From: Orobanche coerulescens
Lineage: Eukaryota > Streptophyta > Magnoliopsida > Lamiales > Orobanchaceae
NCBI GenBank assembly: GCA_033398695.1
Contig: CM065816.1
Location: 133,521,358 to 133,585,357, forward strand
DNA: 64,000 bases
Reading direction: 5' to 3'
Shown here: piece after piece, positions 1 to 64,000 of the stretch
Layout: each line of letters opens with the position of its first letter
How positions within the stretch are numbered: position 1 is the stretch's first letter
Notes under the pieces: model-generated
Seen by the model: the letters and a program-made list of their open reading frames with translations, nothing else
The model's database searches: none
Told to the model about the DNA's origin: nothing
Made by a program: the position numbers and the translations under genes

Positions 1-304
1 GTGGTCCGCGGTCGCACTTCGGCCTTCGCGCAGCGCCGCAACAAATGGAGCTTAGATTAGCTGCTTAGGGTTAGGGCAATTGGCAAAATCTGATGTTTAC
101 TACAGTCTACAGCCTTAGTTCAGACTTTTGCATTTAGGGGGCTCTGGGTAACGTGTTAGATAGTTGGGCTAGGAAAAAAAAAAAGAAAAATTCTAGGTGG
201 ACTGGGCATTCAGCGGGCTATGACAGTATTAAAAAAAATTGGGCCCCTTTTTACTCTGGGGCCTGGTCCGGTGCACTCCTCGCCTACCCCCAGGGCCGGC
301 CCTG
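1..304. mobile_element. hAT (Tip100-like) transposon end fragment
   Basis: The segment ends in CAGGGCCGGCCCTG (291-304), preceded by GGGGCC/GGGCCCC-rich sequence around 240-275. Read from the right this resembles the terminus of plant hAT elements of the Tip100 group, which begin with CAGGGCCGGCCCTG followed by GGGCCC-rich sequence. Only one end lies in the window, so the target duplication and transposase cannot be tested. The assignment rests on remembered family ends and is moderate at best. Confidence 0.42.
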
Positions 305-2039
305 CCGACCTGACATCCACATACCCGATCACATCCAGCTAAGCACATACGTTTTACCGACCAAGTCAACCAGTTCGGTCCATCTGAACCGGGAAATCAC
401 CAAATAAACCCGAATATAGGACCGAGACGAGGCACCACGTGGAGGTCCGACCAGATTGAGGGTTGAGCAGGCACCATTGGAGCCAAATGGGAACTTTAAG
501 GACCGATCAGAATGATGGGTATCGAGGCCAATCCCGATGACTACCAAACGACAGACACACATGACAGGAACATAGGACACTTATTGCAACCTATTCTGCA
601 ACTTCCCCATGCTCCTCCAGACGTCGCCACGCATCACTGAAATATTCCCTTCTTCTGACATGTGTTTTGGATGCATCTCAACATTCCCCACCTGCCAGTC
701 TCTTGATTGGCTAGGTTTATCTATAGATAGAGACAATTTATGCTAGAAAAGAGCTTTTAAGAAAGGTTATAAGTAAAAATTATACTTTAATATTATGTAA
801 TACGCCAAGTACACAAGAGCGACCTGAATATCCATCTCAGATCTACACACAAAAAGTAATATCAATTGAATCTCATACTTCCATTTTTAGATGCATGACC
901 TTTTCTTTATGATTATTTTTATTGTGTGGCTTCAATTAATCTACTCCTAGATAAAAATCAGCCCATGTTTTATTGACAAAATGAGGCATCAATAGATCGG
1001 CCCTTTAATTGCATGATCTGTACTATCGGTCCTTGTTGGCGGGGTTGAGATTCCCGATCCCACGGTTGTGTCCCTCTTCATGCGGCATTGGGCCTCATTA
1101 GGGTATCGGACGAACATCCAAACCATCAGTGGAATCTTGTACCTCTGCCGCCACGTCACCAAGTGCTCGTCCATCACAGCGCTGGGAATGAGGCAGAATC
1201 CCATTGTACCTCCACAAAAAGAAGCGGCCTTGGCCAGAAAATAGCAGGGAAAGCCGACGAGTCTTTGCACCCGAAGCCGCCGCCAGCAGCATCGCTGCCT
1301 CCACCTCCCAGGACTCAAGTAAAGTAACAGGTGGCTACATCCACCAAGGAGGATTTTTCTCTCTTTGAAAACTAAAATGGTGGAAGAATGAAATGGATGA
1401 GAAGGGGGAAACCCTTATTTTATAAAAGATAAAAGGGCATTGATTGCTCTCCCACATGGGCACGTCCTTTCAAGGGTAACCGTCATGCGGATTAAGAGCG
1501 TGTGGGGTGGCATCGTCCTGTCAGGTCACACCACTTCTCCCTCATCATTACTCATTTAATTCAAAATTTTGAAGTGACGCTAGAGGTGGCCAGTGGGTCG
1601 GGCCAGCCCAGCCCAGTCCGAAATTACTATCAAACACATGGGAACGAATCAAGTAATAAAAATTACTTGCAGGTAATAAGTATAACATGTACGTTACTAG
1701 TATGTAGTTGACTACTGATGTAACCTTTTAGTTTTTCTGAAAGCACATATTTATTATGGAAGGTTTATTCTCGTTACCATATGGTAAACAAGGTAATGAG
1801 CAATACTCCATTAATTAAAATCAATTGCTGGTAATAAGAATAGCCATATGGCTACACAGTATGGAGTTTGCTACCCACTGCTGAAGTCCCTTTTAGTAGA
1901 TTCCCCAAATTTACACTTTGTTATGCAAGGTTTATTCTCGAAACCATATGGTAGAAGCCATAATTACTATACTTGTGTCTTAGTTTCAGATATGTATACT
2001 AAAACAAAAATAATGGACACAAATAGTACAACATCCATG
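305..2039. other. Intergenic sequence, no recognisable gene
   Basis: No coding region was recognised. Short open frames occur (for example 989-1318 minus, 1088-1327 plus), but none has a family signature. Two similar stretches of about 27 bp, AAGGTTTATTCTCG followed by AACCATATGGTA, lie near 1756-1785 and 1928-1955 and may be remnants of a repeat. The 305-720 stretch looks like old LTR-type sequence, but no paired copy is in the window. Confidence 0.5.
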
Positions 2040-2954
2040 CAAATTCACACATTCCCTGGAATTACAAATATTACCACATTAGTTGGACAGAAATCTTCGA
2101 AAGTTGCATCCTTGCTACTCCCATCATCGTCGTCCAATTTCCATGGTCCTTCCTTAATCATATCCTAAAATACAAATAAGAGTAGTCATGTCAAATGTTA
2201 CATGTACATGGAAGTAGTGATGTTGGTATAATATAAAACGAAAACAGCAATGTCAAGTTAAATTACTAATTGCTTGTTAATATTATCTCAACTAATCGTC
2301 GACTTCTGGTAAACTATTTCGTGGATCAAACATTCGGCTGAGGTTCCATCCAATGAACCTTGGTAGACCTTGAACAATTCTGTATGTGCGTGGTTATTTG
2401 AGTTTTATGAGCTCTAAAAACCGATATTAGACCAGTAGAATACAATCGTTGATTGAGTTGGGGCTAGTGTTGTCATGTTTATGTAAGCCCTTCGATAGAA
2501 ATTTGGTAATCGACCTCGTGCAGTTATATTGTTGCAGATTTCCAAAATCAAGACAAACTCGTATTAAATACCAACCTAAATTCAAACGACTCCTCGAAAA
2601 AAAACACGGCAATCAAGTACATGAGCAACAACGAAGCAACCTTCTTCACATCCACAACCTTTTTTTTCAACTCAGGGTCTAGGACTTGTTTGATATTTGA
2701 TGTAGTCGGTCATGTTTGTCTCTTCACGCTGGCAAATAACTTTTTTGGATCAACAGCTCCATCATCCTCACCTATGATCGAGAGAATTAAGCTGCCTTCA
2801 GTTGATGGATCTTGTGGGATGTGGAACAATTCTTTGATAGTTTTCTCGTCCAAAGTGCATATATTTTCTCCGAACTTCCAATGCCCTTCATCAACGTCAA
2901 AGTGACTCATGATGATTTCAAAATCTGTCTCAGTCTTCTTGCAATCCAAATCAG
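2040..2954 (-). pseudogene. Decayed host-level coding sequence, split by copia C
   Basis: The minus strand of 2710-2954 encodes a continuous acidic stretch that includes FDVDEGHWKFG and IKELFHIPQDPSTEG, and similarity to coding sequence continues past a stop down to about 2590. A further exon-like piece ends at 2164 with a good acceptor (TTGTATTTTAG) and encodes IKEGPWKLDDDDGSS. Across the ATACC target duplication the frame continues into 26898-27000, which encodes RRTPFGKMILCFKGRLV. The pattern of TPFG, a short helical segment and then a folded acidic domain recalls the N-terminal regions of plant transposon-borne Ulp1-type proteins. That is a guess, not an identification. In-frame stops show that it is dead. 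Confidence 0.35.
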
Positions 2955-2959
2955 ATACC
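2955..2959. other. Target-site duplication (left) of copia C
   Basis: ATACC here matches ATACC at 26893-26897, just outside the two LTRs. This shows that everything between is one insertion plus later nested insertions. Confidence 0.85.
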
Positions 2960-3128
2960 TGTTGATTGATATGTTTTTCCCCGTCTCTCATGCAAAAGCA
3001 GTACATCATACATATAGATATCCATCCCACTAATTACGCTAAACAAATCTGTATAGGGGACAGCATATAAAGACTTTTGACAAATGAAACACTTATGACA
3101 AATGACAGCTAATAAACTTTGACCTATA
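2960..3128 (-). repeat. 3' LTR of copia C
   Basis: Near-identical to 26728-26892. In plus orientation both begin TGTTGATTGATATG and share the rest up to CTTTGAC. The inner side, read on the minus strand, is preceded by GCTGGGGAG, a plausible polypurine tract. The outer side abuts ATACC. In element orientation the first bases read TAT rather than the usual TG. Confidence 0.85.
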
Positions 3129-3169
3129 CTCCCCAGCAGTTGGAGCGGGAGGAAGTCGGATGCTTAAAC

Positions 3170-4376
3170 TGTTGGAATATTTATTCCACACATTATTTAA
3201 TTTGTGTTTTGATGATTAAAGTTGATAAACTACAAAACAACATCGAGGTGAAGCAAATCGACAAAGCAAACGAAGACGCAAAAAGCTGAGCATAATGCAT
3301 GTCTAGCGCACGCTAAGACATAAATGTTAGCGCACGCTAACGAGGAGTCAACTACATATCAGCCAAAGCTGAAGTGAAGTCAGCTGATGAGATTAGCGCA
3401 CGCTACACGCTATCATTAACGCACGCTATCGAGCCATATTACCGTTGGGAAGATATTCAAACACAGAATGACGTATGCAATGAAATCAGCATTAGCGCAC
3501 GCTACAATGAAGGATTAGCGCACGCTAAGAAGTTTGAATCAAGTCAATCAGAACGTTGGGAAAAGCAGGTCAAAGTCAGCATATCAAACGGATTCTTTGA
3601 CAATCCATGCAACGGATATATTGGATTAGGGCACGCTAATATGTGTTATTAACGCACGCTAATACAAGAAGGTTACATACGTAAGGCAGAAGGCATAACG
3701 TACGCTAATGAAGAAACGAAGCTACTGGACTGAAACTGGGAACAGTCTAGCGCACGCTACATGCACGCTAAGATATTAGCGTACGCTACCAGAGGAAGGC
3801 TAGCGCACGCTAGCAAGTCAAAACAGCCAGCAACGGCTAGTTTATGGGAAATGCCTATAAATACCATTCATATGGTATTGTTTGAGTACAACAACTTCAA
3901 GCAAACGAGATATTCATCTAAGAATCATATACTTACATTGTTGTTGTAATATTGAGCTTATATTGTTAGTTTGAGTGCTTATACATTCAACATTATACAC
4001 GAGCGAGAAAAAGAAAAGATACGATTAGATTCGGTGTTATTAGGATCACGAATCCGGCATTGTTAGAATCACAATCGCTATCTTAGTGAGGTTTATCTAG
4101 TACCGATAGAAAGCTAGAGTGGTTGATTCCTTATCCAATAGAAAAGGAAAAACGGTTTTACTCGGACCGATAGAAGACGAGCTTGTAACGGTAATCCCTC
4201 GACCGATAGAAGAGAGGCGTAGAGGTTTTGATCTTAAGCCTAAGAAAAAAGATACATCGAGAGAGGACGTAGGCTTCGTTAATAGCCGAACCTCTATAAA
4301 TCATTGTGTGATTTATTTCCGCAATTTATTTACGCTTCCGCACAAAACGGCGCAAATATCCGATAATATACCAACA
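3170..4376 (+). repeat. 5' LTR of element D
   Basis: Starts TGTTGGAATATTT and ends ATATACCAACA, a TGTTGG/CCAACA inverted end pair. It matches 6373-7570 throughout. A TATA box (CTATAAATA) lies at 3855-3863, directly after a long array of TTAGCGCACGCTAA-like words. Some differences between the two copies fall in the words themselves. Confidence 0.93.
3303..3863 (+). promoter_or_regulatory. U3 word array TTAGCGCACGCTAA plus TATA box (D, 5' LTR)
   Basis: About a dozen copies of TTAGCGCACGCTAA or close variants occur between 3303 and 3815, just upstream of the TATA box at 3855. Many are paired: the A of the TTAGCG half-sites falls at 3395/3418, 3494/3517 and 3628/3651, each 23 bp apart, with 3305/3329 and 3778/3802 24 bp apart. 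The word is nearly palindromic, with outer TTAGCG and CGCTAA arms. Its position in U3 suggests an enhancer or silencing target, which is inference. Confidence 0.75.
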
Positions 4377-4378
4377 AT

Positions 4379-4390
4379 TGGTATCGGAGC
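4379..4390 (+). other. Primer-binding site of D (initiator Met tRNA)
   Basis: TGGTATCGGAGC lies two bases after the 5' LTR. It matches the plant initiator-Met tRNA 3' end pattern TGGTATCAGAGC with one change. Confidence 0.85.
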
Positions 4391-4434
4391 GGTACTCCAA
4401 TACGCGGCTTAACATCCGAGGAGAATAAGATCAA

Positions 4435-5973
4435 ATGGCGTTTCAAATGGCTCCAGTCGAAGGCCTTGCTCTCAACCGACCACCATTTTTTGATGGCGTG
4501 AACTTCATGACTTGGAAGAAGAAGATGTCGATATTAATTCGAGCTTACGACATCGAACTTTGGAAGGTGATTTGTCTTGGTCCAAAAATTTCAACGAATT
4601 CCAACGGTACGCTTAAAACTTTTGAAGAATATGACGACTCCGATTGGAAAAACGACCATTTCAATTGTAAGGAAACTCAACTCCTCTATTGTGCCTTAAA
4701 TCCGGAAGAACACAACCGGATATCATCGTGTGATAGTGCCAAAGAAATTTAGAAAATGCTTGAGGTAACACACGAAGGTACGTCTCAAGTCAAAGAGACG
4801 AAGATAAACATGCTCCTTCATGATTATGAATTATTCCAAATGAAGGACGACGAATCCATCTCGATTATGCTCGACCGATTCTCGGTCATCACTAATGGAT
4901 TAGCATCTTTCGGAAAACCACTTTCGAGTAGTGAGAAAGTAAAGAAAATTCTCCGATCACTACCTCGAGAATGGGACGGTACGGTTACGGCAATAATGGA
5001 ATCCAAAGATTTAAATACTCTCGATTTTAGTGCTCTCGTTGGTTCTCTTATCAACTACGAGATTGTCCTAAAATCTCGGAATGCCAAACCGAAACCGAAG
5101 GAGAGGTCGATAGCCTTCAAGGCTAAAATGTTGAAGAAGAAAGAAGAAACCCCGGTGGACGAAAGCGACGAAGAAATGGCATATTATGCCAAAAATATTA
5201 ATAAGTTTCAACACTTATTAAACCGGAGAAAGAAGGACATCCAAGCGGGCGAATCGAAGAAAACCGACAACACCTGTCGATTATGTGGTAAACCAGGCCA
5301 CTTTGCCAAGAACTGTCGAGTAAATCAAAATGAGGTTTTAATCGCAACATGGAGCGGCGAAGATCCCGATGAAGATTTTCTTGACCAAAATAATCTCGCG
5401 CTCATGGCCCGGAGTTCATTCGACGATAGCGACGTCGAAAGCCAAGTAAGTAACTCCTACGACGAACTCTTTGAAGCATTCGAGTTATTACATACGGACT
5501 ATCAAAATGCTTTAAATGAAATTAAATCCCTCAAGTCTAAATATAAAACTTTGGAAATTGAAAATTCCAAAATACTTGAAAAAGGGAAATTTGTTGAAAT
5601 CGATCATTCGAAATGCATTGAAAACGAGAATATTTTAAAGAATGATCTTTTAAAAGTTCAAGATGAACTAAAAATTTTGACAAAGAAATTCTCGTGCGGA
5701 AACGATAAATTTGAACAAATTTTATGTGTTCAAAAATATACTCTAAATAAAGAGGGGTTAGGATTCAAACCACGTTCGAAAAATGAATCCGTCAATTTCA
5801 AAATACCCCGATGCGAAAAATGTTTGAAAATCGGGCATCACGTTTCAAATTGCAAAAGCCCTCGCCGGACGATAAAAATTAAGAAAATTTGGGTTCCTAC
5901 AGGAACAATCGTTTCAAATATCGTTCACGTTTCAAACCAAAAACCAACTATCGGTTGGATCCCCAAAACTTAA
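4435..5973 (+). pseudogene. Gag protein of element D, one internal stop
   Basis: The frame runs from an ATG (MAFQMAPVEG) for about 513 codons, with a single stop at 4750-4752. Related element B reads serine there (TCG), so TCG became TAG. Order: N-terminal copia gag domain (RPPFFDGVNFMTWKKKM, then VTHEGTSQVKETKI, the SIRE-type UBN2/DUF4219 pattern), a first CCHC zinc knuckle (CRLCGKPGHFAKNC), a charged region that looks coiled-coil, then a second knuckle (CEKCLKIGHHVSNC) near the C-terminus. Two separated knuckles are unusual. The protein would coat element RNA in virus-like particles. No pol frame follows: after 5973 the sequence is noncoding with a polypurine tract. Confidence 0.85.
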
Positions 5974-6372
5974 TTTTTTAAAAAGGGGAGAAGGAGATAA
6001 TACTTTCAGGGGGAGTATTTTTGCTTATTAATGCATATTCATTTGTATCATGCATATTTATATTTCATTTGATATACTCCATATTCTTATACTTTTTGAT
6101 GAAGATAAAAAGGGGGAGAAGTAGATGAATTGAGATAAAAATGAGAAAAATCGAAGAAGTCGAAAAGAAAAGAAAAGCATACAAATAGGGGGAGTTGAAA
6201 AATGGAAAAACGACGGAGTCGAAAAATAAGGAAGATGTCGAAAAGAATAAGGATTGGAGAAACTAACAAAACGATCAAAGCCGAAAACTTTGATTCGTAG
6301 AAATATACTTATATTATTTTTACAGATTATCCAATTCAAGAGTTGTTTTGTAATCATCAAAAAGGGGGAGAT
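5974..6372 (+). other. 3' noncoding region and polypurine tract of D
   Basis: A purine-rich segment contains repeated GGGGGAG runs (around 5986, 6010, 6113, 6187) and ends with AAAAAGGGGGAGATT (6358-6372) directly before the 3' LTR. That last run is the expected plus-strand primer. No pol coding was found. Confidence 0.75.
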
Positions 6373-7570
6373 TGTTGGAATATTTATTCCACACATTATT
6401 TAATTTGTGTTTTGATGATTAAAGTTGCTAAACTACAAAACAACATCGAGGCGAAGCAAATCGACGAAGCAAACGAAGACGCAAAAAGTTGAGCATAATG
6501 CATGTCTAGCGCACGCTAAGACATAAATGTTAGCGCACGCTAACGAGGAGTCAACTGCATATCAGCCAAAACTGAAGTGAAGTCAGCTGATGAGATTAGC
6601 GCACGCTACACGCTATCATTAACGCACGCTATCGACCCATATTACCGTTGGGAAGATATTCAAACACAGAATGACGTATGCAATGAAATCAGCATTAGGG
6701 CACGCTACAATGAAGGATTAGCGCACGCTAAGAAGTTTGAATCAAGTCAATCAGAACGTTGGGAAAAGCAGGTCAAAGTCAGCATATCAAACGGATACTT
6801 TGACAATCCATGCAACGGATATATTGGATTAGCGCACGCTAATATGTGTTATTAACGCACGCTAATACAAGAAGGTTACGTACGTAAAGCAGAAGGCATA
6901 ACGTACGCTAAAGAAGAAAGTTACCGGATCAAATCGGGAATAGCGCATAGCGCACTACATGTACGCTAAGATATTAGCGCACGCTACAGAGGAAGGCTAG
7001 CGCACGCTAGCAAGTCAAAAACAAGAACGGCTAGTTTATGGGAAATGCCTATAAATACCATTCCTATGGTATTGTTTGAGTACAACAACTTCAAGCAAAC
7101 GAGATATTCATCTGAGAATCATATACTTACATTGTTGTTGTAATATTGAGCTTATATTGTTAGTTTGAGTGCTTATACATTCAACATTATACACGAGCTA
7201 GAAAAAGAAAAGATACAATTTGATTCGGTGTTATTAGGATCACGAATCCGGCATTGTTAGAATCACAATCGCTATCTTAGTGAGGTTTATCTTGTACCGA
7301 TAGAAAGCTAGAGTGGTTGATTCCTTATCCAATAGAAAAGGAAAAACGGTTTTACTGGGACCGATAGAAGACGAGCTTGTAACGGTAATCCCTCGACCGA
7401 TAGAAGAGAGGCGTAGAGGTTTTGATCTTAAGCCTAAGAAAAAAGATACATCGAGAGAGGACGTAGGCTTCGTTAATAGCCGAACCTCTATAAATCATTG
7501 TGTGATTTATTTCCGCAATTTATTTACACTTCCGCACAAAACGGCGCAAATATCCGATAATATACCAACA
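6373..7570 (+). repeat. 3' LTR of element D
   Basis: Second copy of 3170-4376, with its own TTAGCGCACGCTAA word array at about 6506-7010 and a TATA box near 7050. It ends ACCAACA and is followed by the TAAAC duplication. The right part of the word array has lost and reshaped some words compared with the 5' copy, for example around 6930-6970. Confidence 0.92.
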
Positions 7571-9094
7571 TAAACTGGATCGAAAATCTTCAAATAAGGT
7601 TGAAGGAAGACCTTTGGTGAATATATCTGCATACTGATAACGGGATGGTACATGGAGGACTCGTACCTGACCAGCAGTAACCATATCACGGACAAAATGA
7701 ATATCGATCTCAATGTGTTTGGTCCGTTGATGTTGAACAGGATTAGCAGATAGGTAGATGGCACTAACATTGTCACAATAGACAAGTGTTGCAGCGGACA
7801 ATGGAGAGTGTAGCTCATGGAGAGATTGCGAAGCCATGCAGTCTCAGCGACGACATTGGAAACGCCCCGGTATTCAGCCTCAGCGCTAGAACGGGAGATA
7901 GTATGCTGTCGTTTAGAGGATCAAGACAGGAGATTATCCCCCAAAAACACACAATAGCCTGAAGTGGACCGCCTCATAGAGGGGCAGCCTGCCCAATCTG
8001 CATCTGTATATCCAACGAGAGAGGTGGTATTTGAAGAGTATAAATGGAATCCAAAAACGATAGTCCCCCGAATATAGCGTAGGATACGCTTAAGAGCAGC
8101 GAGATGAGGCTCACGAGGGTCATGCATGTAGAGACAAATCTGTTGGACTGCATAGGAGATATCTGGTCTAGTAAACGTGAGATACTGAAGACCACCGGCA
8201 AGACTGCGATATAAAGTAGGATCTCGAATCGAACACCTTCGGGACCCAGTTTGGATTCTGTATCAACTGGTGTTCGTGAAGGTTTACAGTTGGCCATGTG
8301 AGCACGCTCGAGAAGCTCAATAGCATACTTCTTTTGAGAAAGAAACAATCCGGTAGAATGACGAGTAGCAGAGATGCCAAGAAAATAATTAAGTTCCCCA
8401 AGATCAGTCATATCAAACTCACTGTGCAGAGAAGCAATGATCTGATGTAGAAGGACAGTAGAAGAAGCTGTAAGAATAATGTCGTCCACATAAATAAGTA
8501 AGCAAGCAACCTGAGAGCCCTGTCGAAGGATGAATAGAGATGAGTCACATCGACTTTGGGAAAATCCAGCACGAGTTGCATAACCAGCAAATCTTTGAAA
8601 CCAAGCACGGGGTGCTTGTTTCAGACCATATAAAGACTTTTGCAGAAGACAGACATGGTGTGGGTACCGAGAATCCACAAATCCTGGTGGCTGATGCATG
8701 TAAACTATCTGAGATAAATCTCCGTTAAGAAAGGCATTCTTAACGTCAAGCTGATGAATAGGCCACTGGCGAGATACTGCAAGACTAAGAACAGTGCGAA
8801 TGGTAGCCGGTTTGACAACCGGACTAAAAGTCTCGTCACAATCAACACCATGTTGCTGATTACTGCCATTAGCAACCAAACGAGCCTTATAACGGCTCAA
8901 AGTCCTATTAGCATGAAATTTATGTTTGAATAACCACATAGATCTCACTAAATTAACACCAGATGGTCGAGGTACAAGAATCCAAGTACCATTCTTAACT
9001 AACGCGTTATACTCATCATACATAGCATTATTCCAATGAGGGTTTCGAAGAGCGAGGAAGGGAGATTTAGGTAATGGTGATATAGAAGAAGTGT
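7571..9094 (-). pseudogene. Copia C reverse transcriptase and RNase H, broken
   Basis: Read on the minus strand from 9091: ISPLPKSPFLALRNPHW, the RT core (KARLVANG, DVKNAFLNGDL, KSLYGLKQAPRAW, LLIYVDDIIL with the catalytic YVDD), then RNase H (GYTDADWAGCP, YCDNVSAIYL, RTKHIEIDIHF, DIFTKGLP). A frameshift near 8235 separates RT from the RPDI-type segment, a stop lies near 7917 (expected Trp), and another frame change occurs near 7840. The upstream part of the same polyprotein is at 23857-25516. The frame joins across the TGT duplication, so the CACTA element inserted between integrase and RT. Apparent reading beyond 9091 into the CACTA end is chance. Confidence 0.88.
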
Positions 9095-9290
9095 CACTAC
9101 GCCATAGATGGCTTTCTACAACACTTATGGGGGGTGTTACCTTCTTGGATGTTACCATAGCTATGAAATTTTGGACCTACCACAACGTTCGGGTTATGGT
9201 GTTACCAAATCCTGAAATATACGTTACTCTATCTATAAAAGTTGTAATTCTCAGTAACACCATGAGATGTGTTACCTTGTATTAATAAAC
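9095..9290. repeat. CACTA left terminal and subterminal repeats
   Basis: After the terminal inverted repeat, the motif GTGTTACC or its inverse recurs at about 9133, 9149, 9200, 9252 and 9270. In CACTA elements such short subterminal repeats are binding sites for the element's own DNA-binding protein. That function is assumed here from the family. Confidence 0.7.
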
Positions 9291-10017
9291 AAAATTTTGA
9301 ATTTTATTTAAAATTAATGATTTAATAAATTTTTAACTTGAAAATTAATTAATTTTAATAAAACACTGAATCTATTTTTATAAAAAATTATTCTATCAAA
9401 TAATGAATTATATATATATATTTTATAAATAATAAAATATTTTTAATAAATTTAAATTGAATATGTTTTAAAATAAAGTAGTATTTGAAAATTAATAAAT
9501 TTTGATTTAAATAATTAAAAAAATATTAAAAAATAAAAGCTTGTAACTATGAATAATTACAAAATAATTAAAATAACAAATTTAATGTCTACATATAATA
9601 ATAATTTTAATCATTATAAAATACTATGATATAATGACTGAAAATAAAAATAAAAATATATTGCATAAAATTGAACGGATTGTATTAATATTAATTGAGG
9701 AGTTAACATTATAAATGCACTAGTAGAATAAACATCAAAGACTTCGGTACGTCTCACTTCGGTAATGTAAATTAGCAAAGTAAAAACAAACAACAACTTT
9801 GCTTTTCAATTGACTGAAGTAAAAAACCCACACAGACTTCAATAAATGGTACCAAACAAAAAAGTAGGAGCTAGTTAGAAATTTAAAGTTAAAAAGACTT
9901 CGCTACTTTGATAATTACTGAAGTAAAAAGTATGAAAGTTTATTTTTTATCAAAAAAGTTTTACAATAACGAAGTGTATGTCTTGAGACTGGAAATTGAA
10001 GAAGGCATTGGCCCAAC
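9291..10017. other. AT-rich CACTA interior without genes
   Basis: 9291-9710 is very AT-rich with no coding signal. Near 9719 CACTAGTAGAATAAAC followed by GACTTCGG resembles the start of another small CACTA-type MITE, with ACTTCG-containing words repeated to about 9925, but its other end was not located. Confidence 0.4.
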
Positions 10018-10215
10018 CTAGGGGTGGCATTTCGGAACCGAAAATCAAAAATCGAACCGAGAAAACCCAGAAAAAAAGAACCAAAAAACCGAAACCGAAG
10101 AAGACGAACCGAAAAATAGAAAAACAGAACCGGACCGAAATAGTTCGGTTCCGTTCTCGGTTCTGGAATGGACCGAACCGAACTAGACCGAACTGGACCG
10201 AAATAAAATTCAGTC
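10018..10215. mobile_element. Possible hAT-like MITE remnant
   Basis: Begins with TAGGGGTGGCATTTCGG and then repeats of AACCGAA / TTCGGTTC in both orientations up to about 10205, a composition common in plant hAT-type miniature elements. No clean target duplication was found, so this is tentative. Confidence 0.3.
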
Positions 10216-10339
10216 ATATTATGCTAATATGTTGGTAGTTATAATTGATCGTTTCACTCTCAAGTTCTCTGCACAACACCGGCCCTAATTCTAGCTCTCA
10301 GCATTTCCGTCGAAACTCAACAATCAACCAAGTCTACTG

Positions 10340-10548
10340 CCGCCTCAGCTCACTTTTTCTTCCTTGCTTCTCGCGGCTGCCGCCGTCGACTTGAGCTCGC
10401 CGCCCTTTGTCGGCTCAACTCAACAACATCAAGAAGCCCTAATCTCCTCTGCTCCCTTTTTCTTCCTTGCTCCTCGCCGCTGCCGCCATGGACTTGAGCT
10501 CGCCGCCCTTTTCTCAGCCTCAACTCAACAACATCAAGAAGACCTAAT
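10340..10548 (+). repeat. Tandem duplication in the captured leader exon
   Basis: Two adjacent copies of roughly 105 bp share CTTTTTCTTCCTTGC, TGCCGCCG/CATGGACTTGAGC and CAACAACATCAAGAAG. The first starts near 10348 and the second near 10458. Confidence 0.75.
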
Positions 10549-12425
10549 CTATTCGTTAATTTGCAGCCCTTGTTATTCTTCTTCGTTTTTGTAAGTTTGT
10601 TCATTTTTCTTGAATTTTAATTTATGGATCTAAAAATTGAAATACTGAGATTTGTGATACCGAAACTTGATGTCAAATTGATTTATTTTTTTATTAATTA
10701 ATTAATGGATATTGTGGAAATTTTGTGATGTACTGAATTTGACTAGGCAAAAATGAGATGAACAGATATGGGTGAGAAAATGTTAGTATACGTGTGTTTA
10801 TAGAATTAAAAAAAATTCATGGAGCCCAAATCTAATTTTGCATTTTATTATATTTTAGAGACTAGAATTTTATCTGTTGGTTGTTGGTGGTGTTTGTTGG
10901 TAGTACAGGTGATAGAGAAGGATAAAAAATAATGCTATAATGCTAATGTGTGGGTTTTTCATATACTGGATAGAGCCGCGGGTCTTTCATCATGGACATG
11001 GAGTATATGGTAACGTTATTGTTTCATAATAGGATAATTATTTTTCAATTTGTTAAAATATTTAAGTGCGATGTGCACAGTAATATTTTAATTCTCAGAA
11101 TAGTTGTCGTGTTTTGTGGAATAGTTTTGAAAGGGTTAACTGCCTTATTTCTTATTGGTCAAAGAATAAAAGTTGTTGGATTATGCCTTGGTCATGTGGA
11201 TGTCGAATATGGTATTCACAAAACAAGTGAATTGGGAATAATGTTTGATTTATTGCAACTAGCTCAAATTATTTTGCGCAAGTGCATGGCTGTTTTAGAA
11301 TAAATGTTACGGATAGTATAGACATGAGTTTAAATTGAATTGTGAATATGTATTATACTTGAATGTCTAAATATATATTACGAACAGTATAGACATGAGT
11401 TTAAGTTTCAAGTATCTTGATGTTGCTATAGCTAGAAATTTCATGACGAGTTTCTCTGTAACATAATGAATTTGTAGGAAAAACAAGAGTTTCTCTTTTA
11501 ACTTTTGATTTTATTTAAGGAAAGGAATTTTCACCAGTGGCTTAACAAGAAAAATGATAACTTGTCATGGTTCTCTGTTTTTATAGGCTATGACTATAAC
11601 TGCTGAGATCTCACTTAGGGGTTATTTCAGAAGGCATCGTATATCTGATCTCATATGTACTTATTCTCCGAACCCTTGAAGCTATTACAAAAATTGCTTA
11701 AGTGGTTTAATAATTGCTGCACTAAGAATATATTATGATGTCACTTCGTTGATGGGATTGTACAGTGTGACCTTCTATTTTCAGTTATTTGAAACTTTTT
11801 TTGATTATTTATATTTATTGATATCTTTATTCCTTCATTTAATAAATGTGTTTTGGTATTGTTCGTGAGTGATGTCCAGATAAGACCATCAAATTAAGTA
11901 TGTGTGGACTCTGGTCTCTTGCAATTTTTGACTTGCTTGTTTCAACCATCTCAGCATTTCTAATTCTGTAGATAATTATTGGTTATGTAGATATTATTTT
12001 CCCCATATTTGGTTATTCCATAATATTATTACTCGTCAACCAGTAAAGATTTTGAGGGTGGATTTTCTTGTAAAGATTACTTCTCTGCAAGGAAATTGTC
12101 GCTAAAACTCATTGCTATTAATTATCCCATTTAGATGTTTGGACGAAACGTATGGTTTATTTGTGCAACTCGTTGTCCATAATTGCAGGAAAGTGAAAGT
12201 GAAGATGAACTCCTCGATGAAGGCGATGACGATCTTGATGATGAGCATGAACCAGAGGTCCAAGAACAGCCTCAGCTAATGTTGAAAAAGCCTGTTGAAG
12301 CTTCTCCAGCACCTAAGGAGGCTGAAAGACAGCTTTCCAAGAAGGAAAGAAGGAAAAAGGAGCTTGCTGGACTAGAAGCTATTCTGGCTGATTTTGGAGT
12401 TAAGTCAAAAGCGAATGCTGAAGTT

Positions 12426-13261
12426 GAGCCATCTGGTAACAATGCTTCCGCTCCTTATACTGTATGAATCAGAGTTTTCCTATTATAATGGTAAATGAAA
12501 AAAAATTAAAATTATGTCTTTGATATTTTGCTGCGTTGTTTCTTGGTATTAACTTGCATATTTGCCTACTGGATCATGGCATCATTGTGTCTACCGGTGC
12601 ATGAAATATCCCTGCCTATTATTGACTCACATACTCATGAATGCACATACTCATTCTCTACTATCTCTAGGTTGAGGGTCTTGTTCTTGACCATGGTTCA
12701 ACACATCCTGATATGAAGCGCCGAGCAGAAAATTGCTACATTTTGACTTGTAATGTATCATTAGAGTATGAAAAAAGGTAATAATTGTGAAATGTTGGCG
12801 TAGCTTGTGTTCTATTCCTCCAGATCCCTTGATATTTTATGAGCTGCAGAACTGATGTCGTTGTGTTCAGTGAAATAAATGCAGGATTTTTTTACTCAAA
12901 TGCAGACCAGAGGGAAGCAATGGTTGCAGCAGAAAAATGATCTATTGATGAAAGAGTTCAGAAGATTGTTGATTTAAAGAACAAGGTGTTGCAATTCAAC
13001 GTTCATGATAAGGATGACTTCTTATTTACATTTTTATTGTTAAATATAATAATCACAATGTTATTTTCAGGTGTGTGCTGGTAATGACAATAGTTTTGTT
13101 ATCATCAATCAGAAAGGAATTGATCCGCCATCATTGGATATTCTTGCTCGAGCTGGTGTAAGTTGTCCGTATATTTTAGTTGTATGCTCCGAAAAGTACC
13201 CCATCATTAGCAGACTTCACCATATAAGATGAGCCATCTGGTAACAATGCTTCCGCTCCTT
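12426..13261 (+). repeat. 31-bp direct repeat bracketing the CCT6 fragment
   Basis: An identical 31-bp sequence starting GAGCCATCTGGTAAC occurs at 12426-12456 and 13231-13261. It belongs to the exon of the second captured gene. The CCT6 piece with its introns (about 770 bp) lies exactly between, so it seems to have entered that exon with duplication of 31 bp. Confidence 0.85.
12671..13157 (+). pseudogene. CCT6: CCT6 (TCP-1 zeta) gene fragment, three exons
   Basis: Three exons with intact splice borders encode the centre of the cytosolic chaperonin subunit CCT-zeta, which folds actin and tubulin in the CCT ring: 12671-12777 ([29 protein letters not shown]), 12871-12985 (SEINAGFFYSNADQREAMVA, DERVQKIVDLKNK) and 13071-13157 ([24 protein letters not shown]). 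I recognise these from the conserved plant protein. The second exon has a TGA where Arg (CGA) is expected. Only about 100 of roughly 535 residues are present and the flanking CCT6 exons are missing. The piece lies inside the other captured gene, bordered by a 31-bp direct repeat. It could still give rise to antisense or small RNA against the functional gene. Confidence 0.85.
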
Positions 13262-14329
13262 TCCGTTGTATTGCTACATGGTATCTTATATGCCGTTTCT
13301 GAAAATGAGACGGAGCCTAGATTTCGTTTTTTTAGTTTTTATTCTGTTTCAGTTTTATAGTTCTTTCAATATTTCTGGGAGCCTCGTGACGTTGTTGATT
13401 GTGCTAGAATCGATAAATTAGGATTTTCTTCATTTCCTTGTACTTGACAAATGTGATATCATTGAACAGGTCGGGGGAGCCTTAATCTCTCACCCCCGTG
13501 TTTTTATACAAATAAACACACACATATACATATATGTGTACATATATTATTTATATATCATGTTTGGGGAGAGAAAAAATTCAACAAATATCCTCTCGTG
13601 TTGAGGGTGCAATTTATGAAAGAATCGAATGTCAAGGGCATATCTATAATTTCGAAAGATAACTAGTTTCCATTAATTATGATAAACCTCAAGTAGTTTT
13701 GCAACTTGACCCTACTTTTTTATTTACAGTTGCTCTCATTAATCACTAATTGTGAGACAACTTTGTAAAAGTACTCTCACTAATCACAATTAATTAGATT
13801 GAGATCTCACTTGCAGATGTCAGTAATGACCGCAAAGAGGGACAATCAAATGGAGATGCCGACAAGGACATCAATGCCCCCACATAATCTAAAAACGCAA
13901 AGAAAAAGAAAAAGAAGGATAAGGCTTCCAAAGAGGGGAAGGAGGCTGAAGACCGGCCCAATAGCTCAGACATCCTAAACGTCCCGGACGAAACCACTGG
14001 CACTGAACAGGCCAACGAAGATGCATCTGGCATTGATGTGAAAGAGAAGCTCAAGAAAATGGCGTCGGTTAAGAAAAAGAAATCCAGTAAAGAAATGGAC
14101 GCTGCTGCTAGAGCCGCTGCTCTCGAGAAACTCTTATTTTTTCTACAAATTCATCATGTTATAGAGAAGCTCGTCATGAAATTTCCAGCTATAGCAACAT
14201 CAAGATATTTGAAACTTAAACTCATGTCTATACTATTCGTAACATTTATTTTACAGAGAAACTCATCATGAAATTATTTTGCGCAAGTGCAGGGCTTTTT
14301 GTGAATTGATTTGTTGGGTATTTTAATGG

Positions 14330-14784
14330 GAAATGCTAAATTTAAAATTTATATTTTTATTTTGTTAAAATGAAGGTGTTACCTTGGGTACTATATATAT
14401 ATTGCAAATGTCTTTCATTGGTAACACCTAGACTAAAAATGGATGCGCATTTTGTGGCCCCACCCGTGGGCCTCACAAAGTAAGCCCCACTAACAGGCCC
14501 AAGAAAAGTGGGTCACACATATGAGGCCCTCCAACTGACCCCACTAAGTGGGTCCCACCGTTGTGCCCGACCTGTGGGACCCACAAAATGGGCCCCATGT
14601 GTGGAACCCACTAAATTGGCTATATATTTTATAAAATTATAAAGTCTATTGCAACACGAATCTGATGTTGCTGTAGGGTCCTTAGGATGTTGCTGTATAG
14701 TTCTTTGGTAACAAATAATCCTATGTTAGCTTAGGATGATCCACATGTTGCCTTTGAGTCCAATGCCATCGCTCACAGAGCAAC
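14330..14784. repeat. CACTA right subterminal repeats, GTGGGNCCCAC words
   Basis: GTGTTACC and GGTAACACC occur at about 14375 and 14424. A GC-rich stretch 14459-14612 then contains GTGGGTCCCAC (14548), GTGGGACCCAC (14574) and GTGGAACCCAC (14601) with half-words around them, about 26 bp apart. These resemble TCP-factor sites as well as CACTA subterminal repeats. The CACTA right end resumes at 23745-23853 after element E. Confidence 0.55.
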
Positions 14785-15542
14785 CAGTAACACCCCTGCA
14801 ATATGACCGGAATGTCACGCCGTAGACCCTTATCGCAAGGATCTACCAGCTAAACTCCAAAAGACTACTCGATGATTGACCGACGGGTCAAAATTAAATA
14901 GAAAACAGACGACAAGGTCATAAACCACTTTAAACTAACGACATTCATACTACAATGACCACAATAAACTTGAACATAGAAAAGAATGACAACTCAATTT
15001 AATAAATGATAACTACACCCAAGCAAGGGTGAATACTCGAACGACAAAGAAATACCGACCAAAATGATACGAAAGAAAAGACTCGACTGTGTGATTAGCA
15101 TCGTCGTCTTCCATCTCCTTCCAAGCCAATCCCGTGATCGCTCCCGAGCCGCCAAAACTGAGCGCATAACAGCACCCACCCCGAAAACTCGGGGTTAGCA
15201 AACCGGAATTTTGCTAGTGCAAGTACATAATATACAAGATATACTGACAGAATAACACAAAATTCAACCGCCGTGAAGCCTTAACACAAACCATACATTC
15301 CCACAACAAGACAATAACACTCGCATACACGAGGGGAAAGGTAATCACATAGTCATATTCTCCTTACGGAAAATAACATTCATGAAACTTTAAACGAGCC
15401 CAAGGAGTCAGGAAGATCCCTTTTGTAAAAGGAAAAGTATTTTGATAAGATAGTTTGCAATCATTATTATTGACTCGGGTCGTTTAGGGGTTTTAAAAAA
15501 AATCGAATGGGAATACTTTTGGAAATAATTTCAAAAACTCTC

Positions 15543-15847
15543 GGGTCCTTGACCCAACGTATGGAAAACGATTACACAAAAACTAAGTCAACTTATTTGG
15601 GGTTCTCGACCCAATTTATAGAACACCGTCACAAACGAAATCATTACAACATCTCACAGGGTTCTCAACCCATTCCAAATATCATCATCATGAAATCAAT
15701 CATCTCAACATTCCACAGGGTCCTCAACCCAAAACACATAATAGCACCACAATACAATCAAAGGTACAAAACTCTCATTCGACATTTCCTGCTCAAGACC
15801 CCGACACTAACCCTGAGATTTCACAAACCTCCGGGGTTAACTAACCC
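15543..15847 (-). repeat. Regular palindromic words GGGTYCTYRACCC in the E LTR
   Basis: GGGTCCTTGACCC (15543), GGGTTCTCGACCC (15600), GGGTTCTCAACCC (15660) and GGGTCCTCAACCC (15718) are spaced 57-60 bp, followed by GGGGTTAACTAACCC (15833). The spacers differ while the words keep their self-complementary GGGT...ACCC arms. The same series recurs in the other LTR at about 21178-21480. Confidence 0.75.
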
Positions 15848-17303
15848 TGATACCAACGCTTTAAAAACAATTTGAAACAAGCTTTCAAAAACACGGATTG
15901 CGGTCTGTATCAAGACAAACATTAAAAGTGAGTTGAAAGAATTTGAGATACGAACATCGTTCGGTAACGGGGTCTTAGCTATCACTCAAATACCCGTAAC
16001 CAATAAGCCTGCCAGGCGCCTCCACTGCTCACCTGTGCACCGGCGTTCACTCCACTATGTCGGCCGCTCCTTGAACATGTCACCGCACCGGCGTCACTCC
16101 CGCAAGAGCCGCCCCTTGCACGCGCATTAGGTGACACCGGCATTCACCACCCATATGGAGCCGCACATTGCAGCGTACACCAGGCCGGAGTACACCACCC
16201 CGCCCTCAGAGGTTCCCGGATATGACGTTTCTCACAACAAGTATCCACATTGTTCAAACATCAAGCACACGGACAATTGTCACAACAATTTTCAACTCGG
16301 TACATCAAGTCACACAATTTCTCTGCCAGTCCATATCCACACAAATAAACAATAACACGCATGTTATCAATCAAACTCAATCAACACCGCACATATATCT
16401 CTATGTTGCGACTCAACCGAATATATATACACATTTATATATATAGATATATATACATATATATAAATATATAACCTCACTATATTATATGGATAACTAT
16501 AGTTCGCCCATCAATCCAAGTTGAGTACGTCAACTAAGGTTAGAATTCAACACTCGTCGATCACCGACATAAACATATATATTAATATACGTATATACAT
16601 ACATATATTTAACATGTAACTATATATATAAACACACATATATATATATATATATACACATACATATATATACCTCCATATAAACTCATACACTTCGACA
16701 ACAATGATTTCACGCAGTTACAATTCGTATATCGAGGTACTTGCCTTGGTAATACGACGCGAAGGAGACGACGAAGGGATAGGTTCCGGTCCGAACAATC
16801 CTCTCAAATCCGACCCTAACACAATAATGATATACAATCAATCTCACATCATGAATACGAAGAAATCCCTCCTAGTTCTACCCGTTGGGACAATTTATCG
16901 AACACCAAGAGTGCGTAGAGAATTGAAATCGGTTAACGGTCAACTAACGGGATTTCATCCCAACCAAAAACAAGAAAACCAAGGGTCACGAGAGTATTAT
17001 CAAAATCTAACAACAACATCGGTTAATTCGGATTAAAACACAAGATCACCACCAAACCCTCCCCAAAAATCATACTAGGTATAAGAGATCTTACCTCTTG
17101 AAGATACAAACCCTATAATCCGAAGAACACGTGCTAGATCCACAATCCGAGCTACACGATCGAAGGAAGATGAAGAAAAACACACAATCAAAAGGGTGGA
17201 TGGAGAAGAAATCCCCTCTCAACCCTCTCTCTCTCGCGCACGGTGGAAGAAAAGGAGGAAATGAGCGAAACTCACAAAACACCTAGTTATAGCGGCCGCA
17301 TTG

Positions 17304-17625
17304 TGTGCAGCTCGGCTAATCATGCCGCGGCACGGGGCCAAAATTGCGCCCGGTGGTGGTGACCGCTCGTTGTGCCGCGGCTCATTCGGAGTGTGCCGCG
17401 GCTCGGACTCGGCATGTGCCGCGGCACTGCCGGGATCTTGCCGGGCACGCGGTACAGAGGTTTTAGCCGGCGAGTTCCACACGGTGTGCGCGGCCGGACA
17501 AGTGTGCCGCGGCACCGGCTACTGTGTGCCGCGGCGCACAATCCTTGTGCCGCGGCACTGCAGATGCTCGGCTGCCAACAATCGGGTAGTATGTGTGCCG
17601 CGGCGCACAATCCTGTGCCGCGGCT
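17304..17625 (-). promoter_or_regulatory. Paired CCGCGG palindrome array (E, 3' LTR)
   Basis: CCGCGG cores within GTGCCGCGGCAC-like words lie at 17325, 17375, 17396, 17419, 17507, 17529, 17550, 17598 and 17618, with decayed words near 17304 and 17489. Intact pairs are 21 bp apart (17375/17396, 17529/17550). The 20-bp pair 17598/17618 has one base deleted relative to the other LTR. Confidence 0.8.
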
Positions 17626-18119
17626 CACACCCCCTCGGGTCCCAAAATGATGAAAAAGATCCTAAAGAGAATAAAAGCAATAGGAATCGATATTTGGGCA
17701 ACAATAACACGAAATGGAAGTACGGAACCCCAAAACGATCTGAGGTACACAACCAAGGTCGAACAAGGAACAAATTCCCTAAATTTCTAGGAAGTTACAA
17801 AAACGGCCCAAACATCCGAAAATCACGATACAACGTCGGATTAACAAATCCGAAACTCACAACATGTTCTACTCAATCATACGAACTCATGGAAGTAAGA
17901 AAATGGCGAAATCGAACGAGTTTAACGAGAATCAAATGCACATGAGACAAAATATAACACAAGATGAAATTACGTAAAAACATCATCGAGACCCGTCTAA
18001 GCGGAGAAACTCCAAGAACAAAATAGGTTCGGAATTCCAAAACAGTGTCAAGCGAGTTGTCGAAACGGACCTCCGCCGGAAAATGAAAATTACCGGAAAT
18101 CGAATTTGCGGGTATTACA

Positions 18120-18133
18120 TTCTACCCTCCTTA
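18120..18133 (-). other. Polypurine tract of element E
   Basis: On the minus strand AAGGAGGGTAGAA lies immediately before the 3' LTR, the same tract as in G at 60101-60113. Confidence 0.8.
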
Positions 18134-18972
18134 AAAGAAGTTTCGTCCCGAAACTTAAAATAGAGAGCGGCAGAACAATCAAGGAAATAACTACTTGCTC
18201 AGCCCCAACTCATCACGAGCAAAGCGCGAATGCAAGGTTCCAGAAATACGATGAACTGACCTAGCGAGCATCCGGTACGTGAGTCGAGGCGATAAAAATG
18301 CATGGGAACACGATAAGTTGAGGTGGAGGAGTATGAATTTGGATACCAAAACTCCCAGAGGGAAGAAAATCACAAAATAGTTCAGACGTCCTGAAAATCA
18401 TGTTTCGAGCTCAACCAACCGCATCCAAGTTCATAATACATTCGGAAATGTTAATTGCACGCGAGGGAATATTAGCTTCGATCAAAATTTCTGCAAGAAT
18501 CAAGCTCAGATGTGGAAAGACCACAATAATTCACGGAGTCTAACAACACGGTTCTGAAATTCGTTCGGAGAACGGTAGGCTAAGTACAACAGGGTAGTTT
18601 TTAAAAAAAAAATTATCGAGAGGGTCATAGATGAAGTACCAGCAATGGAAGTCACCCAACACTGAAAATACTATGAAGAGTACGGGTAGTACATTTCCCC
18701 ATACTAAGAAAACATTTCGATCCCGAACTTAGAACAGCAAGAGTTGGTAACATAGAGCAATGAAATGAAGAACGATCAAAGTCACGATTGTCCAAAACAA
18801 AGAACGATTAGGGCATATTACAAAATATTCATCCTCCCATGTTAGGTTCTTGAGAAGGAGACATAGGGTTTCAGGACATTCTCTAGTCACTTGCTCTTCG
18901 CCAACAAGGTAGCATTCTTTGCCGATTCGGAAATTATCTCACAATGCTTCTCCGATGACCTTCACACCCGCA
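18134..18972 (-). other. Noncoding internal DNA of E
   Basis: No coding region was recognised between the gag remnant and the polypurine tract. A pol region of 3-4 kb would be expected here in a complete Tekay element and is absent. Confidence 0.6.
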
Positions 18973-19360
18973 TTAACAAGTCAAGAGTGGAAAGGGACAA
19001 TTTGCACGAACATGTCCCTGACGATTGCAGTTGAAGCACCCTCCCTTCTTACCGAGAGTCACCGATGCTGGCTTGGGATTCCAAGCGCTCACTCCTGATC
19101 GCGAAGACGACGCGTTCGAACGACGTTGGGGTTTGGGAGCCTTAGGCTCTTCACCGCCCAAAAACTTCCCAGATATCCTCGGTCTCTTGGCTTCGCTCGT
19201 GGGCTCGACCACTGAGGAGATTTCATAGGATATCGATTGATCTAGATACTCCTTCACCGTAGCATGGATCGTGGTCGTACGAACCACCTTGCCGCTTCCA
19301 TTTCCATCATCACGTCCACGTCCGCCGAGGCTTGACATACTAATACGGATAACACCGATC
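18973..19360 (-). pseudogene. Gag C-terminal remnant with one CCHC knuckle (E)
   Basis: The minus-strand frame carries a basic, proline- and serine-rich tail (KRPRISGKF, PKPQRRSNASSSRSG) followed by a zinc knuckle CFNCNRQGHVRANC, typical of the nucleocapsid end of Ty3/gypsy gag. The matrix and capsid parts upstream are not recognisable, and no protease follows. Frame residues before about 19360 look unrelated. This remnant is the sole coding evidence that the element derives from a gag-pol retrotransposon. Confidence 0.7.
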
Positions 19361-20397
19361 AACAGTATTAGTTTATCAGTCATACAATATACCACAATTA
19401 TCAACCCGAGTTTTAGTTAGCATCCTTAGAATAACGGTACTATCGTAAAGCATAAAGTTTTATGAAGTCAATTTCGAGTTCCTCGATGAGGACGGTCATT
19501 ATATGTATGCACTTAATGAAAACAAATTTTTGAAAAAGAGGGCTAGTCACGTTGCGCCCAAGGCTTGTAAATACTGTCTTTTATTTCGGAAGAGGAAGTT
19601 TACATAATGACTCTAAAAATTATATTCGAGTGATGAATAAAAGAAAAAAAAAAAAGGAAATCGAAAATTAATTCGTAACTAATTTGAAATATTTCGAAAA
19701 TGTTGAGTCCCAAATATCAAAATTTTGAAAATCTTTCCTCTTCTTCAAAAATGTTTATTCGAAAGAATTCTCCACCGAGATACGTGACCATTTAACATGA
19801 CGATATTAAATCATGGCTTCACACAATGTTAGGAAATTTCAAAGCATCACTTTAAAATATTCGAGATACTACAGCGTCGTGGGTCCCGTGCCGGAACCCA
19901 CCAGGCTAAAAATCATTTTAAAAAAAAATGATCAAAACGCCAAAAAGGCCGAAGTCGGTAATATTCTCAAATACTCACAAAAGTCATTTATAAAACATCA
20001 AATACCGTCATAAGAATACTATCAAAACATGCAAGACCAAAATATCAAAACTCGGTTTGCAAGATAATAAAAGCCATCTTAAAATACTCATGTGGTGGAT
20101 AAAATTGTCGTTCGTAAATTCATTCTAATAAAGTACCGAAATAGATAAACATGTTCGACTTCCATGTAATATCCTAAAACGATAATATCACCAACAAGTT
20201 CCAATTCCTAGTTCACATTAAGCATATTAGCACAATGTAATCAAATACGTGTATAAGGGGACTTACGATCGGGAGGCTTACCATCACGGATTGCCGGAAG
20301 ATGATGTCGGAACCACGATACTAATCACAACTCTGATGCGCGCGACTTACACAAGACATGGACTTGACCCAACGGCCTAGGTTTTTCGCAAACCTAA
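19361..20397 (-). other. E internal leader region without coding signal
   Basis: Between the primer site and the gag remnant no conserved frame is visible. The first 150 bases after the primer site match the start of the G internal region (57520-57670), which confirms that the two families are related. Confidence 0.55.
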
Positions 20398-20409
20398 GCT
20401 CCGATACCA
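20398..20409 (-). other. Primer-binding site of E (initiator Met tRNA)
   Basis: The minus strand reads TGGTATCGGAGC four bases inside the 5' LTR end at 20414. Confidence 0.82.
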
Positions 20410-20413
20410 TAAA

Positions 20414-23400
20414 TGTAACACCCCCAGAATATGACCGGGAATGTCACACGCCGTAGACCCTTATCGCAAGGATCTACCAAAGCAACTCCAAAAGACTACT
20501 CGATGATTGACCGACCGGGGTCAAAATTAAATAGAAAACAGACCGACAAGGTCATAAACCACTTCAGAAACTAACGACATTCATACTACAATGACCACAA
20601 TAAACTTGAACATAGAAAAGAATGACAACTCAATTTAATAAATGATAACTACACCCAAGCAAGGGTGAATACTCGAACGACAAAGAAATACCGACCAAAA
20701 TGATACGAAAGAAAAGACTCGACTCGTGTGATTAGCATCATCGTCTTCCATCTCCTTCCAAGCCAATCCCGTGATCGCTCCCGAGCCGCCAAAACCTGAG
20801 CGCATAACAGCACCCACCCCCGAAAACTCTGGTTAGCAACCGGAATTTTGCTAGTGCAAGTACATAATATACAAGATATACGAACAAGAATAACACAAAA
20901 TTCAACCGCCGTGAAGCCTTAACACAAACCATACATTCCCACAAGACAGAATAACACTCGCATACACGAGTGTAAAGGTATTCACATAGTCATATTCTCC
21001 TTACGGAAAATAGCATTCATGAAACTTTAAACGAGCCAAAGGAGTCATGAAGATCCCTTTTGTAAAAGGAAAAGTATTTTGATAAGATAGTTTGCAATCA
21101 TTATTATTGACTCGGGTCGTTTAGGGGTTTTTAAAAATCGAATGGGAATACTTTTGGAAATAATTTCAAAAACTCTCGGGTCCTTGACCCAACGTATGGA
21201 AAACGATTACACAAAAACCAAGTCAACTTATTTGGGGTTCTCGACCCAATTTATAGAACACCGTCACAAACAAAATCATTACAACATCTCACGGGGTTCT
21301 CAACCCATTCCAAATATCATCATCATGAAATCAATCATCTCAACATTCCACAGGTCCTCGACCCAAAACACGAATAGCACCACAATACAATCAAAGGTAC
21401 AAAACTCTCATTCGACATTTCCTGCTCAAGACCCCGACATTAACCCTCGGAGATTTCACAAACCTCCGGGTTAACTAACCCGATACCAACGCTTTAAAAA
21501 CAATTTGAAACAAGCTTTCAAAAACACGGATCATGCGTATCAAGACAAACATTAAAAGTGAGTTGAAAGAATTTGAGATACGAACATCGTTCGTAACAGG
21601 TCTTAGCTATCACTCAAATACCCGTAACCAATAAGCTGCCGGGCGCCTCCACTGCTCACTGTGCACCGGCGTTCACTCCACTATGTCGGCCGCTCCTTGA
21701 ACATGTCACCGCACCGCGTCACTCCCGCAAGAGCCGCCCCTTGCACGCGCATTAGGTGACACCGGCGTTCACCACCCATATGGAGCCGCACATTGCAGCG
21801 TACACCGTGCCGGAGTACACCGCCCGCCCTCAGAGGTTCCCGGATATGACGTTTCTCACAACAAGTATCCACATTGTTCAAACATCAAGCACACGGACAA
21901 TTGTCACAACAATTTTCAACTCGGTACATCAAGTCACACAATTTCTCCGCCAGTCCATATCCACACAAATAAACAATAACACGCACGTTATCAATCAAAC
22001 TCAATCAACACCGCACATATATCTCTATGTTGCGACTCAACCGAATATATATACACATTTATATATATAGATATATATATACATATATATAAATATATAA
22101 CCTCACTATATTATATGGATAACTATAGTTCGCCCATCAATCCAAGTTGAGTACGTCAACTAAGGTTAGAATTCAACACTCGTCGATCACCGACATAAAC
22201 ATATATATTAATATACGTATATACATACATATATTTAACATGTAACTATATATATAAACACACATATATATATATACACATACATATATATACCTCCATA
22301 TAAACTCATACACTTCGACAACAATGATTTCACGCAGTTACAATTCGTATATCGAGGTACTTGCCTTGGTAATACGACGCGAAGGAGACGACGAAGGGAT
22401 AGGTTCCGGTCCGAACAATCCTCTCAAATCCGACCCTAACACAATAATGATATACAATCAATCTCACATCATGAATACGAAGAAATCCCTCCTAGTTCTA
22501 CCCGTTGGGACAATTTATCGAACACCAAGAGTGCGTAGAGAATTGAAATCGGTTAACGGTGAACTAACGGGATTTCATCCCAACCAAAAACAAGAAAACC
22601 AAGGGTCACGAGAGTATTATCAAAATCTAACAACAACATCGGTTAATTCGGATTAAAACACAAGATCACCACCAAACCCTCCCCAAAAATCATACTAGGG
22701 TATAAGAGATCTTACCTCTTGAAGATACAAACCCTATAATCCGAAGAACACGTGCTAGATCCACAATCCGAGCTACACGATCGAAGGAAGATGAAGAAAA
22801 ACACACAATCAAAAGGGTGGATGGAGAAGAAATCCCCCTCTCAACCCTCTCTCTCTCGCGCACGGTGGAAGAAAAGGAGGAAATGAGCGAAACTCGCTGA
22901 AAACACCCAGTTATAGCGCTGACCGCATTGTGTGCCGCGGCTCAGCTAATCTGTGCCGCGGCACAGGGCCAAAAATTGCGCCCAGTGGTCGGCTGACCGC
23001 TCGTTGTGCCGCGGCTCATTCGGAGTGTGCCGCGGCTCAGACTCGGCATGTGCCGCGGCACGCGGTACAGGAGGTTTTAGCCGGCAGGTTCCACACGGGT
23101 GTGCCGCGGCCCGGACAAGTGTGCCGCGGCACTGACTCGGCTGTGTGCCGCGGCGCACAATCCTTGTGCCGCGGCACACGGTACAGCCTGCTCGGCCAAC
23201 AACTGGGTAGTATGTGTGCCGCGGCGCACAATCCTTGTGCCGCGGCTCACACCCCCCCTCGGGTCCCAAAATGACGAAAAAGATCCGGAAAGAGAATAAA
23301 AGCAATAGGAATCGATATTTGGGCAACAATAACACGAAATGGAAGTACGGAACCCCAAAACGATCTGAGGTACACAACCAAGGTCGAACAAGGAACAAAT

Positions 23401-23744
23401 TCCCTAAATTTCTAGGAAGTTACAAAAACGGCCCAAACATCCGAAAATCACGATACAACGTCGGATTAACAAATCCGAAACTCACAACATGTTCTACTCA
23501 ATCATACGAACTCATGGAAGTAAGAAAATGGCGAAATCGAACGAGTTTAACGAGAATCAAATGCACATGAGACAAAATATAACACAAGATTAAATTACGT
23601 AAAAACATCATCGAGACCCGTCTAAGCGGAGAAACTCCAAGAACAAAATAGGTTCGGAATTCCAAAACAGTGTCAAGCGAGTTGTCGAAACGGACCTCCG
23701 CCGGAAAATGAAAATTACCGGAAATCGAATTTGCGGGTATTACA
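20414..23744 (-). repeat. 5' LTR of element E
   Basis: In plus orientation it starts TGTAACACCC and ends GGGTATTACA. It is followed by GCAAC, the target duplication. It carries the same palindromic words as the other copy. Confidence 0.93.
22931..23250 (-). promoter_or_regulatory. Paired CCGCGG palindrome array (E, 5' LTR)
   Basis: CCGCGG cores start at 22935, 22956, 23009, 23030, 23053, 23104, 23124, 23148, 23169, 23219 and 23240. Pair spacing is 21 bp (22935/22956, 23009/23030, 23148/23169, 23219/23240) or 20 bp (23104/23124). In element orientation CTGTAC stands 12 bases before the core at 23058 and at 23174. A GAGAGA tract follows the array on the element strand, near 22852. Confidence 0.82.
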
Positions 23745-23856
23745 GCAACTTAGTGAAAGTGTTACCTTTGCCCATTTTGGGTCTGTGGCAACAGAAAATT
23801 GGGTCTAAGGTAACACAGTTATGTGGTTGCCGAAGGCCATTTATGGCATAGTGTGT

Positions 23857-25516
23857 GAAGTGAGAGACGGTCAATGGGTTTGACAATGCCTGATTGTGAA
23901 CGAGTGACCATGCGGTGAGTACGGGGTGGTTCAGTGGGAGGTTGCGTAGATTGTGTTGGAGTGTCATGGTTATGTGTTTGTGTAGGAGATTGTTTGGTTG
24001 GTGAAGGTTGTGTTGCAGTAGTTGGGCTGTTGGTTTGTGGTAAATCGTTGAGTAGTGGGCTATTGGGTGGAATGGACTCATGATGGGTATTGGAAATGTC
24101 TTGCAGTGAATTTGGTGTTGGGGGGTGAGTGAGCACTTGCTGAAGGAAAGGGGATGGGGTAGAGTCTAAAAAGGTGTAGGAAGGTGGGGAGTCGAGTGTC
24201 ATGGAGCGGTAGGGAAATTGGGTTTCATCAAATGTGACGTGTCTGGAAAGTAAAATTTTGTTTGTTTCAAGGTCTAGGCATCGAAAACCACGGTGATAGG
24301 CGGGATAGCCTAAGAAAATGCACGGTGTTGCGCGTGGGGCAAGCTTGTGGGGTGAGTGAAGATGAGGATAGCAAAGGCACCCAAATATACGTAAGTTAGA
24401 GTAGTCGGGTGTTTTGTGAAAAATGCGTGTGTAGGGGATTTCGTTGTTGATGGCGGTAGAGGGTAAAAGATTAAGGAGATAGGCGGCCATATGAAGGGCC
24501 TCGACCCAAAAGGTTGGGGGTAGGTGGGCTTGAAACAAGAGCGTACGAATGACATTGTTGATGGTTCTAATCATGCATTCCGCCTTGCCATTTTGTTGAG
24601 AGGTTTTTGGGCAAGAGAATCTAAATTGTATACCATGGTTAGCAAAAAGTGTATGTAGTTGGTTATTGTCAAACTCACCACCATGGTCACATTGAAAACT
24701 TTTTATTTCGCATTTAAATTGGTTCTTAACATAATTACGAAAATGCAAAAACTGATCAAGCATGTCAGATTTATTACGGAGGGGGTAAATCCACAAATAA
24801 TGAGAGAAATGATCAAGAAATAATACGTAATATTTGAAACCACTTTTACTAGTAACCGGAGAAGTCCATCAATCGGAATGAATAATATCGAAACAATGTT
24901 CAACAGTAGACTTGGAACTATGAAAGGGAAGCTTTACATGTTTGCCAAGTTGGCATGCATGACAAACATGGGAAGACTTTTTATTGCACGAAATAAATTG
25001 GCGGGAAACAAGAGACCGTAGCACTTCGTCACCGGGATGACCAAGGCGTTGGTGCCACATGGAGGAACTTGTGGAGAGAAGAGCAGTAGGGATGGTGGAT
25101 GGATTGGTAACAGGATAGAGATCACCCGAACTGTCACATCGAAGGAGGATATGGCGAGTCCAGAAGTCCTTCACAGAAAAACTAAAGGCATCAAATTCAA
25201 TGGTACAATTATTATCTCTAGTAAATTGACGTACAGAAATGAGATTTTTAATAATATTGGGAGTGACAAGAACATTGTGTAAGTGAAGTGGGCGATGAGA
25301 GAATGGAATAATGCTATGTCCGGTGTTGGTTATGGGAATAGAATTTCCGTCACCAACGTGAACAGATGGAAATAAACGTTTGTTAAAAAGAGTACTTAAA
25401 TTACTTGCGTTGGTATTTAAATGGGAAGAAGCACCTGTATCCATGTTCCATGTTGGGTCTTGCAAGGTCATTGTGCTAAACGCACTTGATAGAGACGTAG
25501 ACTGGGACGGGTGCAT
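23857..25516 (-). pseudogene. Copia C protease, integrase and linker, broken
   Basis: Minus strand: the protease motif WNMDTGASSHL near 25440, the GAG-pre-integrase region with zinc-binding HQRLGHPGDE...CHACQLGKH, then the integrase core with SFQCDHGGEFDNNQL and SQQNGKAECMIRT (acidic residues of the DDE set kept). The frame ends with VTRSQSGIVKP and joins the RT half at 9091 across the CACTA insertion. A TGA near 24866 interrupts HSD-WTSP. The integrase would insert element cDNA into chromosomes. It is dead here. Confidence 0.87.
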
Positions 25517-26611
25517 GTCGGGTGTGGGTCCAAGGATACCGTTAGATGGAGCTTGTTGTGGATAGGTAGCTTGTTGATGAATCTGTTAGGCTACAAGGGG
25601 TTGTTGGGCTGCGTATGATTGGGCATGAGATGGGTCGTATATTGGTTGGTGATATAAGGTTGTGTGATAGGCTTGTTGTATTGGTGTACGGCCCATGATA
25701 GAAGGGGAAGTAATATTGTTTTGTCTTGCATGATAATACCCAGGAGCATAAGGAATATTGTTTTGGTTATTAGTTTGTGTACCAGACCCTCGACCAAACG
25801 TCCCTTTGGTATTTTTGAGACCACTTCTATTGCGGTGGTCATGTATGAATTTACACCGATCCCCGAACTTGCATGACCCTCTACAAAAATGATTACACAA
25901 CTGTGGAAATGGTTGATTAGAAGTACCCTTTTGTCCCGACGAGTTGGTGGCCAAAAGAATGTTAGGCGAGGATGAGGAGCTGTCGATCGTGATTTGAGGG
26001 TTGCTTGCATCTGTCAACGTGGACTCCTCAAGAAGTAACATGTTCCGGGCCGTTTCGAATGTTGGTAGAGGTTCCTTATGTCGTATGAGACGAGCAATGC
26101 CTTTAAAACGTTCGTCAAGGCCATTAATAGCATACATGACGAGGTTTTTGTCACTTACTTTTTCACCAAGGTTTTGCAAACGATCCGCCATAGTACGTAT
26201 CTTAGTGCAATACGCATTAATAGTGAGACTACCCAGTTTGATGGAGCGTAGTTCACTATCAAGGGTTATTGCACGTGCGTCTTTGTTGTCGTGAAAAAGG
26301 TCCTTGATGTGATCCCATAGAGCTTTTGCACTCCCAGGTGTAGACACCACTTGGTCTTGGAGGGATTCTGCTAGCGTACCCAATATCCACACCTTCACTA
26401 GGTCGTCTTGTTTGTTCTATTCTGGGTCGGTGTTGCTCGTAGTGGTTCCCTCAATGTGTTGTTTTAATCCAAGACTTCCAAGATGAATTTTTAGGAAGGA
26501 ACTCCATGAGTTGTAGTTGTGTTTGTCAAGGCTCAGCTTGATTGGTACGTTAAACGTACAATTTTGGTGTTAGATGTGGTAGTGGGATTGATAACTTCAT
26601 CACCAGCCATG
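25517..26611 (-). pseudogene. Copia C gag, broken
   Basis: Starts with ATG at 26611 (MAGDEVINP) shortly after the primer site. A frameshift near 26540 is followed by the copia gag core (SLDKHNYNSWSSFLKIHL, VKVWILGTLAESLQDQV, YAINGLDERFKGIARLIRHK, the UBN2 pattern) and an atypical zinc finger (CNHFCRGSCKFGDRCKFIH), which looks like CCCH rather than the usual CCHC knuckle. Stops occur near 26413 (TAG) and 25583 (TAA). Both could be C-to-T changes from CAG and CAA. Confidence 0.82.
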
Positions 26612-26712
26612 GATTTTGATTGTTGTATTAGGGTAGTTTGTTACAGATTGGTGAGAATAGAGAGAAGGGAGGGTAGCAGGTTATAGATCGGTTTATTTGG
26701 AGAGAAAAAAAT

Positions 26713-26727
26713 ATGGCTTTGATACCA
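26713..26727 (-). other. Primer-binding site of copia C
   Basis: The minus strand reads TGGTATCAAAGCCAT directly after the LTR end at 26728. One change from the initiator-Met pattern TGGTATCAGAGC. Confidence 0.82.
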
Positions 26728-26892
26728 TGTTGATTGATATGTTTTTCCCCGTCTCTCAAAAGCAGTACATCATACATATAGATATGCATCCCACTAATTA
26801 CGCTAAACAAATCTATATAGGGGACAGCATATAAAGACTTTTGACAAAAGAAACACTTATGACAAATGACAGCTAATAAACTTTGACTAATA
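26728..26892 (-). repeat. 5' LTR of copia C
   Basis: Partner of 2960-3128. The outer edge abuts the ATACC duplication at 26893-26897. Confidence 0.85.
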
Positions 26893-26897
26893 ATACC

Positions 26898-27151
26898 AAC
26901 CTCCCTTTGAAGCACAAGATCATTTTCCCAAAAGGGGTCCGTCTCAACAAAGACCAACTCTTAGAAGGGATAACATCCCGATACTCGTTCAAAAATCTAT
27001 TTCATATTTAGACCACCATAATTAAGCCCCATAACATATAAGGTAGTGGGTTGTCTTAGAAACTAATTCCATATTATAATCAATATAAACGACAGAATAA
27101 CAACCCATGAATGCTTGTTGACCCATGAATGCTTGTTGCAGAATACCCCAT
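26898..27151 (-). pseudogene. Host-level flank, other half of the split coding sequence
   Basis: The minus strand of about 26898-26990 encodes NEYRDVIPSKSWSLL and RRTPFGKMILCFKGRLV in the frame that continues at 2954. Higher coordinates look noncoding and include two tandem copies of an 18-bp unit ACCCATGAATGCTTGTTG (27103-27139). CCCAT at 27147-27151 is the left duplication of copia A. Confidence 0.4.
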
Positions 27152-28104
27152 TGTTGGGAAAAATACCGAAAATAGTCACGTCACAATGAAAAATGCGGAA
27201 CCTCGTTTGACAATTTTCCAATCTTCAATTGTAACTTCGTGATTACTGATGAGTAGAGCACACAATTACAACTCGACAAAAATAATACAAATGATATACC
27301 AAAAGCGATAAATAACGAGACACAATTTTAGCGTGGAAAACCCCTCAAGACGAGAGTAAAAAGCACGGGACCGAAGCCGCTTAAATCCACTATCACCAAT
27401 ACACAATACACGATTCGTCCCTAATACAAACTAAGGGTATACATCAATAATCTTCAAATGCTTGGTAATAAACAATCTTCAAGTATTTGGAATATACAAT
27501 AACAACAAGATCGAGAAAAGAAAACACCATAAATAGATTACACAAAAAGCTAATGAAATACCCGAACTTCCGGACTCAAAACCTCGATCTACTCTGGTGA
27601 AAAGATTTGCCCAATAGTTACCAAGCTCTTGTCAAAATATCACGACGATCCGACCGATGAATCTCCGGGAAATTGAAGAAATATATTTCTCTCTCTTGTT
27701 TCTCTCTCTTTGTTGCTCTCAAAAATTGGTGAAGGAATGAAGAAAAAACCGCAGAAAAATCTGCCTAAAAAGAAACCCAAGTGCTGGGTTGACCCTGTGT
27801 GCCTAGGCGCATACATTGCGTGCCTAGGCACACTAAAAAAAATGGCAAAAAAGTCCCAGGGGGCCTAGGCACATAAGGGCTACGCCTAGGCGCAGAGTAC
27901 AGTGAGTTCCAGGGGGCCTAGGCACAGACACGGAGTACAGTAGGGTCCAGCGATTTATAGCTCATCAGTAGGGGGCCGCGGCCCGGAATACAGTGGTAGG
28001 AGTTCTCGGCCAAAAAATAGTGTGCCGTGTCCCGGATGGTTTGTGCCGCGGCCCGGAGTCTAGTCGACCCCGAGAAGGCCTATATTTCGGAAATAACTCC
28101 TACA
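27152..28104 (-). repeat. 3' LTR of copia A
   Basis: In plus orientation TGTTGGGAAAA...AACTCCTACA. It matches 49700-50679 but has lost two of the ten palindromic words by small deletions near 27925 and 27990. Minus-strand TATA box CTATAAAT at 27953-27960. Confidence 0.93.
27802..28056 (-). promoter_or_regulatory. Paired CCTAGG / CCGCGG words around the TATA box (A, 3' LTR)
   Basis: CCTAGG cores at 27802/27823 and 27864/27885 (both 21 bp apart) and 27917 (partner deleted). CCGCGG-type cores at 27976 (partner deleted) and 28025/28046 (21 bp). The TATA box at 27953-27960 separates the two word types: CCGCGG words upstream, CCTAGG words downstream in element orientation. Confidence 0.8.
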
Positions 28105-30185
28105 AATCTCCCCCTTTCTGGAATATAGGAAGAGTTTGCCATCCCAGAGATCGAACAACACACTTTCACCTTTTCTCTACTCAACGCCTTGGTTAACATA
28201 TCGGAACCATTATCATCGGTATGAACTTTATCAAGTTCAAATAAACCATCCTCCAATGCATCTTGGATCCAATGGTACCTCGCATCGATATGTTTTGTTC
28301 TCTTATGAAAAGTCGCATTCTTAGCCAAATGAATCGCATTTTGACTATCACAAAAAACCACGTAACGTCGTTGCCGGAAGCCTAGCTCTCGTAAAAACAT
28401 TTTCAACCATAAAAGCTCTTTACTCGCTTCAACCACCGCAATATACTCGGCCTCCGTTGTAGACAAGGCAACGCATATTTGCATTCTTGATTGCCATGAC
28501 ACGGCTCCCCCTGCAAATGTCATCAAATAACCGGAAGTGGATTTTCGGTTATCTTCGTTACCAGTCATATCCGAATCGGAATATCCAACAAGCATTGCTT
28601 TCCCATTTCTAAACGTAATCCCCAATTTGGACGTACCCCGTAAATATCTAAATATCCATTTTACGGCTTCACAATGCTTCTTTCCCGGATTTGATAGAAA
28701 ACGGCTCACCACTCCCACGGCATGAGCAATGTCGGGCCTAGTACATACCATGGCATACATCAAACTCCCGACCGCCGAGGCATATGGAATTTTAGCCATT
28801 TCCTCAATCTCTTCCTTCATCTTAGGGCAATATTTGCTCGTCAATTTAAAATTGTTAGTAAGAGGCGAACTAACAACTTTAGCCTTGTCCATGTTGAAGT
28901 GTTTAAGCACCTTCTCGATATATTGCTCTTGTGACATGTGTAATTTCCGGGCTGCTCTATCCCGAGTAATTCTTATCCCAAGAATTTGTTTAGCGGCCCC
29001 CAAGTCTTTCATAGCAAAAGACTTATTCAATTCTTTCTTCAAGTTGGCAATCCTTTCGGAATTCTTGCCAACAATCAACATGTCGTCCACGTAAAGCAAT
29101 AAGATGATAAAATCATCATCTCCAAATTTCATAAAAAATACGCAATGGTCTAGGGTCGTCTTTCGATAGCCTTGCTCCCCCATAACCGACTCAAACTTTT
29201 TGTACCATTGCCGTGGTACTTGCTTCAACCCGTATAAACTCTTCCGGAGTTTACAAACATAATCCTCTTTGCCTTTGACCCCAAACCCTTCCGGTTACTT
29301 CATATAAATTTCTTTGTCAAGGTCTCCATGAAGAAATGCTGTCTTGACATCCATTTGCTCAACCTCAAGATCAATACTAGCCGCAATACCAAGGACCAAT
29401 CGAATCAATCCTATCTTCACAACCGGAGAAAAAACCTCGTCAAAATCAATGCCATTCTTTTGACTAAATCCTTTCACTATGAGTCTAGCTTTGTATCAGG
29501 GCAACGAAGTATGCTCCTCCGACTTCACCCTATACACCCATTTATTCCTCAAAGCTCTCTTGCCTTTCGGCAACTTCACCAACTCGTACATGTTATTCTC
29601 ATGCAAGGAACTCATCTCGTCTTGCATGGAATCTATCCACTTCTTCTTCTTTTCATCCTCCATATCCTCCACAAAATATTCGGGCTTTCCCTCGTCGGTG
29701 AGTAAGACATACTCATCGGCCGAATAACGAGTGGAGGGATGACGGACCCTCATCGACCGTCTATGTGGAACAAAAGATGGCATGTTCGTCACGGGTAGCT
29801 CAGGATGAGCTCCATCGGTGTCCTCTTGTATCAACTCATCATTGTCATCGGCATCATGTTGTTCATCATTTTGGACATCCTCTCCACCGGGTGTCTCAAT
29901 ATATTGTGGAGGAACGGGGTCCAAATCAATAAGATCATAGTCATGTTGTGGAGCCGACTCTCCATTCTCAACATCCTTCATCGTTTGATCTTTAACAAAA
30001 GCAACATCTCTTGACCGAACAAGCTTCTTGGTCACCGGGTCATACAATCTATACCCGAACTCATCAAGCCCGTAACCAATAAAAATACATGGCTTCGTCT
30101 TGGAATCAAGCTTTGATCTCTCATCATTCGGAATGTGTACAAAAACTTTACATCCAAAAACCCTTAAGTGGTGGTATGAGATGTC
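28080..30185 (-). pseudogene. Copia A pol, C-terminal half (RT, RNase H)
   Basis: The minus-strand frame starts directly inside the TTTAC duplication with HHLRVFGCKVFVHIPNDERS (integrase C-terminal part), then the linker, RT (ALRNKWVYRVK, VKGFSQKNGIDFDEVFSPVV, MDVKTAFLHGDLDKEIYM, LYGLKQVPRQWYKKFE, LLLYVDDMLIVG with YVDD) and RNase H (GYSDSDMTG, TTEAEYIAV, FCDSQNAIHLAKN, RTKHIDARYHWI). Stops at 29496-29498 (TGA, Arg expected) and 29295-29297 (TAA, Gln expected) are the only breaks in over 690 codons. The frame runs through the polypurine tract into the LTR. It joins 47715-49640 across the nested insertion. Confidence 0.9.
28105..28117 (-). other. Polypurine tract of copia A
   Basis: The minus strand reads AAAGGGGGAGATT immediately before the 3' LTR. 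Confidence 0.82.
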
Positions 30186-30190
30186 TTTAC

Positions 30191-31241
30191 TGATGGAGGT
30201 AGATCGGAATATGCGCTGTGTTGCAAAAGTGTGAATATAAGGTGCAGAAATTAAATGGCACAAGGATTTATAGAAGTTCGGATATAATCGAGCCTACGTC
30301 CTCTCTGGGTATCTTTTTCTATAGGTTGAAGATAAAAACCTCTGCACCTCTCTTCTATCGGTCGAGGGATAACCGTTACAATCACGTCTTCTATTGGTCC
30401 GTGATAAACCACTCATACTTGTCTTTGTGTCGGTCCAAGTTAAATCCTTTTCCTTTTCTATCGGACAAGTAATCAACCGCTCTAGCTTTCTATTGGTACT
30501 AGATAAACCTCACTAAGATAGCGATTGCGATTCTAATAATGCTGGATCCTTGATCCTAATAACACCGAATCCAATCGTATCTTTTCTTTTACCTCTCGTG
30601 CATGTGTTGAATCTATAAACACTCAAACTAACAATATAAACTCAATATCACAACAACAATAATATCAATATGAATATCTGATCAATGAGTTGTTTGCTTG
30701 AAGTTTTTGTATGGAATAATACCAAGGATATGGTATTTATAGGCTCCAAAGCCTTACTAGCCGTTAGCCTCCTGACACTCCATTACGGCCGCTATCTTCT
30801 TCACATTACGTACGCTACTGACATTACGTACATTAACCTCACATGTTTACGTACGTTAGCTTAGTCCAGTTTCAGTCCAGCAACATTTCTTTATTTCTTT
30901 ACATACATTATCAACAATCCATTATGTACGTTAAGCTTACATCATTGCTGATGTTATATATCCGTTGCCGCCTTTTTGACTTTGACTCTTCCCAACGTTC
31001 TTCTCGTTTGAACTCTGAAATACATCTTTACGTACGCTAACCATCATCTCTTACGTATGCTTAGTGGCTCACATTACGTATATTATATTACTTATGTTAC
31101 GTACGTTAAGCTTGCATAAATCCAGATTTTTGCACTTCGTTTCCTTCGATGCTTTGCTTCGTCTTTTTGTTGTTTTGTTTTGTGTAACAACTTAATCATA
31201 AAAACATTATTAAAGCATGTATGGAACAGAATGTTCCAACA
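30191..31241 (-). repeat. 3' LTR of element B
   Basis: Plus orientation TGATGGAGGTAGATCGG...ATGTTCCAACA, that is TGTTGGAA...CCATCA on the element strand. Same length as 46664-47714. Its words (near 30806, 30824, 30847, 30921, 31031, 31053, 31099) are more decayed than in the other LTR. Minus-strand TATA box near 30737-30746. Confidence 0.92.
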
Positions 31242-32011
31242 ATCTCCCCCTTTTTGATGATTACAAAACAACACTTTGTCAATGGGATTTACCTGCAAAA
31301 ATACAAATATATGTATATATTTACAGACTAAAGTTTTTGACTTTGTCTGTTTCGTTAGTATCTTCTCCCATTTCTTTTTTGTTTACTTCTTCTTTCCTTT
31401 TCTTTTTCGACTCCTTCTTTTCTTTTTCGAATTTTCAAATTTTCATCATCTTTTCGACGTCTCATCATTTTTCTTTTCAGCATCATCTTTTCGACTCAAC
31501 TTCAATTTTCTCCCCCTTTCAGGGTTAATCCCATTTTTCTCCTTTCTCCCCCTCTTTGTTTTCATCAAAAAGTGTAATAATAAAAAAAATACCAATTGGA
31601 TATAGGATACCAAATATAAAGTATGCATGATACAAAATGATGAATATAACTATATGTATTAATAGGTGTGTAACACCCCTGAAAATATTATCTCCCTTTT
31701 TTTTAAAATTATACTCCCCCTAAGTAAAATACAAATTAATTTTTGGGGATACAACCTATAGCTGATTTTTGTTTCGAGACGTGAACGATGTTTGGGATGG
31801 TGATTCCTTTAGGAATCCAAATTTTTTTAATTTTAATCGTCCGTCTTGGGCTTTTACAGTTTGAAATATGGTGCCCAATTTTGCAAACATTTTTCGCAAT
31901 GGGGTATCTTCAAGTTCACGGATTCGGTTTTAAAATTTTATTTGAATCCCAACCCCTGTTTGTTCAAAGTAAATTTCTGAACCGAGAGCATTTGTTCAAA
32001 TTTCTCGTTTC
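31242..32011 (-). pseudogene. Element B gag C-terminal part and 3' noncoding region
   Basis: From 32011 downward the minus strand continues the gag frame cut by the Tat element. It encodes a counterpart of D's C-terminal region (KFEQ, a CEKCLQ-type second zinc knuckle near 31890, a basic KSPRRTIKIKK-like tail ending near 31750), with frame damage. The region below 31740 is noncoding and ends in the polypurine tract AAAAAGGGGGAGAT next to the LTR at 31241. Confidence 0.65.
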
Positions 32012-32016
32012 CACAC
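32012..32016. other. Target-site duplication of the Tat element
   Basis: CACAC here matches CACAC at 45349-45353 on the outer edge of the other LTR. Confidence 0.88.
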
Positions 32017-32981
32017 TGTTGTTACCCAAAATATTATCCGAAGATAGTATTGCTGGAATGATTGAGTAACAAATAAATGCGAGAACACTTCCGTGAGAAA
32101 ATAGATAACACAAGATTTGCCGGGGTTGTTAATCCCGGGCTTGAATGCTTTCGCGAGATGATATTAATAAATATACTGTCGAGTACAAATATTAATGTTA
32201 GAATCTATTACAATGAGTGTAAAGACTTCTAGTTATCTAGGCTGTAGAGCGCGTAGATTGCCGGAAGAACCAGATACGTAAATCTGTGAGTTCTTGCTTG
32301 GGATGTATGATAAGTGTCTATGAATATCACTATGAATGTATAAGTGGTTGCCATATGAGTCTTTGATTCTCTTTCTGTGTGTATTTTGCACTGTATTCAC
32401 GGTAAAATCGCGTCTTCTTTGGCCACTGCAGTGAGTTCTCTATTTATAGGGGACAAGGTAGTTGGGACCTCTCAGGCGATCGCGGGCGACCGCCATTTTC
32501 TATATTATAATAAGATGGCCGATCGTCCCGTCACGTGGGGCTGTTCCCTTAAAGTCTGGGGTCGCTGCTTGTGGCCAGCTGTGCGAGCCAATTGGAAGCC
32601 AGCACGCGTCCTGGGTCGCTGTCCGGGGAGGACCCATTTTGTACCTTTCGGCGGCCCTGTCGGTAGGTGTGGTAGGTGACAGGCTGGGGTCAAAGGTCCT
32701 ATCTGTCGGCGCCCTTTGAAGATCCGCACGTGGGCCACCGTCCAAGATTCGGCCTTCGACGACTTTGATGGATGTTGGATCCATACGTGGTACGAGACGA
32801 TCGCCTCTGGTTCGCTCATTAAAGACGATCGCCAGATATCAAAAGACGATCGATGGGTACCAAAAGACGGTCGCCGTATTGTGCCGATCGCTGGGCATTT
32901 GCCCAGAGTATGTCTTTTATGGTTGGCTTCTCTGATCGTGATGCCGATCGCCTTTCGAGGCGTATTAATCGCCGCACAACA
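32017..32981 (-). repeat. 3' LTR of the Tat element
   Basis: Matches 44395-45348. Minus-strand TATA box CTATAAATA at 32441-32449. GATCG-containing palindromic words lie on the upstream side (32477-32950). Differences from the other LTR concentrate at 32560-32670 in CTGG/CCGG-like runs. Confidence 0.93.
32477..32950 (-). promoter_or_regulatory. CGATCG word array upstream of the TATA box (Tat LTR)
   Basis: GACGATCGCC-like words have CGATCG cores at 32477, 32520, 32798, 32826, 32847, 32868 (CGGTCG), 32885 and 32945. The run 32826/32847/32868 has exact 21-bp steps, as does 45193/45214/45235 in the other LTR. GATCG is also frequent in the rest of this element, so part of the array may reflect element-wide word bias. 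Confidence 0.6.
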
Positions 32982-33321
32982 ATTGCCGCCCAGCTCGCCT
33001 CGATGTTGAAAACACGGGGTGAGGTGGCACTGTTGGCGATCGCCGATGTTTAGACGATCAGGCGATCTGCTTTCAACTTTGGACGATCTCTTTTTTGCGC
33101 TGGGAATAGCGGGAAATGAAGGTGGGCTCTCGAAACATTGCAAGGACACGCATCGCGCTACTATTGGTGGAGTCCGATGGTCTGTCATATTTGTCGCCTG
33201 GCGTGCCCTCGAAAATACGCGTACGCGGGATTCGAAGGCCGCATTTAATGCGTCCCCTCACTGACGGTTGCTATTCAGCCCTCGGACTTTCGCCTATTTG
33301 CACAGAGGCCCCCGCCTCCAT

Positions 33322-33329
33322 CTATAAAT
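33322..33329 (+). promoter_or_regulatory. TATA box of the Tat antisense gene
   Basis: CTATAAAT on the plus strand lies 150 bases upstream of the first antisense ATG (33479), outside the LTR. A pyrimidine-rich start-site-like stretch (CTTCTTCATTCTCACCC) follows at about 33341. It suggests that the antisense gene has its own promoter. This is inferred from motif and position. Confidence 0.55.
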
Positions 33330-33478
33330 GGGGCTAGGGCTTCTTCATTCTCACCCTTCACGCATCCTTGCATTTTTAGCCGAAACTCTGCAGAATTTTC
33401 CGGAGCTTCTTGTGCCGATCGTCTTCCTTTCTCTAGGTAAGAAAAATCAATCTTCTCTCTCCCTTTACTTTCTATAAT

Positions 33479-36400
33479 ATGTCGGGAGGATCCAAAACCT
33501 TTGAGACCGGAAGTTCTTCCGCCGACACGGCTTCGCCTGACCGGGAGGAGATTCCCGTTGGAGTTGACATGGAAACGGCCGTTGAGGCTATTCGTGCGGG
33601 GATTACACCCGCAGAACTCGAAGAGCTTTTCAATGAGGCCGCAGTGGCGAGGATGGCGGCGAGGCGGAGCAGGGGGGCTCGCCGGCGGATGAGGACGAAC
33701 TGGAGTGGCTAACTTGGGAACGGCAGAGTGTATTTGGCCCCGCCTATATGGCTTTTGCCAAGATTATGGAGGGGATCGCCGGACCCTGTCCGGAATTTGA
33801 CTTCGAAGCCTACTCCGCCGCTCACCCTTATGAACATGTGAAATGGACGGTGTTTCGGGCCGCCGACCCGTCTCAGTGGACCCTTGGTAAGATCCGGAGT
33901 TCGGCGACCCGGAAATACGTGAACTGCTGGAGGGCAAAATATCATATTCCCTCTGACGTCTCCCTGCACGTGCCACCGGAAAATGAACGTGCCGATCAAC
34001 CGCCCGAGGGAATGGTCGTCGTTAGTGAGATGATCATGGAGGCCGGTCTGCGATTCCCTTTCCCATTCGCTGTCTCCTACCTGTTGATCGCCTGGAATTT
34101 GGCGCTGCTCCAACTGACGCCGAATGCTTGGCTACAGGTCATCTGCACTTTGACACTTTTTGGCGGTCACCGGTTGTTTCGCCTCCTTTCTGCGATGGAG
34201 ATGAACTATTTGTTTAAACTGGCTGCGCAGAAAGGGTCGATCGGCGGTAATCATATCCAGGGCCGAATGGGAAGAGTGGTCCTCGATGTGCCGAACAAAT
34301 CCTGGGGCGATCTGGCGAAATGGTGCTGGGTCGGCGGAGCGTGGCGATCGGCATCGAGTGACAGGCCGGAGGAGGAGTTGGATATTCCTACCAATTTTCG
34401 GGAGAGGAATCCGAGTAAGGATTTTAACTCTCCCTTTGATCGAGCTTATCTTGGACTGATCTAATTTCGTTTTCTGTTTGCAGGACCTCTCGTTCCAGCG
34501 ATCAGCGATCTCTCTTTCGATTTCTTGATCGTTTGGGAGTGGATTCGTGCCTTGCCGGATTCCTTCATTGACGTTCGCTCGCTTGGTAACGAACTTCATT
34601 GGTTGGGGACTCGATTATTTCGCTTCCCTCGTCACTTGAAAGTTCCAGGTATGAGCTGAAGTGGTGCTTCCTTGCTTGACGATTGCCTCCAGGAGGTCGT
34701 AGCGTTTAAGTAGTTGTCTAACTTGTTTGTATTTCTTCTTTGACAGAGACTCATTTTCCCCTCTTTACCGAGCCACCACCAGAGATTGCCATGTCTAACC
34801 CAGGACTCATCGGTCGCCTTCACCTAGGTAAGAAGACCGGTCGCGTTCCTGCGACGACGTCTCGCCCTGCTCCGGTGGTGAGGCCTGCTGAGGTGCCGGT
34901 CGCCGAGCCGATAGTTCAGGAAGAGGAACAACTTCAGCGCCGCAAGAGGCGGAGGCCGGGGGAGTCCCTGCCGATTACTGAGGCGGATGTGTCCATTCTT
35001 GAGCCTTCAGTTGATGCGGCTCCTATTTCTGCCATCCCGATGACGGAGGGATCAGGCCCTAGGCCCTCGGCGTCCGGCTCCCGGTCATCGGGCGGCCCCA
35101 TGAAGAAGGTGGCGATCGCTGAGGCGGAAACCTCTCGGGGCAAGCCTTATTTTGGCCGCGATCCCGAGCTGGTCAACAGGTAAGAAAGGATCGAAATTTC
35201 CGAGTTAGGCATTTTGAGTGAGATATAGACTAAGGGGCTGTTTACTTTTTTTCCATTAATACCTGAATGGATTAAGCTGTCTGAGTGGATTAATATGTCT
35301 GATTTGAAAAAATATCCTGCTGTTTCTTTCTTTTCTGAATGAACTATCTGAATGACAGAAATGACCATTTTACCCCTCAATATGAATTAAGTCCTTTTTA
35401 ATAAAGGACAGATTGAGCATTTTAGTTTATATAATCAATTTAAATTATATGACATAATATTTATTTTAATTTATATTATAATATATATTTATAAATCTTA
35501 TTATAATTTTCAGATATATTTAAATAATCAGACAATATTTTTATAAATACATTAAGTTATATTTTAATATATATAGTTATATTATTTTTTTAATGGTCAA
35601 TATAAAAAATCAATTTAAATAATATAACATAATATATATTTTAATTTATATTATAATATATATTCATAAATTACATTATAATTTTCAGATATATTTAAAT
35701 AATTAGACAATAGTTTTATAAATATATTAAGTTATATTTTAATATATGGTTATATTATTTTTTTAATAGTCAATATAAAAATCAATTTATATAATATAAA
35801 ATAATATATATTTTAATTTATATTATAATATATATTCATAAATCATATTATAATTTTTAGGTATATGTAAATAATCGACAATATTTTTATAAATATATTA
35901 AGTTATATTTTATTATATATAGTTATATTAATTTTTTTAATAGTCAATATAAAAATTCAATTTATATAATATAAAATAATATATATTTTAATTTATATTA
36001 TAATATATTTATATTCATAAATCATATTATAATTTTCGTGTATATTTAAATAATCAGACAATATATTTATAAGTATATTAAGTTATATTTTAATATATAT
36101 ATATATATAGTTATATTAATTTTTTTATCAATAAATAGCTTATATTTTATGAATTTTAAATGTATAATATTAATATATATTTTAAATTTATACTATATAT
36201 ACTCAATTATAATTAAGATTATATGATAATTTATACTATATATACTCAATTCTTTTATTATTAAAGAGGGTAATTTTGGTATATTGGGAAAGTATTTCTG
36301 TCTTAATGATAAGGACACCCCAAAAGTTGCTTAATGAAAAAGACATTATTAAGATCATTAAGTAGAAAGTAAACAGCAAAATATAGCTGATCGATTAAGC

Positions 36401-37408
36401 TGATTAAGCATTAAGCTGATTAAGTAAAAAGTAAACAAGCCCTAACTCCCTTGTCATTTTTGTTTGCGCTGCAGGATTCGCCTTGCTGACCCTGACGTCG
36501 CTCCCATGGTGCTCGACTTCTTGTCGAGTAAGTCTCCACCAAAGTCCCTCGACGTCCCTACCTACGTCCAGAAGGCCATCTCCTCATTGCCCAAGGCCTG
36601 GACGACCGATCTTGATGCGATCGCTCGTCGGCGATCTGGAGATGCCATGCAGGCGACCATCGCCCTGGCTCTCCAGACGGCGACGATGGCCGTCCAGGCT
36701 GCCAAGGATTTCGAGGGGCGACCCTCCACTGCTCGCCTCCATAGCAATCTTGAGGCCGCTCGGAACGCCAACATTGAGTTTGCCAACCGGATCCAGTCTA
36801 TGGAGAAGGAGTATGTGGAGACGGCCAAAAGGGCTAAACATGACGTTGACCATTTGAAGCAGGAGCTGAGCCGCTCCAAGGAGGTTGTCGACTGGTTCCG
36901 TGATCAGGAGAAGGAAACCCGCCGGAAGCATGCGGCTTCGCAGGAGGAGGCGTCCGGGCTGAAGGCGACGGTGGATCGGCTCAGCGGTGAGCTGGAGACG
37001 GCGAAGAAGGAGCTGGAGAAGGCCAAGGGAGAGAATGCCGCCAAGGTGGTCGAGTTGGCGGAGGCAGAGAAGACGGCCGTGGAGCTGAGAGGGCAGCTCA
37101 AGGCGATCGAGACTGATCCCTTTCTTAATATTGCATTCGTCGGCGAGTTCGCCAATTATGTGGCCTATGCCGACGCCGTTCGAGCCGCCAAAAAGGCAGG
37201 GATCGAGATCGGTCACTTGATGGAGAGCTTCAAAGCCTATGCGCTCGAGCACCCTCTGCACCCGGAGTTCTCTTTGCCGATCCTTGACCTTGTCGACTTT
37301 GGGATCGACTTGAGTTGGTATACTGGCAAACTCATTCATCCTAAGGCCGATGGGGGGGCCCAAGCCGATCCGCAACCTGAGGGCGATGACCAGCCGGCGG
37401 GGCCTTAA
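33479..37408 (+). CDS. Tat antisense gene (aORF), several exons
   Basis: Plus-strand coding blocks opposite to gag-pol: 33479-about 33700 (MSGGSKTFETG, acidic), about 33700-34412 (after a frame change; a gypsy-associated Transposase_28-like domain with WRAKYHIPSDVS and LNLALL/PNAWLQVICTLTLFG-type text), 34485-34648, 34761-35180 (low-complexity Pro/Arg region, KKTGRVPATTSRP) and 36475-37408 (long coiled coil, residues rich in E, K, A). Splice sites are visible: donors at 34412, CCAG-GTATGAG (34649) and CAACAG-GTAAGAAA (35181); acceptors TTTGCAG (34484), TTTGACAG (34745) and GCTGCAG (36474). Extra antisense ORFs of this kind are known in Tat elements. Their role is not established. The frame break near 33700 may be real or an assembly error. 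Confidence 0.6.
35234..36442. mobile_element. Tourist/PIF-Harbinger-like non-autonomous element
   Basis: Ends GGGGCTGTTTACTTTTT and, inverted, GGGCTTGTTTACTTTTT, with TAA on both sides (35231-35233, 36443-36445). The GGG(C/G)CTGTTT-type inverted repeat and the TAA duplication fit the PIF/Harbinger (Tourist) group. At 1.2 kb it is large for a MITE because of AT-rich tandem repeats inside. No transposase. It is the innermost layer of the nest: host, A, B, Tat, this. Confidence 0.72.
35430..36130. repeat. AT-rich tandem repeats, period about 175 bp
   Basis: Roughly four diverged copies of a unit containing AATTTATATTATAATATAT (near 35468, 35645, 35815 and 35990) and ATTTTCAGATATATTTAAATA-like text, inside the Tourist-like element. 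Confidence 0.7.
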
Positions 37409-38486
37409 GAGATATTTTGTTTTCCTTTGTAACTTGTACTTTTCTGCTTTCCTTTTGTAATGCCTTCAGGCCTCATAATGTACGACGTCTTCGATATGAA
37501 AAATATTTCTCTTTTCACACTGTCTTTTTACGTTCGATCGCCCTTGAATGTTTGCGTGCAATTTTTACAAGTACGTGTATGATTGCATCCGATGTCTTGT
37601 TTACCCGACCGATTGTCTGAGTGTTGAATGTATTGATATGTTTTGAATCGAAACTCTTACTTGTAACTTTTGTCGAACGATTCCGATCGTCCTGCGTGTG
37701 TTTGAGCGAAGCCGATCGGGCGTGGTTCCTTTCTGTCCGATTGCATTTGGGATTAGCTCGACCTATCTCTGCCCCCTTGTTTTTGTTTGCTTATTGTAAC
37801 TAAGGGAACAAAAATTAGTTTGTCTGGCGAGCTATCTTCAGTTTTGCCGATTCTGAAGAATCGTGCACGGTCGGGGAGTTCGATGGATCGACCTCCCCAA
37901 TCGTGTCTTTGTGTGCGAGGGACACTGTATATCCCGCGACTCACTTTTTTATGAGGGTCCTCCATTAGGCTGTGCCTGCCTTGTGTTAAAACGAAAGGCG
38001 GGTGATCTTGGTCTGGAGGAGTCCTTGCACGGGGCGTCGTCGGCTTATTCGACTGCACGTCTGCGGCTTGTTAGCTCTGCTTCCACCTCAGCCCGCCATG
38101 AAGATGGCGACCCTCGACGGTGTACGTTGAGACGGGGGTAGTGGCACGTCGCATTGTCCGGGTTCACCATGTTAGATGATGTACCTTGAGGACGTGCGAA
38201 CGTGTCCACTGATTATTTTGGAGGGTCCTTCGGCTACGCCGGCCTCGTATTTAAACGAAGGGCGGGCGATCTCAGCCCAAAGGAACCTTGCATGGGCGAA
38301 GCTGTTGGTTCCATCAACCTCCAGGACCATGGCCGCATTGCTTCTACCTCGGATCGTCATGATTGGATGACGATCCTCGTCGGTATGTGAAACGCTCGGT
38401 GGGGTGATCGCCAAAATAAACGGGATAGCAAAAAATCTCATTATATTCCTTGTACATAGGATTAGTAGAAAATGACTCCAAAATTT
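37409..38486. other. Region between convergent Tat genes
   Basis: No coding sequence. It separates the antisense gene end (37408) from the pol stop (38487). Contains scattered GATCG words and probably both 3' untranslated regions. Confidence 0.55.
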
Positions 38487-41125
38487 TCACTGGTAGTATT
38501 TCTTCAGATGTACGGCGTTCCAGGGGTATTGATCCGGAGTACCGTCAGGATGTTCAAGCTCGTAGGCTCCCTTAGTTAGCCATTTAGATATCCTGAAGGG
38601 TTCTTCCCAGTTCGGACCAAAGACGCCTGTATGGGTTTGGATCTTCTTGAGGACGAGATCGCCTACTTGAAACCTTCTTTCCTTGACCTTCGAATTGAAG
38701 AACTTCTCGGATCGCCTTTTGTGGATTGTGTTCTTCATTTCTGAGGTCAGTCGCCGTTCTTCGAGCATGTCGAGATCGATCCATCGGGCCACCTCATTGT
38801 CAGTCGTCATCTCTTGCTCTGTCCGATGACTGAGGACGGCGATCTCCGAGGGGATCACCGCTTCTGTTCCGAAGGCCAGGGCGAACGGGGTTTCACCGGT
38901 TGAATTATGGGTCGTCGTTCGATAGGACCACAAAACGTCCGGGAGATCGCTCGCCCATCGTCCTTGTCTGGATTCGAGCCGCGATTTAATTGTGTGTTTG
39001 AGGATCTTGTTCACTGCCTCTACCTGCCCGTTCGTCTGAGGGTGATAGGGTGCTGAGAACAACCTTTTGATTCCCCACTTTTCACAGAATTGCATGACTC
39101 CTAAGCCGTCGAATTGCTTTCCATTGTCGGAGATGATGGCCTGGGGCAGACCGAATCGGCATATGATGTTTCTCCAGATAAACTTGATCACTTGCTCTTG
39201 GCCGATCTTGTTGAGCGGTTCGGCCTCAGCCCATTTGGTGAAATAGTCGACCCCTACGATGGCGAACTTACAGCCCCCTGGAGCCGTCGGCAAGGGACCT
39301 ATAAGGTCGATGCCCCATTGCGCAAATGGCCAAGAGCTATACATGGAGGTGAGCTGTTCGGGGGATAGTTTAATGTTGGGGCCCATTATTTGACACCTAT
39401 GACACGATCTGGCATAGGCGATCGCATCCTTCTGAAGCGATGGCCAGAAAAAACCTTGCCTGGCTGTCTTATGGATGAGAGCTCGCCTGCCCGCATGGTT
39501 TCTGCAAATCCCGTCATGGATCTCGGCTAAGACGAGCCGACCTTCCTCCGGTGTAATACACTTGAGGAGGGGAAGGCTGAAGGCTCGCTTGTAAAGCCGG
39601 TCGTCCAATAGGGTATATCTGATCGCACAGAGCTGGAATTGGCGAGCTTTAACATGGTCGTCAGGGACCGTTCCGTCCTTTAAGTATTTGATGAACGGAG
39701 TCATCCAGTTCTCTTCGGCAATGGCAACCGTGGTAACCAGGCTTCTGTCGATCGCCGACCTTGCTGACTTTGTGATTTGGATATTGGAGAAGTCGGCTAC
39801 CCCATCCGATGATGCTAGTTTGGAAAGGGCATCGGCCTGGGAGTTGTGCTCTCTCGGGACTTGTTCGATTAGCACTTCTTCAAATTTTGTGCACATTTCG
39901 GCGACCAGCTCTTGGTATTTGACCATCTGTTCGCCGCGCGTCTCATATTCTCCCTTGACTTGGTTCACGACCAAAAGGGAGTCCATGAAGATATGGAGGT
40001 GACAAACATCTAGGGCGAGGGCTAGATCGAGCCCACCTACCAAGGCTTCGTATTCGGCTTCATTGTTGGTCGCACGAAAGCTGAAACGCACAGCATTAGT
40101 GAAACTTTGTCCGTCGGGACTGATGAGGACAATCCCTGCCCCTACTCTCGAATTGGTCACTGAGCCATCCACATATAACTTCCAGGCAGGTCGGCCGACC
40201 TGGGTTGGACTGTGAGGGAACGTTAGTTCCACCACGAAGTCCGCCAGAGCTTGGCCTTTGATTGCCGTGCGAGGAGCGTAAGTAATACCGTATTGGGCGA
40301 TCTCCAGTGACCACTTGAGAAGTCGCCCGTTGGTGTCTGGTCGGTGTAGAACTTGTCTCAGAGGTAGAGTTGTCAGGACTTCCACTTGATGTTCGAAGAA
40401 ATAAGCCCTTAGTTTACGGACACTCATGACAAGGGCGTAGGCGATCTTCTCCAATGGTGTATAACGTGTTTCAGCGTCATGGAGCGCTTGACTAACATAG
40501 TAGATCGGCAAGTGGACTTGTCCCTCTGCTCGCACCAAAACGGCACTCAGTGCGACCTCCGAGGCTGCCAGGTAAAGGAATAGTTTCTCACCGAGGATCG
40601 GCTTTGCCAGGATCTGGGGGTTAGATAGATATTCCTTTATTTTGGCGAATGCTATCTGACTTTCCTTCGTCCATGCGAACTTCTTGTTCTTGATGGTCGC
40701 GAAGAAAGGCTTGCTTTTATCGTCGAGTCGAGATATGAAATGGTTGAGGGCGGCTAGACAACCTGTGAGGCGTTGTACCTGCTTGATATTTCGCGGCTCC
40801 TGCATTTCAAGGATCGCCTGTATCTTGGTGGGGTTCGCCTCGATCCCCTTTGGCTCACAATGTGCCCCAGGAATTTCCCGGAGCCTACCCTGAAGTTGCA
40901 TTTCTTGGGGTTCAGCTTCATATTGAATTTTTTGAGGATGGCGAATGTCTCGGCGAGATCATTGAGGTGATATTCTTTCTTGAGGCTTTTGACCACAATG
41001 TCGTCAATGTAGACCTCCATGGTCTTGCCGATCTGATTGGCAAACATTCTGTTGACTAGTCGCTGGTAGGTTGCCCCTGCGTTTTTCAAGCCGAACGGCA
41101 TTTGGACCCAAAAGTATGTCTTTTT
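38487..41125 (-). pseudogene. Tat pol: RT end, two RNase H domains, integrase
   Basis: Minus strand from 41125: the RT palm with MPFGLKNAGATYQRLV and YIDDIVV (catalytic DD) lies in a shifted frame between about 41125 and 40870 and then returns to the main frame (KGIEANPTKI). RNase H 1 (LFLYLAASEVALSAVLV, ETRYTPLEKIAYALV), an additional RNase H (LYVDGSVTNSRVGAGIVLIS, NNEAEYEALVGGL, FMDSLLVVNQVKGEY), the zinc-binding H-H-C-C region (HDGICRNHAGRR, CHRCQ) and the integrase core with all three acids (WGIDLIGPL, ISDNGKQF, GQVEAVNKIL) follow, ending LKKYYQ. No chromodomain is seen. Apart from the frameshift pair the 800 codons from 40901 are open. Confidence 0.9.
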
Positions 41126-44100
41126 CCGTGTGGAAAGATGTGTGTTTTATGTCTTTCTCCGTCATTGGGATTTGATGATATCCGGCGAAGGCATCCATAA
41201 ACGACATCATTTCGCAAACTGTGCTATCAACCAAGTGATCAATATGAGGCATCGGAAAGTGATCTTTTGGACATGCCGCGTTGAGATCGGTGAAGTCGAT
41301 GCATAACCTCCAGGAACCAGTTGGCTTCTTGACGAGTACCGCGTTGGCGACCCATTGTGGTTCGTCTGTAGCTACCCCGATTAATTTGTTGTTGAGTAAT
41401 TTTTGGACTACTACGTCGAGCGCCGCGTATTTTTCGGGACCGAATTTCCTACGTTTTTGGTGAACAGGCTTCATTTCCGGGTCGATCTTTAGATAGTGGC
41501 AAGCGTGCTCAGGACTTATGCCGACCATATCTTGATGCGACCAGGCAAAGACTTCGATGTTATTACGTAGCAAATTGATCAGATCCCCTTTTAGTTCGCG
41601 GTCGATGCTCGCGCCGATCTGTACTTCCCGTTCTGGATGAGCCGGGTCCATCGTAATGCCTTCCAACTCTTCGACTGGGACGGTCGCCTCTCGTTTGGAA
41701 CGATCTCCGGACTCGATCCTTGGATCGATGTCGAGACTTGGCTCGAAACCGATCCTTGGCTCGATGTTGTCCATTAATCGAACCGAGATGACATCCTCTG
41801 AGTCGGGTTGGTACGATGTGCTCGGCACGTCGATCTCCATGGGTTGATCATCGATCGCTTCAATGTTATACATAGCATGGGAAGTATTGAGAGAAGTAAC
41901 AACATAGGAGTAATTCAAACATCTTTTTGCCATTAGCTGATCTCCTTTTACAGTACCGACCATCCCATCGGCAGTGGGGAATTTGATACAGTAAAAGAAA
42001 GACGAGGCGACCGCCTCAAAGATTTCTAGAAAGGGGCGACCCAGGAACCCATTATAGATGCTGGGAATATCTATGATTACAAAGTTTAGGTTCCTAGTAA
42101 TCCTAACCTTGGGATCGTAAAAGCATATTAGCTCGACAGAGAGCTTGATCTTTCCGTAGGCTTGGACTGTGTTGTCGCCGAACCCTTGGAGCACGGTGTC
42201 GAACGGCTTGATGAATTTGGTCAAGTTTCCGAGCTGGTCCACGGCGGATTTGAATATGATGTTGCAGAAACTTCCATTGTCGACCAGCACGCGATCGACC
42301 ATCTTCCCAAGGATACAAGCAGAGATCGCCAGTGCATCCTCTTTGGGGCATTGCACTCCCTCCCTGTCCTTGTTGGAGAAGGTGATGAGTGCGTCTTTAG
42401 AAATGGTCGGCTCCGGAGGTACCACGGTATGGACCCCGGCGAACGCCCTCAGCTCGGCCTTTCGCTTCCTGTTTGACATGGTGGAAACCGGGGAAAGGCC
42501 CCCGAGGTTTCCATCTCCTGCTTGAAGCATGTTGATCCGACCGCCAGGGTTGATCGGAGGGATTGACTCATCAGAGTACTCCGGCTCATGCTCGATTCTG
42601 GCGACCGAATTGGAAGGAGTTCTTTCGTTTGGTCGGCGCTCGCGCCCTCCGGCTCTCTCTGTCCTAGGTTCTGGCTTGGTGACCAAGTTGTCCAGTTTGC
42701 CTTCCTCAAAGCGAGTCGCGGATGCGAGGAGGTCGCGGCATTGGCTGGTGTTGTGGCCGGGACTCTTGTGGTATGCACAGAATTTGCTACGATCTAGGTG
42801 ACCGTGATCCCTTATCGGCTTTGGTTTAGAGAGCCACTCACGCCCTTTGATCGCGTTGAAGATGTGGGCCGGAGATAAGTTGAGGTTGTGGAGAAGGTGG
42901 ACCTCTACATCCTCGAAGGCTTTTAACTCGCCAGGCGGCTTGGCGACCGCCTTTCTGGGCTTGGCGACCGCCTTCTTCTGGACATGGGATGGTGCCTTTC
43001 CTTCTCCGGACGGTCCCTCGTCTAAGTGGAGGGAGAGCATCCTCTGCCTGGCCAAAAAGTCGGCGGATCTGACGCGGAAGACCGAGTAGTTTGGAGGAAT
43101 GTCTTTGGTGAGGTGCCTGAACATGGGTGAGTGCCCGCAGAATCTACCTAGGACTAAGTAGAGGGCGAGCTCGTCGCTGATGGGCTCGTCGGTGAGGACT
43201 ATCTTGTCTACCCGGTCGATGTAATCCTCATCTGATTCGTCCTTCCCCTGCCTGATTTTCATCATGCGGTGGGGGCCTTCAGGGCGAGCGACTTTGGCGG
43301 CGAAGTACGATGTGAAGACTTTCGCCAGCTTCTCAAAGCAGTTGATCGAGCGAGGTGGTAGTGAGATGTACCACCTGTGGGCGAGGTCGCCCAGGGTTAA
43401 TGGGAACATTCGACACTTGGTCACATCTGATGCTCCGCATCCGGTCATGTAGATCCGGAATTTGCTCAAGTGGGTTTCCGGATCCGATCTCCCCTCATAT
43501 AGAGGCGTTTGTGGGGGATTGATTGTTGGTTAGACTGGGGCGAGCTCGATCTGAACCGCGAGTGGTTCGCTTGGCCTAACGACCGATCTCCCGGCGCCTG
43601 CCCCATTTTCCAAGAGCGTCTTCATCTCGTCGAGCTGGCGTTGCATGGCGGCCATCGCTGTCGCCTGACTGCTCGCCGATTGGATCCCAGAGCGCGAGCC
43701 AAGGCGATCGTGTACTGATCCCCTGGCCCCGTGGTGAATGACGAGTTCCCTGCCAGTGGGTTCATTTCTTGGGCGAGCGGGGGCTTGCTGACCGGCCTGT
43801 CTCCTGGGAGTCGGATATGTCGAACTCCTGGTAAAGGATTCGGACTCCGATGTCTCATGGCTGGGGCCTGAGTGCCCGGGTCACCATGAGGGATCGCTCC
43901 CTAGGCGGCTGAAGACGTAATCGTCCCGCCTCACGAGAGACTTCTCCTGCGGCTCGGGGCTTTCTGTCGATTTCTCAACATAGATCCCCTTAAGCTTCCG
44001 CTTGCCTGCCCGGCGGATGGCCGACGGAGTGATGGTGGGCGAGTCGTAGGCCTTCTGTCGCTCCCTGAGGATGGCTATAGCCTCCTCGATCTGTTCCGCG

Positions 44101-44267
44101 GTCTGGAACTGATCGAGTGAGAGGCTCGAACCGTCCCTCGGGGGCGGGAGTGAGAGCCTAGCGTCACCACGGTCGCCTTTCGCCGTGGGCTGGGATTCGG
44201 TCCGGGCCGGAATGAGATTTCCAGTGGATCTTAGGGTGGCTCTCTTGGAAGTCGTAGCAGACGTCAT
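41126..44267 (-). pseudogene. Tat gag, protease and start of RT
   Basis: ATG at 44267 (MTSATTSKRATLRSTG). The frame runs through a charged N-terminal part, a TGA near 43881 (Arg CGA expected) and a TAA at 43530-43532 (Gln CAA expected), then the retrotransposon gag domain (MFPLTLGDLAHRWYISLPP, RQGKDESDEDYIDRV), a zinc-knuckle-like CAYHKSPGHNTSQC, protease (VLVDNGSFCNIIF) and RT fingers (GSWRLCIDFTDLNAACPKDH, FMDAFAGYHQIPM). The frame is lost at about 41125 (two bases missing before FWVQMPFG). Gag and pol lie in one frame, as usual for Tat. Both stops fit C-to-T change. Confidence 0.87.
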
Positions 44268-44394
44268 TTTCTGAAGGCTTTTCTGTTGAAGAACAGTGGG
44301 TGTTTCTTCAAGTATATGTCCGGAGAACAGTGAGTGTTCTTCGAGATGGTAGGAATAAAAATGAAGGTTTAGATGCCCTCCTTCTAGCGTCAAT
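44268..44394 (-). other. Tat leader with candidate primer-binding site
   Basis: Next to the 5' LTR the minus strand reads ATTGACGCTAGAAGGAGG. It is not the initiator-Met pattern. Tat elements use other tRNAs, but I cannot name this one. Confidence 0.5.
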
Positions 44395-45348
44395 TGTTGT
44401 TACCCACAATATTATCCAAAGATAGTATTGTTGGAATGATCGAGTAACAAACAAATGCGAGAAAACTTCCGTGAGAAAATAGATAACACAAGATTTGCCG
44501 GGGTTGTTAATCCCGGGCTTGAATGCTCTCGCGAGATGATATTAATAAATATACTGTCGAGTACAAATATTAATGTTAGAATCTATTACAATGAGTGTAA
44601 AGACTTCTAGTTATCTAGGCTGTAGAGCGCGTAGATTGCCGGAAGAACCAGATATGTAAATCTGTGAGTTCTTGCTTGGGATGTATGAAAAGTGTCTATG
44701 AATATCACTATGAATGTATAAGTGGTTGCCATATGAGTCTTTGATTCTCTTTCTGTGTGTATTTTGCACTGTATTCACGGTAAAATCGCGTCTTCTTTGG
44801 CCACTGCAGTGAGTTCTCTATTTATAGGGGACAAGGTAGTTGGGACCTCTCAGGCGATCGCGGGCGACCGCCGTTTTCTATATTATAATAAGATGGCCGA
44901 TCGTCCCGTCACGTGGGGCTGTTCCCTTAAAGTCTGGGCCGCTGTGGCTACAGGCGAGCCAATGGGAAGCCAAGACGCGTCTGGTCGCTGTCCGGGAGGA
45001 CCCATTTTGTACTTTCGGCGGCCCCGCTTGTAGGTGTGGTAGGTGACAGGCTGGGGTCAAAGGTCCTATCTGTCGGCGCCCTTTGAAGATCCGCACGTGG
45101 GCCACCGTCCAAGATTCAGTCTTCGACGACTTTGACGGATGTTGGATCCATACGTGGCACGAGACGATCGCCTCTGGTTCGCTCATTAAAGACGATCGCC
45201 AGATATCAAAATACGATTGCTGGGTACCAAAAGACGGTCGTCGTATTGTGCCGATCGCTGGGCGTTTGCCCAGAGTATGTCTTCTATGGTTGGCTTCTCT
45301 GATCGTGATGCCGATCGGCTTTCGAGGCGTATTAATCGCCGCACAACA
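44395..45348 (-). repeat. 5' LTR of the Tat element
   Basis: Partner of 32017-32981, with minus-strand TATA box at 44817-44826 and CGATCG words at 45165, 45193, 45214 (decayed to CGATTG) and 45235. Outer edge ACAACA followed by CACAC. Confidence 0.93.
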
Positions 45349-45353
45349 CACAC

Positions 45354-46606
45354 GAGAATTTTTTCGTTAAATTTTTTAGCTCGGTTTGACTTTTCAAAAG
45401 ATCATTCTTTAAAATATTTTCATTTTCAATGCATTTTGAATGATCGGTCTCGACAAATTTTTCTTTTTCAAGAATTTTGGAATTTTCAATTTCCAATGAT
45501 TTATTTTTGGATTTAAGGGATTTAATTTCGGATAAAGCATTTTGATAGTCGGTATGCAGTAATTCAAATGCTTCAAATAATTCATCGTGAGAATTACTTA
45601 CATGGCTTTCGACGTCGCTATCGTCGAATGAACTTCAGGCCATGAGAGCGAGATTATTTTGATTGACAAAATCATCATCTTCGTCTTCGTCGCTCCAAGT
45701 TTCCACGAGAACCTCCTTATTGGGTTTAGCTCGGCAATTCTTGGCAAAGTGGCCGAGTTTACCACATAATCGACAATTTTTGTCGAATTTCTTAGATTCG
45801 CCCGAGATGTCTTTCTTTCTCCGGTTTAATAAGGTTTGAAACTTATTAATATTTTTAGCATAATATGCCGATTCTTCGTCGCTTTCGTCCACCGGGATTT
45901 CTCTTTTTGACATCTTAGCCTTCAAGGCTATCGATCGTTCCTTCGGTTTTGGCTTTACACTTCGTGATTTTAAAACAATCTCATAATTAATTAGCGAACC
46001 AATGAGGGCGCTAAAATCAAGCGTATTGAGATCTTTAGATTCCATAATCGCAGTCACGGTGCCGTCCCATTCGCTAGGTAGTGATCGTAAAATTTTCTTG
46101 ACTTTTTCACTACTAGATAATGGTTTTCCGAATGAAGCTAGTCCATTAGTGATGACCGAAAATCGGTCGAGCATGTTGGTGATGGACTCGTCACCCTTCA
46201 TCATGAATAACTCGTAGTCATGGAGAAGCATATTGATCTTCGTCTCCTTGACTTGAGTTGTCCCTTCGTGTGTGATTTCAAGAATTTTCGATATTTCTTC
46301 AGCACTTTCACACGATGAGATATGATTGACCTCTTCCGGATTTAAGGCACAAAATAGAAATTGAGTAGCCTTACAATTTTGATGGTCATTTTTCCAATCC
46401 GCGTCGTCATATTCTTCGAAAGATTTAAGCGTACCGTCGGATTTTAGAGGAATTTTCGGACCAAGGCATATCACTTTCCAAAGCTCCATGTCATATGCTC
46501 GGATGAATATAGACATATTTTTCTTCCATGTCATGAAGTTTGAGCCATCAAAAAATGGTGGTCGGTTGAGAGCAAGGCCTTTGACTGGAGCAATTTGGAA
46601 CGTCAT
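45354..46606 (-). pseudogene. Element B gag N-terminal part
   Basis: ATG at 46606 (MTFQIAPVKGLALNRPPFF), then WKKNMSIFIRAYDMELWKV, EITHEGTTQVKETKINML and LGSLPSEWDGTV-type text of SIRE-type gag, and a first zinc knuckle CRLCGKLGHFAKNC near 45760. A TGA at about 45635 replaces Arg (CGG in D). The frame then continues with a coiled-coil-like segment to the Tat insertion at 45349. The rest is at 31750-32011. Closely similar to D's gag, with the serine codon that is a stop in D intact here. Confidence 0.87.
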
Positions 46607-46646
46607 TTGGATCTTCTCCTCGGATGTTAATCCGTGTATTGGAGGA

Positions 46647-46663
46647 CCGCTCCGATAACCAAT
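46647..46663 (-). other. Primer-binding site of element B, one base inserted
   Basis: The minus strand reads TTGGTTATCGGAGCGG just inside the LTR. Compared with D (TTGGTATCGGAGCGG) it has one extra T. Confidence 0.7.
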
Positions 46664-47714
46664 TGATGGAGGTAGATCGGAATATGCGCCGTGTTGCAAA
46701 AGCGTGAATATAAGGTGCGGAAATTAAACGACACAAGGATTTATAGAGGTTCGGCTATAATCGAGCCTACGTCCTCTCTCGGTATCTTTTTCTATAGGTT
46801 GAAGATAAAAACCTCTGCACCTCTCTTCTATCGGTCGAGGGATAACCGTTACAATCACGTCTTCTATTGGCCCGTGATAAACCACTCGTACTTGTCTTTA
46901 TGTCGGTCCAAGTTAAACTGTTTTCCTTTTCTATCGGACAAGGAATCAACCGCTCTAGCTTTCTATCGGAACTAGATAAACCTCACTAAGATAGTGATTG
47001 CAATTCTAATAATGCCGGATCCTTGATCCTAATAACACTGAATCTAATCGTATTTTTTCTTTTACCTCTCGTGTATGTGTTGAATGTATAAACACTCAAA
47101 CTAACAATATAAGTTCAATATCACAACAACAATAATATCAATATGAATATCTGATCAATGAGTTGTTTGCTTGAAGTTGTTGTATGGAATAATACCAAGG
47201 ATATGGTATTTATAGGCTCCAAAGCCTTACTAGCCGTTAGCCTCCTGACACTCCATTACGGCCGTTATCTTCTTCACATTACGTACGCTACTGACATTAC
47301 GTACGTTAACCTCACATGTTTACGTACGTTAGCTTAGTCCAGTTTCAATCCAGTAACATTTGTTTCTTTCTTTACGTACGTTATCAACAATCCATTACGT
47401 ACGTTAAGCTTATGTCATTGCTGATGTCATATATCCATTGCCGCCTTTTTGACTTTGACTCTTCCCAACGTTCTTCTCATTTGAACTCTGAAACACATCT
47501 TTACGTACGCTAACCATCATCTCTTACGTATGCTAAGTGGCTCACATTACGTACGTTATATAACTTATGTTACATACGTTAAGCTTGCATAAATCCAGAT
47601 TTTTGCACTTCGTTTCCTTCGATGCTTTGCTTCGTCTTTTTGTTGTTTTGTTTTGTGTAACAACTTAATCATAAAAATATTATTAAAGCATGTATGAAAC
47701 AAAATGTTCCAACA
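46664..47714 (-). repeat. 5' LTR of element B
   Basis: Partner of 30191-31241. Minus-strand TATA box in CCTATAAATACC near 47207-47218. TTACGTACGTTA words lie directly upstream at 47279-47580. Confidence 0.93.
47279..47582 (-). promoter_or_regulatory. TTACGTACGTTA word array at 23-bp period (B, 5' LTR)
   Basis: TTACGTACG-type words start at 47279, 47297, 47320, 47372, 47395, 47501, 47524, 47547 and 47570. Steps of exactly 23 bp occur for 47297/47320, 47372/47395 and three times in a row from 47501 to 47570. Position relative to the TATA box equals that of D's array, but the word differs. Confidence 0.78.
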
Positions 47715-49640
47715 TTTACCGCTCCACACTTTATCCGGGACATCAAACTCCAAAGGAACACCCGGCGTCAAATTAATCACATGAACCGCCGTGTTCAAAG
47801 CTTCTCCCCGAAATGACTTTGGCAATCCGGCATGTGAGAGCAAACATCGAGCTCTCTCGACTAAAGTCCGGTTCATCCTCTTTGCCAATCCATTGAGTTT
47901 CGGAGTCTTCGGGGGCGTCTTTTGATGTCGGATCCCTTGCTCTCGGCAATATTCATCAAAGGGCCCGGTGTATTCTCCACCATTGTCCATCCGAATACAC
48001 TTTAGCTTCTTCCCGGTCTCTCTTTCCACGGAGGCATGAAATTGTTTGAAAACATCTAACACTTGATCTTTGGTCTTCAAGGTGTATGCCCACACCTTTC
48101 TCGAGTGATCGTCGATGAATGTGACAAAGTATCGGCAACCACCAAGCGTCCTAGTCTTCATAGGACCACAAACATCGGAATGAACAAGATCAAGAACATT
48201 TTCCTTCCCCGAAGGAGTATGACTCTTAAAAGTGACTCTCATTTGCTTCCCGTCTAGACAATGAGAGCATCTTTTAAGGTGTACCTTGTGAACCCCGGAT
48301 AACGCCTCCTTCTTCGAAAATAGTGCCATTCCTTTCTCACTCATGTGACCGAGCCTCTTATGCCATAGCTCGGCCATGTCATTATTGTCGATTTTGTTCA
48401 CGGAATTAATCGTGACCTTTGGAAGTGTCATGTACAATTTCCCTTCCTTTTCTCCTCTCCCGACAATCAAGGAACCTCGAGTGAGTTTCCACACTCCCTT
48501 GCCAAAACCACTATGATAACCATCATCATCGAGTAAACCAATGGACATAACATTAAGCCTCATGTCCGTACCATGTTTTACATCCTGTAAAACAAGTTCC
48601 ACACCGGTGTCGAATCTCAAATGAACATCTCCCACTCCAACAATTTTGGATAGCCCATCGTTACCCATCTTGACTATACCATAGTCACCCGGAGTATAAT
48701 AGGAATAAAAATCTCTACGTGATGTAACATGACACGTAGCTCCACTATCGCCCACCCAACTCGAATCATCTCTCGCAAGGTTCACCATATCATAATCACA
48801 ACAAACAAAGAATTCTTCGGTAGTAGTATTTACTTCGGTTTTATCATTACCACCGCTCTCCTTTTTTTGTGAATTCTCTCGGCCTTGGCGATTTTCCTTC
48901 TTCAATTGTCGGCAAAATTTCTTTGTATGACCTTTCTTACCACAATGGTAACATTTAATATTGGCATACTTCCCCCGGGAATTACTCCTTTGTGGCCCTC
49001 TATTACTCGGGCCTCTACTTTGAGCTCTCCCCTGTCTTTCGGTAACTAGAACATCCGATTGTGACGAAGATCCCTGTGCTTTTCTTCGGACCTCCTCGTT
49101 CAACATGTTCCCGTTAGCTAGTTCCATCGAAATGACACGATCGGGGGCAGAGTTAGACAACGATGTTCGAAACGTCTCCCAAGAATCCGGCAATGTGCCC
49201 AATAACCACAAAGTTTGCACCTCCTCTTTGAATTTAATGCCCATTCCCGCAAGTTGATTAATTATGCCTTGGAATGCATTCAAGTGATCTGACAGAGGAG
49301 TCCCGTCTCGATATTTCAAATTCATCATTTGTTTAATGAGGAACAACTTATTATTCCCCGTCTTTCGAGCATACAATTGCTCGAGCTTGTGCCATAATTC
49401 TCGAGCATCCTTCTCTCCACTAATATGGTTCAAAACATTGTCATCAACCCATTGTCGAATATACCCGCAAACTTGGCGATGCAAAATAGTCCACTCCGCG
49501 TCGCACTTGCCTTCCAGTTTATCTATGCTAAAAACCGGTAAATAATAATCCTTCACATATAGAAGGTCTTCCATCTTCCCCTTCCATACGTGGTAGTTCG
49601 AACCATTCAAGTTTACCATTCTACTCGTGTTGGCTTCCAT
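47715..49640 (-). pseudogene. Copia A gag, protease, integrase N-part
   Basis: ATG at 49640 (MEANTSRMVNLNGSNYHVW). The frame is open for 642 codons to the B insertion. Order: copia gag core (residues about 10-200), CCHC knuckle CYHCGKKGHTKKFC (about 230), protease DSGATCHV (about 297), GAG-pre-integrase zinc region (LWHKRLGHMSEKG...CSHCLDGKQ, about 425-470), and integrase core with LVHSDVCGPM and RMDNGGEYTGPF. At the third acidic position the text reads NGLAKRMNRT where the family has E (NG-AERMNRT), so Lys replaces the catalytic Glu. The remainder is at 28080-30185. Confidence 0.92.
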
Positions 49641-49684
49641 CTTACAATTGAGATAATAAACACCATGAAACAACAATTCCCGTG

Positions 49685-49696
49685 GCTCCGATACCA
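49685..49696 (-). other. Primer-binding site of copia A (initiator Met tRNA)
   Basis: The minus strand reads TGGTATCGGAGC, three bases inside the LTR end at 49700. Confidence 0.85.
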
Positions 49697-49699
49697 CTT

Positions 49700-50679
49700 T
49701 GTTGGGAAAAACACCGACAATAGTCACGTCATAATGAAAAATATGGAACCTCGTTTGACAATTTCCCAATCTTCAATTGTAACTTCGTGGTTACCGACGG
49801 GTAGAGCACACAATTACAACTCGACAAAAATAATACAAATGATATACCAAAAACGATAAATAACGAGACACGATTTTAGCGTGGAAAAGCCCTCAAGATG
49901 AGAGTAAATACTACGGGACCGAAGCCGCTTAAATCCACTATCACCAATATACAATACACGATTCGTCCCTAATACAAACTAAGAGTATACACCAATAATC
50001 TTCAAATACTTGGTAATAATCAACCTTCAAGTATTTGGAATACACAATAACAACAAGATCGAGAAAAGAAAACACCGTAAATAGCTTACACAAAAAGCTA
50101 ACGAAATACCCAAACTTCCGGACTCAAAACCTCGATCTACTTCGGTGAAAAGATTTTTCCAATAGCTACCAAGCTCTTGTCAAAATATCACGACGATCCG
50201 ATCGATGAATCTCCGGGAAATTGAAGAAATGTATTTCTCTCTCTTGTTTCTCTCTTTGTTGCTCTCAAAAATTGGTGAAGGAATGAAGAAAAAACCACAT
50301 ATGCCTAAAAAGAAACCCAAGTGGGTTGACCCTGTGTGCCTAGGCGCAGACATTGCGTGCCTAGGCACACTCAAAAAAAAATGGCAAAAAAGTCCCAGGG
50401 GGCCTAGGCACATAAGGACTACACCTAGGCGCAGAGTACAGTGACTTCCAAGGGGCTTAGGCACAGAAGGGCTGCGTCTAGGCACGGAGTACAATAGGGT
50501 CCAGCGATTTGTAGCTCATCAGCAGGGGGTCGCGGCCCGGCGGGCTTGGGCCGCGGCCCTGAGTACAGTGGCTGGACTTCTCGGCCAAAAAATAGTGTGT
50601 TGCGGCCCGGATGATTTGTGTCGCGGCCCGGAGTCCAATCGACCCCGGGAAGGCCTATATTTCGGAAATAACTCCTACA
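49700..50679 (-). repeat. 5' LTR of copia A
   Basis: TGTTGGGAAAA...CTCCTACA in plus orientation, followed by CCCAT. The TATA region that reads CTATAAAT in the other LTR is CTACAAAT here (near 50504-50512). All ten palindromic words are still recognisable. Confidence 0.93.
50339..50625 (-). promoter_or_regulatory. Five palindrome pairs at exact 21-bp spacing (A, 5' LTR)
   Basis: Word cores start at 50339/50360 (CCTAGG), 50403/50424 (CCTAGG), 50456/50477 (CTTAGG, TCTAGG), 50530/50551 (TCGCGG, CCGCGG) and 50599/50620 (TTGCGG, TCGCGG). Every pair is 21 bp apart. On the element strand ACTGTAC or ATTGTAC starts 13 bases before the core of 50424-50429, 50477-50482 and 50551-50556. Confidence 0.85.
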
Positions 50680-50684
50680 CCCAT

Positions 50685-50979
50685 TACAGAGTTCATATTA
50701 TTGAAACAATCAAAACAAAACAAAATACAATATAGGGTCGTGTGTTAATACAGAGAATTTAAGGGGTAGAAACTAATTTCGTGATATAAGCAACTACAAC
50801 AACTGAAGAATACATTAACTTATGTTGATTAAAATTACCTCTAGATTATACAACATCGTTGCTCCTTTTCTGGATTAAATATGGGAGAGATTTCATTAGG
50901 AAGTGGAAAAAAACAGAATGAATTATCGAACAACAATTTTTTTAAGAAGATGGGGCAGTACGCCTTAAAATAAGATGTA
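50685..50979. other. Host-level flank right of copia A, no gene seen
   Basis: AT-rich sequence without coding signal. Before the insertion of A it was continuous with 26898-27151. Confidence 0.5.
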
Positions 50980-51237
50980 CTTCCTCCGTTACTTTATTAT
51001 TGCAACGTGTTGACTATTACATTGTTCACATACTCTCTTTTGACCATTTTTTTGTGATTTATACATATGAAAAAATATATTTATGTGAGATCTTGTTAGA
51101 TTCATCTCGAAATATACTTTCAAAATATCAACGTCTTATAATTTTTAAAAATAAAGAATTGAAGATATTAATAATCACAATTGTGCATTGGCAAGCGTGG
51201 AAGTCCAGATGTTGCATTTATAAAAAAACGGAGGTAG
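50980..51237. mobile_element. Stowaway-type MITE
   Basis: CTTCCTCCGTTAC at the left and GTAACGGAGG-type inverse (AACGGAGGTAG) at the right, flanked by TA on both sides. The TCCCTCCGT-like end and TA duplication are typical of Stowaway (Tc1/mariner) MITEs. Confidence 0.72.
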
Positions 51238-51306
51238 TATTAGAAAATAAAGTTAATACTAAAGCACTTTATTTTGTCCCTACTTCTTATGTCGTGAAAA
51301 AATATA

Positions 51307-51504
51307 CTCCCTCCGTCCCATCAAACTTGAGCATTTGTTTTTCGGCACGGGATTTAAGAAAAACTGAAAAGTAGTGTATAAAGTGATGGTATGAACATAT
51401 ATTATTTAAAGTTGTGAGAGATAAATGTGTCTTAAAAAGAAAATGACCAAGTATCTTGGGACGGCCCAAAAAAATATAAATCAAGATCGATTGGACGAAG
51501 GGAG
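51307..51504. mobile_element. Stowaway-type MITE
   Basis: CTCCCTCCGTCCCATC at the left, GGACGAAGGGAG at the right, TA on both sides (51305-51306, 51505-51506), 198 bp, no coding. Confidence 0.82.
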
Positions 51505-51609
51505 TAAATTTGAAGAAGAATACTTTGCAAACAGTCGGAAAATGTTTGCGGTATTATAGGGTTTTCCTTCGAAAATCTGTCCTTGCAAATGGTTGGAAAT
51601 CTATCCTTC

Positions 51610-51787
51610 TGTTAAAGGAATAATACTCATTGTGTGCATAAGTGTGTTAGTTTATGGGCTTTCCTAGTTAGGGTTTGGCTAAGGCCTGATTGTATGTATT
51701 TCTCCCTATTTAAAGAGAGCTCATTAATGGAATACTACAACAACAACTTTTGCCCTACTTTCTGTCTCAGTTATTTTCCCTTCAACA
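51610..51787 (+). repeat. 5' LTR of copia F
   Basis: TG...CA borders with TGTT/AACA ends and a TATA-like CTATTTAAAG near 51706. The partner LTR is not in the window, so the left border is inferred. Confidence 0.5.
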
Positions 51788-53289
51788 CGTTATCAGCGCG
51801 TAGTTCCCGAACTGAGCAAAGAAAAAATCTCTCCCGATTTTCTGCAAAATTCCGAAAAAAAAAAAGAAAACAAAACGAAAAATCGGATTTTCCCAGAAAC
51901 CCTAGCCGTCGCCGGTCATCTTCTTCACAGACCGGCTCGCCGCCTTTCCGCGACCTCACCTTCCCCCTCGGCAAAAACTCTATCCAGCCGTCAACCACCG
52001 CCACGCAGCCGAAAACCCTAATTCCCGTCGCGGCCGCTAACCCTAATTCCTGCAGCCGCCAACCATGAACCCCACAGCCTCCGTCGCACCAAATATGCAC
52101 AGCCGCGACCCTAAACCCCATTACTCGTCGTCTTCCCGATTGTGATGAGATCATCAATTTCGCAGCCTGCTGCCTGTCGTCTTCCCAATCGCGATTGCAA
52201 CATCAATCCTGGTCGCTGCAGCCCGTCACTTCCATTCGCGACTTATTACCAGAAGTTGTGCCTCCGACCCACATCTCCGTTGCTGTGAATTCAACCAGTG
52301 AGAGGAGGATTTGTCCAGAACTATACACCTGGATCGATGCAAACAACAACTCGACTTGTTGTCCAGATTCTGGCCTGCTCGCGTCTAGCTCGCTACAAAC
52401 CTTTGCCCGACCCACGACCCAGCACCAGAAAGAAGAACTCGACCCGCTACCGCCTAGCCCGACCCGTCGCCCAATCCAACCCCAGTTCAATAAAACAGAA
52501 TTTTTTTAGCTCCAATCTCGAAGCAAGGGAGTCCCTTTGACATCACTTTGGAGAGGAATCAAGAATTCTCACCGGAGATTCAAGCGGACGAGACTGAACG
52601 AGGATTGCATTTTCACCAAACATATTGACGATATACTCCAGGAAAGAATCGTGTCTTCCTGTATTAAGACGATCCAAACGATGATTGGAATGAAGATGCA
52701 ATTTACCAAATAAATTGATGGTATGCCCAATGAAAGAATCATGTCTTTCCTGTAAGGTACACAATCCGAATAACCCTACTATTTGTAACGTGCGCGCTTT
52801 TACATGCTTTAATTACTTTAAATACATATTTATATTTCATAAATTTATTTATGCTTAATTAAACCAATTAAAGCATAATACATTAATAACTTTAATTAAA
52901 TTAAAGCGAATTGCTTAAAGCAACTTGAATTATATTAAATTCACGTTGAATTAATAATTATTGCGGCATAAGACACCTCTTTGACTTCATAATACGTGTA
53001 TAGATATATCCCTAGGATTATGTGATTATATCTATATATATACATATATTGTGCATACATATATAGATATGGCATGCAAATTAGGACCCATCACTAGTAG
53101 ACTTTTAGAGGACCTATTTCTACTCTCTATATTAAATTCAACCATGATAAAGCAATTTCATGGGTAATTCTCGAATAGCATCGAAAGTAGTTTTGACCAT
53201 ATTTTGGTTCCGAAAAATAATAATGCTCCCATTATTGAAAATTTTATCATGGAAAGTACTCATGGTAAACTGTGAAAAATCATTTTTCT
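51788..53289 (+). other. Long leader of copia F with a tandem duplication
   Basis: No coding region. 51900-52200 is rich in CCGTCGC / AACCCTAATTCC-like text. Two similar stretches of about 95 bp (around 52598-52660 and 52690-52752) share GCATTTTCACCAAA/ GCAATTTACCAAA, GTATGCCCAA/GATATACTCC and AGAATCATGTC/AGAATCGTGTC. Confidence 0.5.
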
Positions 53290-54360
53290 TTTTCTTGTAT
53301 TAAGATAGCTTATCCAACTCATCTCAAATTTGACATATTGGACTCAAAAGAGCTTGAGTACCATAGATGGGTCTCCTACGTCGAGACCACATTTATCACT
53401 AAAGAATATAGTGGTACGCTCCTTAACACCACAGACCAAGTACTGTCTGATAAGATAAAAGTGAGTGCACTTATATTCCTTAGGTGACACATCGAACCCA
53501 GCTTGAGATGGAAATATCTACAGTTGAAAATCCCTCAAAGAACTGTGGGATGCCCGTAAGGGCTAATTTGGGAACATTCACGACACTTTGCTCCGAAAAT
53601 TGACCGTGTACTGGAATGCTATCCACTTGCTCGACTATAAATGGATCAACAATTTCAACAAAGGTATGCTCCGTCTCAAGGTACGCCTAAAATTTCTGTG
53701 GAAAGGACGTCACAGAAGATGACATAATACAGAAAACCCTTTCCACCTTTCCTACTTCGGCCCTAATACTAACAAACCAGTATAGGCTCGAGCATGATAA
53801 TAAACGCATCACTACCTTCAGTAAGCTAATCAACCTACTGCAAGTGGTTGAGAGGCATAACGAAGTGTTAGTGAGCAATAATGCCAGGTCGTTTGGGACA
53901 AAGAAAATTCCCAAGGCCAATTATGGCAAAGTGAAAGCTGGAAACTACCCCAATGAATAGGGGACTGGACATGATAGGCTTCGTGGTCAAGGACGTAGGG
54001 TTCTTCCAATGTAATGCGAAGACTTGGTGCTCCCGGCTCTACTAGCTAAGGGAACCAAAAAGCACCTACCCATCCTATCGCCTCTAAGGCTCGAGTTGAC
54101 AATGAACAGTGCTATTGTGGAGATGCTGGACATGGTACAAGAACTGCCATGCAAGCAAGCAAGTCGCATCTCACTACAAAAAATATAGAGAGTCCAAAGA
54201 AAGGAGAACTCACTGTATGAAAGAATATGATCTAGACAAGTCCCCCTATGTCAATTTCACAGTCACCAATCATTGAATTGAGTCATACGAGCCACAGTCT
54301 ATAGACTGAATCTTAGTATTATGTTTACTTTCTCGTTTATATTTGGTATAGTTGCCCCAA
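53290..54360 (+). pseudogene. Copia F gag remnant
   Basis: In shifting frames the text HLKFDILDSKELEYHRWVSY and KVSALIFLR is followed by RWKYLQLK, then a knuckle-like CYCGDAGHGTRTA and MKEYDLDKSPYVNF. This follows the order of gag in Ale/Retrofit-type copia (fold core, zinc knuckle, linker). Several stops and frameshifts are present. Confidence 0.68.
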
Positions 54361-54539
54361 GACGATTGTGTTGGTGTTTTATTTTCAATAATGGCCTAAT
54401 GCAATGTTGTTTCACGAACAAGATATTAATATTGCTTACGTTATATTCTTAGCTTTATTTTGAAGTAGTGAATAATGCTTGAATGCTTATGGTTCGAAAT
54501 TTCACTCTTTTCTAAGAAATGAATCGAGGAGAGCTTGAA

Positions 54540-54779
54540 TGTTCTTAGAATTAGGCTCCTATTCATCGAATAAGTTACCTAACAAACCTCGGTAACTACG
54601 ATGATTAGGTCCCCCCAACTCATCAAAGGGTGAGGTAATGCCCAATTCTTGATGCCTAAACGGCAGTCTTCTAAGTTACCGATGCTCTGTATGCATCTAG
54701 AGCCCTTCGAACCTTACTTAACTTCAACAATATACGTAGCAATGGTTTCCAGATTGAAACCCACTGTGAGAATGGAATA
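54540..54779 (+). pseudogene. Copia F protease/GAG-pre-integrase remnant
   Basis: The sequence encodes, with frame changes, ISGP/LIKG-like text, MPKRQSSKLPMLCMH, LRTLLNFNNI and IETHCENGI, matching the region between protease and integrase in copia polyproteins. It stops abruptly at the G insertion (left duplication GAATA at 54775-54779). Confidence 0.65.
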
Positions 54780-57503
54780 TGTAATATCCGCAATTTCGAA
54801 TTTCGGTAATTTTCTTTTTTTGGTGTATTTCTCGATCGAAGTGACCCTCGTGTACCTTTCAGTGTGTCCTTCCTGTCAACTGTTGAACTGTATTCTCGTC
54901 ATTGTTGTGCGGAACCGCCGTTTCGGGGTTGCCGTGGATCCATTTCGTGTTATTGGTTCCCAAATATTGATTCCTATCGTTTTATTCTCTTTCCGGATCA
55001 TTTTTATCATTTTGGGACCCAGAAGGGGTGTGGGCCGCGGCACAAGGTGTGTGCGCCGCGGCACACAAATTTCTCCAGTCGATGGTCGAGCGAACTGTAC
55101 TGTGTGCCGCGGCACACCCATCCGGTGCCGCGGCACAGTGCCGAGTCAGTGCCGCGGCACACCCGTCCGGTGCCGCGGCACACCCGTGTGACACCTGCGA
55201 CCAAAACCCGACTGTACCGGGTGCCGCGGCACACGCAGGCCGTGCCGCGGCACACTGCCGAAACCTGGGAGTAAATTTTTGGCCTGTGCCGCGGCACACT
55301 TCAGCTGTGCCGCGGCACACAATGCGGTCAATCCCCTATATTGTGTCGTTTTGAGCGTCCGCTGCTCATTTCTTCTTTCTTCTTCCTGCATCGCGAGAGA
55401 GAGGGAGAGAGAGGGAGAGAGTTCTTCATCAATATTCATTGGGGGGGTTGATTTTCATCATTTTTCTTCGGTAGTGAAGCCCGGACGATCAATCTAACGC
55501 GTGTTCTACGGATCTTAGTACTTGAATCTCCAAAGGTAATATCTCTAGAACCCTATTTTCGATTAATTTGGGGGTTTTGGGATTTTCTTCCGATTCGTTC
55601 CGTTTTGTTGGTGGATTCATGGTGTATACGATTAATATTGTTAGTATCTTTAGTTTTCCTACGGATTCATGGATATTTTGTGGATTTTTACGGAATCGAG
55701 AGGGTTTGGTTGTGGTCCGCCCTCGTTGTTATTTTTGGTACGAATATACATGAATCGTAGGCGGGTTTCCGGGTGTATTCCATTTCCGTAATCGTCTAGA
55801 GTTGGTTGTGATTGTGTTATTCGAATCGTTAGGTTCGATTCCGTTGATTCCTAGTGTTCGTCGGTGATTATCCTTTCCGTTCGTTGTCGTCTTCCTTTTC
55901 GATGACATCGGGCGTTTCGTAGCTTCCCAGTTGAGCCGTGTTCGTCGGACTACTTGCGTGCCGATTTCGAGGCAAGTACCTTGTCCATACTATTCCTGTT
56001 TTGAGGATATGATAATTGGTGATCGCCTTGGTGTGTTGTTTATTTGTTTGAAATGAGTTTTCAAAAGATTTCGGTTCGGCCTCGTTAAAGGCTTTCTTTC
56101 AAAATGCGTGTGTGTTTTGTGAACGGCGTGTTTTGGGAATTGATTATGATTCAATTATTTTGAACGTTGAAGGATTTAATGATGATACTCCTATTGTTTA
56201 AAGTTATGGAATCGTGTATTCCGTATTTAATCTTTTTATTGTGTTTTGAAGTGTTTGATAATGGTGTCGAGTTAATGGCCATCTCTAGTGAGTATTCTTA
56301 ATGAACTTACATTCTTAGCATGTTAGTTTTGCATGAGTATTGTGTTTGTGTGTGTATGCTCACTACGGGTTAGATCCGACGGGGTCTCGGTAGGGCTCCA
56401 CGAAGCTGTGGAACCGCGAGCTTGCTTTTAACCACTGTGGGTTAGATCCGACGGGGTCTCGGCAGGGATCCACGAAGCTGTGGGTCCGCGGTTAATTGTG
56501 GTGCATTTTTACAAATGTGATTTGATATTGGCATTTCCGGAAATGAGTGCTTTTGAACGGTTTTCATGATTGCATGCATTGACTAAGTGTGTAAGAGGTA
56601 AGTTGTTCGTTTGGCCTACTTGGCTAGGATGGCTATAGAGTATTTTGTTGTTTGTGTTAAATCCTTTAATTGTGGATTTTGATGTTGGGAGAGGAACCTT
56701 GTGGTCGTTCTTGTATACTGTGAGTTGATGAGATTGGGGCTAAAATCCCAACGGTTTTGTAAAGATCATTTTACGGATTTGGGGCTAAAATCCCAACGGT
56801 TTGGTAAAGGTTATTTTACGGAAAGTAAACTTTTGGGGCGGTGACCCCTTTTGTCTTTTGGATTTTGAAAAGTAGGATTTGATAATCCTAAATTATTTCC
56901 TATTAAAACTCTCGATGGCATTCTAAACCGTTTTATAAATTATTTCCATTGATTTATGATATTTCGATTTTGAAAGGTTTTCTCAAACTCTTGCCTCGGG
57001 AAGTACTTTTCGTTTCGTTTGGATCTTTGAGGATTCCTGATTATTGTTATTCGTGGAATGTGAATTGTATGGCTCGTATTTTTGCACTTGTACTTGCACT
57101 AGCAAAACAGTGGAGTTTTGCTAACCCCCGAGTACTCGGGGGGTGGATGTCTATTTTTGCATTCAGGTTTTGGAGCATAGCACAGGGTCGGCACGAAGGA
57201 TGATGAAAGATGAACGATACTAATCACACGAGGATCCGTTGATGTCGGATTGGTCTAGCTGTATTTTCTTTTCCGCTGTAGTATGTTTTCCCCGATGTAC
57301 GGGAGTTTATTGTATTTTGACCCCTGCGTGGGTATGTGTTTGGAATTGAGTTGTAAGTAATTATTGAAAGACCAAGTCGGTCTACTGAGTCATTTTAGCC
57401 TTAAAGGCGATGTCTAGATGTTTGATTTAGTTATCAGCCTGGTAGATCCTCGAGGGGAGGGTCTACGGCGTGTAATATCCCTGAGCGGATTGGGGGTGTT
57501 ACA
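54780..57503 (+). repeat. First LTR of element G
   Basis: TGTAATATCCGC...GGGGTGTTACA. Contains the CCGCGG word array (55030-55322), a GAGA-rich tract (55393-55420), a 72-bp tandem pair (56361 and 56433) containing a GGATCCAC-GAAGCT-GTGGGTCC-like inverted repeat, and a 45-bp pair with GGGGCTAAAATCCC (56736, 56781). Confidence 0.93.
55030..55322 (+). promoter_or_regulatory. Five palindrome pairs at exact 21-bp spacing (G, first LTR)
   Basis: CCGCGG cores at 55035/55056, 55107/55128, 55152/55173, 55224/55245 and 55289/55310, each 21 bp apart, mostly as TGTGCCGCGGCACA. Pair-to-pair distances are 72, 45, 72 and 65. ACTGTAC starts 13 bases before the cores at 55107 and 55224. A TATA-like CCTATATTG (55333) and GAGAGAG follow. 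Confidence 0.88.
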
Positions 57504-60113
57504 TAAATGGTATCAGAGCTTAGGTTGAGGAAACCTAGGCTGTCGGGTCAAGTCGTGTTGTTTGAGTCTTGTTTCATCGGATTTTATCTGACTGAGTCGT
57601 GTCGCGACGCGTCGTTTGAGTTTGTTGGTCGTGATTAGTATCGTGGGGCGATCATCATCTTCGTGCGACCTGTGGAAGTAAGTCTCCCTTCTTTGTGTTG
57701 TGCCTCGTGTGACACGAGCTATTTTTATGATTGTTTGTTAAGTGATGGAATCCTTATGTGGATTTTGATTTCACGATATGTATTTAATCGACTCTCATAT
57801 TTGATTTATACGAGGAGTGTCGTCGCTTGTGATGTCTTTTTATTGTTGTTTTTGTCCGTTGCTGATGATTTTCGAATCGATTTGTACGTTTTACAAGTTC
57901 TCTTGTGGAAGCTTTATGCTTATACGCGTTCGACTTGTTCATTAGCCAGGGCGTGAGGGTCCTTAGAGGCCTCGAATGGGGCCAGTGGTTTTGTTCTGAA
58001 TGTGGTTATTTGACTCTAACATTTTGTTCTTATGAGGAGTAGTGTTGCTGGATTGTGCATGATGAACTGTATTCTTTTTATCCGCTGCGTGAGTTCTTTT
58101 GTAGTGACTTTCGGTATTTTACCGACCGAGTTTTATTTCGAAAACCGATTCCCTTAACCGAGTTTTTGGCATTATGGCCTTGATCGCGTTGGCGAAATTC
58201 TTATGATGGTATTTAGCATTTTGTAAATGGCTTCTGTGAGATTTTGAAATATTACCGTCATCAGCCTTTTTGGCATTTTTGTAAATGGTTTTTAGCCTGG
58301 GGTTCCGATGCGGGACCCACAGCGCTAGGATGTTCCGTGTGATTACCTGAAATTTTTGAGCATTCTAGCCTTTTTGGCATCGTCCTTTTGGCATTGAATT
58401 ATTTTCGAAAACTTGGATATCTTAGAAATAAATTTCGAGACATTTTTTTTCAAATGAGTTATTTTCTCGTGGTACATCCAGGTGCCACAATATATTTCAA
58501 AATTTTTCTGCCTCGAGGACCAAAATGTTTTGAGATATTTTCAATGTTTTAGAGACACTTTTATTTAGACCCGAGGGTCGAATATTCTGAAAGTTTTCGC
58601 TAAGAGAAAGTGTCCTCATTTTTATCAAATGCGAAATGGTTCTCCAAAGTCTCGATAACGATGTTTCACGTTTGTACTTTTTGAAAGGTGATACTCAAGA
58701 TCAATCGGTGTTCTTCTAAATTATTATTAAAATGAGGTTTTCGTTTTTAAAACCTATCCATTCCCGTTTGAGGGCTGGGTATATATGTATGATGTTCGCG
58801 TTGTCATTTTGCTGTTTGCTCCCGAGTATGACCGAATTGGCGGTGTGAGCGTTGAGTCGTTTTCCACACATTTGTTGTGTTAGCCCCTTGTGAGAGGTGG
58901 GATGTTGGTGTTGAATATTGTCGCCTCGTGGTGATTTCTGCGTTGTCGCGCATGTGCGAGCTGTTAGAGCTTGGGTTGGTATGGCCGTGTGCATCGGTGA
59001 TCGTTCCGTTATGTGTCGGTTGTTTAATGTCTTGTTACCTTGATCCTGTTTTTGTGAATTTCGTGGATGAGGTCGGAGGTAATACCCGAACTATTTTGAC
59101 TTCCGTATCTTCTCTTTCTCCAGTCTATCGATTCGCTCATGTTCGTTGATACTTTATGAACTTGTTCTGTATTTCGGTTTCATCGTCCGAACGAACTGCG
59201 ATCTTGTTATGGGTCGATCTGGTTATCGCCGTGACTTTTCGGGTTCGGTTCGACTCTTGTGAACCTTGTTCGGGAGTGACATCATCTGGTTCTATTAGTT
59301 CTTTTATTCGAAGTGGATCGGATTTGGAACTCTTGTGTTTTCGACTTTGTCGACTCATCATGTTCATTGACATTTTCCGAGCTTGTCCCGCCCCTTGCTT
59401 TTGTTGATCGAACGAGGGTGGTATTATTTCGGAATTACTCGTTCGTCGTTGTGACCTTTCAATCGTTGTTCCCTTTCCTGTGGATCTTATGCGAGTGTGC
59501 ATCTTGTTGTTTTCACCGGATCATGTTTTGTCTCGAGTCGAGATGTGAACCTCGGAGTTGTCGGTTGAACCTTATTGTTCTTCGTGATCCGAACATGATC
59601 GTTCGATTTTTGTTGTCTCGATCTTTGTGGTTCGATCGTTTGATTGTTCGGTTTTTGTTGATCTCGTTTCGTGATTGTTGAACATTCAGACTCCTTCGAA
59701 ATTTCCTTAAGTTCAGGAAATTAGTCTAGTTTTAGATCTTCCAACCCTTGGGCGGTGGAATTCCGTATTTGTTCGGCGTGTGGCTCATGTTTTGATTGAT
59801 ATACCGTTGGGTTGGTCAATCGTATTGATTTTCGTTGGTTGTGTTTTGTGATTGTTCGGATAATCGACTTGATTGTATTATCTGTTTGATGACACTTGTC
59901 ACTTGTTGATTTTATTATGTCTCTACCGTGGCATTGTGTTGGTCGCCCCTGGAGCGTGTTTTCACGCCGTTTATTCCTTTGCGTTGTTTGTAACGTTTCG
60001 CCGATGGGCGTAAGTTACGCATTTCTTGTGTATCTCGTTGAGTTTTCTGGCGGGATATTGCTTCTCCTACTTGTTTTAAGTTTCGGACGAAACTTCTTTT
60101 AAGGAGGGTAGAA
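57504..60113 (+). other. Internal region of G, noncoding
   Basis: Primer site TGGTATCAGAGC at 57508-57519 (perfect initiator-Met pattern) and polypurine tract AAGGAGGGTAGAA at 60101-60113 are intact. Between them I see no gag zinc knuckle, protease, RT or integrase in any frame. The first 150 bases match element E. The layout is that of a LARD-type non-autonomous element. Confidence 0.75.
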
Positions 60114-62789
60114 TGTAATATCCGCAATTTCAATTCGGTAATTTTCTTTTTTGGTGTATTTCTCGATCAAGTGACCTCGTGTACCTTTCAAAGGTGTCCT
60201 TCCACAACCGTTGAACCGTATTCTCGTTATTGTTGTGCGGAACCGCCGTTTGGGTTGCCGTGGATCCATTTCGTGTTATTGGTTCCCAAATATTGATTCC
60301 TATCGTTTTATTCTCTTCCGGATCATTTTTATCATTTTGGGACCCGGAAGGGGTGTGGGCGCGGCACAAGGTGTGTGCGCCATGCACACAAATTTCTCCG
60401 GTCGATGGTCGAGCGATCAGTCTTGTGCCGCGGCACACCCATCCGTGCCGCGCACAAGCGTCGAAGTCGCGCGGCACACCGTCCCGTGCCGCGGCACACC
60501 CGTGTGACACTGCGACCAAAACCCGATCAGGTGCCGCGGCACACGCAGCCGTGGCCGCTGCACACCGCCGAAACACAGGAGTAAATTTTTGGCCTGTGCC
60601 GCGGCACACAATGCGGTCAACCCCCTATCTTGTGGCGTTTTGAGCGTCCACTGCTCAATTCTTATTTCTTCTTCCGGGCTCGCGAGAGAGAGTGAGAGAG
60701 AGGGGGAGAGTTCTTCATCAATATTCATTGGGGGGGGTTGATTTTCATCATTTTTCTTCGGTAGTGAAGCCCGGACGATCAATCTAACGCGTGTTCTACG
60801 GATCTTAGTACTTGAATCTCCAAAGGTAATATCTCTAGAACCCTATTTTCGATTAATTTGGGGGTTTTGGGATTTTCTTCCGATTCGTTCCGTTTTGTTG
60901 GTGGATTCATGGTGTATACGATTAATATTGTTAGTGTCTTTAGTTTTCCTACGGATTCATGGATATTTTGTGGATTTTTACGGAATCGAGAGGGTTTGGT
61001 TGTGGTCCGCCCTCGTTGTTATTTTTGGTACGAATATACATGAATCGTAGGCGGGTTTCTGGGTGTATTCCATTTCCGTAATCGTCTAGAGTTGGTTGTG
61101 ATTGTGTTATTCGAATCGTTACGTTCGATTCCGTTGATTCCTAGTGTTCGTCGGTGATTATCCTTTCCGTTCGTTGTCGTCTTCCTTTTCGATGACATCG
61201 GGCGTTTCGTAGCTTCCCAGTTGAGCCGTGTTCTTCGGACTACTTGCGTGCCGATTTCGAGGCAAGTACCTTGTCCATACTATTCCTGTTTTGAGGATAT
61301 GATAATTGGTGATCGCCTTGGTGTGTTGTTTATTTGTTTGAAATGAGTTTTCAAAAGATTTCGGTTCGGCCTCGTTAAAGGCTTTCTTTCAAAATGCGTG
61401 TGTGTTTTGTGAACGGCGTGTTTTGGGAATTGACTATGATTCAATTATTTTGAACGTTGAAGGATTTAATGATGATACTCCTATTGTTTAAAGTTATGGA
61501 ATCGTGTATTCCGCATTTAATCTTGTTATTGTGTTTTGAAGAGTTTGATAATGGTGTCGAGTTAATGGCCATCTCTAGTGAGTATTCTTAATGAACTTAC
61601 ATTCTTAGCATGTTAGTTTTGCATGAGTATTGTGTGTGTGTATGCTCACTACGGGTTAGATCCGACGGGGTCTCGGTAGGGCTCCACGAAGCTGTGGAAC
61701 CGCGAGCTTGCTTTTAACCACTGTGGGTTAGATCCGACGGGGTCTCGGCAGGGATCCACGAAGCTGTGGGTCCGCGGTTAATTGTGGTGCATTTTTACAA
61801 ATGTGATTTGATATTGGCATTTCCGGAAATGAGTGCTTTTGAACGGTTTTCATGATTGCATGCATTGACTAAGTGTGTAAGAGGTAAGTTGTTCGTTTGG
61901 CCTACTTGGCTAGGATGGCTATAGAGTATTTTGTTGTTTGTGTTAAATCCTTTAATTGTGGATTTTGATGTTGGGAGACGAACCTTGTGGTCGTTCTTGT
62001 ATACTGTGAGTTGATGAGATTGGGGCTAAAATCCCAACGGTTTTGTAAAGATCATTTTACGGATTTGGGGCTAAAATCCCAACGGTTTGGTAAAGGTTAT
62101 TTTACGGAAAGTAAACTTTTGGGGCGGTGACCCCTTTTGTCTTTTGGATTTTGAAAAGTAGGATTTGATAATCCTAAATTATTTCCTATTAAAACTCTCG
62201 ATGGCATTCTAAACCGTTTTATAAATTATTTCCATTGATTTATGATATTTCGATTTTGAAAGGTTTTCTCAAACTCTTGCCTCGGGAAGTACTTTTCGTT
62301 TCGTTTGGATCTTTGAGGATTCCTGATTATTGTTATTCGTGGAATGTGAATTGTATGGCTCGTATTTTTGCACTTGTACTTGCACTAGCAAAACAGTGGA
62401 GTTTTGCTAACCCCCGAGTACTCGGGGGGTGGATGTCTATTTTTGCATTCAGGTTTTGGAGCATAGCACAGGGTCGGCACGAAGGATGATGAAAGATGAA
62501 CGATACTAATCACACGAGGATCCGTTGATGTCGGATTGGTCTAGCCGTATTTTCTTTTCATTTGTAGTATGTTTTCCCGATGTACGGGAGTTTATTGTAT
62601 TTTGACCCCTGCGTGGGTATGTGTTTGGAATTGAGTTGTAAGTAATTATTGAAAGACCAAGTCGGTCTCATCGAGTCATTTTAGCCTTAAAGGCGATGTC
62701 TAGATGTTTGATTTAGTTATCAGCCTGGTAGATCCTCGAGGGGAGGGTCTACGGCGTGTAATATCCCTGAGCGGATTGGGGGTGTTACA
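60114..62789 (+). repeat. Second LTR of element G
   Basis: Nearly identical to the first LTR from about 60700 to 62789, but the first 500 bases carry many small indels, mainly in C/G runs. Word cores at 60428/60448 (20), 60469/60489 (20) and 60534/60555 (21), plus 60599 single. Confidence 0.92.
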
Positions 62790-64000
62790 TAAATGGTATC
62801 AGAGCTTAGGTTGAGGAAACCTAGGTCGCCGGGTCAAGTCGTGTTGTTTGAGTCTTGTTTCATCGGATTTTATCTGACTGAGTCGTGTCGCGACGCGTCG
62901 TTTGAGTTTGTTGGTCGTGATTAGTATCGTGGGGCGATCATCATCTTCGTGCGACCTGTGGAAGTAAGTCTCCCTTCTTTGTGTTGTGCCTCGTGTGACA
63001 CGAGCTATTTTTATGATTGTTTGTTAAGTGATGGAATCCTTATGTGGATTTTGATTTCACGATATGTATTTAATCGACTCTCATATTTGATTTATACGAG
63101 GAGTGTCGTCGCTTGTGATGTCTTTTTATTGTTGTTTTTGTCCGTTGCTGATGATTTTCGAATCGATTTGTACGTTTTACAAGTTCTCTTGTGGAAGCTT
63201 TATGCTTATACGCGTTCGACTTGTTCATTAGCCAGGGCGTGAGGGTCCTTAGAGGCCTCGAATGGGGCCAGTGGTTTTGTTCTGAATGTGGTTATTTGAC
63301 TCTAACATTTTGTTCTTATGAGGAGTAGTGTTCTTTGGATTGTGCATGATGAACTGTATTCTTTTTATCCGCTGCGTGAGTTCTTTTGTAGTGACTTTCG
63401 GTATTTTACCGACCGAGTTTTATTTCGAAAACCGATTCCCTTAACCGAGTTTTTGGCATTATGGCCTTGATCGCGTTGGCGAAATTCTTATGATGGTATT
63501 TAGCATTTTGTAAATGGCTTCTGTGAGATTTTGAAATATTACCGTCATCGACCTTTTTGGCATTTTTGTAAATGGTTTTTAGCACAGGGGTTCGATCACG
63601 GGACCCACAGCGCTAGGATGTTCCGTGTGATTACGAAATTTTTGAGCATTCTAGCCTTTTTGGCATCGTCCTTTTGGCATTGAATTATTTTGAAAACTTG
63701 GATATCTTAGAAATAAATTTGAGACATTTTTTTCAAATGAGTTATTTTCTCGTGGTACATCCAGTGCCACAATATATTTCAAAATTTTTCGCCTCGAGGA
63801 CCAAAATGTTTTGAGATATTTTCAATGTTTTAGAGACACTTTTATTTAGACCCGAGGGTCGAATATTCTGAAAGTTTTCGCTAAGAGAAAGTGTCCTCAT
63901 TTTTATCAAATGCGAAATGGTTCTCCAAAGTCTCGATAACGATGTTTCACGTTTGTACTTTTTGAAAGGTGATACTCAAGATCAATCGGTGTTCTTCTAA
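62790..64000 (+). other. Second internal region of G (partial)
   Basis: Starts with the primer site at 62794-62805 and follows 57504-58717 with few differences up to the window end. Confidence 0.88.

Follow-up and report, generated by a model that had tools for sequence, protein, structure and literature searches.

The long terminal repeats (LTRs) of unrelated retrotransposons are usually their least alike parts. Sireviruses carry many copies of short dyad palindromes, the RM boxes, in the upper half of the LTR and upstream of the promoter; a regulatory role has been proposed for them, and they have been called Sirevirus-specific and absent from classic copia elements (Bousios et al., 2010; PMC2829016). 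The palindromes of maize Sirevirus LTRs have also been presented as hotspots of small RNAs (Bousios et al., 2016, as cited in PMC5311732). Long gypsy LTRs of the Del (Tekay) type have GC-rich, length-variable CpG islands near their 5' end, with none in the eudicot Del group (Cruz et al., 2014; PMC4029996), and the tandem repeats in the U3 of Tnt1 and of retroviruses are cis elements that act in transcription (PMC3601003). In the portions of the literature that were searched, we found no published description of the paired-word array reported below.

The window (the whole stretch of 64,000 nucleotides that was analysed) contains a copia element, copia A, which extends from 50679 to 27152 on the minus strand, has TG..CA ends, a primer binding site (PBS) and a polypurine tract (PPT), and is bordered on both flanks by a 5-bp duplication, ATGGG, read from the flanking sequence. 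The marks of the copia superfamily found in it are a copia gag, an integrase that precedes the reverse transcriptase (RT), and an LTR pair with PBS and PPT. Its features are as follows:

49700–50679, minus strand: 5' LTR of copia A, with ends TGTAGG..CAACA, PBS inside and flanking ATGGG; 89% BLAST match to the 3' LTR
27152–28104, minus strand: 3' LTR of copia A, partner of the 5' LTR, with two pairs each short of one word
49682–49696, minus strand: PBS of copia A, TGGTATCGGAGCCAC
47565–49769, minus strand: coding remnant with Retrotran_gag_2, Pol_BBD, gag_pre-integrase and integrase core
50600–50626, minus strand: pair 1 (in sense order), GC-type, 21 bp
50530–50556, minus strand: pair 2, GC-type, 21 bp
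50456–50482, minus strand: pair 3, TA-type, 21 bp
50403–50429, minus strand: pair 4, TA-type, 21 bp
50339–50365, minus strand: pair 5, TA-type, 21 bp
50563–50567, minus strand: TGTAC box, starting 11 bp ahead of the first word of pair 2
50489–50493, minus strand: TGTAC box ahead of pair 3
50436–50440, minus strand: TGTAC box ahead of pair 4
50326–50331, minus strand: GGTCAA closing the array; GGTCAA or GGTCAG stands at the equivalent place in the 5' LTR arrays of the elements G1 and G2 (see below)

We take the PBS to be akin to those for the initiator tRNA-Met, which it resembles. Copia A is interrupted by a copia-type LTR pair (30191–31241 and 46664–47714), which itself encloses another LTR pair (32017–32981 and 44395–45348) around gypsy-type ORFs for gag, RT, RNase H and integrase; an AT-rich tandem repeat of ∼ 175 bp, in roughly four copies, lies between these inner LTRs at 35433–36214.

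Because copia A is on the minus strand, its array lies near the start of U3, with the first core at LTR position 53 in the sense orientation; the sequence-only reading had taken the antisense strand. That reading listed ten words in five pairs, and the 21-bp spacing that it gave holds for all five. Half of the words are exact (CCTAGG at 50339, 50360, 50403 and 50424 and CCGCGG at 50551), while the remainder carry one or two changed bases: CTTAGG at 50456, TCTAGG at 50477, TCGCGG at 50530 and, in the pair that had been placed one base off at 50599/50620, TTGCGG at 50600 and TCGCGG at 50621. Assigned by nearest type, as the words are exact only in part, three pairs are of the TA-type and two of the GC-type, with partners alike, in agreement with the same reading. 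Exact pairs of one and the same word at 21 bp number 15 in the window, vs. none in 200 first-order Markov simulations. In the 3' LTR, two pairs are reduced by one word, leaving gaps of 21 and 15 bases. We found no clear TATA sequence directly past the copia A array.

Two other readings of the copia array were tried and rejected. With a GC content of 0.59 and a CpG observed/expected ratio of 0.69, against 1.29 in the rest of the LTR, it is not CpG-enriched relative to its own LTR, which speaks against a CpG island. A coding origin, with 21 bp representing seven codons, is at odds with the gaps of 49, 53, 32 and 43 between copia pairs, which are not multiples of three (three of the four gaps in G2 are). 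A protein search with one reading frame of the array had none of its 312 candidates scored, and a search of the window against Rfam at the gathering thresholds returned no match.

Of the 63 words found with at most two core mismatches, the 52 that have no more than one give the consensus G-N-GCC-(TA or GC)-GGC-A-C-A. The word is a dyad core plus direction, with asymmetric flanks: position −1 is near random (0.24 bit) whereas its dyad partner, position +8, carries 1.08 bit and is A in 41 of 52 words, and position +9 is C in 48 of 52. Eight exact words in the window follow a TGTAC within 5–29 bp, seven of them at an offset of 11. GTAC is the core bound by plant SBP/SPL proteins; TTGACC, also present in the array, resembles a W-box, and we regard it as a candidate for one.

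A search of the genome for this copia family gave 50 scored matches, of which two are the LTRs of the window itself and the other 48 fall in 38 places, all of which were fetched; with 40 of 671 candidates scored, there are at least 38 further copies. Family members that lack the words, or space them at random, had been named by the sequence-only reading as what would speak against it. They are absent from the fetched copies, which together contain 138 pairs at 21 bp, two to five in each, as compared with five successive-word intervals of 20 bp and seven of 22 bp. Over all loci, the corresponding numbers are 850 word pairs at 21, 44 at 20 and 22 at 22, a count in which both strands and overlapping loci enter repeatedly and many loci were chosen for the spacing of 21. 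The TGTAC box is found on 63 of the 138 copia pairs, the other 75 having none, and 74 of the 83 TGTACs in these copies have the next core at one fixed distance.

An alignment of the family (40 rows) showed frequent loss of one word together with one spacer, affecting pair 1 in eight rows and pair 2 in 12. Pair 5 is of the TA-type in 31 rows, in one of which a single word is left, and of the GC-type in eight, the remaining row (L048) being unaligned. In the eight GC-type rows the spacer has been replaced by another of equal length; the upstream flank is alike in these rows and the downstream flank in four of the eight. This pattern suggests that pair 5 changed its type when a unit reaching from centre to centre was exchanged, in some cases along with further downstream sequence, and not by compensating mutations.

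Among the 120 matches listed of 291, the closest partial matches of the copia A protein were in Orobanche hederae, at 85% and covering 48% of the query, and in O. minor, at 80% and covering 50%, one short match aside, and the best long ones were in Cuscuta epithymum and Tanacetum. The protein encoded at 47565–49769 is thus most like elements of the parasitic plants Orobanche and Cuscuta and of Asteraceae, among them Tanacetum and Helianthus, as far as the listed matches go, and either horizontal transfer between parasite and host or shared asterid ancestry is a possible source of this likeness.

Similar arrays are present in two gypsy-type elements of the window, G1 and G2:

22935–23245, minus strand: array in the 5' LTR of G1 (gypsy-type LTR at about 20415–23744)
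17325–17623, minus strand: decayed array in the 3' LTR of G1 (LTR at about 14787–18119)
55035–55315, plus strand: array in the 5' LTR of G2 (gypsy-type LTR from 54780), ten exact words in five 21-bp pairs
60359–60604, plus strand: decayed array in the 3' LTR of G2 (LTR from 60114)

In both G1 (14787–23744) and G2 (54780–64000), LTRs of 3.3–3.9 kb surround an almost coding-free interior of only 1.4–2.3 kb, so that these elements look non-autonomous. The coding sequence of G1 includes a zinc knuckle slightly under its cut-off, and the frames of G2 that were searched contain no domain; we take the PPT and LTR ends of the two elements to be Tekay-like in look. A search with the G1 gypsy gag fragment had none of its 35 candidates scored, and the fragment did not match the other gypsy element of the window (best E value 1.9). 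The G2 array has 6050 first-look candidates in the genome.

The sequence-only reading had stressed that an unrelated copia LTR has the same spacing and the same frame. The superfamilies do differ, and the recurrence is far beyond chance; the gypsy-type arrays, however, have more than the words in common with copia A. The three arrays have equal orientation and an equal location near the start of U3. In the 5' LTRs, TGTAC stands 11 bp ahead of a CC..GG word at three places in copia A and at two each in G1 and G2, TTTTTGGCC-like text lies between pairs, and GGTCAA or GGTCAG follows the last word; the 3' LTRs retain the TGTAC boxes only in part. In G1 and G2, the 5' LTR also has a TATA sequence, 26–28 bp beyond the point where the last core starts.

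Outside the words, too, the 5' LTR arrays resemble one another. When words were protected and spacers shuffled 500 times, the spacer similarity of the copia A 5' LTR to those of G1 and G2 (138 and 142.5) exceeded all 500 shuffles, whereas it was weak wherever a 3' LTR was compared, the six scores being reached by 42, 6, 2, 54, 1 and 9 of 500. Reverse-complement controls, which preserve words and spacing, scored lower in four of four comparisons: 133 vs. 88.5 and 142 vs. 73.5 for trimmed arrays of the copia A 5' LTR against those of the G1 and G2 5' LTRs, and 115 vs. 90 and 121 vs. 81 in the other two. By contrast, the native order of the five blocks ranked only 3rd, 9th, 11th and 16th among the 120 possible orders, and strictly masked local alignments between copia and gypsy-type arrays were unremarkable, reached by 10 to 135 of 300 shuffles. 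Thus, oriented sharing is established for the 5' LTRs, whereas it is not proven that the array descended as a whole. The block order, with its interchangeable middle blocks, and the masked alignments would also fit an independent gain of the same sites by copia and gypsy families, rewarded by one abundant set of host factors and without any exchange. We consider such convergence possible but rather unlikely, given the oriented similarity of spacers beyond the words and the common TGTAC offset, TTTTTGGCC-like inter-pair text and terminal GGTCA.

In the 3.65-Gb genome, the GC-type composite TGTAC-word-13-word (TGTACNNNGNGCCGCGGC-13-GCCGCGGC) has 16,955 + 16,828 = 33,783 exact matches and the TA-type composite with TGTACTC has 43, the reversed control giving none in either case. 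Of 30 fetched and partly overlapping GC-type loci, 25 fall into one large cluster and five into three small ones, and 27 have a BLAST match to the window at an E value of 1e-20 or better. Six downstream stretches were fetched and the ORFs of three of them searched, which revealed a copia gag and RT at one locus, a gypsy gag (Retrotrans_gag, L113) at another and no family at the third; among the other three stretches, two had no ORF of 130 codons and one had a single ORF of 132 codons. These are observations of adjacency: the array and the downstream coding sequence are on the same strand, about 1 kb apart. The paired-word layout is real, and its extent is far larger than the sequence-only reading had stated. 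Among viral and bacterial sequences, a GC-type pair was seen in two viral contigs, and searches of these collections with the other patterns and with the copia protein gave no confirmed match.

Such copy numbers in two superfamilies bear on two further explanations. The array might be a by-product of mutation: slippage in a variable region of the LTR could have amplified a GC-rich 21-bp tandem repeat that has no function. The common loss of words and spacers seen in the copia family would fit this, as would the 21-bp period that a tandem-repeat finder reports in G2, yet spacers differ among pairs while their length stays constant, and both the TGTAC offset and the direction of the words are fixed, which makes a by-product quite improbable. 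In retroviruses, dimer sites are palindromic contacts between two genomic RNAs. By analogy, the GC-rich palindromes, which are self-complementary and very abundant, might serve as kissing or duplex contacts in RNA dimerisation or packaging. We give this little credence, less than any other reading discussed here: the words are in U3, near the 3' end of the RNA, and the pairing at 21 bp, the TGTAC box and the direction of the words would be left unexplained.

A protein-bound enhancer best fits where the words lie, their direction, their helical spacing and the constant offset of TGTAC. We therefore favour, with moderate confidence, the view that the array is a modular U3 enhancer cassette, common to copia and gypsy elements, that binds host factors. 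Its paired words, two helix turns apart, look like one common docking platform for a host DNA-binding protein. The unit would be an oriented composite in which TGTAC (in some units) is followed, after about one helix turn, by GNGCC-(TA or GC)-GGCACA and, exactly two turns (21 bp) further, by the second word, and about five such units would stand in U3 upstream of the core promoter. Each dyad word may be occupied by a dimer of the host protein, the two dimers of a pair cooperating on the same face of the DNA, and TGTAC may be read by a second factor. Units would be lost, or swapped between pairs, in 21-bp steps, probably through strand switching at the near-identical words.

The cassette is most likely common to the superfamilies through descent, exchange or convergence; on the enhancer view, the copia and gypsy versions would have a common origin or have been exchanged. 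Template switching between elements has been described in Triticeae (PMC1950507) and exchange of LTRs within an insect ERV family (PMC12992720); both make exchange of the cassette plausible, although between superfamilies the step would be longer. More tentatively, and with somewhat less confidence than in the enhancer itself, we can imagine a genome-wide retrotransposon regulon, in which the same spacing-coded enhancer (TGTAC-11-word-21-word) would have been imposed on copia and gypsy families by one host regulatory input, or would have spread across them as one exchangeable cassette, in more than 33,000 exact copies. The near-identical words would then be the joints that allow 21-bp units to move from array to array and perhaps from one superfamily to the other.

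A different role for the words would follow if partners were kept complementary. The sequence-only reading held that both members of a pair use the same type and that this would preserve pairing between them. The first part is borne out by 191 of 195 distinct units (96 TA-TA and 95 GC-GC) and by 264 of 267 in a second count; the four units that are mixed by nearest type each have a mutated word. In the 19 units of the window, partners pair at one central position in 19 cases and at the other in 18, against 11.7 and 11.0 expected, a level reached by none of 1000 permutations, and this agreement is the same concordance of TA and GC types. Flank covariation was not detected in these units, with 137 paired cells vs. 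135 expected and 400 of 1000 permutations reaching the observed value.

On the structural reading, each pair would form a stem-loop with a stem of about 12 bp and a loop of 9 nt, in U3 RNA or in single-stranded DNA, and the conserved pairing would act either via small RNAs and silencing, as proposed for the maize Sirevirus LTR palindromes, or in RNA processing. The agreement of central bases between partners is in its favour, and single pairs can fold: good folds are predicted for copia pair 5 and for each of the five G2 pairs (z from −2.6 to −5.5), and whole arrays fold better than shuffles (z of −4.1 and −8.0). However, copia pairs 1 and 2 beat the shuffles only weakly (12 and 4 of 200 as good), pairs 3 and 4 fold no better than shuffles (124 and 36 of 200 as good), and the minimum-energy folds of whole arrays mostly join words from different pairs, copia pair 2 folding on itself. 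Folding ability follows automatically from the repetition of a self-palindromic word and so does not discriminate between the models. Exact mixed TA/GC pairs occur at 17 places genome-wide vs. four for the reversed pattern, and three couples of them have identical matches 15–34 kb apart, as the two LTRs of one element would, so that a mixed pair can probably pass through transposition.

Double variants, in which both words of a pair have changed, provide a further comparison. In L039, L040 and L046 and in an amplified family (e.g. G000:C1:888556), both words are no longer self-symmetric yet are mutually complementary, one such pair type being amplified genome-wide. Among 169 GC-GC units, with those selected by the exact composite left out, there are four complementary CpG-type doubles vs. 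0.9 expected (17 of 2000 permutations), two of the four being related copies. Genome-wide, the complementary double GCCGTGGC..GCCACGGC is found at 179 places (control 0) and GCCACGGC..GCCGTGGC at 328 (control 4), as compared with 324 places for the two non-complementary combinations together; the reversed-pattern control for the latter is high (147 + 162), probably because array words also yield the reversed letters, and is no background for the 324. As 24 of 50 listed places among the 328 have one spacer in common, the amplified family they represent was scaled out of the GCCACGGC..GCCGTGGC count. With the family included, the ratio of complementary to non-complementary doubles is 1.56 (507 vs. 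324; 1.36–1.80); without it, the ratio is 1.08 (about 350 vs. 324; 0.93–1.26), where 350 is an estimate scaled from listed places, with the family removed from the 328 count alone, the other two listings showing no similarly dominant spacer. Since most double variants probably reflect decay after insertion, this comparison is only weakly informative about selection on active copies. What evidence is left for a structural role comes foremost from the amplified family, whose words are complementary without being palindromic. Preservation of pairing between partners thus finds no support genome-wide, with no excess of complementary doubles outside that family, mixed pairs that persist in probable LTR couples and flanks without covariation, and we regard the stem-loop as an unlikely basis for the array.

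The window also contains a second paired-dyad system. Another group of copia LTRs (3170–4376 and 6373–7570, with relatives at 30191–31241 and 46664–47714) has a dyad word of its own, TTAGCG-YA-CGCTAA, in pairs 23–24 bp apart. With up to 4 mismatches of 14 allowed, there are five pairs in each of the LTRs at 3170–4376 and 6373–7570, three in the LTR at 46664 and none in that at 30191. Exact dyads with five-base arms that are repeated at 18–27 bp form 10 pairs in the window, all from the two word systems, whereas 30 Markov sequences contained none. With word lengths set at 14 and 12 bp, the edges of partner words are 9 bp apart in the two systems alike, and 10 where the spacing is 24. In the LTR at 3170, the centre is CA in 10 of 12 words, which would be a mismatch in any hairpin. 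The spacing of 23–24 bp in this group means that exact two-turn phasing is not universal, and a U3 with paired dyads may be a design in which the words are interchangeable.

If the enhancer reading is correct, promoter parts would be subject to selection or recombination across superfamilies, a single host factor might govern much of the transposon load of a 3.65-Gb genome, and insertions would scatter a ready-made binding platform through that genome. The paired-word cassette makes it possible to test whether retrotransposon promoters evolve by descent or by part-swapping.

Like the U3 repeats of Tnt1 and retroviruses, the array consists of tandem U3 elements; to our knowledge, those repeats are not known as one spaced cassette common to different superfamilies. 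With the Del CpG islands it shares a GC-rich, variable region near the 5' end of the LTR, although no words, pairs, spacing or link to copia are described for these islands in the relevant parts of the report (PMC4029996). The maize Sirevirus LTRs resemble the LTRs studied here in having a palindrome-rich, fast-evolving region; they are described as small-RNA hotspots, whereas the present array is known from its sequence, and the genome-wide counts did not show the covariation that a structural constraint would be expected to leave.

Of a Sirevirus RM array, at least eight dyad palindromes clustered upstream in the LTR would be expected, and copia A has 10 words (core with at most two mismatches) near the start of U3. 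The core of the RM boxes, CGG..CCG, differs from the GCC-(TA/GC)-GGC (CC..GG) of copia A, which thus lacks the RM signature, and the section that describes them (PMC2829016) gives no pairing or fixed spacing, in contrast to the TGTAC box and 21-bp pairs of copia A. Copia A also lacks the multiple PPT copies ahead of the 3' LTR and the AT/TG attachment site of Sireviruses, having seven purine runs of at least 9 in ∼ 2 kb upstream, one of them with GGGGG, and the junction GAGATT/TG. Unlike the RM boxes, as far as these have been described in the sections cited, the array is found in a copia element without the Sirevirus marks tested and beside gypsy coding sequence. Even though two tested marks fail, the RM boxes of Sireviruses are the nearest described counterpart of the paired-word array.
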